From Phytopythium helicoides (taxonomy: Eukaryota > Oomycota > Peronosporomycetes > Pythiales > Pythiaceae): 64,000 nt of DNA. The notes under the pieces were generated by a model, which worked only from the letters and a program-made list of their open reading frames with translations, was not told where the DNA came from and did not search any database. The position numbers and the translations under genes are program-made. Every line of letters begins with the position of its first letter. The first letter of the stretch is position 1. Location: the NCBI GenBank assembly GCA_024867545.1, contig JANFNE010000080.1, positions 24,314 through 88,313 of the forward strand, in the 5' to 3' direction. This document shows, one piece after another, positions 1-64,000 of the stretch.

Positions 1-1245
1 ACGATCTCGGCCATCCAAAAGTACACGTGGGAGCCGATCGTCGGAATGATGCCGCAGAATTTGCCTCGGTGTGCGCCGTTGCCGATGTCCTCGTACTCGA
101 TCCACACCAGCTGGTCACTTGTCATCCACATCTCGCGAGTCAGCTCAACGCGATCACCTGTCACCTTGTCTGTCATCTCAATTTGGTGACGATCGAGATT
201 ATGGAGGTAGACACGGTATATCGATCCGAGGCAAACTCGTGACATTAGAACTGCAGACTTGACTAGCGCGCCGTTGTCGGCAGGGTCCATGGACCGCGTC
301 TCTTGCAAGAAGATATAGTTGTCATCGTCAACCTTTTGCACCAGCCGACTTTGCATTTCCATATCGGCGGGGTGTGTGCGCCGAAATCGCACCGGGTCAG
401 TCATGAGCTCCCACAAGCGAGTCCACACAACTTTCGCATTCAGAGCTGCAGTCTTTTTCTCAAGAGAGAACTTGAACAATCCCCTATCGACAAAGCGACT
501 TCCGCGCCATCCAACCACAGTTCCCACATTGCGAGCTTTCGACATAACTTCCTCGAACTCACTCATACGACGAATCGCGTTGAGGTGCATCACCTGGTGT
601 TCTTGACGCGACAGCGGCTTGAGTAGTCGGAAGTGCGATTCATGAATGTGGTAGAGTTTTTGCTCAGCCTTGAGCATGTCAGAAATCAGTGTACTTCGCT
701 GTGAGGCTTTTCGAAATTGCTGCCTCAACATCGTGTTCTCAGCCAGCAGTTGCGCCTTGGTTCGCTTCAGCTCGAGAAGTTGCGACTTCAGGTCGTGCTT
801 TCGGTCGGGAGTCGTTGTTGCACTCTGGTGAACGATAGCGTGACGCGAAGATAGCTGTTCGAATTGCCGCTCGAGTTCTGCCACTTGGCGCTGCAGCTCA
901 CCTTGCTTTTCCTGTGCGCAACGCAAGCCGCGCACCCACCAATAGTCTGTGAATACACTCCCCTGCGTCACTCACAAAATAATAGGACAGCACCTTTCTG
1001 CGGTAGTACTTGCGTCGCTCCCTCTCTCGAGCTCTCTCACGAGTCTGCTCGCGCTTCACTTCGCTTGTTAGGAGAATAGGGTGTGGTGATACATCATTCT
1101 CGCCGGGTAGGGGGAAGTTGAGGGCTCCTCCTTCTTGCTTGAAAGTCAACTCGGGGTCCCCGTTCACCAGAGATCCCACTAGATCAAGAAGCTCGGCGGT
1201 GTCGGTGAAGGTCTCGTCCAAAGGCACGAGGTCATTGATCTCCAT
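1..1245 (-). CDS. Partial basic/coiled-coil protein of the oomycete bZIP/START-like type
   Basis: The gene runs off the left edge of the window, so the C-terminus is missing. Exon 1 is 1245..994 and exon 2 is 911..1; the 82-nt intron has GT at 993-992 and AG at 913-912, and joining keeps one open frame (about 387 residues seen). Residues about 65-84 are strongly basic (RERARERERRKYYRRK). Heptad-like leucines follow (QVAELERQFEQL, then AENTMLRQQF), which suggests a basic-zipper-like or simply coiled-coil segment. The remainder (WELMTDPVRF, VYLHNLDRHQ, LVWIEYEDIG) resembles the C-terminal START-like region of a large uncharacterised oomycete family. The ATG at 1245 is the first in frame. The basic and coiled-coil parts are visible directly; the START assignment is recollection of the family, and a DNA-binding role is only an inference. 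Confidence 0.7.
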
Positions 1246-4002
1246 TGCGTGTGGCTGCGGACGCAGTTTCTAATGTGGCGGCTGGACATGCGAGCGCGCA
1301 CATCATCTGATGAGCTGTGTTGTATCAGTACAATCCAATGCTCCTGACCGTCAGGCTGACGCCCACGTATGTCTGTCCAGCTGGCTTGACTTGACCTTGT
1401 GGTGGAGGGAGGATAGGATGAGAGTTGCAAGTACTGTACCGGCTACATGATCATCTCTGGACAGTTTCCCGTTTCCTTCAGGTTTGTGAGCATTGATCGG
1501 CTCCGCTCCAATCGAGTTCAGATTGGCGAGTTTGGGAGAAACCTGGTCTGCGGAGGACTGACGAGCTATCAAGCACGCACATTCCGTCTGCAATTGTCCA
1601 TAGCCATCTCTCTTCTTGGAGGTGCTGGTCTCAAGTATGGCGGACAGTGCAGTGCTGTACCCTGCAACTGACAAGCAGCTGCTAATCAGCCACTCAAACA
1701 TACCAGTACATGTCAAATGTTGGTACTGAGCAACAACAAGAGCTATAAGGCATGTCGACAACTAAGCCATCAAATCCTCTTCCTGGATGAAATCTCAAGT
1801 CTTCTACACTGCTGAGCACTTTTAAAGACTTGCGTTGGTCAACGCAGTTCGGTGTAGACGTGCTGTTGTGGAGGTGCCAGTGTCTATGAACTCATGTGCA
1901 TTGACCCTATCACAAAGAGAGCAGGAAGAATCAACAAATGTTACTTTCAAATATTTTTTCTGACGATATTAGACCCAAGTTTTGCTATAAACCAGTCGGC
2001 GCTTGCGTACTATGAACTGTTCATTGTGTACTCACTCGACCCTCGCTTACTGTACTCGATCACACGCCGTCGACAGATCGCCTGGGCATTGGTCCCACCT
2101 GACACGTGTCCTTTCATAAAACTTACCGATTGCTACTCATCAACAGCAGTTTACAAAAATCGTGCATGTGTGATAAAGTGCAATGACGTCTTGCTGTGAG
2201 AACGCTGGAGGCGATGCCATGCGCAGTGAAGTTTCCCGAGTGGAGCAACTGGTAATCTTGGAGAATCGTTTGTCTACAAACCATGCCATTATCACTAAAA
2301 GCCCGGAGAAGTTTGCTCCATCGCTAGGACAACTCGTACTGTATCTAACTCACAGTTCCTGCTTCATTAGTGTTCGACCAGAGCAGTGGTTGTGATGTTT
2401 TAAAAGAGTGTGAAGTCATGGTTCTGTCTCCTATCCGTTGTCACTTCTAGGCAAGAATGCTAACATGATATCAGGGTGTTGTATGCATGCGGTTCAAGCT
2501 CCTACAGCAAAGTCCACAAAGTGCTCAATGGCCAGCACATCCGACATTGATCATTCCCACCACGATTTCTCTTACTAGTCGAGGGACATTTGAGCTCTAT
2601 TGTATGAGTAGAGTAGTGCACACCAAGAATTGCGAGGCCGACCGCATGACAGCTAGGAACCGGAATTGCGGTTCTAGAAAGATTCTGTATCTGCACCCTA
2701 AGTTGCCGGTGCTGTGTTCCTTGTAGTGTTAGATCGTCTCAGCGAAGCGGTGAAGATAAAGCAATCGGATATGAGAGCAATCGCAGCGATGAGTTTCAAC
2801 GAGAAATACTTTGAGCACATGAAGATATCGATACGATAGACAAGTCAAATAGAACCATTCCTCTGTCAATTCCGCCACAATCCACGAAATCTTTGTGGTT
2901 ATCAACGCTACTAGCAATATGAATAACGATCCTACTAGATTATCTATATATCTGCTTCCGACTTTGTAAACTTTAAACGTGGCAGCACAGGCGGCGGAAT
3001 GCCACCACACAGTGCAAACGATTCAGAGTTTCAAGTAATTCGAGCATTACAGTGGCTAAGTTAATCTAAACACATGGCGTTATTTGATCCAAATGCTGCT
3101 GCTGCCTGACACTTCCTGCTTCTGGTTTGCTTCGGTTTGCGAAGGAAAAGGCGAAGCGGATCATCCAACCCTTGCTTCACGCTACAACAGTGGTATCACT
3201 GAGTACGTGGTGGGCACATCCATTCTTTAGTCGACTCGCAGTGCTTGAAACGATTTTTCGATCCATTCGCCTGCAGCTTCGGCTCTCATCACGATGCTCA
3301 AGCAAGCAAGCAAGAGAAGTCACAGAGCTTCGTGCCATTGCTTAGCCCCGGATGCGGCTGAGTCTGTCTGATCGCATACTCCACTGTCGCCTCTGCAGCC
3401 GCCGGAGCTTCCTCGCGTCGGATTGGCCCAAACGTCCCTCTTTGTTGTATATGGGCCAATGAGAGATGCATAAACCGATTGTTTCCTCCAATGGGCTGAG
3501 AGCATTCGCGCTGGCCCATCCATCTGCCCAAGTTGAAGCCGACTTCAACATGCATCTTCGCTCGCAGCGCCACTGCCAGCCGAGTGCAGCAGTAGTGGGA
3601 CGGCGTATCCAGATTGGCACTGCTCACACCGCACTGACTCGGAGCACTGGCGACTTGCGAGTTGCGCGTTGCGAGTTGCGAGCCGCCTCGGCATCAAGGA
3701 TCAAGGCAACTTGGACGTGAAGTGAGTGCGCGGTGGCACCACTTCCATCGACGCATCGGCATGTGCTGTGCGGTCACAAATGTTGGTCTCCTGCGCGACC
3801 GACTGACTGTGTGAATTGTTGTAGACACACCTTGTTTCACAGCAGCTCGAGGCAGGCAGGCACACCCAAATGCTCTCCCAGGTGTCCGAGCGTCCGAGCA
3901 TCCGAGCTCACTCACGCGTCTAGCTCCTTCTCATTCTGTGGATAATAATATCACCAACTAGCTCTATTACCCTGTCATCGTGACAAGCCGACCAGGAGAC
4001 AA
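1246..4002. other. Intergenic region, no supported gene
   Basis: About 2.7 kb between two minus-strand genes. Short open frames occur on both strands, but none has a recognisable domain, a consistent splice structure or sustained protein-like composition. I see no RNA gene or long repeat. The right part (about 3900-4000) would hold the 3' untranslated region of the kinesin gene. Confidence 0.5.
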
Positions 4003-5851
4003 CTAGGCGGTCGTAGTGGTTCGCAGTTGCGCGATTCGACTTCTGCTGCGACCAATCTTGCACTTCTTCGCGAGCTCGCCAAACTTGAGACTGTTGAGAC
4101 TCTCGTGTGAAGATGCCGGCGATGGCGACAGGTTGAGGATCATCGCCGTCTTCCCTCCATCCGAGAAGCAGTCTCGCAGCAGAAATGTCAGCACGGACTC
4201 GCGGAAAGGGACCTGCGTCGCAAGACACAAAAGGCAGCGTTCGACAGACTCATGTGAGTGAGTGAATGCGTCCAACGAGATCAAGAGATACGAAACGACG
4301 CACATGCTTCGCCCTGGTGCGAATTGCCATCAGCACGCTCTTGAGGGTGCTGAGGCTTTTGTTGATGTGGATTGTTTCTGCTTCTTGTCGCTTGTTTCTT
4401 GGACTGGACGCCGGAAGCGCCTCGCTCCCCGCCAAATCGACCAGGCTGAGGCTGCCGTCGAGGACTACGCCCTGCGCCTCGTTCACACCGCGGATGTGGA
4501 GTGTAAATACGCAGTGCGACCTCGACGACATAGCGTTCATGGCTGTACTGGCGGTTGTCCGCTTTCGACGAGCACGCTTCAGTAGCTGGTGCGCTTGGTC
4601 GACAGAGGCGAGGTCCTGCAGACTCAGTCCCGCGACATGCGTTTTGCTGCTCTTGTCGTCAGTCACCACTGCCAGAGTCCCGTGGTGCTGCTGGTCGCCT
4701 CCGTCCGCTGAGAGCAAGTCTGCCAACCTCTCGTTATACACCTCAACAGCCGAGAGTTGAGCCGTGTAGCGCCATCCTTTTTGATTCTCATGCGTGGTTT
4801 GAGCGAGCACCATCTCAATGGCTCGAGGGACGATCCCACGAGAGTTTCCAGCGCCGCTACCTTGCATCTGTATCTCATGCGAGCAGCACACAAAGACAGT
4901 GAGGTGAGGACGTCGAGAGCAAGAACTGTGCGTGTGCGCATGCAACGCGGCGTACCGTATGTGTCTTTCCGGACTCGGTTTGTCCATACGCGAACAAGCA
5001 CACGTGACACCCGTCGATAGCTGACTGGACGAAGTCGGCGACCTCATGGAACATCGCAGCTTGGTCTGCTGATGGGCCGATAGCTCTGTCGACTGCAAAC
5101 ACTTGCGTTGCGATGGAGGACTGGCTACCACTCCTCGACCACTGAATCCTCACGGCTTGTCCATCGGCGCAGCAAGCAACAGCAGGTGCTGTTCCTGCAG
5201 CGCACTTGTCCGATGGCAACAGACACCTAGTCCTTGCGAACACTCGCACACTCCCTTGGAGCTCCTGGAGCCAGACAGAAGAGGGACGAACGTGGTGAGT
5301 TGGTGAGTCGGTTAGTTGGTGAGCTCGTTGCGTGCGCAGTTGCCGCGTTTGGCATTTGGTCCACCAGTGCATGTGCTTGGTTGGTTGATCGGCTGGGTAC
5401 GTACCATGATGCGATTGCGCAAGGCGCGTTGGCGTGTGTCGTTTTCGTTCTGCTTCTCTAGGAGCTCCATCACTTGCCTCTTGCTCTCAACGTTCGCAGC
5501 TCGTAGCTCCGCGAGCTCTCTCTCCTTCTCTTCCAGTGCCAGCACGAGTTCTCGGGTGCACGCGGCGCTCGTTTCCTTCTTCGTCTCGTCGTCATCGTCG
5601 TTAGCAGCACCACCATTATCATCACCAGCCCCGACAGCTCCGACAGCTCCGACAGCCCCGCCAGAATCACCAGCACCATCAACGACAGCACTAGCTGCAG
5701 AATCTTCAGTACCACCAACGCCAACTGCAACAGAACCAACCTGCGGGGGCGATTCTCGCGCCGACTTGTGCTTCTCTTCGTCGTCCTCGAGTGCGTACGA
5801 GGAGAAGCACGTTGACAAGTGACGCTGCGAAGCCACGAGTGCCGCTGCCAC
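4003..5851 (-). CDS. Kinesin-14-like (C-terminal) motor protein
   Basis: Four exons: 5851..5405, 5264..4956, 4867..4304 and 4212..4003. All junctions are GT-AG and phase-consistent, giving 509 residues. The first 149 residues are acidic and low-complexity, then a short coiled coil (LVLALEEKERELAELRAANV). The motor follows, starting ELQGSVRVFAR, which is typical of minus-end-directed kinesin-14. Motor motifs seen: P-loop GQTESGKTHT, switch I SSRSH, switch II SLVDLAGSE, then INKSLSTLKSV and VPFRESVLTFLLRD. The protein ends shortly after the motor, so the motor is C-terminal. The P-loop has Glu where GQTGSGKT normally has the middle Gly. The N-terminal tail is short for the family, so cargo or microtubule cross-linking function is uncertain. 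Role inferred: ATP-driven microtubule motor in spindle or transport. Confidence 0.87.
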
Positions 5852-6484
5852 GTTGGTATTTCTTCTGGTTTAGTCTGAAAAAAAAGTAAAAGAAGTGCTG
5901 AAACTGTCGAACGTAACGGACCAAGGATACCAGATGATGCGATCAAACCATGTAGGACCCGATTTTCGTAACTCTCGCTGCCTTCTTTATCGTCAATTCC
6001 CAGTAGTGAACGCAAGAGTTTCTTTGCTTGATACAATCACCTCTATTACTACTTTCACAGCGCGCCGTAGCAAACTTCCCAACCTGCTGCAGCATTATCG
6101 TTCATCTCGCATCCATAGGATCAACAGAATTGGCATCTCCGAACGCCGTATGGCGCACCCATGACTTGGTTGTCAAGATTTAGCACACAGTTAATCAACG
6201 TACTCGCCTCATTTTGCTGTAAGCGATCCTCCGCATACTGCTCAACACTTTATCATGGCGCAATTGAAACGTATTCGCTTGACTGCAAAATGACAGCCAA
6301 TACGTATAGTTTGGTTTCATTCATTACACCTATCATAGAACAAAATTCACATGTGAAAACCTCTCTGAATTCGAATAGCGACTATTGCGCTGGTTGGTTA
6401 TATCTGAGGAGAAATAAGCTACCCATACAAGCTAGACATTGCAGCAGCACGAGCTCGAGCTGTTTGATTGCGTTGTATATTGGC
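5852..6484. other. Intergenic region
   Basis: About 630 bases between the kinesin start and the end of the next minus-strand gene. It should contain the kinesin promoter. No domain-bearing open frame, repeat or RNA gene is recognisable. Confidence 0.45.
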
Positions 6485-8674
6485 TCAATCGTCTAGCATT
6501 AGCGGGTCAAGACCCATGGCAGAACCCGTAGCCCCCGGATTATCCTGATCGACAGTATCGTCATTGTCACTTTCGTACTCACTCTCGTGGAACATGCTCG
6601 GGTCCACCGCGAGTTGATGCTCGTGCACGTCTTCGCGTCCCCTGGTACTCGCTCTGGCACTTGCTGGACGAGAATGCATTTTCGGGCCAACGTCAGCATC
6701 CGGATCGGTCTCACTTGGCTGTTCTTCCGGATTTTCGATAAGAAACTCGACCTCCTCTCGCTCGTGCTCGCTATCGGATGGGTCGGATTCATCCTCATCC
6801 TGCTGAAAGAGATCTTTGGCCGTGTAGTCATATCGAAACTTGAGAAACCCTGCCTTGGAGAGCACTAGTACGTCATCGTCCATGTCGGGAGAGCTGTATG
6901 GCAGCAAATTCGACGTGAGTGCGTTACTGCAAGCGCAAAGAAACATGACATGGACAGAATGACTCACGCGGGCTCTCCAAAACACTCGAAGAATCGCTGG
7001 AGATCGTTTGGGCGAAGCGCGGCTCCACAGCTAGCGATAAACAATCGAATGTCCTCAGGCGAAACGTGACCGCGTCCGTAAGTGTCGATCAACTTCCACT
7101 CTAACTCCCACACATGCTTGCTGCGCTCCAATACAGCCTCGGGACTCATGTCCACGGTAGGTTTGTCATCAGCACCGCCTTCAGCTTGGACCACTTTGTT
7201 GTCTTGAGTCTCGTTAGCGTTCGATGTCGTGGAGTTGTCGACTGGTTTGCTCTCGCTCGTCTCCACGAAGGGCTTATCGCTCTGCTGAGACATCGGCTGA
7301 GGTATATGCTGAGGTGGTGGAGTGGTGTGGCTGTCGACGATCTTGATGAACTCTGTGATCAACGGGTGAGTTGAAGGATGCGGACAACGATAATCTTGGG
7401 TCAACGTCTACCACTCACCGGCGAGGTAGACCTCCCCGAGCTCTTCAACTTGCGCCCGGTTCACGTCCAGCCCGAGCTGCAACGCAGAAGGGCCAATGAG
7501 TTATCAGTCATCGTCGGGAGGAAGGCTGGAAAATGCAACGAGCACACCAGCGAAAACATGCGGCACGCCTGGCCAGCAGCGACCACGCCATTGCCGTCCG
7601 TGTCGAAGTACCGGAAGAGCTGCGCGCGTATCAACGAGTTAGAGGCGATTATTTCAAGCACCACACGCGAGTGCGCACCGTGCGTAGGTCGGTGAGCTGC
7701 GATTCGCCAAGGTGCTGGACACGCGCGTCGAACGAAGCCTGGAAGGAAGCTTGTACGATGTTCATGGCTGTCTGAAAGCGAACGAGTTGGCCCTCCCGCA
7801 CGACTGTTGCCAACGGGCGAGGGCCATCTTTGGATCGGCGGTGCTGCTTGCCCCTCCTGCGCTTGTCGCACGGGATGAGATGAGCCGGCACGTGGTGGGA
7901 CCTTCGGTAGTCGACAACCATCATGACACGACATGGGTGAAAGCTGCAAGGGTCGGAAGAATCCACAGAGCCTTCGACCTGACATCGAGCTGAGCTTTGG
8001 CCTCCTTTTCGGTGACGACGATGCTGCTGTCAAATATCAGCTGCTACTCTCCGAACTCGCGAAAAAGGCGACGGCTAGGAATGTTCAAAAGCAGAAAGAA
8101 CTGCAGGTATCGAAAGTGTGGTGTTCTCCACGACAGCTCGTCACATGTCAATACAAGAGGCAGCGCCATTCGTTCGCATCGAACGCAGATCATGCAGCTT
8201 CAACCGCTGCTGTAGCTCAAGTGTAGCCATCTCGGGTGTACACTCGGGCCATGATGAGTCGATGCGCATCCCCGGTGACTAGCGCCTGGTTTTTGCGAGC
8301 CGCAGCTGCTTTTCGCCTCGACAGTGGGAGGACACTCTAGTCGGCTGGAATTCCGCTGTCAGGCGAGTGTGGAGACAACACCTCCCCAGTGGAGAGCTAG
8401 GCGCCTTTCGTGAAGCTCTCTGCTGCCTTGACGGCACTCGATGCTTCCCGTTGAGCTGGAGGTGCAGCCAGCAGTGCATGACGTGGCGTGTACATTTCTC
8501 CAGTTTGCTTGGTTCGAAACGGGACCCACAGGCGGCCGAGATGGGTCGGGCACGGCGTGGCCTTCGAAGTGGTTTGATTCGTCTCGGACGGTTCTTTCTG
8601 TACATATACAAGGCGAGGGCGTCCAACTGTGTGCGGAGGCGAATCAACGAGTTGTCCATCATAGTCAGACTCAC
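6485..8674 (-). CDS. EF-hand-like protein, multi-exon, 5' end uncertain
   Basis: Several short exons are visible on the minus strand. Well-supported ones are an exon ending at 7679 (QTAMNIVQASFQASFDARVQ), 7619..7569 (LFRYFDTDGNGVVAAGQ), 7476..7419, 7352 to about 6968, and a last exon of about 6933..6485. The 7419/7352 and 6968/6933 junctions are GT-AG and phase-correct. The intron after 7569 lacks an obvious GT donor and may be GC-AG. The DTDGNG loop is EF-hand-like, but position 12 is Gln instead of Glu/Asp. A second helix-loop region (IDTYGRGHVSPEDIRLFIAS) also looks EF-hand derived. The C-terminus is very acidic. Coding-like text continues upstream (for example from ATG 8230 and near 8665) but I cannot join it securely. 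Function unknown; calcium binding is plausible. Confidence 0.55.
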
Positions 8675-8728
8675 ATCAAAAGTACGTAGCTGGTCGCTTC
8701 CAAGGGGGGAGAGGGAGGAGGGGCCTTC

Positions 8729-10165
8729 ATGCTGAGACTCTCCTCCTCACTTTGCAACTCGTCGCTCGCCTCGCTCTCGCCGCCCCTCGCCATGATGAAG
8801 CGCGAGCCTGAGCTGCTGGCGGGTCTCTCGGCCCGGCCAGCGAGCTTCCAGTATCCGCAGGACGTGGTCTGGGCGGACGACGAGGCTTCCAGCTCGGCCG
8901 TCGTGCTGCCCGTGCAGACGCCGCAGCCAAAGAAGAAGAAGGCGCCGAGCAAGACGAGCGTGTTCGTGTGCACCGAGCTGCACTGCGGCAAGACGTTCCC
9001 GCGGTCGTTCGCGTTGCGGAGGCACTTGCGGATCCACACGGGCAACAAGCCGTACGCGTGCGACTTTGAGGGCTGCACGCAGCGGTTCAACACGTCGGGG
9101 AACCTGAGCCGCCACAAGCGCATCCACTCGGGCGAGCGGCCGTACCCGTGCATCTTCGCCACGTGCGGCAAGCGCTTCAACACGAGCACCAAGCTCAAGC
9201 GCCACATGCGCATCCACTTCCCAGAGGGCCAGAACCTCTTCCGCTGCGTCGGCGGCAATTGCAACTGGAGCTGCGACAACTACAAGGAGTTCGCGCAGCA
9301 CCAGAAGCTCAACCACAACGTCATCGTCGGCGCGCAGCTCGAGAACGCCACGCGGAGGGCGGAGGCGGCGGCGGCCGCTGCTGGTGCCAACCCAGCCTCC
9401 GCCAAGGACAACGACTACTTCCCAGTGGCCGACACGACCACGCCCAGCGGTGGACGCATGGACTACGACCACCAGCAGAACGTGCTGCAGCCGCAGTCCT
9501 ACAACCCCGCCAGCAGCTTCCTCTACGGCGGCGGCAGCTACGCGGCGCCGGAGAAGCCCAAGCAGCCTCGCAAAATCATGGGCAGCTACTTCCCCAGCGA
9601 CATGGGCGGCCTCGCAAGCTTGCCCGTGCTCAAAACGGACAAAAAGCCGCTCGACGTCGAGCTGTCGGGCTCCAGCGGGGGCGCCTACGACATGGGGCTG
9701 GCCGCTTCGCGCAGGGCCAAGCCACCGTCCGCAGCCTTCCCGTCCTCGTCCTACCAGTCGCGGACGCCGTCGTCGTCCTCCACGCTCGGCTACGACTCGT
9801 TCACGCTCACTGACAGCTCCTCGACGTCCTCGTACGCGTCCCGGTCCACCCTGCTGCCGTCAACGTCCTACTCGAACCACTACACGTCGCAGTGGCGCAC
9901 CGACGACGACGAGGTCGGTCCTGACTCGGATGACTACGGCCATCCACAGCAGCAGCAGCAGCAGTCTCACCCACAGCAGCAAAACAACTTCAACTCGCTG
10001 CATCACCTGGCGCCCCACCACGTGCTCCGACCACCGCCCACGAGCAGCGACGACGCCAAGTACGGCAGCTTCCAGGTGCCGCCGCCCATGAACCCGGCAG
10101 CGCCCGACTTTACAGGCGAGGAGCTGAGCGCCGTGCTGCAACTCATGAACGATCCCTATCCATGA
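8729..10165 (+). CDS. C2H2 zinc-finger protein, probable transcription factor
   Basis: Intronless frame of 478 residues; the start may be 8729 or the double ATG at 8791, which better precedes the conserved text. Four zinc fingers lie at about residues 80-200: three classical ones (FVCTELHCGKTF, ACDFEGCTQRF and PCIFATCGKRF, each followed by HxxxH) with TGNKPY and SGERPY linkers, then a divergent fourth (RCVGGNCNWSC...HQKLNHN). The CxxxxC spacing and linkers resemble TFIIIA/ZIC/YY1-type arrays, so sequence-specific DNA binding in the nucleus is expected. The rest is low-complexity: poly-Ala, Ser/Thr-rich and a Gln-rich tract near residues 408-425, typical of activation regions. It is transcribed away from the EF-hand gene, so the two may share the short 8675-8728 promoter interval. 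Confidence 0.85.
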   Translation: MLRLSSSLCNSSLASLSPPLAMMKREPELLAGLSARPASFQYPQDVVWADDEASSSAVVLPVQTPQPKKKKAPSKTSVFVCTELHCGKTFPRSFALRRHLRIHTGNKPYACDFEGCTQRFNTSGNLSRHKRIHSGERPYPCIFATCGKRFNTSTKLKRHMRIHFPEGQNLFRCVGGNCNWSCDNYKEFAQHQKLNHNVIVGAQLENATRRAEAAAAAAGANPASAKDNDYFPVADTTTPSGGRMDYDHQQNVLQPQSYNPASSFLYGGGSYAAPEKPKQPRKIMGSYFPSDMGGLASLPVLKTDKKPLDVELSGSSGGAYDMGLAASRRAKPPSAAFPSSSYQSRTPSSSSTLGYDSFTLTDSSSTSSYASRSTLLPSTSYSNHYTSQWRTDDDEVGPDSDDYGHPQQQQQQSHPQQQNNFNSLHHLAPHHVLRPPPTSSDDAKYGSFQVPPPMNPAAPDFTGEELSAVLQLMNDPYP

Positions 10166-10814
10166 TGTCGAGTGCGGGTAGTCTTTCGTCGCCGCGTCGG
10201 GGTAGAGCGGCGGCCAGTGAGTTCCTTGGTGTTGTCGTTGGCATTTGTTATTTTTTTCTCCAAGATTTGTAGGGTATGCATGGAAGGCGCATTGGTTTGC
10301 CGCCGTAGTATAAGCGACACATCAATGACAGCAAAGCGTTGAGCAGCAAGGTGTTGAATGTTGAGCAGCAAAGGCGGGTCTTCCGGGTGGCCGCGGTCGT
10401 CTTGGAGGCTTGACTGTACACGTCCTGTCATCAGACTGGCAAACACTAGCAGCAAGTACGTCGAACAGAACGATCAAGACGCATCCAAGGTTCCGAAAAG
10501 CATGTTTTCGACGCTTGCAAGTGCCATGCGCTCGCAGAGCAACCATGGACGTCAGCACTAAGCAGTCATAAAGCATTCGCCGCCATTTGCCTGCGCTAAA
10601 TCGCGGGTCTTTTTCACTCGTCGCGTCGCCCAATAATCCGGAGAAAGCGGAGAAAGTAGCCGCTAACGGCTCGTTGAGAGCCAAGGAAAAGCAACTCACT
10701 CGAGGAATCGCCTCCTAGAGCTCAAGCGGTGCAACGACGTGGGAGACCTTGGAGGTTTGGGAGGAGCGCGGCCGGCGCCTCCAGCAACTACTGACAGGAG
10801 CGGCAGCGATCGGA
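10166..10814. other. Intergenic region
   Basis: About 650 bases between two plus-strand genes. It should hold the zinc-finger gene 3' end and the promoter of the next gene. No conserved open frame or repeat is seen. Confidence 0.45.
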
Positions 10815-13709
10815 ATGGGTCTGTCTCCGCCGATGACTCGCTCCCGGTCCTCTTCGGGCAGCGAACCGGAAGAAGTTGTGCTCATGAGCCCGCCAGAAGT
10901 GTCTGCGCACGACCATGACGATGCAGAAGAAACGCAAGTCACCAGTCGAGGCGCTACTGACGACACCGAGTTCGTTGGAAACGACGCTCCGGTTGAAGAG
11001 GATGACGATGACAGTGATACTGACGAAGGAACGCTCTCAGTTCTGACAGTGACTCGCGTGGTCAGGGCAGTTGCCATGACCACGATGCGTTTGGGTCCTA
11101 ATACGAGCGACGAGTTAGAAGCTCCAGAAGAATCGCTATTGAGCTCCGTAGAAGAAGTTGAGCCGGTCGAAGATGATCCAGTCGACACTGGGAGTGCCAG
11201 GGAAGAAGAGGGTCCATTGGCTGCGATGTCAACTGTCAGCAACGATGGAAGCGCCAACGAAGATCAAGTTACCGGTACTCACTACAATACAGATGCGTTG
11301 CGTGGGTCGGAAGGGAATTCATCCGAGATGAGTCTCAGTCAGAGGACACTCGAGTCCGTGATCGAAGAGGGAGACGACGAAGGCACTGGCTCCGACAGCC
11401 CGAGAACTCCTCCCAAGCATGGAGTCATGGAAGTGAACGAGCTGGACCTTGGCTCAGCATCCGTTGGTGGTGTTTCCTCAGTTGAGGACGCCACGGCATC
11501 CGATGAAGAAGAGATCGTGATCGGATCCTCAATGGGAGACAGTGACGGCTCGACGGCGAAATCAACGGAAAATTCGGCGATGCCTCCCTCTGCGAGCACA
11601 ACTACGAACGCTTCTACAAACGCCAGCCATGACCAAGTTGATGTTTCCTTGATGCCGGTCAGCAATGCAAAGGAAAGGTCAACACCACGATCTGGGAAGC
11701 GAAAGGCTCAACACAGTGACAGAAGTCCGCAAACGATGACACCTCGGCGCTCAAAAAGAATCAAGCGAGTCACCCCAAAGTCTTCTCCAGCGTCATCTCC
11801 AAGTCCGAAGAGGAAGGCAACGAAGAAGGCAGCTTTTGACATCGCAGAGCGTCAATTTAACATTATCGAGGAGACAGACGAGACTGTGGGGTCAGGGAAT
11901 GTGCAATTGTGGCAGTGCAAGCATTGTGGTCGTGCGATCAAGCGTCGATCGGCAACCGTACACCACTTGGAGACATGCGAGGTGTACCAGCAGCGGCTGG
12001 GCAAGGAAAAAGAGCTTTCGACAAAAATGGAAATTGTTGATGAGAATGCGTCTGCGGCCACCGAAGCAAAGGCATTGGAGACTCTCGGAAGTGCAGTGGT
12101 TGATTTGACATCGTCGACTGGTGGTGGAGCGAGCATCAAGAAAGACGTGGCAGCTGCGCTTGAGCCAGACCAAGTGAGTTTGGTTGTGTGGCTTTTTGGG
12201 TCGGCAGAGAACGCTGAGGAGATAAAGGCTCAATACCGCCGAGCACCCATAGTGAGGCTTGCGGCAGTCGACCGTTTTCGCGCGCTCATCAACGAGCAGT
12301 TGTTCAGCCTGAACGTTTCCAAACTGCTCGAACATGAAAATGACCTGAATGCATCGTTGCTGGTGCAAGGACCAAGCGCACGATTTGCCTCGGAAGTCAA
12401 ACTCGATTCCTCCACACGAGCTCTGGAAGTGTACTCGCTAGGGTTCTCCATTACTGTGGAAGCACCTGCTAGTGCGGTGTCATTGATGTTATCTGCGCTT
12501 TCGACGGATCTTGGTATTGGGCGTCATTTTGGTGCCAGCGAGGACCACCCAGGAAAGCTTGTCTTTAGCCGGCCCGGTACTGCACTGGGATGGTCGTTCC
12601 ATCGAAGCGAGAGCTTTATCTTCATTCTTCGAGGGGCAGCACTGTGGAAGACAAAGCCCAGTGGCCTCCATCACCCCCTCGCGTGTCTTCATTCAAGCCC
12701 ACGATCACTCATCGAGAATGCTCTAGCCATCAAGGAAAACTCTCTTGCGCTAAACCGTGATGCGAGTCGACCAGCGTTGGTCCCGCCATTTGAGCACGTC
12801 TTTGACGACCTGGAGGACGATGCTGAGGGTCTGATTGAAACCACTGTCGATGCTGGCGCGGTTGTATACATGCCTGGTGGAACATGGTATCAAGCAGAGA
12901 CTGAGCATGATGCAGTATGGCTCGAGATTCACGTCGGGTCGATGACGTACGAAGAGCTTGTCATGTCGGGTCTTCGAACGTTGCTGCGGCGAGATGAGAA
13001 GTGGCGCGAGCCTGTGGTGTTGGGCAGCGGCAACGACCATGGTCAGGCCGTGCGTCAGAAGGTTGGTCGTCTTTTGGACGACCTCCAAACGAAAATTGCG
13101 AGACTAAAGCCTAATGATCTCGTTCCCGAGTTCATGGTGCTGGGTAAGAGCGTCGACACCATGTTCTCAAGCGAGATTGGCGAGACGACTCTGACAGTCG
13201 ACTTGCGCGCCGATTTCTCGTTAGGAGAAGTCGGCAAGCGGCTACGTCTGGGCGGGTCCTCGCTGTTTCATGTCAATGTCCTCGCGACACTCGTGCGCTC
13301 GGATGAGTTTCCTTGCGATGGATCGGTGGCGAGTGAGGCGGTCAGTGCACTTCACGCCAAGACGGGCGGCTCGCGGGAACACGCGCTGCAGAAGAAGCCG
13401 AAGCGGGCGTGCGCGCTTCGAGCGCTGTCTCGCCGCACGGACCACTACCAGTACGTGCTGATGAGCGTTCTCGGGGCCGACAGAGCGTCGAAGGCGAAGT
13501 TGTGCGTGAAGTTCCGCTGCTCGGCGACGCAGGCAGCTATGGTCGAGTGGGTGCGCGCACAAGAGGGCCACTTCTCTTTGGACGAGCTCAAGCACGGGGT
13601 CGAGCGCGAGCACCAGGCAGCCGGAGGGCCGAGCGACGATGCTGTGAAGCGCGTGGTGCGCTTCCTGTGGTGCTTTGGGCTGCTGACAGCCGTCAAGGCT
13701 GGCGAGTGA
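10815..13709 (+). CDS. JmjC/cupin ribosomal-oxygenase-like protein with degenerate metal site
   Basis: The frame is open from about 10749, but the first true ATG is at 10815 (MGLSPPMTRSRS), giving about 964 residues. Residues up to about 350 are acidic and Ser-rich. A basic stretch (PRRSKRIKRVTPKS) looks like a nuclear localisation signal. A zinc-knuckle-like motif follows (CKHCGRAIKRRSATVHHLETC). The C-terminal half has the order of a RIOX/NO66-type cupin: GWSFHRSESFIFILRGAALW, then VDAGAVVYMPGGTWYQAE, then a helical tail with a winged-helix-like end (HFSLDELKHGVEREHQ). In active enzymes the first motif holds HxD and the second a distal His. Here they read HRS and WYQ, so Fe(II) binding and hydroxylase activity are doubtful. 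Nuclear or nucleolar location is inferred. Confidence 0.65.
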   Translation: MGLSPPMTRSRSSSGSEPEEVVLMSPPEVSAHDHDDAEETQVTSRGATDDTEFVGNDAPVEEDDDDSDTDEGTLSVLTVTRVVRAVAMTTMRLGPNTSDELEAPEESLLSSVEEVEPVEDDPVDTGSAREEEGPLAAMSTVSNDGSANEDQVTGTHYNTDALRGSEGNSSEMSLSQRTLESVIEEGDDEGTGSDSPRTPPKHGVMEVNELDLGSASVGGVSSVEDATASDEEEIVIGSSMGDSDGSTAKSTENSAMPPSASTTTNASTNASHDQVDVSLMPVSNAKERSTPRSGKRKAQHSDRSPQTMTPRRSKRIKRVTPKSSPASSPSPKRKATKKAAFDIAERQFNIIEETDETVGSGNVQLWQCKHCGRAIKRRSATVHHLETCEVYQQRLGKEKELSTKMEIVDENASAATEAKALETLGSAVVDLTSSTGGGASIKKDVAAALEPDQVSLVVWLFGSAENAEEIKAQYRRAPIVRLAAVDRFRALINEQLFSLNVSKLLEHENDLNASLLVQGPSARFASEVKLDSSTRALEVYSLGFSITVEAPASAVSLMLSALSTDLGIGRHFGASEDHPGKLVFSRPGTALGWSFHRSESFIFILRGAALWKTKPSGLHHPLACLHSSPRSLIENALAIKENSLALNRDASRPALVPPFEHVFDDLEDDAEGLIETTVDAGAVVYMPGGTWYQAETEHDAVWLEIHVGSMTYEELVMSGLRTLLRRDEKWREPVVLGSGNDHGQAVRQKVGRLLDDLQTKIARLKPNDLVPEFMVLGKSVDTMFSSEIGETTLTVDLRADFSLGEVGKRLRLGGSSLFHVNVLATLVRSDEFPCDGSVASEAVSALHAKTGGSREHALQKKPKRACALRALSRRTDHYQYVLMSVLGADRASKAKLCVKFRCSATQAAMVEWVRAQEGHFSLDELKHGVEREHQAAGGPSDDAVKRVVRFLWCFGLLTAVKAGE

Positions 13710-13892
13710 GTCGCAGACGTAGCGCCATGCGTACTATATGTTGAAGTTGAATGGACGGCTTCTGATTGGCTGGAGCCCGGCTTCTGAGCGTAGCTGCTCG
13801 TTCTTTTCCGCGTCGCACGTTGCGCGAGTCTCACATAGCGAAACCGAGTGTCGAGTCTCACATAGCGAATCTCAGTGGCAAGTGACGCGAAG

Positions 13893-14346
13893 ATGAAGCG
13901 CGAAGAGCTCTACCCGGCGCTCCGCAGCGTGCAGGAGGTGCGTGGGCTCGCTGGCGTTTGAAGTGTTTGATGTGGCTGGTTCCTCTCGGGTCTCTGACGG
14001 CTTTGGGGAGCTGCAGGAGGAGCAAACGCAGCGCCAACCGCTCCAGCGGCCGAGGGAAGACACGTCGAGGGACGCGGAGCTCGCGAGGCGCCTGCAGCAG
14101 CAGTTGGACCGCGAGAACGCGGTTTCTGCTTCGGGGATGATCGTGGCGCAGCCAGTGACGCCCACGGAGCTGCCGTACAAGTGCGGCGCGTGTGGGACGA
14201 CGCACGTTGTGCGCAACGTGACGCACGGCGCCACGTTCGACTGCGCGGTGTGTGGCGCGCCGAACCAGATCCTGCTGGGGCCCCCGCGTGTGATCATCGC
14301 GTACGTTGGCATGTCGGGAGTGTTTTGTGGGTGGAGAGGAGGCTGA
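13893..14346 (+). CDS. Small zinc-ribbon protein
   Basis: Exon 1 is 13893..13937 (MKREELYPALRSVQE). A GT-AG intron of 79 nt follows, and exon 2 starts at 14017 (EEQTQRQPLQRPRED), phase 0. The second exon carries two CxxCG knuckles (KCGACGTTHVVRN and FDCAVCGAPNQIL), a two-knuckle zinc ribbon similar to those in LSD1-type and stress-related proteins. The frame stops at 14346. A further intron after IIAY, with a last exon near 14371, is possible because GT and AG signals are present. Total length is about 125 residues. Function unknown; zinc binding is expected from the four cysteines. Confidence 0.6.
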
Positions 14347-14516
14347 TTGGAGCTGCTTTTGGTGGTGAACAGTGGAAGACAGAGGTTTGGCATTGTGCCG
14401 CTGCCAATCTTCTGCAGCGTCATGTGAGCAGGCAGACTTTTGAACATTTATTAGTGCGTAATGAGACGTCCCGACGGACCACTTGAGGATGCACGTCGAC
14501 CGCTGTGACTTCACGT

Positions 14517-15691
14517 TTAGCGATGCTTCCAGTAGTGCCAGCCGAAGGCGACGACGCCAAGCAGTCCGTACACAGCCGCCACGAGCACGGCGTTGAACCC
14601 GTCAAAGACGGAGATCGGGTTCGACACGACGTGGATCGCATCTCCCCCGTCTCCACGACCACCCGCCGCATCGCACGTCTCCCGACACGAACTGCACGGA
14701 CACTGCATGCCTTCCGAGGGCGACGCGATGGAGGGCAGCAGTTGGGCTTGCTTCGGCAGCTTGGAGAAGACCTCGGTGGCCTCCGAGTAGTTGCTGCACT
14801 TGTAAATATGGTGCGAGAGCGGCTCCCTCTCAGTCATCTCGCCGTTCCCCGGCTTCGACTCGTTAAAGTGCAGGTTGATAAACTGTCCGTGGCCGATGGC
14901 GCCGGTCTGCACCTGGTAGTTGAGGAAGCCGAGGGAGGACTTCATGGCGGACGCCATGGACGCCATGGCCGTGTTCTTGCACGAGTCAAACACGGAGCAC
15001 GTGAAGTCCTTGTCGAGCGTGACATTTAGCTCGAGCACCTTGACGTGGTCCGTGTCGGTCATGGGGTCGTACTTGTAGCTGTTGCTGGGGAAGGGCTTGG
15101 CGAGCGCCATGAACTCGTCCTGCCTGGGCGAGCACGTGAGCGAGCACCACAAGTTGAGCAGGTTGGTCGCGCACGCGTCGCATCCGCCGGCCGCGTTCTT
15201 GCCAAAGACGGAGGCTAGCAGCTTGAAGTTCTCGGCCATGCCTCGGTTCTGCTGCCACGTGCAGCACGCGGCGTCCGCGAACTCTGGGCACTGGATGGCG
15301 AAGAGCTCGCAGTGCGCGCCGGCCACCACTCCGTCTGCTGGGCACTCGCATCGGCCGGCCGAGCACGTCCCCTTGCCGCTGCAGTCCTCATCCGTCGCGC
15401 ACGCGCCGCCTCCCGTCACGTTGGCCCAGTTCTCGCCGCGCATCTGCCGGGAAGATTCACCTCGTTAAGCGCCGGAAGAAGAAAAAGCAGTCGCGAAAAT
15501 CCTCGCGGGTTACGCGCCGGCTGCGGGTCCGCAAACCGCGGGAGCGCCGAGGGGATGCACGCGTCGTAGTCGGGTTCATTATCCGGGTTCACGCAGGTCT
15601 GCGTCATGACGCAGCGGCCGTGGGCGCCTCCCGCCATCGCCATCACCAGCGCCATCGCCGCCACCTTCTTGCCCATGTTGCCTGTCATCAC
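14517..15691 (-). CDS. NPC1 N-terminal-domain protein with a single membrane anchor
   Basis: Exon 1 begins at ATG 15691 or 15688 and encodes a signal peptide (VAAMALVMAMAGGAHG). Then comes a Cys-rich segment and an intron whose exact ends I could not fix (about 15440-15535). The main exon, to 14517, matches the lumenal sterol-binding domain of Niemann-Pick C1: CCTWQQNRGMAENFKLLAS, LLNLWCSLTCSPRQDEF and many paired cysteines. In NPC1 this domain takes cholesterol from NPC2 in the lysosome lumen. Instead of the usual 13-helix transporter, the frame ends after one transmembrane helix (FNAVLVAAVYGLLGVVAFGW) and a short basic tail. It is therefore a stand-alone NPC1-NTD protein, not a full transporter. 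Many oomycetes cannot make sterols, so a role in sterol uptake is a reasonable inference. Confidence 0.8.
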
Positions 15692-15763
15692 CCGCCTTTC
15701 TCTTCAAGAGTAACCGCGGAGGTTACTTACTGCAGCGTACCCAACTGCAACTTTGACAACAAC

Positions 15764-17352
15764 ATGCTGGCGGCCAGGCGGGTGGCGGCCAAGGCGCCGG
15801 CGCTCGCGCGGCTCAAGCGGACGGCGGCCAAGGTGCCGGCGAGCGGCGGTGCGTTGGCGATGGCGCTAGGGTTGGGGCGGCGCTGGGGCTGAGCGCGTGC
15901 AGACAGGAGCGCGGCGCTGGCCATGGCGATCCGGCAGATCGAGAGCAGCTTCGGCAAGGGCTCCGTCATGCAGCTGGGCTCGACGTGGGGGTGGCAGCGC
16001 TTGTAGATGGAGGAAGGGGCCGGAGCTGATGGATGGTGTGGTGGCAGCAAGATCGCCGAGCGCGTGGACGTTGTGTCGACGGGGTCGCTGTCGCTGGACC
16101 TGGCGCTGGGCGTTGGAGGGCTGCCCAAGGGGTCAGGAGCTAGACATTTTTTTTTTTTTGCTGGAGAAGACGTGGAGCTGATGTTGTGTGCGCTGCAGAC
16201 GCGTGGTGGAGATATATGGACCTGAGAGCTCTGGAAAGACCACGCTCGCGCTTAGCTGCGTGGCCGAGGCGCAGAAGCAGGTGTGATGGTGACGTTCAGC
16301 TGTGGCTGGCGGATAGAGAGATGATTGATGTGATGCCACCGTGTAGAACGGCGTGTGCGCCTTCATCGACGCTGAGCATGCGATTGACGCGCACTACGCG
16401 CGCGCACTAGGCGTGGATATTGATGCGCTCTACGTTTCGCAGCCTGACTCGGGTGAGCAGGCACTCGAGATCGCCGACACGCTCATCCGCTCGGGAGCCG
16501 TGGACGTTGTGGTGCTCGACAGCGTGGCGGCGCTCGTGCCGCGCGCCGAGCTTGAGGGAGAGATGGGCGACCAGCAAATCGCGCTGCAAGCACGCCTCAT
16601 GAGTCAGGCACTGCGCAAGCTCACAGGCTCGTTGTCCAAGTCCAACTGCCTGCTCATCTTCCTTAACCAGATCCGGCAGAAGGTCGGCATCATCTTCGGC
16701 TCGCCAGAGGTCACATCTGGCGGAACGGCGCTGCGCTACTACGCGTCAGTACGACTCGATATTCGCCGCAAGGCGGCCATCAAGGAAGGCGACAACGTCG
16801 TAGGCAACGAGACGGTTGTCAAAGTCGCCAAGAACAAGCTCGCCTCACCTTTCAAGACAGCGAGTTTCGACATGATGTTCGGCAAAGGCATCGACCGCTA
16901 CTCGGAACTGGTGAGAGAAGCCATGGCATTTTACCTCATAGTGTTTCAGAATCTTACATTTTGGATTTTGTGCAGCTGGATTTGGGCGTCCAGCATGGGC
17001 TGATGAAACGATCAGGTGCATGGTACTCTCTTGCGGACGGCGAAGGTGCGATTCTCTTGGTAGCGATGATATATGTTCGCTGACTGATCTCACTAAGAGC
17101 GCTGCGTTTCGTCAAACAGAACCTATTGCCCAGGGCAAGGCCAAGGCTAAGGTTTTCCTGGAGGAGAATCCTGAAATTGCCGCGGATCTGGAGGCCAAAC
17201 TGCGCGCGCAGCTTTTTGCCACTCCCACTGCCGACGTGGAGGCCGAGACTGCGGACGACATCATTGGAAGCGACAACGAGACGGAAAGCGAGGTCAACGA
17301 GAGCGACGACGCCTACAGCCGAGAAAATGATGAGAGCGCAAACCCGCAGTAA
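15764..17352 (+). CDS. recA: Organellar RecA recombinase, seven exons
   Basis: Exons: 15764..15848, 15903..15984, 16048..16131, 16199..16280, 16347..16910, 16976..17045 and 17120..17352. All introns are GT-AG and phases match, giving 399 residues. Exon 1 is Arg/Ala/Lys-rich with no acidic residues, a typical mitochondrial transit peptide. RecA landmarks are in order: [34 protein letters not shown], Walker [23 protein letters not shown], Walker [46 protein letters not shown]. The product is a bacterial-type, ATP-dependent strand-exchange protein acting on organelle DNA. The C-terminal tail is acidic, as in bacterial RecA. The first ~85 bases of coding sequence would be missed by simple ORF calling. 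Confidence in family is very high; mitochondrial targeting is inferred. Confidence 0.93.
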
Positions 17353-17446
17353 ACAGTAAAACAGCGCTAGAGCTTTGTCAAGTTAGGACAACCTCATTTC
17401 TTTCTTCGTCGAGGATATTTCACGACATTGAATGCAACATGCAATC

Positions 17447-20400
17447 CTATGCCCAGCAGGGCTGCTTGTCAGCCAACACATACAAGAGGTCGTTTCCCGT
17501 GACTCGCTCGGTTGATCGCGGGTTCACTGATACATATCCGAACGGAACGCTGCGCTCACTCTCGTCGACTTGAATTCGCGCTCGTGGAGCAGGGCCTGGC
17601 ACGGCGGCAAAGCCCGACAGCAGAGGGTCCGGACGGCAGCGATACAAGCCGAGCACGAGGATGCCGTCGGATGAAAGCAAGTAGTGGAATACGAACGCAA
17701 AAGGCTTGCCGATAAAGTCCAGCGGCACTTCCACGGCAAAGAGCGAGCATCTCTGAAGCTGGTGCTGCTGGTACCCAACTGGAGTTGTAGTCGGCGATTG
17801 CCCCACACTGCGTGTTTCGCTGCCGTTGTCGTCAATTTCGTCTTCGTTGTCGTCTTCGACCTCTGCGCTGCGCTCGTCCTCCTTCCACGACGCAAAGATG
17901 AACGCTCGCAGAATGCTCGTGATGCGCGGGTTGAAAAATTGGTTGATCAGCAAGCTGTCGCACAAAGAGCTGCTGTATGTGAGACCTGCAGCGAAGGAAG
18001 GTGACAAATAGAAATCGCGAGCGAGTATTGTCGAAGATGCGAACGCCAGTGACTCCTCGGATTCGCTCGGCGGGAACCACTGACTCGCAGCCAAGTTCTG
18101 CGAGATGAAGTGCACGTTAACGCGGTTGACAAGCTCCGTGACGATACGCGGCGCCCCTGTTGGGCCAACGAAGGATGTAATCGTTTTGTGAAGAGCGATG
18201 CAAGACTGCACAAATGTGGGGATGAAAGTTAGACACATTGTCACACACATCAACCAATCTAGACTCATAAAGGTACTCACCGCATCTTCAAGCAGCTCTG
18301 ATGCAGCACCAGCCTCAGCTGCGACCTCTCCTTCGCCTCCCATGATGACAATGCGGAACGCGCGGTCCACCCCAGCGCGTCGCAAAGCCGAACGCTGAAA
18401 TGGGTCACCCTCGATGAAATAAACATCTCTGAAACGTCGGAAGCCGGCAAATTCCTCCTCATCCGGTAGTGTTCGAGTGAGCACAACGATTGGTCGATGA
18501 ACTCGAAGCGTGGTGACTCGCAGTGGACCAACGAGGTATTCGAGATTGTTTGGAAACGTGCTTGACGACAGCACACACACGACGATCGGAGCAGCGTGCG
18601 AGTTGGAAGATCGAATCTCGCGCACATTCGAAATGGTTGCACTTTCAACCGTTCGGTGGCGGTGGTGGTGGTGGCGATGTTGATGCTCGTGAAGTGGCGA
18701 CAGGTGACTGCTTTGAGTGCGACTGTCATCTTCATCGTCCGTTTCGGGGTGAGGGTGACTGTGGCTACTATCGGTAGAGTCTGGAGAACCGGGATATTGG
18801 CCCTGAAGACGCATTTGCCAATTGACAAAGCGGGAGCGACGTCGTCCGGGCTTTGGGGGCTGAATCGCAACACGAACTGCGGTTGGCTGAACCACAACTT
18901 GGGTTGTCTCTTCGTTGTGTTTACTATCGCGAACAACAGTTGGTTGCACCACAACTTGAGTTGTCTCTTCATAGGGCTTATCGCTCGCAGGAAGTACCGA
19001 CACTGACACCAGCGGCAAAGATGACGACGAGCCAGTTGATAAATGCCGCTGATGTGATCCAGAAGACCACTCTGGTGCCATGTCGTGGCCAGCTTGCAAT
19101 TTTGTGACAGCGTCAGCTCCACGTCGGTCTTGAGCAATCACAAAAACAGTCTCTCCACCCTGACAAACAAACGAGTCGCCGGGATTTAGAAGGATCCGAG
19201 CGCTCTGCTTGTCGTCTGCATCTGAGGGGAGAACAACCGCAAACACGATCACGCTGCCGCAATGAGCGTAAGCGAGCGAGGCAACTTCTGCGAATGATCG
19301 ACCTTTGACAACCTCCGCAGGAGGAAGCTGCACAGAGTATACTTCATGAGAGGATCCGCGACGGTAGCGTGCCTCCCAAGTCGCGGTTCCGTCATCCATT
19401 GCTTCAGCATCTTCGTCGTCGTAGCTTGATGTGGCAGTGAGACTGTAAATGAAGGTAGAAAAGCCAGGGCAGACGCAGTTTTGGGCCAAAAGTGAATGGA
19501 TCACCTCTGAGAAGCACAGTGCGTTCTCTCGAACCCCTCGCAAGTCGCGCAGAAGTCGCCGGTGTTGTGACAGATGAAGTTGGGCAAAAATACGAGGGGC
19601 TGTGACCGAGCAAAGCGATGGTACTTTGTCGACTTCTACCCCAAGAGGCATTGTTCGGTGGGCAGCTAGCACTCGCAACAATGTGCGGTGGTCGCTTTTA
19701 GCATGATCTTCTTCTGAAGGCAGCCGACGTGCAAGCACAAATACAGCGTCCGCGCTGGAGACAGCAGCCCGACGAGAATCGTCTGCGTCCAGCATTGACC
19801 CAAGTACGATGCGAACGCGCTTATCAAAGAATGGGTCCATCAGCAACGCACGCATACTCGGAGCAGGTTCTTCCTCACTCAGAACGACGACAGTGATATC
19901 AGCCTGGTCGTGGTCGTCGTGAAAGACTTCTCGGAAGAACAAATCGATACGCGAGGGTGTCAGATCGCCGCAGAGAACAACGTGCCGACTACGACGTGTC
20001 GGTTTGAAGACTGTGTGCTCGTATGGAGAAAAGTTGGAGCCCATATCGAGCACACGCATGACTTGGTACGGCACGATGAGAATGAGCAGGATCACAAGGA
20101 CGCCAACAGCGCATTTCGCCAGCGTGTTGTCCGCTGGCGGCGTCTGGATGGTCACGAACACGAGTACCGAGTTGAAAAAGGCGTTGAAGAACGTCCATTC
20201 GCCGTACTCGGGTGAGCTCAGTGACCCGTCCGATGTTTCAGCAATCTGAATTACACCAGCGGCGCCAGCAATGATGAAAATGAGCTGCAGGTAGCATAGT
20301 AGCGCGAGTTGCCGGACGGGCGACAATCGTGGCTGGCAGCGAGAGAGCACAGCCTTCAAGTCCACGTAGCATTTGATGAACCGAAGGGGGTATACGAACC

Positions 20401-21295
20401 GCCAGTTGCTGGAGCCGTACCACAGCGTGCTGTTCATGGGAGGAGATCATGTTAGAAAGTTTGCAGCACGCAGACATTGAGTGAGCAACACTCAACTGAT
20501 ACTCCAAGAAGAAGGACGTCGGGAGCACGGGTAAGATGGACCCGAGCGCCGCCAGTCCAGGTAGTGACAGCACAAAGTCGACGCGATGGTCGGAGAGATA
20601 GAGTCCGCGGAACGCAAAGTCGATCGAGAAGAAGACCGCGCACACGATCTCGACCACCCAGAGCCAGATCGGGAGCTGCAGCGCGTTGGTCATTCATGTT
20701 AGTTGACACAAAAAAACTGCCGGTAAGCTGCCACTACCCACCACGTTGCGCGGAATGTACGTGTTGGTAATGTAAGCGGCAGCGAACACGATCGAGACGC
20801 CGGCCATGACGACGTCCACTAAAGCCCCGAACGCGCTGTGGTCCAGGTAGCTGCTCACCCAGCACCACGTCACCACAAGCACCTTGAATATCCACAATCC
20901 GAGAGTCGCGTACCGGCTAATGCGGTCGCGATGGAAGCGCTTGCCGCTGTCGGTCAGGAACCTCACGTTGGTCATGAGCGACGCGCTCTCGGGCTCTACT
21001 CGCATCCTATAGCGTCAGTTGGGTGCAGCAACCCTTCAAAGCTGGCAGCAGTCAGGATCTATACCTGCCAAGTCGCCGATCGGGTGGTACTCGTGGCGGG
21101 GCGAGCGCTGGTGCGGCGACATGAGCCGCTTGAGCTGCTTGACCTGCGCGCACTCGTCAGCCCAGCCGTCCGTCCACCTCCTGGCCCAAATTGTCCACAT
21201 ATAAAGCTGCGGATCCAGTCGAACGCACGCACCGGCGAGATGCTGCCGTAGCCTCCGCGCGCGTCGCCGGCCGCCGTGAGCTGCTGGTGCTCCAT
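17447..21295 (-). CDS. Slo/BK-like potassium channel subunit with two RCK regions
   Basis: The gene starts at ATG 21295 and has at least five exons. Upstream exons supply S1-S4-like helices (LGLWIFKVLVVTWCWVSSYL, LPIWLWVVEIVCAVFFSIDF). The largest frame starts inside an exon (acceptor just before HTLWYGSSNW) and encodes S5, the pore, S6 and two RCK/TrkA-N-type regions. The first begins RHVVLCGDLTPSRIDLFF and the second APIVVCVLSSSTFPNNLEYL. This layout matches calcium-activated Slo channels. The pore reads FVTIQTPPADN where TVGYGD is expected, so K+ selectivity is doubtful. An in-frame 75-nt intron at 18280..18206 has no stop and would be wrongly translated as a hydrophobic insert. A tandem ETTQVVVQPT repeat and a His-rich stretch lie between the RCK regions. 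Confidence 0.8.
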
Positions 21296-21475
21296 ATTCC
21301 GCCGAGAAAGTCCAATTGAGCTAAAAGCGTGCGAAACGACGCGATCTTCCCGCTTGGGTTGGGGACGCGTCCCTAATTATAGAGCGATTTTGTTCCGAAC
21401 CGTCCCGAAAAAAGATGCGAAGCGACACTTCCAGGAGCTCATTTGGCGATCCAACAATTGAGACCCAGCGCTACG

Positions 21476-21976
21476 ATGGCCAAGGACGTGCGCGGCGGCG
21501 AGCTGCGGCGCCAGGAGAAGGTCGGGGACCCGCAGTTCGCGGACGTGAGCCGGGCGAGCCCCTCTCGCCTCTCAGGACCGGTGTGCGCGCGCTCGTACGA
21601 GCTCTGTGGGCCTCGGGAGCTTCGCTAACGTGTGCGCAACGCTGTGAGGACCAGGAGTACGACTTTAGGCGCAAGAAGTTCCCCATCCGCACGGGCATTG
21701 CGGCTGTGAGCCTCTTCACGCTCGGCTCGGTGCTTATCTGGGTCAGCACGCGCTTCGGGCTGGACGGCGAGCACCGCGGGCTCTCGTTCCTCATCCTCGG
21801 ACTCATCGGTGCGTCTGTGGAGAGCTGCGTTTGATGCTGCCTGAGGCTCATGGATGGATGTGATGTGTGTGCGCGCAGCGTTTATCCCCGGCAGCTACGC
21901 GACCTGTCAGCTCTACGGCAGCTGGAAGGGCTGGAAGGGCTACGACTACAGCCAGATCCCGTCCTACGACGACTGA
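21476..21976 (+). CDS. TMEM230: TMEM230-like small membrane protein
   Basis: Three exons: 21476..21544, 21649..21808 and 21879..21976, with phase-consistent GT-AG introns, giving 108 residues. Two transmembrane helices are evident (GIAAVSLFTLGSVLIWVS and GLSFLILGLIAFIPGSYATC). The C-terminus GWKGYDYSQIPSYDD matches the diagnostic GYSYDDIPDFDD-type ending of TMEM230/TMEM134 proteins. In animals TMEM230 is found on secretory and recycling vesicles. The role in oomycetes is inferred to be vesicle trafficking. It is divergent from the channel gene, with only 180 bases between starts, so the two may share a bidirectional promoter. Confidence 0.82.
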
Positions 21977-22100
21977 GGTGCGTGCCACGCTCCAGCGCCA
22001 CGCCGCGAAGTGTCTACATCATGCATGCCGCCACTCTCTTCGAGAATCAAATAAACACCAATGTTGACGACTCTTAGCAGCCGCATGGCGCGAAGTCAAT

Positions 22101-23569
22101 CTATAGGTCGGCGAAGAAGGTCTCGTTGGCGGTTGGCAGTGCGCGGCGACCGCCAGCCGCGGCTCCCTCGTCGTCGCTGCTGTCCTCCATGTCCTCGTCA
22201 CTTGCGGCGCCAGGAGCCGGTGCCTTCTCCTCGTCCTCGTCGCCCTCCTCGTCCTCATCATACAGGTATCCAACGTCCCAGAAGTGCACCTTGTTCGTGT
22301 GCGAGACGCTGCCAATGATCTTCTTGTCGTGAGAGAACTTGAGAACTTCGACTGGAAAATCCTCGTGGTCGCCGATGAGTCCCAGCAGCTTGTTTGGGTG
22401 GATCTGCACGACACTGCAGGAGCAATATCTCGTCAGTCTACCGTGGACAAAGGTACAACTTGATCGTGATACAATCGTACCGGACGATGCCGTCGCTCGA
22501 GCCCGTGAGGATCGTGTCCTCGTCCACCTTGAGCAGCGTCTCGACCGACTCGGGGTGGCCCGGAAACCGGTCCGACATGTCGCCCCACGTGCCCCAGCTA
22601 AAGATGACGAGCACGCCGTCCTGCGAGCCGCACACAATCTTCTTGCCGTTCTTGATGACCTGAACCGACAGCAGCTCGTCGTCCAGCTCGTCACTCTTGC
22701 CAGCAAGCACGTTCTTGCGCAGGTCGTACACCGACAGTCGACCATCACCGCTGCAATTGCGTCGCATCGAAAGATTAGCATTCTGTCGGTTGATACAGCG
22801 CTGACGAGCTATAGCTACCTCGTGGCAAGCAGGTGGTCACCCGCGGGGTTTGTTGCAAAACCCGAGATAAAGTCCTGCAGTAGCGATGTCAGCAACAAGA
22901 CGCATTGCAGGTAAACGAAGAGCAATGGCGCACCGTGTGCTCCTTGAACTCGGCCAGACACCGGTGCTGCCGCGTATCCCAAATCTGTTCGAGGTGCACA
23001 ATGTGAGCGTTCATGCGGTAGTGATCAGCACGTAAATCCCCGCCTGTCAAGCCGCACCTTGACGCAGCCCTGGTCGTCTCCGCTGGCGAACACGTCGGCC
23101 GACAGCTCGTGCAGCCTGTTCACTGGGTGGCTATAGCACACGACGCCGTCCGTTAGCCTCTGCTGCCTGCAATTCCACCGCTCGTCGCTCGTACTCGTGC
23201 GCGCGCAGCTCGGCCCACGTGACGTTGCCGACCGTGTCGAACGCGCGGATGGAGCGGTCGGCCGCCGCCGTGTACAGCGCTGTCGCGAGTCAGCGCTCCA
23301 TGTCAGCACTCAACCAGCCACGAAAAAACCGTCGAAACGAGCAGCTCACTCTGTCCGTCGGGCGCGAAGAGCAGCGCGCGCACGGCGTCGGTCTGCGGGC
23401 GCAGCTCGAGCACCTTGTGGTTGGCGTCCTCCGCGTACTTGTAGACCTGCACGACGCCCGAGATGGTGCCGAGCGCCACCATGTCGAGCGACGGGTGGAA
23501 GTCGATGTCGAACACTTCGCTGGCGCAGTGGATGTCGTCAGGCGCGTGGTCGTCGAGCGCGGACGCCAT
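22101..23569 (-). CDS. WDR55: WD40 protein, WDR55/Jip5-like
   Basis: The start is taken as ATG 23569 (MASALDDHAPDDIHC); frames extending to 23614 rely on non-ATG codons. At least five exons encode seven WD-like blades, for example VFDIDFHPSLDMVALGTISG, ALYTAAADRSIRAFDTVG, ADVFASGDDQGCVKV, KKIVCGSQDGVLVIFSWG, DTILTGSSDG and HTNKVHFWDVGYLYD. The order and the acidic C-terminus (YDEDEEGDEDEEK) match WDR55 and yeast Jip5, nucleolar proteins needed for ribosomal RNA processing. Exon 1 ends near 23351 and the last exon begins near 22414. Intron positions in the middle (around 22755, 22890 and 23050) are approximate. Family membership is well supported; the nucleolar role is taken from homologues. 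Confidence 0.8.
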
Positions 23570-23826
23570 GGCGAGCGGCGGGTGCAGCGCTTGGGTGGAG
23601 GTGATGACCACCAAGGACTGGGCCAGATGAGCTGCTCGGTTTCGGCCAATCGAGCGCGGAAGCTGTTTACAGCCAATCAGAGTTGATGAAGTGGGATTTT
23701 AGGGAGGTGTTTCGACCAATAAAATTGCATTGTTAGGGTTTGCTAGGATTGCACCTAGTTGCAAAACTCCACATTCACGGCACCGTCGTATCATTGCATC
23801 GCGATATACAAGGTCTACAATTTTGC

Positions 23827-26800
23827 CTAACTTGTCAGCAGTTCCCAACACTTCTCTCTCCAATCTAGTTTGTCCGCCGCCCACTTCTGCGCCTCAACCA
23901 CCTTATCCAGATTGCGATGAAAAGAGTATCCCCGCAGCGCTGCCTCCGTGAATGCGAACACGGTGCCTTTCTCCTCCTGAAGCTCCAGCGTACGCTTTCG
24001 AACTCGTTCGATAAGAGGCCCAAGATACTCGGTATCAGATGTCCGATCTGTCAGTCGCTCCCACAGCAACGCGTAAATCTGGCACAGGATCTTCCCATTG
24101 CGTGATGTTGCGCTCTCATAAAATTGGCGGCACATGTCCTTCATTTCAGCGATCACCTTTGACAGGCCCTTCGTTTCCGTGATATCCTTTGACGGTTCCG
24201 GCTCAACCTCTTCACCACCGCAAGCCACATTGCCTCGTGCAAGAATCGCAAGCTCGTCCACCACAGTGCTGATTTTGATTCGTTCGTCTGGGTCGTGCGC
24301 GCACATTCGTTCCACTAACTGCCATTGCGCATCCGTACACAACCGAGGACGTGAGGGCAACTCACGGCGACTGACTACATAGGTCTTGACAAGATCGTTA
24401 TCAAAATTCCACCATGGATATGGTGGACGATCATCGTCCTCGACCTTCTCCACCACTCGAAGTGCCTCCACGATGCACATACCCAAAGAATACACATCTG
24501 ACGCCACCGATAGCTTCGAGGCACCACTCTCGATGCACTCAGGCGCCACCCACTGCCACGCACCACTTACCTTTGCTCCACTTCCTTCCTCAAACGAACT
24601 CAGACCAAAATCCGTCACTTTGGCCTTCTCGTCGTTACCAATTATGATGTTATTGCATTTGAGGTCTCCATGGATAATACGTGGTTCACGTGAATGCAGG
24701 TACTGCACACCAAGTGCTGCTTCAAAGAGCTTCGTCCATATCTCTTCAGGATGCTTCCGCAGGTATTTGTCAAGTGACCCGCCGCTAGCATACTCACATG
24801 CAAAGAACGGCGTTCCAACATGGCATGCTCCAAACAAACGAATCACGTGTGGGTGGCTCAGTTCAAACCAGACGTTCACTTCTTGCTCGAACAACTTACG
24901 GCGCTCTTCCCTCTTTTTTTGCAACTCGGCATTGTCAGTGGTTGCCTTCACTTCAGTCTTTGGCTCAGACTGTGACACACTTTGCGACCAAGTCGATGCG
25001 AAAGAGTCGCTCTTACTTGCTTCAAGCTTCCTCACCTCCTTCACAACCACCTCCGAATCCAGCCATTTTGCTTGATACACATCGCCAAACCCGCCTGAAG
25101 CAAGCTGCTCCAACTTGTTGATCACAAGCTCGTGCCACGGCAGATACCATGCAGGAACAGTCGTCACAACGCTCTTCCACTTGCCTTGACAACAATCATC
25201 GTACGCCTTCTTTATCACTTCGAGCTGACGCTCAGTGTACTTCGACGCATGAGTATCCAATTCCAACTTCAGCAATGTCATCAACGTGGTCCGCTCCTCT
25301 TCGTCATCCAACTCGCTCAGAACTGCCACCGTCTGTGATACATCCGACACGAACAACTCGAGCTGATTCTTGCGCTGCATATCCCAGTGGTGCTCTCGTT
25401 CCTCGTCAACAACTCGAGAGGCATCAAGTTGCATCCACAGTTCGTCAATGCGACGTTTAAATACAGTCAAGTTGCTGCCAGCCGCTCTGGTCGAGGACAA
25501 CGCGACCACGCGGTTCACAAGTGATCCTGACTGGAGAACACCGTCCAAGTCGACGAGGAGCAAGCGATATGCTTCGAGTAGCTTCAATGACCGGGTTTCT
25601 TGTGCGAGTTGCTTATGAACCTCTTCGATTTCATGTAGCACGAACTCGTACTGGGAATGCTGCAACGATATTTGATTCCGAATGGTCGCTAAAAGTTGAG
25701 TCAGTTCTCCGAGCTTGTACTCGTCCACGTTACTCTTGATATCATCATCTTGAGACAATGGCCGGAGATCACTGGCTTCCTTTGCAGCGAGTTTCTCGAG
25801 AAGTCGAACAACTGCTGCTGCTGTCACGCGTTGTTTGGGATCTTGAGCGCACATTCGGGATGTCAGGAGTTTGGTGTTTTCGTCGAGATATGCAGGACCA
25901 CGCCACGAATCGGGATTAGTCGCGGGATCCCAATTGTATTTAACATCTATGCCATTTCTTCTCCATGGAATTTCTCCAGTTACCGCCGCCACAATGCAGA
26001 GACCCAAAGAATAGATATCTCCCGCTAACGACGCTCTTCCACCCTTCATCTGCTCCGGAGCCTGCCAAAGCTCTGAGCCAAATCCCGCTCTGCTTGATAC
26101 CACTTCTTCAGAACCGTCTCGAGAAAGCATGCTCAAACCAAAATCAGACAACTTCGCCACACCATCGCTTCCAACCAATACATTACTGCTTCGCAAGTTC
26201 CCATGGATGATTTCACGCTCGTGTAAATACGCGAGACCCAAAGCTGCCTCATGCAAGAACTTCCATGGTGTCCGTCTTTCCCATTTCTTCCTACACGCAG
26301 CAAGATACTCCACCAGCGACCCATTGCTTGCATGCTCAAGCACGAAGAACGAGTGACCAATATCACAAGCTCCATACAACTTGATCACGTTTGGATGTCG
26401 CAGTTGAAGCCATGTCGTGACTTCGGCCTCAAATGTTGAAACCGAGACACCTGGGACAAACAGTTTGAGAACGACATCAGCGTCCAACCACTTCGCGCGA
26501 TACTCTCCTCCGATGGTCTTGATGTTGTTGTACTCGACCGGCTCGATATCAAATGGAGAGATCGCCCATCTTCTCGATTTTAAGAACGACTTCAGTGATT
26601 CCACAGATGACTGCACATTCACCACGCCTTCGCTGGATGAGATGTGCCTGAGTAAGAATTCTCGAATGGCAATGTGTCCCTTCTTGGTCGCTAGGTGTAG
26701 CGCTGTTTCATTTTTCGTATTCTGGATGTCGACGTCCGCGCCTCTCTCCTTCACGAGATACCAAACCATACCCGACTTGCCACCCCCAGCAGCCTTGATC

Positions 26801-29800
26801 AGCGCAGTGTTGCCTTGATTGTCCTTGACGTTGACGTCCGCGCCTCTCTCCTCCACAAGATACCGAACCACATCCAACTTGCCACTTGTAGCAGCATTCA
26901 TCAGCGCAGTGTTGCCTTGATTGTCCTTGACGTTGACGTCCGCGCCTCTCTCCTCCACAAGATACCGAACCACATCCAAAGTGCCACTTGTAGCAGCATT
27001 CATCAGCGCAGTGTTGCCTTGATTGTCCTTGACGTTGAAGTCCACGCCTCTCTCCTCCACGAGATACCGCACCACATCCAACTCGCCACTCCTAGCAGCC
27101 TGGATCATCGCAGTGTTACCGTCTTTGTCCTTGACGTTGACGTCCGCGCCTCTCTCCACGAGATACCGAACCACATCCCACTTGCCAATCCTAGCAGCCT
27201 TGATCATCGCAGTGTTGCCTTGATTGTCCTTGACGTTGACATCCACGCCTCTCTCCTCCACGAGATACCGCACCACATCCAACTCGCCCCACTGAGAAGC
27301 CAACATCAGCGCAGTGTTGTCGTTCTTGTCCTTGACGTTGACGTCCACGCCTCTCTCCTCCACGAGATACCGAACCACATCCCACTTGCCACTCCTAGCA
27401 GCCTGGATCATCGCAGTGTTACCGTCTTTATCCTTGACGTTGACATCCACGCCTCTCTCCACGAGATACCGCACCACATCCAAAGTGCCACTTGCAGCAG
27501 CCCTCATCAACGCAGTGTCGCCGAACTGGTTCTTGACGTTGACGTCCGCGCCTCTCTCCTCAACGAGATACCGAACCACATCCAAAGTGCCACCCTTAAC
27601 AGCCTGGATCATCGCAGTGTTACCGTCTTTGTCCTTGACGTTGACGTCCGCGCCTCTCTCCACGAGATACCGAACCACATCCCACTTGCCAATCCTAGCA
27701 GCCTTGATCATCGCAGTGTTGCCTTGATTGTCCTTGACGTTGACATCCACGCCTCTCTCCACGAGATACCGCACCACATCCAAAGTGCCACTTGCAGCAG
27801 CCCTCATCAACGCAGTGTCGCCGAACTGGTTCTTGACGTTGACGTCCGCGCCTCTCTCCTCAACGAGATACCGAACCACATCCAAAGTGCCACCCTTAAC
27901 AGCCTGGATCATCGCAGTGTTACCGTCTTTGTCCTTGACGTTGACGTCCGCGCCTCTCTCCTCCACGAGATACCGAACCACATCCCACTTGCCACTCCTA
28001 GCAGCCTGGATCATCGCAGTGTTACCGTCTTTATCCTTGACGTTGACATCCACGCCTCTCTCCACGAGATACCGCACCACATCCAAAGTGCCACTTGCAG
28101 CAGCCCTCATCAACGCAGTGTCGCCGAACTGGTTCTTGACGTTGACGTCCGCGCCTCTCTCCTCAACGAGATACCGAACCACATCCAAAGTGCCACCCTT
28201 AACAGCCTGGATCATCGCAGTGTTACCGTCTTTGTCCTTGACGTTGACGTCCGCGCCTCTCTCCACGAGATACCGAACCACATCCCACTTGCCAATCCTA
28301 GCAGCCTTGATCATCGCAGTGTTGCCTTGATTGTCCTTGACGTTGACATCCACGCCTCTCTCCACGAGATACCGCACCACATCCAAAGTGCCACTTGCAG
28401 CAGCCCTCATCAACGCAGTGTCGCCGAACTGGTTCTTGACGTTGACGTCCGCGCCTCTCTCCTCAACGAGATACCGAACCACATCCAAAGTGCCACCCTT
28501 AACAGCCTGGATCATCGCAGTGTTACCGTCTTTGTCCTTGACGTTGACGTCCGCGCCTCTCTCCTCCACGAGATACCGCACCACATCCAAAGTGCCACCC
28601 TTAGCAGCCTTGATCAGCGCAGTGTTGTCGTTCTTGTCCTTGACGTTGACGTCCGCGCCTCTCTCCTCCACGAGATACCGCACCACATCCAACTCGCCAC
28701 TCCTAGCAGCCCTCATCAACGCAGTGTTGTCGTTCTTGTCCTTGACGTTGACGTCCGCGCCTCTCTCCTCCACGAGATACCGAACCACATCCCACTCGCC
28801 AATCGTAGCAGCCTTGATCATCGCAGTGTTGCCTTGATTGTCCTTGACGTTGACATCCACGCCTCTCTCCTCCACGAGATACCGCACCACATCCAACTCG
28901 CCCCACTGAGAAGCCAACATCAGCGCAGTGTTGTCGTTCTTGTCCTTGACGTTGACGTCCACGCCTCTCTCCTCCACGAGATACCGAACCACATCCCACT
29001 TGCCAATCCTAGCAGCCTTGATCATCGCAGTGTTGCCTTGATTGTCCTTGACGTTGACATCCACGCCTCTCTCCACGAGATACCGCACCACATCCAAAGT
29101 GCCACTTGCAGCAGCCCTCATCAACGCAGTGTCGCCGAACTGGTTCTTGACGTTGACGTCCGCGCCTCTCTCCTCAACGAGATACCGCACCACATCCAAA
29201 GTGCCACCCCTAGCAGCATCCATCAGCGCAGTGTTGTCGTTCTTGTCCTTGACGTTGACGTCCGCGCCTCTCTCCACGAGATACCGCACCACATCCAAAG
29301 TGCCACTTGCAGCAGCCCTCATCAACGCAGTGTCGCCGAACTGGTTCTTGACGTTGACGTCCGCGCCTCTCTCCTCCACGAGATACCGCACCACATCCAA
29401 AGTGCCACTTGCAGCAGCCCTCATCAACGCAGTGTCGCCGAACTGGTTCTTGACGTTGACGTCCGCGCCTCTCTCCTCCACGAGATACCGCACCACATCC
29501 AAAGTGCCACCCCTAGCAGCCTTGATCAGCGCAGTGTTCTCGTTCTTGTCCTTGACGTTGACGTCCGCGCCTCTCTCCACGAGATACCGAACCACATCCC
29601 ACTTGCCAATCCTAGCAGCCTTGATCATCGCAGTGTTGCCTTGATTGTCCTTGACGTTGACATCCACGCCTCTCTCCACGAGATACCGCACCACATCCAA
29701 AGTGCCACTTGCAGCAGCCCTCATCAACGCAGTGTCGCCGAACTGGTTCTTGACGTTGACGTCCGCGCCTCTCTCCTCAACGAGATACCGAACCACATCC

Positions 29801-30345
29801 AAAGTGCCACCCTTAACAGCCTGGATCATCGCAGTGTTACCGTCTTTGTCCTTGACGTTGACGTCCGCGCCTCTCTCCTCCACGAGATACCGCACCACAT
29901 CCAAAGTGCCACCCTTAGCAGCCTTGATCAGCGCAGTGTTGTCGTTCTTGTCCTTGACGTTGACGTCCGCGCCTCTCTCCTCCACGAGATACCGCACCAC
30001 ATCCAAAGTGCCACTTGCAGCAGCCCTCATCAACGCAGTGTCGCCGAACTGGTTCTTGACGTTGACGTCCGCGCCTCTCTCCTCAACGAGATACCGAACC
30101 ACATCCAAAGTGCCACCCCTAGCAGCCTTGATCAGCGCAGTGTTCTCGTTCTTGTCCTTGACGTTGACGTCCACGCCTCTCTTCTCCACGAGATACCGCA
30201 CCACATTCAACTCGCCACTCTCAGCAGCCCTCATCATCGCAGTCTCGCCGGCTTTGTCCTTGGTGTTGACGTCTGCTCCACCCTGAAGCGCCTTCTCCAC
30301 TGCTGCGAGGTCGCCATCACTCGCAGCCTTCAGGATATCTTCCAT
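23827..30345 (-). CDS. Giant ankyrin-repeat protein with two tandem TKL-like kinase domains
   Basis: A single 2172-residue frame with no intron, starting at ATG 30345. Residues about 1-1230 are roughly 37 ankyrin repeats, mostly near-identical 33-mers (core LDVVRYLVEERGADVNVK); some are 32-mers lacking one Glu. Kinase 1 (about residues 1265-1530) has no glycine-rich loop, keeps a VVLK lysine, reads IIHGNLRSSN in the catalytic loop (Asn in place of Asp) and keeps DFG. Kinase 2 (about residues 1735-2035) has GGFGDVYQAKW, VVVKEV, IIHGDLKCNN, DFGLSSF and an APE motif, so it looks active. A helical linker of about 200 residues separates them. The layout is scaffold, pseudokinase, kinase. A signalling role in the cytoplasm is inferred; substrates are unknown. 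Confidence 0.9.
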   Translation of the reverse strand: MEDILKAASDGDLAAVEKALQGGADVNTKDKAGETAMMRAAESGELNVVRYLVEKRGVDVNVKDKNENTALIKAARGGTLDVVRYLVEERGADVNVKNQFGDTALMRAAASGTLDVVRYLVEERGADVNVKDKNDNTALIKAAKGGTLDVVRYLVEERGADVNVKDKDGNTAMIQAVKGGTLDVVRYLVEERGADVNVKNQFGDTALMRAAASGTLDVVRYLVERGVDVNVKDNQGNTAMIKAARIGKWDVVRYLVERGADVNVKDKNENTALIKAARGGTLDVVRYLVEERGADVNVKNQFGDTALMRAAASGTLDVVRYLVEERGADVNVKNQFGDTALMRAAASGTLDVVRYLVERGADVNVKDKNDNTALMDAARGGTLDVVRYLVEERGADVNVKNQFGDTALMRAAASGTLDVVRYLVERGVDVNVKDNQGNTAMIKAARIGKWDVVRYLVEERGVDVNVKDKNDNTALMLASQWGELDVVRYLVEERGVDVNVKDNQGNTAMIKAATIGEWDVVRYLVEERGADVNVKDKNDNTALMRAARSGELDVVRYLVEERGADVNVKDKNDNTALIKAAKGGTLDVVRYLVEERGADVNVKDKDGNTAMIQAVKGGTLDVVRYLVEERGADVNVKNQFGDTALMRAAASGTLDVVRYLVERGVDVNVKDNQGNTAMIKAARIGKWDVVRYLVERGADVNVKDKDGNTAMIQAVKGGTLDVVRYLVEERGADVNVKNQFGDTALMRAAASGTLDVVRYLVERGVDVNVKDKDGNTAMIQAARSGKWDVVRYLVEERGADVNVKDKDGNTAMIQAVKGGTLDVVRYLVEERGADVNVKNQFGDTALMRAAASGTLDVVRYLVERGVDVNVKDNQGNTAMIKAARIGKWDVVRYLVERGADVNVKDKDGNTAMIQAVKGGTLDVVRYLVEERGADVNVKNQFGDTALMRAAASGTLDVVRYLVERGVDVNVKDKDGNTAMIQAARSGKWDVVRYLVEERGVDVNVKDKNDNTALMLASQWGELDVVRYLVEERGVDVNVKDNQGNTAMIKAARIGKWDVVRYLVERGADVNVKDKDGNTAMIQAARSGELDVVRYLVEERGVDFNVKDNQGNTALMNAATSGTLDVVRYLVEERGADVNVKDNQGNTALMNAATSGKLDVVRYLVEERGADVNVKDNQGNTALIKAAGGGKSGMVWYLVKERGADVDIQNTKNETALHLATKKGHIAIREFLLRHISSSEGVVNVQSSVESLKSFLKSRRWAISPFDIEPVEYNNIKTIGGEYRAKWLDADVVLKLFVPGVSVSTFEAEVTTWLQLRHPNVIKLYGACDIGHSFFVLEHASNGSLVEYLAACRKKWERRTPWKFLHEAALGLAYLHEREIIHGNLRSSNVLVGSDGVAKLSDFGLSMLSRDGSEEVVSSRAGFGSELWQAPEQMKGGRASLAGDIYSLGLCIVAAVTGEIPWRRNGIDVKYNWDPATNPDSWRGPAYLDENTKLLTSRMCAQDPKQRVTAAAVVRLLEKLAAKEASDLRPLSQDDDIKSNVDEYKLGELTQLLATIRNQISLQHSQYEFVLHEIEEVHKQLAQETRSLKLLEAYRLLLVDLDGVLQSGSLVNRVVALSSTRAAGSNLTVFKRRIDELWMQLDASRVVDEEREHHWDMQRKNQLELFVSDVSQTVAVLSELDDEEERTTLMTLLKLELDTHASKYTERQLEVIKKAYDDCCQGKWKSVVTTVPAWYLPWHELVINKLEQLASGGFGDVYQAKWLDSEVVVKEVRKLEASKSDSFASTWSQSVSQSEPKTEVKATTDNAELQKKREERRKLFEQEVNVWFELSHPHVIRLFGACHVGTPFFACEYASGGSLDKYLRKHPEEIWTKLFEAALGVQYLHSREPRIIHGDLKCNNIIIGNDEKAKVTDFGLSSFEEGSGAKVSGAWQWVAPECIESGASKLSVASDVYSLGMCIVEALRVVEKVEDDDRPPYPWWNFDNDLVKTYVVSRRELPSRPRLCTDAQWQLVERMCAHDPDERIKISTVVDELAILARGNVACGGEEVEPEPSKDITETKGLSKVIAEMKDMCRQFYESATSRNGKILCQIYALLWERLTDRTSDTEYLGPLIERVRKRTLELQEEKGTVFAFTEAALRGYSFHRNLDKVVEAQKWAADKLDWREKCWELLTS
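26650..30300. repeat. Near-identical 96/99-bp tandem array encoding ankyrin repeats
   Basis: The DNA of the ankyrin region is a tandem array of 99-bp and 96-bp units. Blocks of several units recur almost exactly, for example the NQFGDTALMRAA, then DNQGNTAMIKAARIGKW, then DKDGNTAMIQAVKGG succession, which appears several times. This higher-order structure points to recent expansion by unequal crossing over. The opposite strand stays open across the whole array, which is a side effect of the repeat. Confidence 0.92.
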
Positions 30346-32500
30346 GGCGCTCTTGCCGTGAGGGCGTGACAGCCCTTGGCTCGCAGAGGGGTCTCGTCAC
30401 CAGCTTGGTAAGATGCGAAGTGATTTTGACGCCATCCTTTCTGCGGCAGCTCATGTCTAGCCAAGTCATTCCTATACAGAGCGAGGTATCGGCTCGTGTA
30501 CCTCTCACCTCAGCGCTGGCAATTATCCCACGCCGCGAACGCGGCATCCTCTTGCCAGGCGCTGGTCAGGCGAAGAAAATCCTGACGATGCAATGTGATT
30601 GGTCGAAACTCCACTGATTGCCTTAGGTACTGGCATGAAGTTCCCAACGTCGTATCTTACGACATCAGCACATGAGCTGCAATGCGATAGTCTCTGCATG
30701 ACACGCTAGTTTCTCAATAGCATGGAGTGCATGGCACCAAGCGAAGACCCGAGCATCATGAAGACTACCTAGGCGACTCAAAGACGCTGCTGGATTGCTC
30801 GGGCACGTTGAAGGCTTGCCGAGTGTTCATTGGTTGCATCGTGACCCCAACCTACAGGTTGGCAAGCCTGCATTGCATCTTCGCTCTGCCACTAGCGGCC
30901 GTTTTTCAAGTGTTGAGTCCTGGGTGCTCGCATGAACGATAGAGGCAGGAGGATGGAGTTCATCTGACTTTGAATTCATTTCGCAAGTAAACAAATGGAG
31001 GGATGTCATGAGGACTTCAACTTGCTCTCTCGGCCAGGGCGAGCCATTCGACTCGCACCGCTTTTCGCCTCAGTCGGCGATTTGCGAGATGGAGTCCAAG
31101 CGGCCGCACTTCCCGGCTCACGACCCGGGGCCACGCCTCCAGCCTCCAGACCCTTCCAAGGCCTTCGCCGCGGCGACATCGGAGTCTAGCAAACATGTGG
31201 CAGGGATGGTCGGCCACGATGGGGGTCAAGCGCGACGTATCCAAGTCAAGGTAGCCACGCGTGGTGCCACGCGTGGCTTCACAACGTGCACGAGTTTGAG
31301 GGCGGATGAGGGATCGCGCGGCGGTCGATGCGCTGCGCGCTGTGCTTCCACTTGGGCAGTAGTCATTCAAGACAGAAAGACTGCGGGAGCACGCTGCCTT
31401 CGTCCTGGCAGCGCTCCAAGCGCGGAGCACAAGATCAGCGACGTGCAGCGCAACCAGGTGTCGGGCGCTTTCCAGCGACCACACGCGCAGCAGAAGGGGT
31501 GCCGCCTTCGTCTCGGAGACCTATCGCGCTATTCAAGCCGGCGTCGCGCGTGTATGGGCCGCGGTTCATGGAGGGTGTGGTGGTCCGCGTATCAGTTAAT
31601 ATACTCAGGGGTGAGGACCAGGACACTGTGGACCAGGGATGACAATGAAAGTTGGCAAAGCTTACAGTCTAGGGCTTCAAAGTTGACGCCGTGGTTGCTG
31701 CGTTCAAGTTGGAGAGCGCGGAGCTGCGCGGGATCGACGTGTAGGAGGTGGCAGAATGGGTGGAGTCTGCGAAGTGAGAAGGCTCTGACTCTGGCGTGAC
31801 GGCGACAAGCGTGGGCGCGACGAGTAGCAGCGGCCGGAGTGCGATTCGAGTGTCTTCGGCCGCGCAGTAGTCCACGGCGTGGCAGTCAACCGGCGTTCTG
31901 GGCTTGACCGCGAGCTTGTCGGGCGTCTTCCGCGGCAAGCAGTGGTTGGGCGAAGCAAATATGCCTCGGCTAGTGTAGTGGATCTCGAATGAAAACAGTA
32001 TCGAGGGAAGCTGGCGTTTCCTGAAGGTACTTGCTTTGTATTGGTTCGCTTGTTGAGAAGTGAGTTCTGGCCATACTCGGCGACGCCCTGCACCGACCTT
32101 CGTACTCGGGTCCCCTCTGAGACCCTAGTCAGACTCGCTATTCTATGTCCTACAATCTCACCCGATCAGGTGCCAGCTTAGCCGCGAATCTGCCTCGATC
32201 CTTGGCTCAGGTGCGTGGTCTGGTCTTCAGGACCTCTGACCCATTACACCACCCGCCCAAGACTCGACTTACCTCGTGCTCTACGTGCTTGGGTGCAAGT
32301 CACCGATTCCAGAATGCGGGGGACCAGGCTTTGCGGTACATGTTGGATAAACGTGTGACTTGAAGTTGACATTCATTCTTCATTGAAGTTGACTTCAACT
32401 TGTTACTTCAGGCGTTTTATAGTGGTTGTAATAGGGTTATTGCGTGTTTCGCCCTGCGGGCTCAAAGAGTAGTCGGGGTACCGGACGCACGCGGGCTTGG
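30346..32500. other. Gene-poor region with possible transposon debris
   Basis: About 2.1 kb with no convincing gene. A 263-residue open frame at 31008-31799 (+) is Arg/Ser-rich and matches nothing I recognise. Around 31680-32120 text on the plus strand looks protein-like but is broken by stops. The region starts the accessory, transposon-rich part of the window. Confidence 0.35.
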
Positions 32501-34160
32501 CTGCGTGCAGTTATGAATATTGGCTGGTTGACGGCGTCACTGTACTACTGACAGACGCAACGTTCTCGCAGTCAGAGAATGTCACGCTACCTCCGAACAG
32601 GTTGTTAGAGCTGCCAGACACGATCGCCGCCCCGTCAGATGCAGAGCCGCTTGAAGCCGTGGTGCGGTCGTACTTCTCTGGCACGAAATCTCTCATCGAA
32701 TAAAAACGTCCGACACTGATTATATCGTTTGCTTGGATTCCCACATACTTCGATGCTATGTCTGACATCGACGTACTTAGGATTCCATTTCTTCGACAAC
32801 GCTCTGAGACGGCATGAATCGCTGCAAATGCCCTCGCTTACAGGGCTCGATGATTGTTAGATCACTCAGCGGAATCAATCGCAATAGAGCCTCGTCCGAT
32901 CGAATGAGGGCATACAGACGGTAGATACCAAACATCCCATCGATCTGTAGCTACTTCCAATTGCCACAAACACGACGCCTCCGCCGCTGCACGCAAAGCC
33001 AGCACTCGTGATAACGCTGGTGCAGCTTGATGTTGTGATGCTGCTCAAGATTCACACGCAACCGGATACTCCACTGCTGCTACTGTCGGCGCATCTAGTC
33101 ACCATCCCTACCACTTTCGAAAAACACTGCCACAGATGACGACTCACAACTACCCGTTCTACTAGCTCCGATTGCCATCATCGTGCTTCCCCAAACTACT
33201 GAAAGCTATCTTCTGACGTTGAGGTAATACAGACCTCAGGCACCTAGCAATAGAATGACCTGCTCGTAGCACGCCACTGATTACTGACCACGTTGACGTT
33301 GTGCTAGAAGAACTCGCACCGCCAGTGATCAAGACTAATGCGGCAGCTCCCGTCGAGCTTGAGTCGCCAGACACAGCCACGCGACCACTGTCCGCAATGG
33401 ACGATCCCACCGACACGACAATATCTCCGGCAGAGACGCTGCTCACTAACCCACTCGACGGCGTCACCACCCCGGAGTTCGCGCCAGTCGCGCTTGACAC
33501 GAACACACCAGCGCTCGTCGTCGAACTCGCGCCAATCGACACGCGCATAGTGGCGCCAGCAGTCGAAGAGTTTCTACCGCCCGACACACTCACGTCACCG
33601 CCGGCCTATACAGCGCCGCCAGACACCGCCAGACGCAGAGCTCGCGCCTCCAGAGAAAATCACGTTTCCCCAGGTAGGCCACCAGAGCCGCCAGACACGC
33701 TCACCACACCGCCAGATGCAGTCGTGGATGCACTCAACGAGATTGCACGACTCCACTCTCCATCGCCCCTGTCACTGCGCTCGAACACACTCTCATTGCG
33801 CTGCTTCTCGTCGACTCGCTAGCACCGCCCAGGATGCCCACGCTGCCGCCCGTGTCACTTGAAGAAGCATCCCTCGACAGCGAGATGGACGTGCCGCTGC
33901 TGCTCACGGAAGATCCGCCCGCGACCTCGATCTTGCCAACAATAGACGACATCAATGACCTATTTCCAATGCACTCAGACTCGCTCGACACACCAAATCA
34001 CCGCTAGTCATAGTCTCTTTTCCACTGCTTCTACTACTGCTACTCGCAACGTCATGCGCGGAAATCACGGTAGAATCGCTCGTCAACAAGTCACCACCAC
34101 TCGTTATAGACACAGAGCCGCCAACCGAGCCGACTGATGACCCGCTATCCACTCTCACGT
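32500..34160 (-). pseudogene. Decayed Gly/Ser/Thr-rich repeat (beta-helix-like) protein
   Basis: On the minus strand, several frames in succession encode text with the same character. Examples are GGSVSITSGGDLLTSDSTV near 34100, GGSVGILGGASESTRSSA near 33820, VSIGASSTTSAGVFVSSATG near 33510 and TASSGSASDGAAIVSGSSNN near 32640. The GG-x-V-x-I/V-x-x-G periodicity is typical of large repetitive oomycete surface or fibre-like proteins predicted to fold as beta-helices. The pieces are in different frames and interrupted by stops, so this is a broken copy. I cannot define its true ends. Confidence 0.45.
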
Positions 34161-34808
34161 CGCCACGAACTGCACCGTACTCACATTGTTTACCATCTTA
34201 CCATACATAATTATGCATCGCTCCCAGCGCGCCAAATGATTCGGATATTGTTTCGAGCCGTTCCTTGCGACAGGACTACACACATGCTCCGTTGTCGGTC
34301 TATCCTCAATTCACCTAGTTTGCGGCACAAAGTCCCATTCAACTACAATCGAGCCTCATATCGTCAAGGAACATGTTGGATAACCCTAGCACTTGGAGCC
34401 AAAGGCGACAACGCCGAATGGAAATTGGTTTTGACATGTCGGCTAACCTGACCATCTCATTGGCTCGCTGACCGCGTCACGTTTACCTCACGCGCTCGCG
34501 ATTACTTCATGGACTCCATGCATGATCACCAAGTTTGTTTATCCTACAGTACGGAACAAACGGGGAGCGGGAAGTCGATGAAGTAATACGAATCTTTCTC
34601 CTTCTAATACTCCATTCATTGGCTTCGCATACGTTATCTCTATCTCTATCAGCCACCCATGTTACAGTAGGGTATTTGAATATCTTCGGCGCCGAAGATA
34701 AGCTCCCCTATCCCTATATTTGTTAGCGCAACATTCAAGCAACATGTACATTGTGAAAGGTCATTTTCGCTCATAGCGAAAAGTCGGCTTCATCTGGCTG
34801 CAGCGCAA

Positions 34809-36854
34809 ATGGAGCAGCTCGATGGAGACGTTGATGCGATCGTGGACTTGATGGAGAGCGAGCTAGGCTCTTCATCAAAGAGACAGGACCGCTCCGCGCT
34901 GGCGAAGTTCAATAGTTTCCTTCATCGCCATGTGGCCAAGAATCTAACCTTGGCTACTCTTCAGCCAAAAGATTTGTCAAAGGAGCTGTTTGGTAAGCTG
35001 CTGACGTTCCTATTCAATGATCCTGACATTCGATGGCAGACCTCTATGAACTATGTAAGCTCTATAAAGCGACAGCTAGAGGATGCCACAGGCACCGACC
35101 TTTTCAGGTCTGAACCTGACTGGTACAAGAGGTGTAGGCGGCACCTTCACAACCAATATCTTATGCAAGCAATTTCGAGTGGCCAACGGCTCAAAGAGCA
35201 AGCGCCACCAATGACGATGGACGACCTACGTGCTATATCTACTATTCTCTTTCTAAATAATGACATCAAATCCTTGCAAGATCGCTCTCTGCTGAACAAG
35301 CAGTGGCTTGCCATTGGGCGAAGCTCAGATGTGGGAACAATTCACTTCTCCGACCTCCACTGGCACGACAGCTACTTCCTCATTGACGTAACACGGTAAG
35401 TAAACAGGTTTCTTTCACTGCGCTATTTTCCCGTTCTAATTTGACAATGCACGAGTAGCATTAAAGTTCAACAACAGCAAGCAATCTCGATCTTTTGCTC
35501 CCCTGTGTGCTGGAGCGTCGATCCGTTCCATGCGTTGGCGTGTCAGCTACTCGTCGACCCTTACAACGCGTCTCCACGAGTGTTTTCGCAAATTACAGCC
35601 TCTAATACTGATGCTCACGTCGCTGCATACATCAACCGAGTGTTGAAGTCCGTCTATGAGTACGACCACGACGACGCTATTACACGCAACTTGCAGTCCC
35701 ACTCTACAAGACGAGGTGGTGCTGCTTATGCCAGCTCCAATTCAAGTGTCAACCTGGCCGATTTGGCGCACCGCGGACTCTGGAGTATGGATGGATTTTC
35801 AACGCTGTTGGAGTACATATCGCCAACATCGTCAAGTGACCAAAATGTTGCAAAAGTGCTCGGAGGTTGGACGCATACCAAGCAGGCTGGCCATCCTCCT
35901 ACTCTTCGTTGTTTTGAGATGGCTTCGCACCATACGTGCGTCCGAGTGAACGAGTTTGCTAAGTCCCTTCGAGTTTTGCATTTTGCAAAGATCACGCCGA
36001 AAGGCTTTGCCGATTGCCTTACGGCAACTCTTTTGATGTATTACCGTGACACGATGTCAATTGCTCCGCATCATCTCATCCACCAGGAACTCCAGCGTGT
36101 GCACCAGACGCTCCCCTCCTCGCTAGAGACTTGTCAAGACGAGTTGCTAGCGTGGGGTAGCGCTATTCGCAAGCAATTCGTCACCGACAATATCCTGGCA
36201 CTTCCAGTTGATCGTGTTAGAGAATGTCTTACTCCAGAAGAGCAGGCACAACAATTCGTGGGGTTACATACCTTTGGAGACACGTTAGAGCGGATTCTGA
36301 CCGGCTTCCAGCAACTTGCGACTGCGAACATGGAGCTCAAAAGCATGATGCATCTTATGCTCGACCGTATAGAGCAACAGAACAACCAGCACCGTGAGCA
36401 CGACACCTTCTATACGAGCATGAGGGTGGTTGGTCCGCTGCCGAGCACCAATGAGCCGGCCCGTCTTGCCCTCCGCCCGGCAATCGTTACGACATCATGG
36501 CCTGACAACCTCAAGTCCTTGAAAGGCAAGCGTCTCTCAGATTTTCTCGTTCAATACATTTCAGAAAACCTGGGCGCGCTGCCAAGGGTCACAGGAAACA
36601 GAGGTCAGAAAGATTGCTTACGAGCTGTGGAGATTATTGCGCACGTCGCTGACCTTAAGAGCATTCCCTCGCCACCGCCACTTACTCGGGAAACTGAACG
36701 AAAGCTGTGGCTATCTTCAATGCAGCGCATGGCGGCGAGGTGTGAGCAAGCGTTAGTGGACTGTTTAGCATCAGCAGCAGATTCTAGCCAGACAAAACGC
36801 AAGCGAAAGCGATCGGGAACACTCACCGGCATCGTCAAAGGATGGAGCGACTAA
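34809..36854 (+). CDS. Crypton tyrosine recombinase, intact, one intron
   Basis: Exon 1 is 34809..35395 and exon 2 is 35459..36854. The 63-nt intron (GTAAGT...TAG) joins in phase to give 660 residues. The N-terminal ~100 residues form a SAM-like helical DNA-binding region (ALAKFNSFLHRHVAKNLT). The catalytic domain shows the recombinase set: Arg in AIGRSSDVGTIHFSDLHW, HSTRRGGAAYAS (HxxR), LAHRGLWSMDG, and the nucleophile Tyr in LLEYIS. These match eukaryotic Cryptons, which excise and integrate through a covalent 3'-phosphotyrosine. The C-terminal ~300 residues are helical, include a Gln-rich coiled coil (MLDRIEQQNNQ) and end in a basic KRKRKRS tail, a likely nuclear signal. No stop or frameshift was found, so this copy may be active. 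Confidence 0.82.
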
Positions 36855-37084
36855 CCGAGCACCAGCGAGCTGCAGTTCGCTCGTTCTCGAGGATTCGCTT
36901 TGACACAACACCACCTTAGAGTACCTAAGGAACAAATGAGAGAGAAATACACAATCGTCAGATCTAGCGCGGTACACATCCCGTCGCACCCAAACGTTCC
37001 ACGCGTCTCCAACTTACCGAAGATGCACTCATGCTCCTCGCTCAACTTGGTCTACGCCGTAACTCGAGCGCCTCGCTCTGCTCG

Positions 37085-37375
37085 GCACCGTCGTGGGCGT
37101 GCTCGCCATCGTCAGCGTCGCCCGCCGCGTCCCTATGGCCGTGGACGCGGCCCCCGACCCCGCCCCCTACTTGTGCTCGCTCTGCTCGACGCCGTGGTCG
37201 ACGCCGTGGCTCGCTCTGCTAGGCACCGTCGTGGGCGTGCTCGACCGTCGTGGGCGTGCTCGCCATCTTCAACGTCGCCCGCCGCGTCCCTATGGCCGTG
37301 GACGCGGCCCCCGACCCCGCCCCCTACTTGTGCTCGCTCTGCTCGACGCCGTGCTCGACGCCGTGGCTCGGACTG
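37085..37375 (+). repeat. GC-rich tandem duplication
   Basis: A block beginning GCACCGTCGTGGGCGTGCTC and containing CCGCGTCCCTATGGCCGTGG occurs twice, at about 37085 and about 37224, nearly identical over more than 110 bases. Shorter CTCGACGCCGTG repeats follow each copy. It is much richer in GC than its surroundings. It is open in more than one frame, but no protein family is recognised. Confidence 0.7.
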
Positions 37376-37653
37376 CTCGGCGCCTTGGCGCAGCTTCTCG
37401 AATGAATTCCCTGTTTGGAAAATGCATTGCTTGCCTCTCTTTTATCCAATCAAAAGACGTAAAACTATTCTAATTTGACGAATGAAATCGTACGACGAAG
37501 TTACTGGGGTTACGAATATTTGACAATACTGAACCCAAATGACTTTGCTCTGGCGCAGAGTATTAGCTATCTTCGGCCGAATTTTCACAGAGCGCAGTGG
37601 CCGACGATAAGCCGACGATAGACAATACAGTTATATATAGTATCACACTGGCT

Positions 37654-37773
37654 CACCTCACGCGCTCGTGATTACTTCACCGCACGAACTCGCGATTGCT
37701 TCACCTCACGAGCTAGCGATTGCTTCACCTCACGAGCTCGCGATTGCTTCACCGCACGCGATCGCGATTACTT
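37654..37773 (+). repeat. Five tandem 24-bp units next to the Crypton end
   Basis: Five consecutive 24-bp units with consensus CACCTCACGAGCTCGCGATT then GCTT start at 37654, 37678, 37702, 37726 and 37750. The left flank of the element has one such unit (about 34484-34507). The last unit overlaps the right-hand direct repeat, so the array may be a recombinase binding region. Confidence 0.8.
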
Positions 37774-38736
37774 CATAGACTCTATGACGATCGCCGCGTT
37801 TGATTATCTCTAGCGCACCGCAGGGAGGTCACGAACTCGGCGTCGGGTGTCATGAAGTTCGGTCCACTGCCACCTCGTTGCGATCACTTCATCTACCTTC
37901 ACAGTCTCCTTGCTTGGTTGCAAAGCAAAATATCAGGATGCCTGCCACATTGGACTGAAGACACGATGGCAACTCGCTCTCGCTACCACCACTTGGGTCG
38001 AATTCAATATCGTTGTACAGTCCAAAATCTGTACAGGTACAGTAGTAAATAGTCGACGAGTCTCTTCAGCAGCACCAAGAAGCTTCTTAAGCCCGGACTT
38101 CCGACTCCTTGTTGGTCGAACGGGAGAGCAACTTCATTTTACTTTGCATCGTGATGGTTCGGACAGCGCACATTATCGAGAAGTGGATGATGATACTTTC
38201 CTTTTCTTTTCTTGTTTACATTGCCTACCGTTAGAACTCGCGCGCACTCCTACCAGTGACCATGCGAGAGATCGCATACCCGATCTGACCTGACCTGACC
38301 TGACCCGACCCGACCCGACTCGCGCAGTGCTATCAATCGTCAAGAGAGCAACAAGAGAAGAGATGATCTGCATTCGGTTGACTAGCCAGAGAAGTACCTT
38401 TCTCAGTGCTTGTCTGGTCGAGGTCAGTTCTGCAAATCCCGTGCTGATCAGTGAAAAACCTCATCGAAGTCACGAGTCTCGTGCCACGAGACATCCCCAT
38501 CAGGGTATCGACGTGTAGCGGTACGCATGAAGCTTCAAGCGGACAAACAACCTGGCTTTTCTTTATCATCGGTAATAATCTGCGCATTGAAAAAAATAAA
38601 TATGCATTGCAGGTGGTGCGGTGCCGATGTGCGCTGGAGTTTGAGACGTAGCACTGCACCACACAATCCAAACGGTAGCATGCTCGTCAGTCGTCACGAA
38701 TCCAGTTACAGTGCGATGTGCTTCCGCGAGTGACTT

Positions 38737-39804
38737 GTGTCACGTGTCTGCTCCAAGTCTAGCGCCAGTCACTCAAAACTCCGCCTGCTGTTGGTCGTCA
38801 CGCTGGCCATTGGGCTCTTCGGATACCTGCAAGTGCTGGTGCGCTACGGCACTATCTCTCCGCTCGCCACAGTGATGTTTACCTCTACCTACGACGGAAG
38901 ATCCCCTAAAGACTACCCGCCGTCGACCCCCGACGTTCGAAGCGAAGGTTCGACGCTGCGAGTGGAGCACGATGGGATTGAAGAGTTCTCTACCTCGTGG
39001 CGAGCACCGTTTAGGGTGGTTGTGTCGCTCACCACGACGCCCAGCAGGCTGGACAAGGTCATGGACAGCGTGCTATCGCTCACACGCCAGTCGCTCGTGC
39101 CTGACCAGATCTACGTCAATGTCCCCCACGGACCCATGAAGCGCCACTCGGAGCGTTCCTATGACGACGTGGAGATGCCAAAGGCGCTGTCATTACTTTC
39201 ACCACTCGTGCATATTAATCGATGCGCTGATGACGGACCCGCCACCAAGCTGCTCGGCGCGCTACGGCTCGAGAACGACCCATTAACACTCATCATCACG
39301 GTCGACGACGACTTCGAATACCCGTCAAGACTCGTCGAAGCACTTGCGTGGGAGGCTGTGGCCAAGCCGAACGACGCACTGGGCGTGTGTGGCTGGGGGA
39401 TGATGCCCCTCCACCACTCGGTTGGTGTAGTCCCAGCCTACGTGCCGTATTTCATGCGTACGCGAGGGAGATACGTCGATATACTGCAAGCCTGCTGCGG
39501 CAGCGCCTACCGCCGAGGCTTCTTCTCGGACGTCGAGGCATTGGCAGACATCCCAAGTATGTGCGTGACAGTGGATGACGTGTGGATTGCCAGCTACTTG
39601 CGCACAGTGGAAAACCGAGCGAGCGCCATCATCAGCAAACGGCTGGACCCAGTCGATCCACAGTGGAAGAAGGACGAAGCAGACTCCCCCGATCGCCGCA
39701 GCATGACGCTGTCGAGCTACAACCACGAGAACCGCGTGCACTACAAGTGCGTCAAGGCCATCGAAGAAAAATTCCAGCGCCGGTGGCAGCGCAACTTCGA
39801 GTGA
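38737..39804 (+). CDS. Type II membrane glycosyltransferase-like protein
   Basis: The frame is open for 355 residues but its first codon is GTG, with an in-frame TGA just upstream. The true start is therefore probably in an upstream exon (an AG acceptor lies near 38757). A single N-terminal hydrophobic segment (LLLVVTLAIGLFGYLQVLV) would anchor the protein in the Golgi. The lumenal part shows features of a nucleotide-sugar glycosyltransferase-like family common in stramenopiles: VVSLTTTPSRLDKVMDSVLS, IYVNVPHGP, CADDGPATKLLGAL and a DDD metal-binding motif in IITVDDDFEYPS. VDDVWIASYL near the end could be the acceptor-side acidic motif. Substrate unknown. No frameshift is seen, so the gene may be functional. 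Confidence 0.65.
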   Translation: MSRVCSKSSASHSKLRLLLVVTLAIGLFGYLQVLVRYGTISPLATVMFTSTYDGRSPKDYPPSTPDVRSEGSTLRVEHDGIEEFSTSWRAPFRVVVSLTTTPSRLDKVMDSVLSLTRQSLVPDQIYVNVPHGPMKRHSERSYDDVEMPKALSLLSPLVHINRCADDGPATKLLGALRLENDPLTLIITVDDDFEYPSRLVEALAWEAVAKPNDALGVCGWGMMPLHHSVGVVPAYVPYFMRTRGRYVDILQACCGSAYRRGFFSDVEALADIPSMCVTVDDVWIASYLRTVENRASAIISKRLDPVDPQWKKDEADSPDRRSMTLSSYNHENRVHYKCVKAIEEKFQRRWQRNFE

Positions 39805-39852
39805 GCCGGTATTGCTTCGTTGTTCATGCATGGAAAATAAACCCAACAAAAA

Positions 39853-40027
39853 TTCGGCTTCGTATGCATGGTGTGAAGCCGGGTGACCACGTCGGCGTCT
39901 ATGGTATCGGTGGCCTTGGTCATCTTGGTCTGCAGTTTGCCAAGGCGTTGGGTGCTATCGTCGTTGCCTTCTCGTGCACCGCTAATAAGGAGACGGAGGC
40001 TCGTAGACTTCGCCCGGTGATCCACTA
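39853..40027 (+). pseudogene. Alcohol dehydrogenase fragment (NADP-binding motif)
   Basis: The plus-strand frame encodes GVKPGDHVGVYGIGGLGHLG followed by QFAKALGAIVVAFS, the Rossmann glycine motif of zinc-dependent cinnamyl-alcohol-type dehydrogenases. Only about 55 residues are present. No catalytic zinc-binding region lies upstream and the frame ends soon after, so this is a gene fragment. Confidence 0.7.
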
Positions 40028-40029
40028 AA

Positions 40030-40398
40030 ACAGTTCTGAAAGTGCTTTACCTCGAAATATGACTTCGTCGATGCACTCCTTTCGGCCATGTGTCGTTCTC
40101 GGATTGATGGTGTCGGGTGGCGGGTATGTGCGAGCTTTGTTGTTGTCCAGTGCGAGCGAGCGAAGCACATCAGTGTGCTTGAGTTCACGAAGCAGGAACC
40201 CGTGGAGAGCTTGACAAGATATTGAACTTGAGCATCCCGACACGCAAGCAGGAAGCGACTCTCGTCTTCAAACTGAGTTGTTGGGATGGGATTCGCCAGG
40301 TAGGCACGAGTGACGGGGTGCTTGAGGAGCCATTCAACGTCAACCTCGGCCCAGGACTTCTGGGTCATCTCGATGGCTCTCATAAAGCAGAACCCCAC
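40030..40398 (-). pseudogene. NmrA-like NAD(P)-binding protein fragment
   Basis: The minus-strand frame contains WLLKHPVTRAYLANPIPTTQ, then FLLACRDAQVQYLVKLST and FARSHWTTTKLA. These resemble the middle of NmrA-like/atypical short-chain dehydrogenase proteins. The N-terminal Rossmann motif and the C-terminus are missing, and the text loses similarity downstream. It lies next to the dehydrogenase fragment on the other strand, so both may have been captured in one rearrangement. Confidence 0.45.
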
Positions 40399-43342
40399 TC
40401 TGTTAACGGCACCACATATTTTGGAACGTAGTTTCGATATTCGCAGTTCGTTAGAATAGTCGTTGGTGCTTATTCGAAGTTCGAAGAACTTTTGTTGGTA
40501 CCTTTTTTAAGGCCGTGTCTGCCATCAAACGACGTTCGGGTTATTCTGGGATAGCAGGAGCCATTAGGCTGCTGTGGCCAGTCCAATCGGGTTAATTGCG
40601 TGGTAGTGTAGCAGGTCCCAGTTTGGGATATCGGTATACCAATATTGAATCGCTTCGGAGAAAGCCAAGAAAGTCTATCAGGATCACCTGATGCCACTTT
40701 AATACCGAACATGCTATCCCAGCCTTCGCGTAGCACTAGTGTCGCGTCCCATTCGGGCGAGACGATGCACGTTTTGTCATGGCCCTAGACGTACAAAAGA
40801 TCAACTACAGTCATTGAAGAAATGACAATCCGCAAAAATGGGTGCATAATTTGGGCTCGTTGCGTCCCTTCGGGGAACATCATGCACCATCACAAATATA
40901 CATGCATTCCACATTAAAAGGTGTACATCAGCTTGACAAATTCGGGTAGAATCGTTGTGACGGAGGTGCTAACATTGTGACGTGGTTCCGTGCCCATCTG
41001 GTCGCAGCTCATGTGCGCGAGGCCCCAGACGAACTTCACGCGCATGAAGAGGCCCGCAGGTCCCATGACCGGCGCGGAATCCGCGGTCGGGAGGCACTGC
41101 ACCGACAAGTCGTCAGTCTGTGATTGGTCAAAATTCCCACATTAGGACGAATGGGCGTTGACCTTTTATTGTGTGGTCCACAATACAAACTCAGGTTATG
41201 AAAGCGAGGATACAACGCGCCACGTCAAGACAATCACGCCGTCGTGATCAATACCATCAAGAGTAATCACTACCATATCCCGCCACTCATTACCACGAGC
41301 AATACATACATCATCCGTACACGGATCACACCACAGTAAAAACCGCAACAAGTAGACCGTGTTAATGTGACAGTTACCACCATACGACACCACCGCCATA
41401 TGCAGCCTCACATTCACCATAATTCTCACCACGACAACCATCACAGATACAACAATATCAAATATCATTACATCATCACCAGCACAATACCGCAAATCCA
41501 TTGCCACTACACCGTCATCATACAAAACCACCTCCACACCACCACCATTACACCACCATTACTGCTCCACCATTCAAAGTACACCCGTCACAACGCCACT
41601 TATGATGCTTTGATCGTGCCGCCGTCATTGTCACCTTCACTGACACCCGTCTCCACACCACTTCTCGCGCCTCTACTTTTCTCCTAACCGTGCTCTCGTT
41701 ATCATCCTCCCCCCGACATCTCCAGTGCACTACACTATCACACCGCTACCTCGACCACGGTTACATGAATTGTTTTGGGTTATTGCCAGCACCAACACCT
41801 CTACAACAACAATCACTGTTAACGTAGGCGATCTGTCCACAACCATGCCGTCATTGTGGTCACAATAAAAACACGGCTTGCCACCTCTACGTCCACTCTG
41901 ACAGCCTCATACTCATCACTCCCACTACACCACAATCATTACCACTCTTATCGCAAGCATCATCACATTTAGTGCACTCACGACCCATGTGGAAGCTGGG
42001 GTCGAGAAATAATTCATCGCTTGGTACAATGCTTATGAATACGTGCATCGTATTCGTGTGCAGGCCTGAAAGAAGAAGCGATTCTCTCAACGAAAAGTTT
42101 CGACCACGAGCACCATATCCTGTCACCGGCGGAATCCGACTCTGGGTCGAGTGGAGAGGGAGCATACGGCAATTCAGGATGGCGAATACTTCCCTATTCA
42201 GGTCCTGGATGACAGTCAACCCGTTTACTACAACTACTTCATGATCGAGAGTAGCGGGTGCAGTGAGGTGTCCGCGACCAGCTGTAGCCCCACTTCGATG
42301 AGAAAGCATTAAATGCAGCATGAGAGCCAGACGAATAGGCTTGTTGCGCTAGCGTCGGGCAGATCAGGTGTCAAGCATCGTCGGTACAAACCGTCTATTA
42401 CGAATCGGATGCTAGGTAGTACTCCAGGAAGTACGGCAACTACGCACTACTAGATATGAATAACGAGCACCATCGCTGCCATGAACAACAAACACATACA
42501 TTTCGTTCTCGTCCAAGACACCATATCTAGGCACAACGCTACGATAGTTATGAAATAAAGTTAAAAATTCTAATCTTCGAACTTCGAACCCGGTGCTGAA
42601 GATCCGATACGCCAATCTGCCGAGCCTGTCGCGTCATAGAGCGCGCTTGGCGTACAATTCGCGTATGCAACGCGCAACATGGCACACGTTTTGTCGTGGG
42701 CCACGGCAGGGTTTATTCAATGAACGACATTTTTTGTGTCTGTCCGGGCATGGTCCGTATCAAGTGGGCAGGCCTGCCCAGAGGCCGCACGGCATCACAG
42801 CATGGGCTGCAATCAGGGACAAAACGCGACGGCCATTCTTCGAAAAAAAAAGGAAATATACAAAGCTCGCGCCGCGGTACACAGCGCGGCACTGCTCGGC
42901 ACCAACCCTGCACCTGCTCCCCAGCCACGCAGGACTCGGAGGATTCGGTACGATGTGCAATGGATGGGTTCATCTCCATGCAAACTAACTTTGTTACGTT
43001 GCACAGCTATGTAGCGCCAACATCGCTTGACCTCGAGTGTGCGGCAGCGGCAGTGGAGCGCTGCTGCCGCTGGTGCTGGGTGTCGTAACGCCCGCCAGCA
43101 CTGTGGGTGGTGATGGTGGTGTGGAATCTGCTGCCGCCAACGATTGATCAGTTGGTCGGCGGGGTTTCCGTAGATGTTGGCCGCGCCACAGCCGTGGTGG
43201 CGACGCCGATGTCGCTGAAAGAGCTATGGAACGCCGAGAGAATGCGTGCACTGAGCTCATTGAGCCGCCTCTCTTCGTTTAGAATGTTTTGCGGTGGTGT
43301 CGATCACTTCGCGAGGTTGGATGTAAACGGCGCTAGCGAGAA
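40399..43342. other. Non-coding or degenerate region with low-complexity tract
   Basis: About 2.9 kb without a supported gene. Bases about 41360-41700 are rich in CAC/CCA/ATC triplets (simple-sequence-like), which keeps several frames open with Val/Asp- or His/Thr-rich text. Short protein-like text on the minus strand at 40914-41108 (LFMRVKFVWGLAHMSCDQMG) may be an exon fragment, but I do not recognise its family. Confidence 0.4.
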
Positions 43343-45702
43343 CTATGCATGGCGGCTTGTGACGCGCGACACGAGCAAGTAGCTCTGCTGCGGATTATTG
43401 ATGATGTTGTTGCTCGACGTCCAATTGACGACTGCAGAATAGAATGGGAACTGCTGCACCTTGACCTCAAGGTAGCGCCAATGACTATCGGGCGCGAGTG
43501 GCAGCGAGGTCTTGGTATTTTTGAACGGCTCTGTCGGGAAAAATACCGGGTAGAGCTCGGCGTCCATGCTTGCGCGGAACGGCACAGCACGCGGGTGGGG
43601 CAGCCGCATCAGCGCGTAGTCTAGGGTTGTTCGTGCCTTCTCGGCGACGGAATCGGGGCTTGGCAATCCGTCCGAGCGCTTCGACAGGTTAGCTCGATCT
43701 TGACGAGGATCGTCCGATAATCGATCTCGGGTCGCTCCATCTTCCCCCGACGGCTCGACAGACGCTAGATATATGCGTCTCAAGTCTCCTTCACCTTTAA
43801 TCTCCAGTTTACTGCCTGTGCTGTCGCTATCGATCAATGCGACTCATACGGCTCTCACAGCTCGCGAGGTGGCGGATGCTTTCGGCGCTGTCGTTGGGGG
43901 AGCTTTCTGCCTGAACTTCGACCTTGCGGCTCGCTTCCTCTGTTGCGACTTCACGCGTTCCATTACCACCAATACCTCCTCCACAGCGTCAGCGTTGGCG
44001 AGGCGCAGCGGTGTAAGTGTGTCCGCAAGTTTTTGGTTGTCGACGGTCTCAATATAGTGTTCCACGTGCTCACGCAAGATTTCGGCTGGACCATCCTTCA
44101 CCTTGATTCTCGCGCGTAATCCTGCGTGGTTCAGGTGATACAAGTACTCTAACGGGGTTTCCCCTGACTTCGGGCTAGCGTGGTAGTATTGAAGGGCTAC
44201 CGTGACACCGCGTCCGCAGATGCGGACTTGGAACCGCTCTTGCAGAGTGGGCCAAGTGTTTCGCGTGTTCGTCCAAGTTGGCTGTACCAAGTGCGCGCGG
44301 GGCCAGTTAGGAGGTCGCTGAACACAAGGCAGCGTTCGGCATCGTTTGCTTGATCTCGGCTGAACGAGGGCTTCACCCTCGTCAGCCAAGATCGCGCGCG
44401 CTCTTCGTCTCCTTCCTTCCCTGTAAACTCTTTCAGATCGGAACCTGCTGACATCCGGACTCGTGGAATCTCTCCCAAGGTAACCGCGGTTGCTACCGCG
44501 TGTGCAGTGCGTTGCTGCGACACCTCGCCAATATCATCCGGGTCATATTCTTCTTCGGCTACCGACTCCATGTCGATGTCTGGTGGGTCTCGAAAAGTGT
44601 CGGCAGTCCTGGGTGCTGACTCTCGGGATTCCTTCGCCATGAACGCCATGAACTTATCCATCATCTCTGTCATCGCTGGATCTGCCGCGAGCGTGGCGAC
44701 ACTTGCTGCAGCAGGGATCCTTGCTGCCTGCTCGATTTGGGGGGAGTAGCGCACATCCGCCACAGGGTGGCCAGCACCGGTAGTCAACAATACTGCGGCT
44801 TTGGGGCTTAGGGTCATACGGCGGACGCTCGTAGAGCTGTCCGAACTTACGGCTGACACCCAGTCTGATACGGCGACGATCCCGCAGATCGATGTGCGAT
44901 TGATCCTCGTGAAGCACGAGGCTCCCGACGCCCAACCAGGGGCGTAAGCAGACTTTGAAGCTGCTGGTACGCAATTTGTATCTCTCCTATTGTTGACTCA
45001 AGAACTTCGTTTGGGTCAAATAGGCCCGCGACGAGTCCGGCGTCTTCCAGGACATTCAGGATCGCACGAATCCCTTCTAGCTTCGTCGAGAACGGAGTCA
45101 TGGCCCTTGCAACTCTCTGATGAGCCTGATTTGCAATATCTGAATCACTGGATCTTCATCCAGGAACACGAAAAGATCTTGACGCTGCGCCGCATACTCT
45201 AGATCGAGATCTCGTGCAGCGTTCCAAGTGTCGCCAGAGGTCGACGGAGTCGACTGCGCACCGTCACCAGGAGCCCGAAGCTTCCTTCTGGCGGGTTTCA
45301 CTGCTGACTTCGTCTTTTTGCTGTGCGTTTGAGCTGTCGACTTGGTCAATGGCTTGGAAGTGAAAGGAGCTTTAACCATCGGTTTAGACGCCTCTCGTGG
45401 CGGGCTACCTTTAGCAGCAGATCCCGCCGGGTCTCCCTTGGGGGCTACGCTGGAGCTGGAGGCTTCTCCTCGAGAACCTCCTGGTTTTCAAGGTCAGGCA
45501 CTCCCCAGGCGATCTGGCGTTCAACGGGTCTTGTTGCTGCTTCGTACGCCGCAGCAGACCCGATCTTGGTCGACGGCTGAGCCCCGGGCTCGATCTGTGC
45601 GTGCATTTCTTCTTCTGAATTGGAAGATCCGGGCATGCGCACCATTGCGGAGAAGGTCCCAGCAAAAATTTGCCGGCGAAACCTCTCACACATGCCCGAC
45701 AC
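43343..45702 (-). pseudogene. Ty3/Gypsy-type retrotransposon gag, frameshifted
   Basis: Several minus-strand frames joined head to tail give a gag-like protein. The 44859-44197 frame contains FTGKEGDEERARSWLTRVK and ARTWYSQLGR, the usual capsid-domain signature. The 44389-43844 frame continues it (TWPTLQERFQVRI, TPLEYLYHLNHAGLRARIKV). Upstream frames (45702-45445 and 45379-45098) carry the low-complexity N-terminus. At least two frameshifts are needed, no CCHC knuckle is evident, and I find no protease, reverse transcriptase or integrase nearby. It is a dead remnant. LTRs were not located. Confidence 0.7.
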
Positions 45703-46756
45703 CGACGAAAGGAGAGGTTACTCCTGAGGGCGGATGGTCGCGTTGTGTACCCGTCGATGGGCGGTTGCGATCTTCACGGATTCGCAGAGGGTGACACGTG
45801 TGTGTCGAGCGGGGCTTGGGCCGCGTGGCGGGAACTCTTCGCCCGCGGCTGGCGGGTGGTTGCTGTGGCACTTAGTGTCGCAGCTGCTCTCGGCATCCGC
45901 AGGCCGAGTAGCTCCAATGAGGTGCGGCAGGCTGACCTGGCCGCGCAAAGTGGTGGTGGTTGCGGTCGGCGTTCGCACGACCACGCAATGTGTTGCGATT
46001 CCTTCCGGTCTTCTCACCCTCTTGTTGGGTGTGGGACTGATGATGAGACGTGAGTGTAGAGACCAATGAAGACGCCTTGAGATCTGCAAAGTAGATTCAC
46101 GACTGACTTACTTCTCCCTACTGGCTCTTGGGCCAATACTCCATACTGGCTCCCCTGTGACTCATCATTGTGTGGTACACGTCACCTATCTTGGGGATCG
46201 GTAGCTTGTAGATTGCGGCCAGAATGAATGTCGGTCACTGATCTGGAGGGGAATCAGACTCAGAGTATGCCTCCTCCAACAAAGGAATTCCTCGATCCCT
46301 CGCATCTTCATCTATCGCTGTGGCTGCTCCACCACACGACCACCCCCTCCCTCGTACCCACGCAGCTCTCTATTTCCTACCCGTGCGTCCGTCGCTTCGC
46401 ACTAAGCGGCGCTTCGGCTTCTACCTTGAGCTGGCCGCCTGCTAAGCCAGCGTTGTCTGCACTACTTCTTCCTCGTCTGGCAATTTCGAAGTCCCGGAGA
46501 GATCTCGCGCAGCCAAGGCCTGCTGCATCGACTGGCGCCGCGGGTCCACTTGCCCTCCCGCTCCCTCGCTATGATCCTTCGGCGTCCTACCCGGTCGCCA
46601 GGGTGGCTCATCCACCACAGCTACTCTGGCTTGCTTCGCGGTAGGTAGCGGCTCGCTGTCCTCCTCGTCATCGATGACAGACACGTCCTTCTCATCGGCC
46701 TGCGGGAGTTGCCGTCCAGGGGCACCATTACACCTCTGTTTCTACGCTTCTCCTAC

Positions 46757-47161
46757 AACCCAACGCACGGGTTATTCGGTTGTGAGATCCTGTGCAGTGT
46801 CGAAACATGCCGGAATGCAAGGCTCAGCCTCCGCTGTACCAAGTGGAACTTTTCGATGGGTTCTGGTGTGCACTGTTGCAACCGCTTATAAGAGTAGGTA
46901 AATGTATGGATCACACCAATATCGTCTGACCGCATTGATCTCTCTGCTTTCTACCTAATCCGATCAGGCGAGGTTCTTGGAGAATATTTTGGCGAGCCCA
47001 CCTTGATTGACAAGTGCGCTGCCACCCGTGTCCGCAACAAGTTGAAGACAATATCAAGTTGTGGCAATGTGGTTGGCATTGATGCAAGCGAGAAAGGAAA
47101 ATGTGATAAGTACTGCTCAAAAGCCTTGGTTGGGAGCCGGAACTCTTGCGTACTGCCAATA
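46757..47161 (+). pseudogene. SET-domain (Suv39-like) fragment
   Basis: Two pieces on the plus strand look like part of an AWS-SET histone methyltransferase. Near 46765-46889 a Cys-rich stretch reads CEILCSVETCRNARLSLRC and ends CCNR. Near 46955-47161 the text LIRSGEVLGEYFGEPTLIDK matches the SET start (GE-x-LGEY-x-GE), followed by VVGIDASEKGKCDKYCSKA. The catalytic NHS/Tyr part is degenerate. Such SET domains are frequent in repetitive oomycete genes. Confidence 0.42.
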
Positions 47162-50065
47162 ACGGTTTGATGAAGCTAAATGGTGGTTTTCTGACGCAAG
47201 TGCCCTCCATGCATCCAGCGCCAGTTCAAAGGGTTGCACAAGATTCTGTAGCGACCCGACTTCTGCGCACACCGTCAGGCTCATTTCAAGATTCGCTTCC
47301 GACAGACCAATTACAAGGCGATCTTCAATCCTAACGCCTGCCTCGACATGCCTTCTCAGCTTTCTCTCGCGCTACCTGAGAATTTCCTACCGGATTCGCG
47401 GTGGCACCCAACGGAACCATGCTACGTGCAAATAGTAGGGAGTGGGGTCGGGGGAATTAGCGTCCAAGCCGTGTCTGACTCTCTCGCTCGGGCATGATGG
47501 CCGATACAAACCTCAGTGATTACTACGTGTCTCGCTCGGAAGCCACTACCGGAGTTGGAGCAATGCTGTGTAAGGCAGTCTCTGGAAAGAAAAAGGCGGG
47601 TATCGATACGGTCTGGTCACCGGATACCGTGTGAAGAAGCAATCTGTTTGGTCGCTACTCATCCTTGCACCTCCTCCTACACGCCTATGTACCTGTTGTA
47701 TGTGAAGATCAGCTGGTTCGAGTCGCGTAATCAATGCCGGGACCGATGCGCGTATAGTCATCAAGCGAACCCTGGAGGACCCACGAATGATGGTTGGATC
47801 TTCGGGTTCCATCCTGAGGTGGTCCACACGAATGAGTGTGTACACCTTTTGGACACTCGCCGCCGTTGCCGTAGTCGTTGCCGACCTTCCCATCAGGAGC
47901 GCGCGGATCCTCTCTTTTCCCCAGCGTGCCCCACCACACAGCTACTGAGGATAAGTTCAAGTGGGTCAATCCAGCCACCGTTGCTGATTGTGCGTCACGT
48001 CTGCTACATGCGCTGGAATTCGCATACTTTGTTGATGGTGAACGCTCGGTTCGCGTACCATCCGTTCTCGTCTAGGGTCGTCATTCTGCGACTATCCTGC
48101 ATCGACTCAACCCTCATCTGAACTGGCTGATCATGCTGGAATTACCTTAGATCAACCGCCACGCCACCACCACACTAATTGCCTGATGGGAACTCTCAGT
48201 CCGGCTCTCTCATTTGGCAAGGCGGCCATGTGGTGCCTCCACGGAGATCTTCCCGCTCAGTGTCTTTCAGCCAGCAACATCCAATATATTTGCCAGTACC
48301 CATTTGTCCTGTCTAACCAGGCAACTCTGCCCGCCTCGCCTCAGGGAACCCCTCGTTAGAGTCACTCCTCGCTGACGAGGTCAGCAATTATAACGGGCTT
48401 CAGGGGAAAACTGTGTCGATAGAGAGCTCAGGCAAGCAAACATTGATAATTCGTACTCTAAGCTCTCAGGCAAGCCTACTCATCGTTTAACTGAATCAGT
48501 GCGCCCATGCCAACCCGCGGAAACGCGACCCACATGCAGCTGGGCTAGATGACCACGATCCTCAGTGGCACCATCTGACTGCGCCATATGATAACATTGA
48601 CCAATTTGAATCGTCTGACAGAGGGCAGCCAAAATCGAATTTCAGATAAACGAGAGAGCAGCGCGCAGTTCACGATGTAATTTCTCTTGTGTACACGTTT
48701 GCACGGTTGTTCTTTAACGAAACAAACCGAGAATTCATCACTGCAGCGATGGATTTCGCGATGAAGGTGCACTCAATGGATCAGTGGACCTCCAGCGATG
48801 CCGATAATCTGAGTGACCATTTTGATGATGATTTTGAAGATTACCGCCGCGCGGTAGAAACGTCCCAGCAGTACGCCGTTGGTTCTCGAAGTCAGATCCG
48901 GTTTTTCTCAGTACTCTTTATATCGTTTAGAATGAGCGATATGCGAGCTTTCATTCTCCGCCAAAACCACCGGGGCACTCACGGGACGGAGTTATACGAA
49001 GTCCCCATCGCTGGACGAAGTCGGATCCCATACGATGTGTTTAAAGCAATTCCGAAGCAAGGCGATCGCCAGCACTGCATCAAAATTTTAATCACGAAAA
49101 GGATTTGCATTGAAATCCCCTGAACGATGCGTGTCGGATAAATACGTCCACGGAATCCCACCCACTCTGTCTCCAATCGTGATCCAGTATATCGAAAGCT
49201 CGCTTGGAGGCCTCCGTGTTGAGATTTCGTCGACAAGATGACATCCTCTGGCGGGAATCAACGATTAGCTGTATCGAGCGCTGTAGTCTAATCTGTACGA
49301 CAATCACTCGAACCTATACTGTGCACGGCAGAAGCGCACCGACGCGACTGGCTCCATCGTGCGTTTAATATAGCCGGAATTCACCCTCCGATCCGGGCCC
49401 ACATCAGCCTCGCCGCAATGTCACTCTGAGCCGAGATCGAGTGTCGGACATCGATAGTGGCGGACGATACCAATGATGCCGACTATCAGTGTCGACGGAT
49501 ATTGCTGCGACATTCTGGGTCTGACACGTGTCTCGCGGCGGTCTCGCCGCCGCCTCTCTAAATCGATACCAGCTTCTCCACAGCAGCCCTCCTGCTCGAG
49601 TCGGTGTGGTGCGGCCATACTGGGTCGAGCAAACATCGCTTACAGCTCCCAACCTCCCATCGATATGGCCGTAGTCTCGACCCATCCAGCGGAGGGCGCC
49701 GACACCGAGTTGCAAGCTGTTGCAGAAGCGCCGCCCACGTCCACATTTCCGACCCTGGTTATATCGCCGCTGCGTCATGCAGCCGCTCGCATAGACACCA
49801 TGACGACTGCACCTCTCCATCGACCGCGGCTACTTCGGTGCCGGGTAGTGCGTGCGACGTGTGCGACAATGAGCGCATGGTGGAGTTGGTGGCTTCACCG
49901 AACCTAGCCGTGGTGCTCACCACTCGGTCTACCTTCCGGTCAATCCGTGAGGTCGTCCGAGCATTCTCGACGATGGCTGACGTGGCTGTAGAGCTTGGAA
50001 CCCAGCGCGATGTTCTTGTGCAGTCGGTCAGCAAGCTTCGTCATCATGAGTAGTACCTCGCGGAT
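47162..50065. other. Degenerate accessory DNA, probable transposon remnants
   Basis: About 2.9 kb with only short frames. The best are 48689-49123 (+, 144 residues, acidic middle WTSSDADNLSDHFDDDFEDY) and the end of 49604-50053 (+, NLAVVLTTRSTFRSIREVVR). Their composition is protein-like, but neither belongs to a family I recognise. Fragmented coding-like text also occurs near 47493-47640 (+). The region ends abruptly where base composition changes at about 50086. Confidence 0.4.
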
Positions 50066-50085
50066 CGTTTGGGGGACACTTTTGT

Positions 50086-50442
50086 AAAAATCTCAAATTC
50101 TATTTCTATTTCTATACTTTCAATACCCCTAACCATCTCTCATTATTTGTAGCACATATCTCTCATAAAACCCATCCTCTTAAGCTAATAAAGTTATGAG
50201 ACAAATGGTATGGGTCATATGTAAAGAAACTACTTTTAATGAGAATCATCCGGATAAACAGTCAAGTATCTCAGATGCTACAAAAATAAGAAGCCCTATA
50301 AACGCTACACAGCTAAAGATCCAAAAACGCATTTTACACATTTAAAAAACGTCCCTCAAAAAAATTTCTATTCTGATACATAAATATATAAAGTATAAAT
50401 ATACAACACACTTTCAACTTTATATAGTTAGATAACATTAAC
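50086..50442. other. AT-rich left end of the viral element
   Basis: About 350 bases of AT-rich DNA with no open frame of note between the host junction and the first viral gene. It may contain the viral terminal repeat and the promoter of the first gene (TATATAGTTA at 50421). Confidence 0.5.
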
Positions 50443-51183
50443 ATGAGCTTCAGCAACGAAGAGTTTCAATACTTCTCACAGAGATGGGCTTCAATGGGAT
50501 CACCAACTCAAAATTCATCTAACGATTCAAGTTATGAAGATTCGGATGAAGACATTGAACGATTCTCGCAAAGATGGGCTTCAATGGGATCACCGACTCA
50601 AAATTCATCTAAAGATTCAAGTTATGAAGATTCGGATGAAGATTCGGATGAAGATTTTGATTATAGATTTGGGAAATGTATTAAATATTCAGCTAAAGAG
50701 ATTTCAATGATTTATGATAATGAATATGAAATTAATTCTAAAGAAGCGAAATGGTTAATTAACAATTATAGACGCGAAAAGAAACTCGGGCTTCATCAAC
50801 GAATTTATGACGATTATATTGAGTCCCCTGAAGATGTAGGGAAACTAGTCCTTACTGAATACATTCATAAGATTTATGTATTTTTAAATTCAGTTCAAGA
50901 ATTTACAGGAGCTGATGGGATAGATCCTTTTTCAGGAGACGATACTATTTACGATTATAATCTTATTGATGATATTTTAGATAATGAAGATTATTGGTAT
51001 TTCAACAAAAGAATTGATATCTTCAATGACATCATTAGAGCAGTTGATAATCTTAATAATAAGAAACGTGTTAAGTCTCTTTTAGATAAAGAAGAACTAA
51101 TTGCAGCAGCAATGCATCCAAATCGTATCATGAAGCAAATGCAATACTATGATGATATGGAAATGTTCTTTGAGAACCTTTAA
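50443..51183 (+). CDS. PLV protein with N-terminal duplication and FGK-type domain
   Basis: 246 residues. The first ~65 residues contain a direct duplication: RFSQRWASMGSPTQNSS plus an acidic YEDSDED tail occurs twice (DNA copies about 50471-50550 and 50561-50650). A domain follows starting at about residue 74: YRFGKCIKYSAKEISMIYDN then AKWLINNY. The pattern FGK-x-hydrophobic...WL is the one in the 102-residue protein at 51834 and resembles the small domain at the C-terminus of ExoX-like exonucleases (hedged). The rest is acidic and helical with no recognised domain. Start chosen at ATG 50443, with TATATAGTTA 13 bases upstream. Function unknown; nucleic-acid binding is possible. Confidence 0.7.
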   Translation: MSFSNEEFQYFSQRWASMGSPTQNSSNDSSYEDSDEDIERFSQRWASMGSPTQNSSKDSSYEDSDEDSDEDFDYRFGKCIKYSAKEISMIYDNEYEINSKEAKWLINNYRREKKLGLHQRIYDDYIESPEDVGKLVLTEYIHKIYVFLNSVQEFTGADGIDPFSGDDTIYDYNLIDDILDNEDYWYFNKRIDIFNDIIRAVDNLNNKKRVKSLLDKEELIAAAMHPNRIMKQMQYYDDMEMFFENL

Positions 51184-51209
51184 ATAAAATAAATTTTTTT
51201 TATATAGCT

Positions 51210-51551
51210 ATGGATAATAAATATTATTTAGCTCAACCAACACGAATTCATTTTCATAAAGATTACTTTACATACGAACAAGCGGTTGAGTGGAAAGAGA
51301 TACATTATCCAAATCATAAAAATGATGTTGAGAATTTAGAATCGGATTGGTTTGTTTTTCATAACATGATGATTAATCCATTTCAATACTTTGTTTATTG
51401 TAGCTATGATATTGATGGTATTGTGTTGATGTATGAGGTTATTACTTATAATCCAAACAGGTTAGCTATCAGAGAACCAATTGATATAAAAAAGATTGAA
51501 TTGAATTGGTATAAAAAATATACCGATGGATTAAGCTTCGTAAGCATATGA
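51210..51551 (+). CDS. Small PLV protein, unknown
   Basis: 113 residues, rich in Tyr, Asn and Trp. A short helix-like opening (FTYEQAVEWKEIHYPNHKND) resembles the opening of the 76-residue protein encoded on the opposite strand next to it (FFHDEVKQWLIDHDYKVDEN), so the two may share a fold seen in small proteins of large DNA viruses. The ATG directly follows TATATAGCTA. Its last 21 bases overlap the end of the minus-strand gene, so the two are convergent. Function unknown. Confidence 0.6.
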   Translation: MDNKYYLAQPTRIHFHKDYFTYEQAVEWKEIHYPNHKNDVENLESDWFVFHNMMINPFQYFVYCSYDIDGIVLMYEVITYNPNRLAIREPIDIKKIELNWYKKYTDGLSFVSI

Positions 51552-51761
51552 CAATCCTTCAGTATCTTTAGAGTAAATTAAATACATGCAATCAATACCA
51601 TGACGCTTTGGAAGATTAACAAAGTAATTATAACCAACACGCGGTATGTAATTTATAGGATGATTCTCATCTACTTTATAGTCATGATCAATTAACCATT
51701 GCTTTACTTCATCGTGAAAGAAGTGTTTTTCACCAAAGTTGATTTTGATTAATAACACCAT
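51531..51761 (-). CDS. Small PLV protein, unknown
   Basis: 76 residues, start ATG 51761 with TATATAGATA three bases upstream (minus strand, 51773-51764). It contains HDEVKQWLIDHDYKVDEN followed by IPRVGYNYFVNLPKRHGID, a pattern I associate with small uncharacterised proteins of giant viruses, but I cannot name the family. It overlaps the convergent 113-residue gene by 21 bases. The well-placed promoter motif supports it being real. Confidence 0.55.
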   Translation of the reverse strand: MVLLIKINFGEKHFFHDEVKQWLIDHDYKVDENHPINYIPRVGYNYFVNLPKRHGIDCMYLIYSKDTEGLSYAYEA

Positions 51762-51833
51762 TTTATCTATATATTAATTTATATATTTTTTTGATTTTAT
51801 ATCGTGGCATCTATATAGATACATAATACAATC

Positions 51834-52142
51834 ATGTCATTTCAATTTGGTAAATACACAAATAAAATGTATGATGAAGTATATGAATTTGATCCAAGCT
51901 ATATGCGATGGTTGCTTACACAAGAGCTTATCTTAGAGAAGAATCAAGATCTAAAAGATTATCTCAATAGTAAATTCAAAGATACTGATACAAGCTATCA
52001 AATCAATTTCGGTAAGTATAAGGGAAAGACAATCAATCAGATCATTAAATTAGATAAACAATACTTAGAATGGTTACTGAAGAACAGTCAATTTGATAAT
52101 ATGACTACACTTAAAGCTGAAATTAAGAAGATCTTAATATAG
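51834..52142 (+). CDS. Two-copy FGK...WLL (ExoX-C-like) domain protein
   Basis: 102 residues made of two copies of one domain. Copy 1 reads FQFGKYTNKMYDEVYEFD then YMRWLLTQE. Copy 2 reads INFGKYKGKTINQIIKLD then YLEWLLKN. The (I/F)xFGKYxxK...(Y)xxWLL pattern is that of the small domain found C-terminal to exodeoxyribonuclease X-like nucleases and alone in many viruses. No nuclease residues are present, so this is probably a binding or accessory protein. TATATAGATA sits at 51812-51821, 12 bases before the ATG. Confidence 0.65.
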   Translation: MSFQFGKYTNKMYDEVYEFDPSYMRWLLTQELILEKNQDLKDYLNSKFKDTDTSYQINFGKYKGKTINQIIKLDKQYLEWLLKNSQFDNMTTLKAEIKKILI

Positions 52143-52149
52143 ATACAAG

Positions 52150-52335
52150 ATGGATATTCAATACGTAGAAGTCAAAGATGATGGATACGTCATTGATAAT
52201 AAGATATATGAAACGAATACTACTACTATTATACATGAAATGAAAGCCCGTACTATGAATTATATAAAACAAAAAAAATTAAGAGCTAAACCTCTTAAGA
52301 AAGATCCAACTAGATATGAAAATCTATTAAAATAG
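52150..52335 (+). CDS. Small basic PLV protein
   Basis: 61 residues with a basic C-terminus (MNYIKQKKLRAKPLKKDP). It starts only 7 bases after the preceding stop, and AATATAGATA (52136-52145) overlaps the end of the upstream gene. It lies head-on against the capsid gene, whose stop is 14 bases away. Function unknown; its charge would suit nucleic-acid binding. Confidence 0.5.
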   Translation: MDIQYVEVKDDGYVIDNKIYETNTTTIIHEMKARTMNYIKQKKLRAKPLKKDPTRYENLLK

Positions 52336-52348
52336 GATCTTATTTTTT

Positions 52349-54088
52349 TTATGAAGCGGTATATTCTACTACTTCACCAGTTAGACGGTTATAGCTTAGT
52401 TCATTTTCAAAAGCAACGAGAACAAGTAGATTTACACCCTGAGACGCAGCGTTAGTGCCCATTACCTGAATGCTTTGTGGAACATCTTTTTCGGTAAGAC
52501 GACTAACATCAGCAATTAGAACACGATTAGTTAGCGACCATGTCTTCATATCAAGAAGACCATTAGTTAGCTCTTCAGTTAGATCACCGTTAATCGCACC
52601 AAGTTTAGAGAACTCATTAACAAATGAATGGAAATCGTAATCATAATTGAGATCAAATACCTGTTGCGAACCGATACGAACATTAAAATTGCGAATGCAG
52701 CTACCAGCCTGAACGGTCCATGGTGCGCTGTCAAAAGGTGATTGGAATTGCTGACAAGTTGCAGAAGCGAAATTACCAGAAGAAGTTTCAGCAAAAGGTA
52801 GTAGAGCAACGTATTTAGCATTCTTAAGCGATGCTGATAGTTGTAGATCAAATGCAGTATTATGCTGACCAGCCTTTACACCAACACCAGCGCGTTGGTA
52901 GAACCATTGAGCGTAGAAGTCAAGGTATTTAATTTTTTTCTCAGGTTTTGATACAATGGATTGAGGGTTCTCAAGATCAAGGAAAGGAACATATAGACGA
53001 GCTGTAGTGAAAGGGAAGTAAGTAGAATTGGTAGTAGGTTCAACATAATTAGTAACCGCACCCCAAGCAACTGTAATTTGACCCGCAGAAGAAGTGTTAA
53101 ATACATTGTAATTAGGGTTATTAGCAGCTGTAGAAGCAACCATAATAGGACAGACATTACCAGATGAAAGAGTTGTTGAAGTTAAAGTCATTGCTGATGC
53201 AGCAGCTCCAGAAGTAGCGATAATTGAATAACCCTGATTTACACGAAGACGAAGTTTAATTTGAGGATTAGCCATTAGATCAAGTTGTTCAAAGATAGGA
53301 TGTAGATCAACAAGACGAATCTTTAGAACATAGAACCATGAACCAGCAGTTTGACCAGCAGTAGTAACTCCAGCAACGAAAGCACCGCGACCAAGTTGAT
53401 TAGCAATTGTAGTAGAAGTAGCATCACCAGCAGTAGTAGATCCGAGAGTGGGCCAACCGAATGTATTAACAGCAGTTCCAGCAACAGGTGGATTAGCAGT
53501 TAGACGCTTAACGAAACCAGTATTAGCAGGGGAAACACCTGTAGTAGCGACTGAAGAACCAATATCAGTTGTGTTATTAGAGAAACCATCACCATCAGTA
53601 GAAGCAGAAGCTGACCAAGCTAACGATCCAGCATCATCAGGATATAGAAAACTTTCAGCACCATGTTTATCAACGTAAGTTGAAGCAAACTCAGTCTGAG
53701 CGCGAATATTGTTAATGAAATTCTTATAGTCAAGCATGCTTAGAATTTGCTTACCATTGAGTTCCAGAGACATAGAATCAATAATATTCCAAACACCGCA
53801 TTTAAGACCGACAGACATACGGTTAGCAACAGCATTAAGAGCAACGCTAGCATGACTATTTTTCATACTTACGAGATATGGGATAGATAGATAAGCATCG
53901 CGAAGGCAAGCAAAACCCTCAGCACCATTAAGCTGAGAAGTAGCATCAATAGTGATAATACCATTTTGATAAGATCCCTGATTGATATCAATAACGTATG
54001 GAACACGCTTTCGCGTTGATACCTTAACGTTAGGATCACTCTTTAGCGATGATTGATAGAGAAACTGATCTCCGAGTTGAGTAGCCAT
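52349..54088 (-). CDS. PLV major capsid protein (double jelly-roll)
   Basis: 579 residues, intact, ATG at 54088. Length and character fit the double jelly-roll hexon-type capsid protein of polinton-like viruses and virophages: beta-rich, Thr/Ser/Ala/Asn-rich and almost without cysteine. The opening MATQLGDQFLYQSSLKSD, the early IDINQGSYQNGIITIDATSQ and the PYLVSMKNS region look like PLV capsid N-termini known to me. The position next to the protease, penton and ATPase genes is the usual PLV morphogenesis block. It would form trimeric capsomers of an icosahedral virion. Regulation may use AATATACTA upstream, a weak version of the shared motif. An intact reading frame of this length in a eukaryotic chromosome suggests a recent insertion. 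Confidence 0.85.
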   Translation of the reverse strand: MATQLGDQFLYQSSLKSDPNVKVSTRKRVPYVIDINQGSYQNGIITIDATSQLNGAEGFACLRDAYLSIPYLVSMKNSHASVALNAVANRMSVGLKCGVWNIIDSMSLELNGKQILSMLDYKNFINNIRAQTEFASTYVDKHGAESFLYPDDAGSLAWSASASTDGDGFSNNTTDIGSSVATTGVSPANTGFVKRLTANPPVAGTAVNTFGWPTLGSTTAGDATSTTIANQLGRGAFVAGVTTAGQTAGSWFYVLKIRLVDLHPIFEQLDLMANPQIKLRLRVNQGYSIIATSGAAASAMTLTSTTLSSGNVCPIMVASTAANNPNYNVFNTSSAGQITVAWGAVTNYVEPTTNSTYFPFTTARLYVPFLDLENPQSIVSKPEKKIKYLDFYAQWFYQRAGVGVKAGQHNTAFDLQLSASLKNAKYVALLPFAETSSGNFASATCQQFQSPFDSAPWTVQAGSCIRNFNVRIGSQQVFDLNYDYDFHSFVNEFSKLGAINGDLTEELTNGLLDMKTWSLTNRVLIADVSRLTEKDVPQSIQVMGTNAASQGVNLLVLVAFENELSYNRLTGEVVEYTAS

Positions 54089-54157
54089 TGTGTTATCTTT
54101 GATAACTTAGTATATTGGCACTAAATATAAAAGCATCTGAATAAATAAAATTAAATA

Positions 54158-54532
54158 ATGGATTTGGTTAAACCCATTACGTCAGATCACGATCTAATTG
54201 AATTGGCAAACAAGATTCATGTAAAGATTGATAATATTTACGACTCATTAGAATATCAGGGTGAGATACCTAAAAAGGGGTCTTATATCATATTGCTACG
54301 CAATTCTGATGGTATAGGTCATTGGGTTTGCTCTCATGATGGTTATTACTTTGATAGTATGGGTGAGGGACCACCAACGAGATTTGGGTTACAAAAATAT
54401 AATGAAGTTCAATATCAGGGATCAAGAGATGATTTCTGTGGCATATTCTGTCTTATGTGGTTATATTCAAAACAACATAACAAACCTGAGATTCTAAAGC
54501 CATTTAACGATTTAAATATTAAAGTTTTATGA
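54158..54532 (+). CDS. Adenovirus-type maturation cysteine protease
   Basis: 124 residues, compact for the family. Catalytic elements in order: His in GIGHWVCSHDG, acidic residue in YYFDSMGEGPP, Gln in VQYQGSRDD and Cys in FCGIFCLMWLYSK. This His-Asp-Gln-Cys order is that of adenain/Ulp1-fold (C5/C48) proteases, which cleave scaffold and minor capsid proteins during virion maturation in adenoviruses, polintons, virophages and PLVs. The gene is divergent from the capsid gene with 69 bases between starts. It precedes the putative membrane-active protein, a likely substrate. Confidence in the fold is high; substrates are inferred. Confidence 0.85.
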   Translation: MDLVKPITSDHDLIELANKIHVKIDNIYDSLEYQGEIPKKGSYIILLRNSDGIGHWVCSHDGYYFDSMGEGPPTRFGLQKYNEVQYQGSRDDFCGIFCLMWLYSKQHNKPEILKPFNDLNIKVL

Positions 54533-54578
54533 TTGAATGAATATAGATAAAACTGTCTTTTCGTGAAGATTTTCAACG

Positions 54579-55316
54579 ATGTATAAGGAACTTCAAGTTT
54601 CAAAAGATATTCCTGAGTCAAGACTCAAGAGAGCTTTCAAGAATGGAACGCTTACACTCACAGCAGCTGAACTCAAAGGAAGTGGAGCAACTTTACATTT
54701 GCATCCGGAAAGCTATGCTAAAGCTCTCAAAGCGCGTAAAGCGAATAAAGGAACACGACTTACCATTACTAAAAAGGAAATTGGATATCCTTTCAAGCAT
54801 ATGCAAGGAGGCGGGACGTATGGTGGTAGTATTTGGGGAAAGATCTGGGGTGGTATCAAGAAAGCTTTTAAATGGGCTAAAGATTCAGGAGTATTAAGTA
54901 AAGTTGCAGATGCAGCAGTTGCACCATTAACCGCTTATACTGGAAATCCTCAAGCAGTAATGGCAGCACGATCAGGACTTAAAACACTAACTGGAGTAGG
55001 TGTTGATTACAGTTCTGAAGAAGAAAAAGGAGGACGTATTAGCTTAGCGGAAGTAAAGAAACGTGGCAAACAAGCACTCAAATACATGAAAGATAAGGGT
55101 ATCATCACGGACATTGTAAATAAAGGAGAAGACTATCTTCTTTCTAAGGCTGAGAATGATAGCCAACGTGAATTAATCAAATATACACGAAAAGGAATCA
55201 AAAATAAATTCGGTGTTGGTATGGCAATCAAAGGAACATCTCAAGCTAAAGAACGCATGAGTTTAGTCAGAGCAGCTAAGAGTAAGAAGAAGGCTGGTGG
55301 AAGCTTCATGCTTTGA
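54579..55316 (+). CDS. Candidate PLV virion core / membrane-active protein
   Basis: 245 residues, strongly basic. The first ~75 residues resemble a small domain seen at the start of some NCLDV/PLV proteins (LTLTAAELKGSG, then LTITKKEIG). Then GGGTYGGSIWGKIWGGIKKA forms a Gly-led amphipathic helix, followed by a hydrophobic helical stretch (SKVADAAVAPLTAYTG). The C-terminus is Lys/Arg-rich (AKSKKKAGGSFML). Layout is like adenovirus pVI/pX-type proteins: amphipathic lytic helix plus basic DNA-binding tail. Gly-Gly-x sites near residue 77 could be cleaved by the neighbouring protease. AATATAGATA lies 30 bases upstream of the ATG. Assignment is by layout and position, not by firm homology. Confidence 0.55.
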   Translation: MYKELQVSKDIPESRLKRAFKNGTLTLTAAELKGSGATLHLHPESYAKALKARKANKGTRLTITKKEIGYPFKHMQGGGTYGGSIWGKIWGGIKKAFKWAKDSGVLSKVADAAVAPLTAYTGNPQAVMAARSGLKTLTGVGVDYSSEEEKGGRISLAEVKKRGKQALKYMKDKGIITDIVNKGEDYLLSKAENDSQRELIKYTRKGIKNKFGVGMAIKGTSQAKERMSLVRAAKSKKKAGGSFML

Positions 55317-55331
55317 GAAAAAAAATAACAT

Positions 55332-55346
55332 GAAACCTTTGGTTTC
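55332..55346. terminator. Hairpin between convergent PLV genes (copy 1)
   Basis: GAAACC-TTT-GGTTTC, a perfect 6-bp stem with a 3-nt loop. It directly abuts the TAG stop of the minus-strand penton gene and lies 16 bases after the stop of the plus-strand gene at 54579-55316. The same 15-mer recurs at 59380-59394 in the same relation to a minus-strand TAG stop. A role in transcript 3'-end formation is inferred. Confidence 0.55.
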
Positions 55347-56212
55347 TAACCTCTTTTTTTGCGTATCAAAAGCATAATAGATACACTCTTATCGCGGAAT
55401 TTAACGGGTTTGTCATCCTGATCAAACATCTGTATCGTGATACTACTTCGTGCGCCATCATGTGTATCCATCCATGCATACTGGCTGGGTTGGAACGTTA
55501 TTATTTTACCCGTTTCAGAAGGTCTGGGGAAAGAAGTTAGGATATTTCCCGCAGGATCAAAAATATTCTTAACTAAATCACATCGTAGAACATATGACGA
55601 AGTTGGATGAATCTCAGGTGTAATATTGCTTAGAGTTGATACAGCAGATGTAGAAGATGTAGCAGGGTATGTTCCTGTAGAGAAACCGATAACTTTACCA
55701 AACTCAGCATTATTGACAATTAAACGAGGAACGCGTGTTGTTGTAGGCAATCCTGATCCACCCGCACTATAGAGACCCGTTGCAGGTCTGGTATAACCTG
55801 TAGGAAGAGAAGTAGGTGTTGCTGAGCAATCCAACTGAGCAGCATAATAAGTTGAATTAGCTGTTATTTGGATATAGAAAACGTTATTGCCTGTAGAGTC
55901 AATTAGATATGCTCCCGCGTTGACTAAAGCGTTTTGAATATTACGATTTATATCGGTATATTGATAGGTTCCGTCAGCTAAAGTTATATTGATTGTTGAT
56001 GTAGTAGTAGCTGTAGGAACTTCAATTGAAAAAGTGTTATTTGCATATTGACCTGCATTAATATTGTATTGAGAGTTATAGAGATTAATAGTTTCAACCG
56101 CAATCTCCATATCTTTGAAATTTACACTTGAACCAACGAAATCATGTTTCCATGTGTTATTGAATCCATTCTCAACTAATTTACTTCTATCTATCTTGAT
56201 TAGAGAAGACAT
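55346..56212 (-). CDS. PLV minor capsid (penton-like) protein
   Basis: 288 residues, intact, ATG 56212. It is beta-rich with the sequence character of single jelly-roll penton proteins from PLVs and virophages: SIEVPTATTTSTINITLADG followed by YTDINRNIQNALV, LIVNNAEFGKVIGFSTGTYP, and a conserved-looking end VKFRDKSVSIMLLIRKK. The product would form pentamers at the capsid vertices and hold the fibre. It is transcribed with the ATPase gene on the same strand (56-base gap) and converges on the basic virion protein gene. The TAG stop overlaps the GAAACC-TTT-GGTTTC hairpin. Confidence 0.8.
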   Translation of the reverse strand: MSSLIKIDRSKLVENGFNNTWKHDFVGSSVNFKDMEIAVETINLYNSQYNINAGQYANNTFSIEVPTATTTSTINITLADGTYQYTDINRNIQNALVNAGAYLIDSTGNNVFYIQITANSTYYAAQLDCSATPTSLPTGYTRPATGLYSAGGSGLPTTTRVPRLIVNNAEFGKVIGFSTGTYPATSSTSAVSTLSNITPEIHPTSSYVLRCDLVKNIFDPAGNILTSFPRPSETGKIITFQPSQYAWMDTHDGARSSITIQMFDQDDKPVKFRDKSVSIMLLIRKKRG

Positions 56213-56268
56213 TTTGAATTCAGAGAATTCCTGACAGATTCGTTGTCTTTTGATTTATATTTATGTAA

Positions 56269-56947
56269 TCAAAGTTCATCAGGATTTACAACTTTATTAA
56301 AATTATAACGTAGCTCTGATTTTACTGAATCAACGAATAAGAACTGACCCTTGCCATGTGAAGTAGCTTTATTGTAAGCAATCATTAATTTTTGTTCATC
56401 AACATCCCTTATATTGAAATCAGTTGCAACTAACTTAAGATCACGCTTAGAGTTAGCTCTAAGAATACATAGATACTCTGTATTCAAACGAATCATTTTG
56501 AAAGTATCAAAATAACTATGAACTATCATTATAGTTGATAAGAGATGATGGCGACCTCTTGTAAAGTAATGTGAGATAACATTCTTCTGTAGTAACCGAT
56601 CATTTGAATAATCATCAATCAATACTAACTCGGGCTTCTTCATAGGTGTTGCACGAATCTTATCAACATTTGGAATGTCAGGATGGAATGTAATGAATCC
56701 TTCTAACTTATCCTTTAGGAAATTGAAGATTGGTTGATCCGGATTTCTTGCAATTATATGCAAATGACTGAAAACATGAGGAGAGTGCTTGAGAATATAC
56801 ATAAATAAGTTTGTCTTGCCCGAATATGAAGGTCCTAATATCAGCATTCTAAAAAGACTCTTGATATCTAAATCGTGAATATCCCCTACATTACTCTTAC
56901 GATACTTCTTTAGGAATTTCGTTATCAAAGTTAGGTATAGTAGCCAT
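56269..56947 (-). CDS. A32-like genome-packaging ATPase
   Basis: At least 219 residues. Walker A is GPSYSGKTN (residues about 33-41), Walker B is LVLIDDYSND, and the arginine-containing GRHHLLSTIMIVHSYFDTF segment carries the sensor/hydrophobic strand typical of FtsK/HerA-superfamily packaging ATPases. PLV, virophage and NCLDV homologues pump DNA into the capsid. The frame starts at a TTG (56928). An ATG at 56947 in the neighbouring frame begins plausible text, so the real start is probably 56947 with a single-base indel before codon 20. The nearby upstream region is AT-rich (TTATATAAATAC). Confidence 0.85.
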
Positions 56948-56996
56948 CTTTGATTAGCTAAATTATCGCTTGTATTTATATAATTACAATTAAAAG

Positions 56997-58807
56997 ATGT
57001 CAGGTTTTAGTTATCCAAAACCTATATTTAATAGCGATATTTATAATCCTCTGTTTTACCTCTCATTGGATCCATCTGGCTTTTTAACATTAGATTATGC
57101 GAAACACTCTATATCTACCTAAGAATGATTATCGCTTATCATATATAAGCGGTATAACAGGTTGGGGTTGCCCAATCTGGCATAGCTTTAGTTCCTGATA
57201 CTTCTTTGAATATAAGTGGTATTAATGCCTTATCATGTGCTTCTTTATCAATAGGAGGAAGTTTAGTTAATCTAACTTCTCTGAGTTATCTAAACGGTAT
57301 CACGATAGGTTCAGCATCAGCGAGTAAAGCTTTAGTTTTAGATGCGAGTCTTAATATATCAGGCATCAATTCGCTATCAGCAACTACTTTGTCTGGAACT
57401 TTATCAACAGGAATACAAAGTAATATTACTCAAGTAGGAACGCTCTCATCTTTAAATGTAAGCGGAAGTATCTCTGGCGGAAGTTCATTGAGTATTACAA
57501 GTGGGATAACATGTAGTTCGCTATCAGCAACTACACTATCAGGAACGCTATCAACAGGAATACAAAGTAATATTACTCAAGTAGGAACATTAACTGGTTT
57601 AACAGTATCCGGAACCTTAAATGCTACTACTATTCAACAAGGAGGAACAACATATGACATATCGCGGTTGAGCGCAACTGCCGGAACAGCTACAGCGAGT
57701 AAAGCTCTCATTGTAGATGCTTCTAAGAATATAACTGGCATAAACTCATTAACTACCTCTACATTGAATGCAAGTGGAATAACTTCAACCGGAATTAATA
57801 CATTAGCTAATTTTGTAGTTTCAGGCGGTGGAGGTGTTATAAACGGAGGATTATCTATAAATGATTCCGGAATTAGCATGTTATCAGGAGATTTTAATTT
57901 ACCTCAAACTAATGCAATTCAGTTCTGTAGATCAGTAGGAACAGTAGATCTTAATTCATCAATTTATTGCAATGGAATTATCGGTCTAGTGCTATCAGCT
58001 TCAAGAGGAAGCGGAAACATACAATACCGAACTAATAGATATGGCACTAGCAATACTCTGCCTGCTCACTGTTTTACAGATGGCACGGTGAGTAGCATAG
58101 ACCGAGCTATATTGAATTTGTATTACAACAAAACATGTCAAATAGGCGGTATTCAGCCTACCACAACAGCTCTGGACGCATATTGGGGCTTAGCTGTAAT
58201 ACAAAGTGGCATTCAGGCTCATGGTTACTACAGCACAAGTGATAGTGTTGGTTCAGCCTTTATTAAACCCAAATATGTATGGAGATTACAGAATGGATCT
58301 CAGGGAACCGATGGAGTTTCACAAGGAGGTATAGGCCCGCACGATACTACAGGCAACCGAACTCGCATAGGACTTTGTCAAGTTCTCTCAACCGCTGACG
58401 CCAATAACAATATGTTTTCATGGGATTCGGGGGGAGGGGGCCTCTCGTGCTACTCAGCGGGTTGGAGCACAACTAGTGATCTAAGGCTAAAGACAGACAT
58501 TCTAGCTGTTGAATATTCTATTGAAACGATTATGCAACTAAATCCAGTTAGATACGTTCTAAAGAGTCAGCCCGAAGAAGGTTATAATTTAGGATTGATT
58601 GCACAAGAAGTATTACATATTGTTCCAGAGTGTGTGAAAGTCTCAGGCGATGAAAATGATAGAGAAGATAGCCCTGTTATGATGAGTATTGAATATTCAA
58701 ATTTAATACCGGTATTAGTAAATGCAATTCAGCAGCTTAATCAAAAAGTAGAACAACAACAGCGAATTATTAATGAACTTTCTAATAAGATATTCAATAC
58801 TATATAA
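56997..58807 (+). pseudogene. Virion fibre with S74 chaperone domain; 5' end frameshifted twice
   Basis: The open part (533 residues) has a repetitive beta-helix shaft (LSATTLSGTLSTGIQSNI occurs twice; 57376-57445 and 57520-57590 are near-identical DNA). It ends in an intramolecular chaperone/auto-protease S74 domain: TTSDLRLKTDI with the Ser-Lys pair, GLIAQEVLHIVPE, then a C-terminal coiled coil (VNAIQQLNQKVEQQQ). Such domains trimerise phage and algal-virus fibres and then cleave themselves off. The first codon of the long frame is TTG. The natural start appears to be ATG 56997, but the first ~70 codons are spread over three frames, with breaks near 57105-57125 and 57155-57165. Either the gene is dead or the assembly has two indels here. 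Role: host attachment. Confidence 0.75.
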
Positions 58808-58817
58808 GATACCAAAG

Positions 58818-59108
58818 ATGGATATCATAGATACTTTCTATAATAAGCAAGGAGAGCCTATCCAAGTTGTTGATATACGTAAATCAACGCGAAATGGTAA
58901 AAAATATATGGCTTACGTTATTTTCAATGGCAAACGTAGATTGTATCACTTTGGAGCATTAGATTATCAACATTACAAAGATCAAACGCCATTAAAACTT
59001 TACAGTTATCTAGATCATAACAACAAACAACGTAGAGAGTTATATCTAAAAAGACATGTTCATGATAATGGAGTTTCAGGAATATTAGCTAGAGAATATC
59101 TTTGGTAA
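58818..59108 (+). CDS. DUF5754-like small PLV protein
   Basis: 96 residues from ATG 58818, with TATATAAGATA at 58801-58811; a longer frame from 58773 overlaps the fibre gene and is less likely. The segment LYHFGALDYQHYKDQTPLK followed by NNKQRRELYLKRHVHDNGVS resembles the small family with an FGxxxYxDxT...KR..Y..RH pattern found in PLVs, virophages, phycodnaviruses and iridoviruses (I recall it as DUF5754). Function is unknown. Its persistence across these viruses suggests a virion or host-takeover role. Confidence 0.7.
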   Translation: MDIIDTFYNKQGEPIQVVDIRKSTRNGKKYMAYVIFNGKRRLYHFGALDYQHYKDQTPLKLYSYLDHNNKQRRELYLKRHVHDNGVSGILAREYLW

Positions 59109-59123
59109 GGTATAGTTAAAACG

Positions 59124-59342
59124 ATGGGTTGCAAACCAAGCAAGTTAAATTCAAATCTAAGACCTGTTAATCCTGAACAAGTTATAGGTTCTACCGTTCT
59201 TCAAGCTGATCAAATTTGCGTTTTAGGTTCATCAATATTCCTTCCTATTACTGAAAATGGTGATTCAGCGATTATAGAGATAGAAATCAATGATAAAAAA
59301 TGCGAGTGTATCGCGGATACAAGAATACATTATCAAGGATAG
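59124..59342 (+). CDS. Small PLV protein with N-myristoylation motif
   Basis: 72 residues beginning MGCKPSKLN. This fits the MGxxxS/T consensus for N-myristoylation with an adjacent Cys for palmitoylation, so the protein would be membrane-anchored in the host cell. It starts 15 bases after the previous gene, with TATAGTTA at 59111-59118. The remainder (QVIGSTVLQADQICVLGSS) is beta-like with no recognised domain. Function unknown. Confidence 0.6.
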   Translation: MGCKPSKLNSNLRPVNPEQVIGSTVLQADQICVLGSSIFLPITENGDSAIIEIEINDKKCECIADTRIHYQG

Positions 59343-59379
59343 GTTTAAGCGATTAATTAATTGACATCAGAGATGTCCT

Positions 59380-59394
59380 GAAACCTTTGGTTTC
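59380..59394. terminator. Hairpin after PLV genes (copy 2)
   Basis: Second copy of GAAACC-TTT-GGTTTC. It abuts the TAG stop (minus strand, 59396-59394) of the decayed gene to its right and lies 37 bases after the stop of the plus-strand gene at 59124-59342, the same convergent layout as at 55332-55346. Confidence 0.55.
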
Positions 59395-59676
59395 TAAAGA
59401 GCAAACGTTGATGGTTGCTTCTTTTTTTTCAATCCAGTAGGAATATATTTCGCTTTCTTACTGATCCAGACCTGATCCACCAGTTTGTGTAGCTACTTCT
59501 ACTTAGGATCAGTATTCGGTATTTTTGTTTCAGCAAACGCAGGGCAGAGAATCAGCCTTAGTCTCTTTAACTATTATATTCTTCATCGCTTTCTTAAGTT
59601 CATCAAGATTCTTAGCAGCCTCCGAGTTATACGACCCATCTATTTTAGATATGAAAATGGGGTTAAGGTAAATCAT
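59394..59676 (-). pseudogene. Small decayed PLV gene
   Basis: From ATG 59676 the minus strand encodes a helical start (EAAKNLDELKKAMKNIIVKE), then continues in other frames (AETKIPNTDPK, EVATQTGGSGLDQ) and ends in a basic tail (KYIPTGLKKKKQPSTFAL) at TAG 59394. At least three single-base shifts are needed to read it through. No family recognised. It is one of several broken genes in the right half of the element. Confidence 0.5.
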
Positions 59677-59685
59677 CGTAGTTAT

Positions 59686-61253
59686 TTATATTAAATGGTT
59701 TAGAGTATCTTTGAATTCTTTTGTTGAAATTAATTGATTAGCATACATATCAATGAGAACGGGCTTCAATTGAGTTAAGATTGACGGGTTATTATTACCA
59801 AGCATGATTTCTCCTTTAAGCTTCTCATATTCAGCGGTTAGTTGTTTTAACGGATCTGATAACTCATCCTTAAATGCATTCTGAATATGAGTATGTTTGA
59901 GAATTTCCTTAATTAAGCGTTTATCTACAATAGAAAGCTTATCGTATTGATCCTGACTAAGCTTACCATCATAAATTAATTCTTTAAGCATATATTTTAC
60001 AGAATTACTAATCTCTCTCTTACACCCTAATCGTCTACACGGATATACAATGTTAAGAACGTTCTTATCAAGATCAGGATACGAATGAACTTAGATCCAA
60101 GTTGTTGATATATGTAAGCTGAAGCGATTCCGGTGCCCTGAATATCATTCAAATTATAATATTTAGTTCTTCGCTCTACATGTTGATAAACACCCTTACC
60201 GGCACCTTTTAATCCTTTTCCTTTAAGATGTGAATTTAGACCTTTACCTTCATAATGTTTAGAGACTATGTTGTATAGCTTTTGTTGAGCTCTTAGATTT
60301 TCTTTAGCTGATACAACTGCTGCTTCAGATCTCTTTGATTTCTTTAATGCAAATAACGCTTCAGCCTGTTTCAACATGTATTTTGCTTTTTGAACGTTAT
60401 CCTCTGCTTCTGATATATCAATTCTTTTAAGTAATCCGGTTTCATCAGCATTCTGATATGGTTTAGCGAATGCAACACCTAATTCACCATTCTCTTTAAG
60501 TAGTTTCTCAAATGTAGTAATAATTAGTCTTATTTGACTTTGTGTTTCTCCATCTAATCCCATACTATCAGAATTCGTAAGTGTTTCACGTAAGTCATCA
60601 ATACCTCCAACGAGATCTTCAAATGTTGCATACCAATTAACTGATTTTTGAATTTCTAAATTCTTAATAGACTCAGTTTATGCCACTCCCATTGTTTCTT
60701 TTTTTATTATATGAATCCTGATAGATATTGATGTATGACGAACCTTCAGGTGTCCCAAATTTTTTCTTTCTATCAACCCCAATGTTTTTAGCTCCATTCA
60801 TTGTAGGATGAAGAGTAAAAGGTAGTTCTAATCCGTATTCCGTTAGTCTCTTAATATAATCTTTAATAAGTTCCTTTGCTTCTATCTGACTCATTGATTG
60901 ATTTCGTGGTAGATCTCTAATATCCATACCGGTTTGAACACCATCAACAGGTGGTTGAAGATCCTTCCAAAAGCTTTTCATCTCTTTATTAGCTTTTAAA
61001 GTTGGATAACCTTCACTATTAGTAAATTGTTGAATGAATTTCGTTAAAGTATCATTCCAATCAACAGCATCTTTAATAGTTGGTTTAGGAGCTTTAGTAA
61101 TGTTATCAACAACCATGAGATTCGTTCCATCTTGATTGAATCTGATTGAATAACTTTTAGCTGATTTACCAATATTAAACTTAAACCCATCATACATTGT
61201 AGGGTAAAGGATAAAGTTCTTAGGTAGAACATCCTTATACTCTCTAAGTAGTT
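59686..61253 (-). pseudogene. Conserved PLV protein, frameshifted and cut by telomeric repeat
   Basis: Three minus-strand frames (61253-60673, about 60670-60030, then 59991-59686 and just upstream) form one gene of about 520 residues broken by two single-base shifts, near 60670 and 60090. The C-terminus (LTAEYEKLKGEIMLGNNNPS) matches the KLxGEYxxGNDNP-type tail I associate with a conserved uncharacterised PLV/virophage protein. Mid-protein text is helical and Lys-rich with a Gly-Lys run (HLKGKGLKGAGKGVYQH). At its 5' end the frame is open up to 61253, reading ELLREYKDVLPKNFI with no ATG in that frame before the telomeric repeat at 61256. The N-terminus is therefore lost. Function unknown. Confidence 0.6.
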
Positions 61254-61255
61254 CC

Positions 61256-61279
61256 TAGGGTTTAGGGTTTAGGGTTTAG
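61256..61279 (+). repeat. Interstitial telomeric repeat at PLV break
   Basis: About 3.4 copies of TTTAGGG in the same orientation as the terminal telomere. It replaces the 5' part of the viral gene on its left, so it marks a break point. Confidence 0.9.
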
Positions 61280-62144
61280 AAGCTGTCCTGAAAAAAAGTG
61301 CCCAGCAAGGTATACTTTTGATTATGTGGGATCTTAGATGACATATTGGGATGGATGAAACCAACTTTTTTTTTGTCTGTCGTCGACCTACTTTTTGAGC
61401 TACGGTCGAAAAACTGTCACAATTTATACGATTTTGAAAGTCACCAGGAAGACCTATATTTGTGATATGATATGATTAGGATATTGTATTTGAAGCATTT
61501 ATTTTGTCGGTCGAAGAATTTCTGTGGAGGACTTCAAAAGTTATAAGCGTCTGAAGTTGTCGCTTGGAGGTGATCAATACGGGCTATTTCTCAGTCTTTA
61601 AAACGTTTGGGGGTGCACTTTTTTTACTCAAACACTTTTATTGGATTGATATAATATTAGTGACGTACTTAAGTCGCTTCTATGTCCCATAATAGAAGCG
61701 GTATTAAACGATCACTGGATCCCCACACACCCTTCATGCCTTATATACAGTTTTCAAGATGTTTGAGATCGACAAAACATTTTTTTTCATAATCCCCATA
61801 GTCGATATAGTAGGGGTAGGAAAGATAGTAATTACCTTTGGGACCATAGAAAGTCCAGGAAATAAAATCATACGCCTGTGGAACGTTCTTACAGGCAATC
61901 AGTATTCTATTCATACCAGACTATTGATACTTGATTACAGCGATGCCAATGGAACATTGGAATGGTCCATAGACATATACGGCATTACCACCCTATAGAC
62001 CACATACAACTAACGAAAATGACAATCACAATCACAAATACTAAGGCCTTCGATTTATCACCATAGCTTGACAACAGTAGATGGGAGCGGAGTATTTTTG
62101 ACGTTTATACAAAGGAAAAAATACGTGAATAGAGGTGTGCAGGA
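61280..62144. other. Subtelomeric DNA, no gene
   Basis: Moderately AT-rich, without a convincing gene; the open frame at 61759-61998 has no family signature. It contains CGTTTGGGGG at 61604, the partner of a nearly identical sequence at the left edge of the viral element. Confidence 0.5.
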
Positions 62145-62163
62145 TAGGGTTTAGGGTTTAGGG
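62145..62163 (+). repeat. Interstitial telomeric repeat
   Basis: About 2.7 copies of TTTAGGG, directly followed by TCCCTAAACAG and then the first nested hairpin. Confidence 0.88.
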
Positions 62164-62178
62164 TCCCTAAACAGTATA

Positions 62179-62298
62179 TGACATTGGGCAATTATACTTG
62201 AAATTTGTATCCAAACCCTAATGACATTGGGCAACCCTCCTCGGACCCAATGTCATATAGATTTTAATACAAATTTCAAGTATAATTGCCCAATGTCA
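62179..62298. repeat. Nested hairpin module 1
   Basis: Arms 62179-62231 and 62246-62298 are inverted repeats: a perfect outer 32-bp stem, an 11-nt mismatched middle and a perfect inner 10-bp stem, with a 14-nt loop CAACCCTCCTCGGA. Each arm begins and ends with the same word, TGACATTGGG, so it is repeated four times in alternating orientation. Confidence 0.93.
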
Positions 62299-62336
62299 TG
62301 CTGTCGCGCAGTGTCGTATAGATTTCAATACAAATT

Positions 62337-62353
62337 GGGTTTAGGGTTTAGGG
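62337..62353 (+). repeat. Interstitial telomeric repeat
   Basis: About 2.4 copies of TTTAGGG, followed by AACTTAAACAG and then the second nested hairpin, the same arrangement as at 62145. Confidence 0.88.
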
Positions 62354-62363
62354 AACTTAAACA

Positions 62364-62492
62364 GGGGAGGACAATGGCCCATTTCATACAAACTTCAAGA
62401 TAAAATGGGGAGGACAATGGCCATCCCTCCCCGGAGCCATTGTCCTCCCCTTTTATCTTGACTTTTGTATGAAATGAGCCATTGTCCTCCCC
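62364..62492. repeat. Nested hairpin module 2
   Basis: Arms 62364-62421 and 62436-62492 are nearly perfect inverted repeats of 57-58 bases with a 14-nt loop CATCCCTCCCCGGA. Each arm begins and ends with GGGGAGGACAATGGC, giving four copies in alternating orientation. The stem is unrelated to module 1, but the loop differs at only two positions. Confidence 0.93.
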
Positions 62493-63757
62493 GAGCGCAA
62501 TGTCCTCCCCCTTAACTATGGAAATTCCCTATATGTGGGCCCTTGATGGAAACTCCGTTACAAAAACTAAACCTCACCCACGGTACTACCGCAAAGCCAT
62601 ACTGTACATTACAACGATGCCATTGGAATGTTGCTAGACTATTGGCAGTTGTATTGTACATTGGGTTGATAGTAAAACCAACTACAAGAACTGCCACCGC
62701 AGCAAGTAGATGGATGTGAATGGTACACAGGCAAGTTATTCTCAATCAAGCAACAAGATATTGCTGTTCTTGTGATGGAAAAGTACGTGACTATAAATAT
62801 ACGCCGTGTAACTGATGGACTGACGACATGCAATATTTCACACACACAAAGAGAACGTCACGCAGATTGAAATGGTGCACAACCAAGTATCAATGAAACT
62901 AAACAGACTTGACATAATAGTTGGTGAGTGTGAATGGATAAGTGAAGCAACAATACGTGTTCGTGAGCCCATGCACTAATCCAAAGGCACATACATAACA
63001 TCAAGCAAATTTAACTGATGGACAACCAAGTATATAGGGAACAAACAGACTGGCCTGTGGGCGAGTGTGAATGGATTAGAGAAACAACACTAATTTGAAA
63101 ACGTGATATCACTAAGGTACTCTTGTGGAATATGACATGCGTGAGTGTGAGTGTGATCGTACATATTCACGTGGTCAGCAAGCAAACCACACTCCATGAG
63201 ATGCTTCCACTATATAATTGACTGAAATATGGCAGATGACAACATGTGATAGCTTATTGAGCAATACTTGATGATCATTTGCACTGAGACGTGACGACTA
63301 GTGTTCTAAGACGAGGTGCCATTGATAACTACAACTCAATCAGTTGATCATCAAGTGAATTTATGCGATACATGTAATGCAGTGAACCAAACAACAACGC
63401 GTGATTCACTACACAACGGACTGTGAACAGAACATGTTGACCGAACATTTCGGTTGTTGGTGACGTACCCAGCTTCAGAGATGTGTTTATTCTCTTTCGA
63501 CAATCAATGCCAGATAGTTTCAAGGAAACCTGCCTGCGCTGTCCATCATGATATTGAATGCATGAAATGAAACCACAGTGTTTGGAAGTGGGTATTATGA
63601 TGAAGATAGGATCATGATTTCAACCAACTAGATGAACGAATACCATGTTGGTGCTGATGTATCAGCTAAACTTTGACGCGTGCACTAGTATGAGTACGTG
63701 TTGAATCGCGTTTCTATCACAGATGATGGCTTACAGCGATGATGTTCTGCACATTAT
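62493..63757. repeat. Degenerate subtelomeric repeats (~143 bp)
   Basis: ACAACCAAGTAT at 62879 and 63022 each head a similar block containing ACAGACT.G and GAGTGTGAATGGAT, with a spacing of 143 bases. A more diverged match (GTGAATGG) is near 62716. The region has no gene-like open frame. Confidence 0.65.
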
Positions 63758-64000
63758 GGTTAGGGTTTAGGGTTTAGGGTTTAGGGTTTAGGGTTTAGGG
63801 TTTAGGGTTTAGGGTTTAGGGTTTAGGGTTTAGGGTTTAGGGTTTAGGGTTTAGGGTTTAGGGTTTAGGGTTTAGGGTTTAGGGTTTAGGGTTTAGGGTT
63901 TAGGGTTTAGGGTTTAGGGTTTAGGGTTTAGGGTTTAGGGTTTAGGGTTTAGGGTTTAGGGTTTAGGGTTTAGGGTTTAGGGTTTAGGGTTTAGGGTTTA
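63758..64000 (+). repeat. Terminal telomere, (TTTAGGG)n
   Basis: About 34 uninterrupted TTTAGGG copies run to the end of the window with the G-rich strand pointing right, as expected for a right chromosome end. The heptamer is that of plants and of oomycetes. Confidence 0.97.

Follow-up and report, generated by a model that had tools for sequence, protein, structure and literature searches.

A Truncated Polinton-like Virus Insertion of Mosaic Sequence 2.5 kb from a Telomere

The stretch of DNA analyzed here (64,000 nucleotides of Phytopythium helicoides contig JANFNE010000080.1, hereafter the window) carries a well-supported insertion of the Polinton-like virus (PLV) type 2.5 kb from a telomere. 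With a probability of roughly 0.8, we read this block as a truncated PLV insertion, probably inactive, whose fibre tip was exchanged and whose broken end was joined to telomeric DNA. Other contigs of the same assembly are denoted C2, C11, C12, C36, C40, C50, C55, C83, C87, C88, and C97.

Results and Discussion

Composition and Edges of the Block

Positions 50052–61256 of the window are AT-rich, with a mean GC content of 0.346 (22 windows of 500 bp) versus 0.552 for the host part (100 windows, minimum 0.436). Only one of the 22 block windows lies above the host minimum, and the original prediction of an AT-rich block in a GC-rich chromosome was thus borne out. The sequences at the two ends are as follows.

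49426..50051, plus strand: left flank, belonging to a dispersed repeat of the host, 80% to the C12 and C2 copies
50052..50442, no strand: left edge of the viral block, AT-rich, upstream of the first listed frame
61256..61279, plus strand: interstitial telomeric repeat, right edge of the virus
61280..62149, plus strand: common subtelomere module, 98% to C11 and 91–95% to C36, C50, C55, and C83
62150..63759, plus strand: additional subtelomere modules containing interstitial repeats, in large part also present in C88
63760..64000, plus strand: terminal telomere array of ~34 TTTAGGG units, contig end

The left edge had been placed at 50066 but is nearer to 50052, because the homology of the flank to other host copies ends at 50051; the GC content shifts sharply at ~50052. 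The C12 and C2 copies of the repeat are 98.7% alike, and both run on beyond the point matching 50051. The telomeric repeat at the right edge opens the common subtelomere module, and the terminal array begins 2504 bp past this edge, in agreement with the predicted distance of less than 3 kb. No terminal repeat matching positions 50052–50442 was found at the right side of the block. Searches for tRNA genes and Rfam families gave no matches.

Both flanks are sequences that are present elsewhere in the same genome, which argues against a foreign contig. It is therefore unlikely that the assembler joined a contig from a virus or a co-cultured organism to a chromosome end. The GC jump at the left edge would fit such a chimera, a telomere–Polinton join in C36 (at ~442.7 kb) looks likewise abrupt, and linkage was judged from the assembled sequence. 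However, the same block has a host repeat on its left and a subtelomere module on its right, relatives with a GC content of ~0.50 lie in three other contigs, and a second AT-rich PLV resides inside a subtelomeric repeat belonging to this genome.

Two other routes to the telomere were considered and rejected. Viral telomere repeats of the HHV-6 kind were set aside, as TTTAGGG is absent inside the block. Telomere-directed integration into TTTAGGG was discarded as the simplest reading: the C88 element occupies a subtelomeric repeat rather than the array, and the repeat at 61256 is part of a module that other contigs also carry.

Gene Content

The following features were assigned within the block, where MCP denotes the major capsid protein.

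50443..51183, plus strand: 246-aa protein, 90-bp tandem repeat inside the gene
51210..51551, plus strand: 113-aa protein, also in the C88 PLV (43%)
51834..52142, plus strand: 102-aa protein carrying a pair of ExoX-like C-terminal motifs; related proteins in C40, C87, C88, and C97 (in pieces)
52349..54088, minus strand: probable MCP, 579 aa, open frame, 74% to C40 and 23% to C88
54158..54532, plus strand: adenain-like cysteine protease, 124 aa, with H, D, Q, and CG motif
54579..55316, plus strand: minor virion protein of 245 aa with adenain-type sites, probably a substrate of the protease
55346..56212, minus strand: probable penton/minor capsid protein, 288 aa, 61% to C40 and 35–37% to C88
56269..56928, minus strand: A32-type packaging ATPase, 219 aa (Pox_A32, PHROG terminase)
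56997..57119, plus strand: fibre N-terminal anchor piece, 41 aa, 74–78% to the C40 fibre anchor
57161..58807, plus strand: shaft and tip of the fibre, with an S74 chaperone domain, in an open frame of 548 aa
58773..59108, plus strand: DUF5754 protein with a relative (54%) in C88 but in none of the other three MCP loci
59686..59991, minus strand: 101-aa protein, 62% to C97 and 59% over 66 aa to C87
60027..60563, minus strand: 178-aa protein that has three sites of the adenain type and partly resembles C97 (83% over 47 aa)
60673..61254, minus strand: frame that continues without a stop into the telomeric repeat; the gene has probably lost its 5' end

The original prediction named four hallmark genes, and the ATPase and the protease stood up to closer inspection. 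The ATPase matches Pfam Pox_A32 (1.6e-07, 31.5 bits, exceeding the cut-off of 22.8) and a PHROG terminase (8.8e-08), and is 32% identical to one IMG/VR contig. The names of the other two were assigned by gene order and conservation, by which the 579-aa protein is probably the MCP and the 288-aa protein probably the penton. Profile and structure comparisons, to which the prediction had looked for support, provided it for the ATPase (by profile) but not for these two proteins. The MCP gave no matches in Pfam, PHROGs, or NCBIfam (E up to 1) or in the PDB. For the penton, all Pfam, PHROG, and NCBIfam matches were below cut-off (the best being DUF4797, 0.0024), and the PDB search was without a match. 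The MCP of a PLV is expected to be a double jelly roll, but the single-sequence AlphaFold model of the MCP (pLDDT 31) and the structure model of the penton (pLDDT 32) were unusable. Relatives of the penton were found in C40, C87, C97, and C88. A BLAST search with positions 60673–61254 found no homology to the genes occupying the corresponding location in C97 or C40.

The frames of the MCP, penton, ATPase, and protease contain no internal stops, as had been claimed for all but the ATPase. Between the window element and C40, the capsid gene has a dN of 0.22 with saturated synonymous sites, a pattern that indicates purifying selection. The C40 capsid frame is also open, with a host-like GC3 of 0.545 versus 0.226. 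It could be argued from the open capsid genes, from a dN far below dS, and from the retention of an open frame at host-like GC3 in C40 that the host keeps the capsid module for defence or another domesticated function and that the module is not decaying. We consider this quite unlikely, since the selection between the two copies can all date from the viral stage of both lineages, and two of the five MCP copies in the genome are broken.

Protease and Putative Substrates

His55-Trp, Asp66, Gln87, and Cys94-Gly of the 124-aa protein are common to all three aligned relatives (C40, C88, and C87; the alignment omitted the broken copy of C97). We take His55, Asp66, Gln87, and Cys94 to be the adenain-type catalytic positions, and by this motif the element has the cysteine-protease feature of the Gossevirus/GKS1 group. 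A PDB search with the protease gave no match of weight.

Adenain-type sites were tested in 19 proteins, with shuffle counts taken per protein and uncorrected for the number of proteins. The 245-aa protein contains 4 sites where 1.06 are expected, a count reached by 34 of 2000 shuffles. Its C40 and C87 relatives have sites at the same 4 positions, and the C88 relative has no excess (584 of 2000 shuffles). This sequence pattern makes the 245-aa protein a likely substrate of the protease. The site count of the 178-aa protein also exceeds expectation (12 of 2000 shuffles), and no sites were found in the 11 other window proteins tested.

In adenovirus-type morphogenesis, the adenain protease acts at substrate sites and the fibre stands on the penton. 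The window element, as known from its genes, resembles adenovirus in its protease, substrate sites, and penton–fibre logic, but its fibre ends in a phage-type S74 chaperone. The capsid, penton, and protease gave no sequence match to adenovirus PDB entries.

Fibre and Mosaic Structure

The fibre tip (57878–58807) matches Peptidase_S74 in Pfam (1.9e-12) and, in the PDB, the structure of a phage long tail fibre (6f45, 1.7e-06). It is C88-like, with 84% identity to C88 versus 28% to the terminal portion of the C40 fibre. Near its start, the frame of the fibre is interrupted, and an intact fibre was rejected as the anchor was found in other frames from the shaft and tip.

Sequencing errors could account for the two frame changes in the fibre.

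The identities to C40 and C88, respectively, are 73.9 and 22.8% for the MCP, 61.3 and 36.1% for the protease, 66.1 and 36.8% for the 245-aa protein, 60.6 and 36.7% for the penton, and 67.0 and 25.4% for the ATPase, versus 27.6 and 84.1% for the fibre tip. The fibre anchor, found in C40, gives no match in C88. By these sequence comparisons, the window element is a mosaic in which the capsid genes and the fibre anchor group with C40 and the fibre tip groups with C88.

Relatives in the Same Genome

Four further MCP loci were found, in C40, C97, C87, and C88. Those in C40, C97, and C87 have a GC content near 0.50 and are embedded in three other contigs; a search of these three loci for terminal repeats found none. 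C88 holds a complete AT-rich PLV of 19 kb with perfect terminal inverted repeats (TIRs) of 774 bp, inside a subtelomeric repeat; a paralogous unoccupied site of this element was located near C88:40835, and its tyrosine recombinase was recognized by eye only. Both AT-rich MCP loci (2 of 2) are near telomeres, and for none of the three GC-matched loci was a terminal array seen within 15 kb, two of these being on short contigs on which no array was seen at all. PLV DNA is joined directly to telomeric repeats at two places, position 61256 of the window and the C36 join.

The capsid module is syntenic in the window, C40, and C97. The latter two extend past the fibre side into sequence with an RVE integrase and pPolB, and the window element ends at the telomeric repeat where they continue. 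In C40, the rve match (31.9 bits) is below the cut-off of 32.6 and the Chromo match is above its cut-off; pPolB scored 24.2 bits (under the cut-off) in one scan and 28.2 bits (over) in another. The C97 integrase and polymerase were recognized by similarity to C40 and C36; one piece of C97 is without a Pfam match, and a second profile scan lists no integrase or polymerase there.

Truncation and Age

No gene for an integrase, a polymerase, or a helicase was found in the block, nor any terminal repeat, and the window element is truncated on the right. As no pPolB or RVE match was obtained with the 14 block frames, this copy is not filed as a Polinton by content, though it may be the remainder of one. 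The contrary reading is that of a complete or still mobile PLV, with its integrase, polymerase, and second terminal repeat present but unrecognized. This is very improbable. The open frames of the capsid, penton, ATPase, and protease and several proteins without assigned function would accord with it, but the block measures 11.2 kb versus 19.0 kb for the complete C88 element, its largest frame is 579 aa, the 14 frames scanned have no Pfam match to RVE, pPolB, or DUF5906, and the right edge is the telomeric repeat of a common module. The broken fibre frame also speaks against it, as does the failure to find a TIR between the block ends, where a loss is indistinguishable from original absence because the right end is cut off.

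On the favored reading of a truncated insertion, the element can probably neither integrate nor replicate alone. This, together with the broken fibre frame, makes it most likely an inactive relic, albeit of fairly young age. The claim that the insertion is recent fits the GC content and the open capsid frames; the insertion cannot be dated, because terminal repeats are missing.

Proposed Origin

The block would be the capsid-side half of an integrated PLV that is Gossevirus/GKS1-like by gene content. The capsid and penton are predicted to form an icosahedral shell, into which the A32-type ATPase would package linear DNA. Two minor virion proteins would be trimmed by the adenain-like protease, at (M/I/L)xGx-G and (M/I/L)xGG-x sites, and cell binding would fall to a trimeric S74 fibre. 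This fibre appears to be chimeric, its virion-anchoring start coming from the element's own capsid lineage and its receptor-binding tip from a second, distantly related PLV that is complete near another telomere. We infer that the insertion later broke between its capsid half and its integrase/polymerase half, and that the broken end first acquired telomeric DNA and subsequently additional subtelomere modules.

Comparison with Known Elements

The comparisons below refer to parts of the cited texts. The original prediction saw an extension of the host range to oomycetes, but related elements had already been published (PMC7805220, PMC10120064), and the new host group becomes a known one. Fifteen complete genomes have been retrieved from oomycetes, where MCP-bearing elements cluster with the Gossevirus group (Bellas and Sommaruga 2021, PMC7805220), and up to 299 MCP copies occur in one oomycete genome (Bellas et al. 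2023, PMC10120064). Within the Gossevirus/GKS1 group of 155, a cysteine protease is present in 90 members, and the TIRs of PLVs are frequent but not strictly defining (PMC7805220); the MCPs of the group form protein cluster PC_0014/MCP clusters 57–61. The window element resembles Gossevirus (GKS1) PLVs and oomycete Polintons in its probable MCP, probable minor capsid protein (mCP), packaging ATPase, and cysteine protease (found in many members) and, should its host be an oomycete, in having a stramenopile host. Unlike them, it yielded neither an integration or replication gene nor a TIR; its end is a telomeric repeat, and its fibre tip resembles that of the other kind. Two kinds of oomycete elements have been published, one with RVE and pPolB and one with a helicase-primase and tyrosine recombinase (PMC7805220, PMC10120064), and both seem to be present here, in C40/C97 and in C88 (recombinase by eye only), respectively.

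As in the S74-fibre PLVs of cryptophytes and other protists, the fibre is modular with a C-terminal Peptidase_S74 and the GC content differs from that of the host; a single tip common to two capsid lineages (23% MCP identity) in one genome is not described in the covered part of that work (PMC12220804). The subtelomeric giant-virus insertions of Acanthamoeba are likewise degraded, partial viral DNA clustered near telomeres (PMC12210455), whereas here a small PLV and a complete TIR-bounded PLV near another telomere are involved. The covered parts of PMC12220804 and PMC12210455 describe no PLVs at telomeres, and telomere terms do not occur in those of PMC10120064, PMC8547959, PMC7805220, and PMC8204020.

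Among IMG/VR candidates, relatives were found for the window MCP in 0 of 8 and 0 of 70 stretches, for the penton in 0 of 396, and for the fibre tip in 0 of 3; the C88 MCP gave no stretch. One of 166 candidates was an ATPase relative (contig L042), which has fibre-like frames but no capsid relative. Virophages (Maveriviricetes) have an MCP of their own type and depend on a giant virus; the window MCP has no Pfam match, and a search for giant-virus capsids, as a sign of a helper, was empty, with no control genome giving a signal either.

Implications

The fibre tip probably decides which cells a PLV enters, and it has seemingly moved between lineages whose capsids are 23% identical, as in phage tail fibres. 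The two PLV–telomere joins bear on the storage and destruction of viral DNA at chromosome ends. We tentatively suggest, as a possibility that we rate as doubtful, that two PLV capsid lineages in one host share a pool of exchangeable fibre tips and that the subtelomere is a landing and break-up site where viral DNA joins telomeric repeats. If true, chromosome ends would preserve a record of PLVs that itself turns over; AT-rich newcomers would lie near the telomeres and GC-matched copies elsewhere.

Gene Content of the AT-Rich Block

Contig C80, whose last 64 kb form the window, is 88,313 bases long in an assembly of 49.06 Mb and 100 contigs, and approximately 34 TTTAGGG units were found at 63760–64000. 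This telomere repeat and the kinds of element present are compatible with an oomycete host, as originally proposed. The mean GC content at ~50052–61256 was 0.346 (22 windows of 500 bp), compared with 0.552 for 100 host windows. Among the genes of this block (window coordinates) are the following.

51834–52142, ExoX-like motif protein
52349–54088, putative major capsid protein (MCP)
54158–54532, protease
54579–55316, 245-residue protein
55346–56212, putative penton
56269–56928, ATPase
56997–57119, fibre anchor
57161–58807, fibre shaft and tip (tip, 57878–58807)
58773–59108, DUF5754 protein
59686–59991, 101-residue protein
60027–60563, 178-residue protein
60673–61254, further frame

The S74 fibre and the ExoX-like motif were identified directly from the sequence, as was the DUF5754 protein by a profile match. 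Four hallmark genes had been predicted, and two were confirmed: the ATPase by a Pfam match to Pox_A32 and the protease by its conserved residues. The MCP had no match among the profiles searched or among solved structures, and the penton had only sub-cut-off profile matches (best, DUF4797, 0.0024) and none among solved structures; AlphaFold predictions made without an alignment gave pLDDT values of 31 and 32, respectively. Capsid and penton are thus putative names, assigned from position, size, and conservation beside the ATPase and protease in five loci of this genome. The capsid-module frames are open, as had been claimed. The fibre anchor lies in frames other than those of the remaining fibre, reflecting either decay or a sequencing error. 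Elsewhere in the window, a 2172-residue frame at 23827–30345 contains a 35-copy array of a 102-bp repeat and, after it, two further stretches; by eye, the repeats look ankyrin-like and the stretches kinase-like.

Protease sites were sought with what we take to be the adenain-type cleavage pattern, using shuffles of 19 proteins in all, uncorrected. Sites were in excess in the 245-residue (34/2000 shuffles) and 178-residue (12/2000) proteins, and none was found in the 11 other window proteins tested. The relatives of the 245-residue protein on contigs C40 and C87 have sites at the same positions, and the C97 relative of the 178-residue protein likewise has three (27/2000). The C88 relative of the 245-residue protein showed no excess (584/2000).

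Related Elements and Truncation

Searching the genome with the MCPs of the window and of C88 identified five loci, on C80, C40, C97, C87, and C88. The C40 MCP is an open frame 74% identical to that of the window, and the MCP is broken in C97 and C87. These three loci have a GC content near 0.50, and the MCP GC3 is 0.545 for C40 versus 0.226 for the window. C40 (32619–43721) appears as a Polinton-type relative of host-like GC in which the frames for the capsid, ATPase, and RVE are open. Past its fibre lie an RVE integrase bearing a chromodomain (rve, 31.9 bits against a cut-off of 32.6; Chromo, above the cut-off) and a pPolB, whose match was below the cut-off in one scan and above it in another. 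C97 contains sequence resembling both the C40 integrase and pPolB; one such piece had no Pfam match, and the pPolB scan gave none on C97. By eye, the C40 pPolB seems to be without part of the C97 sequence. Two pPolB matches on C50 (160727–161431 and 231279–231980) lie in very long open frames of 1346 and 1206 residues. Within the 30 kb examined, C87 has the capsid side only. A perfect 592-bp direct repeat that lies there between the protease and MCP genes probably represents the LTRs of an inserted retroelement.

C88 carries a complete, AT-rich polinton-like virus (PLV) of 19,017 bp (15809–34825), bounded by inverted repeats of 774 bp without a single mismatch (100% identity); it is probably a very young insertion. 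It encodes a DUF5906 helicase-primase, an HNH endonuclease, and a 437-residue putative tyrosine recombinase, so named by eye with no profile match above the cut-off. Its end is 6.3 kb from the terminal array of that contig, and it is sited in a subtelomeric repeat, an unoccupied paralogue of which lies near C88:40835. Two helicase-primase copies of the same score, 52% identical to that of C88, lie inverted ~16 kb apart on C24 (1065002–1067260 and 1083616–1085874); they may mark another element whose terminal repeats are very long. Sequence similar to the outermost parts of the C88 terminal repeat, in a head-to-head arrangement, occurs at C81:58714–58969 and C87:5598–5857, as in elements adjoining or circularised.

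Outward from the capsid module, C97 has the fibre, the 101-residue gene, a 254-residue gene, two short frames, and then integrase and polymerase sequence. The window matches this order as far as the 178-residue gene, apart from an additional DUF5754 gene after the fibre, and has one more frame, which remains open as it enters the telomeric repeat at 61256. From there a subtelomere module follows (98% identical to C11; 91–95% to C36, C50, C55, and C83), and thus the side carrying integrase and polymerase in the relatives has been lost, together with any right terminal repeat. The left flank belongs to a host repeat whose copies on C12 and C2 (80% identical to it and 98.7% to each other) extend past 50051, where the homology of the window ends. 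Two long imperfect palindromes (62178–62299 and 62364–62492; 54- and 46-nt arms) occur in the subtelomere modules, each following an interstitial telomeric repeat, and C88 also has related sequence.

A Mosaic Fibre

Identity (%) of window proteins to those of C40 and C88
Protein; C40; C88
MCP; 73.9; 22.8
Protease; 61.3; 36.1
245-residue protein; 66.1; 36.8
Penton; 60.6; 36.7
ATPase; 67.0; 25.4
ExoX-like; 47.5; 35.6

For the fibre tip this relationship is reversed (C40, 27.6%; C88, 84.1%). The first fibre piece (41 residues) is C40-like (74–78%), and the shaft shifts along its length from C40-like to C88-like. Anchor and capsid therefore appear to travel together with an exchangeable tip. The tips of phage tail fibres are likewise exchangeable. 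Synonymous sites of the window and C88 tips are strongly diverged (dS 2.46, dN 0.15), and so exchange between these two copies was not recent; a shared pool of fibre tips is the likelier source. Another S74-type fibre match lies at C9:536282–536623, in a 905-residue open frame.

Proximity to Telomeres

Telomere arrays or interstitial repeats were found on 34 contigs, by a pattern that can miss some, and on C3. Two of the five MCP loci (C80 and C88) lie <15 kb from a terminal array, and that of C87 is ~47 kb away. C40 (79 kb) and C97 (35 kb) are short contigs with no array listed. If 15 kb is allowed at each of 35 ends, ~1.1% of the genome is covered, and the chance of at least two of five loci falling there would be ~0.001 by our own arithmetic, after the fact and with n = 5.

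At ~442.7 kb on C36, Polinton sequence with 99% identity to the C97 polymerase side starts immediately after a long, near-perfect TTTAGGG array, and the two are joined at a 7-base stretch common to both. A near copy of that side does, therefore, adjoin telomeric repeats. The orientation places the Polinton beyond the telomere, and the join could reflect either misassembly or end joining between a telomere and a broken element.

In published work, giant-virus DNA is described near Acanthamoeba telomeres (PMC12210455), and Phytophthora parasitica is reported to contain sequences of giant viruses and Polintons (PMC8204020). Oomycete PLVs are also on record: 15 of their genomes are complete (PMC7805220), a single oomycete genome can hold as many as 299 MCP copies (PMC10120064), and ochrophyte and oomycete MCPs are united within GKS1 subclades, with S74 fibres called ubiquitous in PLVs of most eukaryotic groups (PMC12220804). 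The extension of host range claimed in the original prediction is therefore not supported. Its proposal of a PLV insertion near a telomere is upheld by the AT-rich block with a Pox_A32 ATPase, an S74 fibre, and protease residues, and by the terminal TTTAGGG array. The block is a real, truncated PLV insertion close to a telomere. It adds one more example to a known kind of element, and its interest lies in the mosaic fibre and in the break capped by telomeric repeats.
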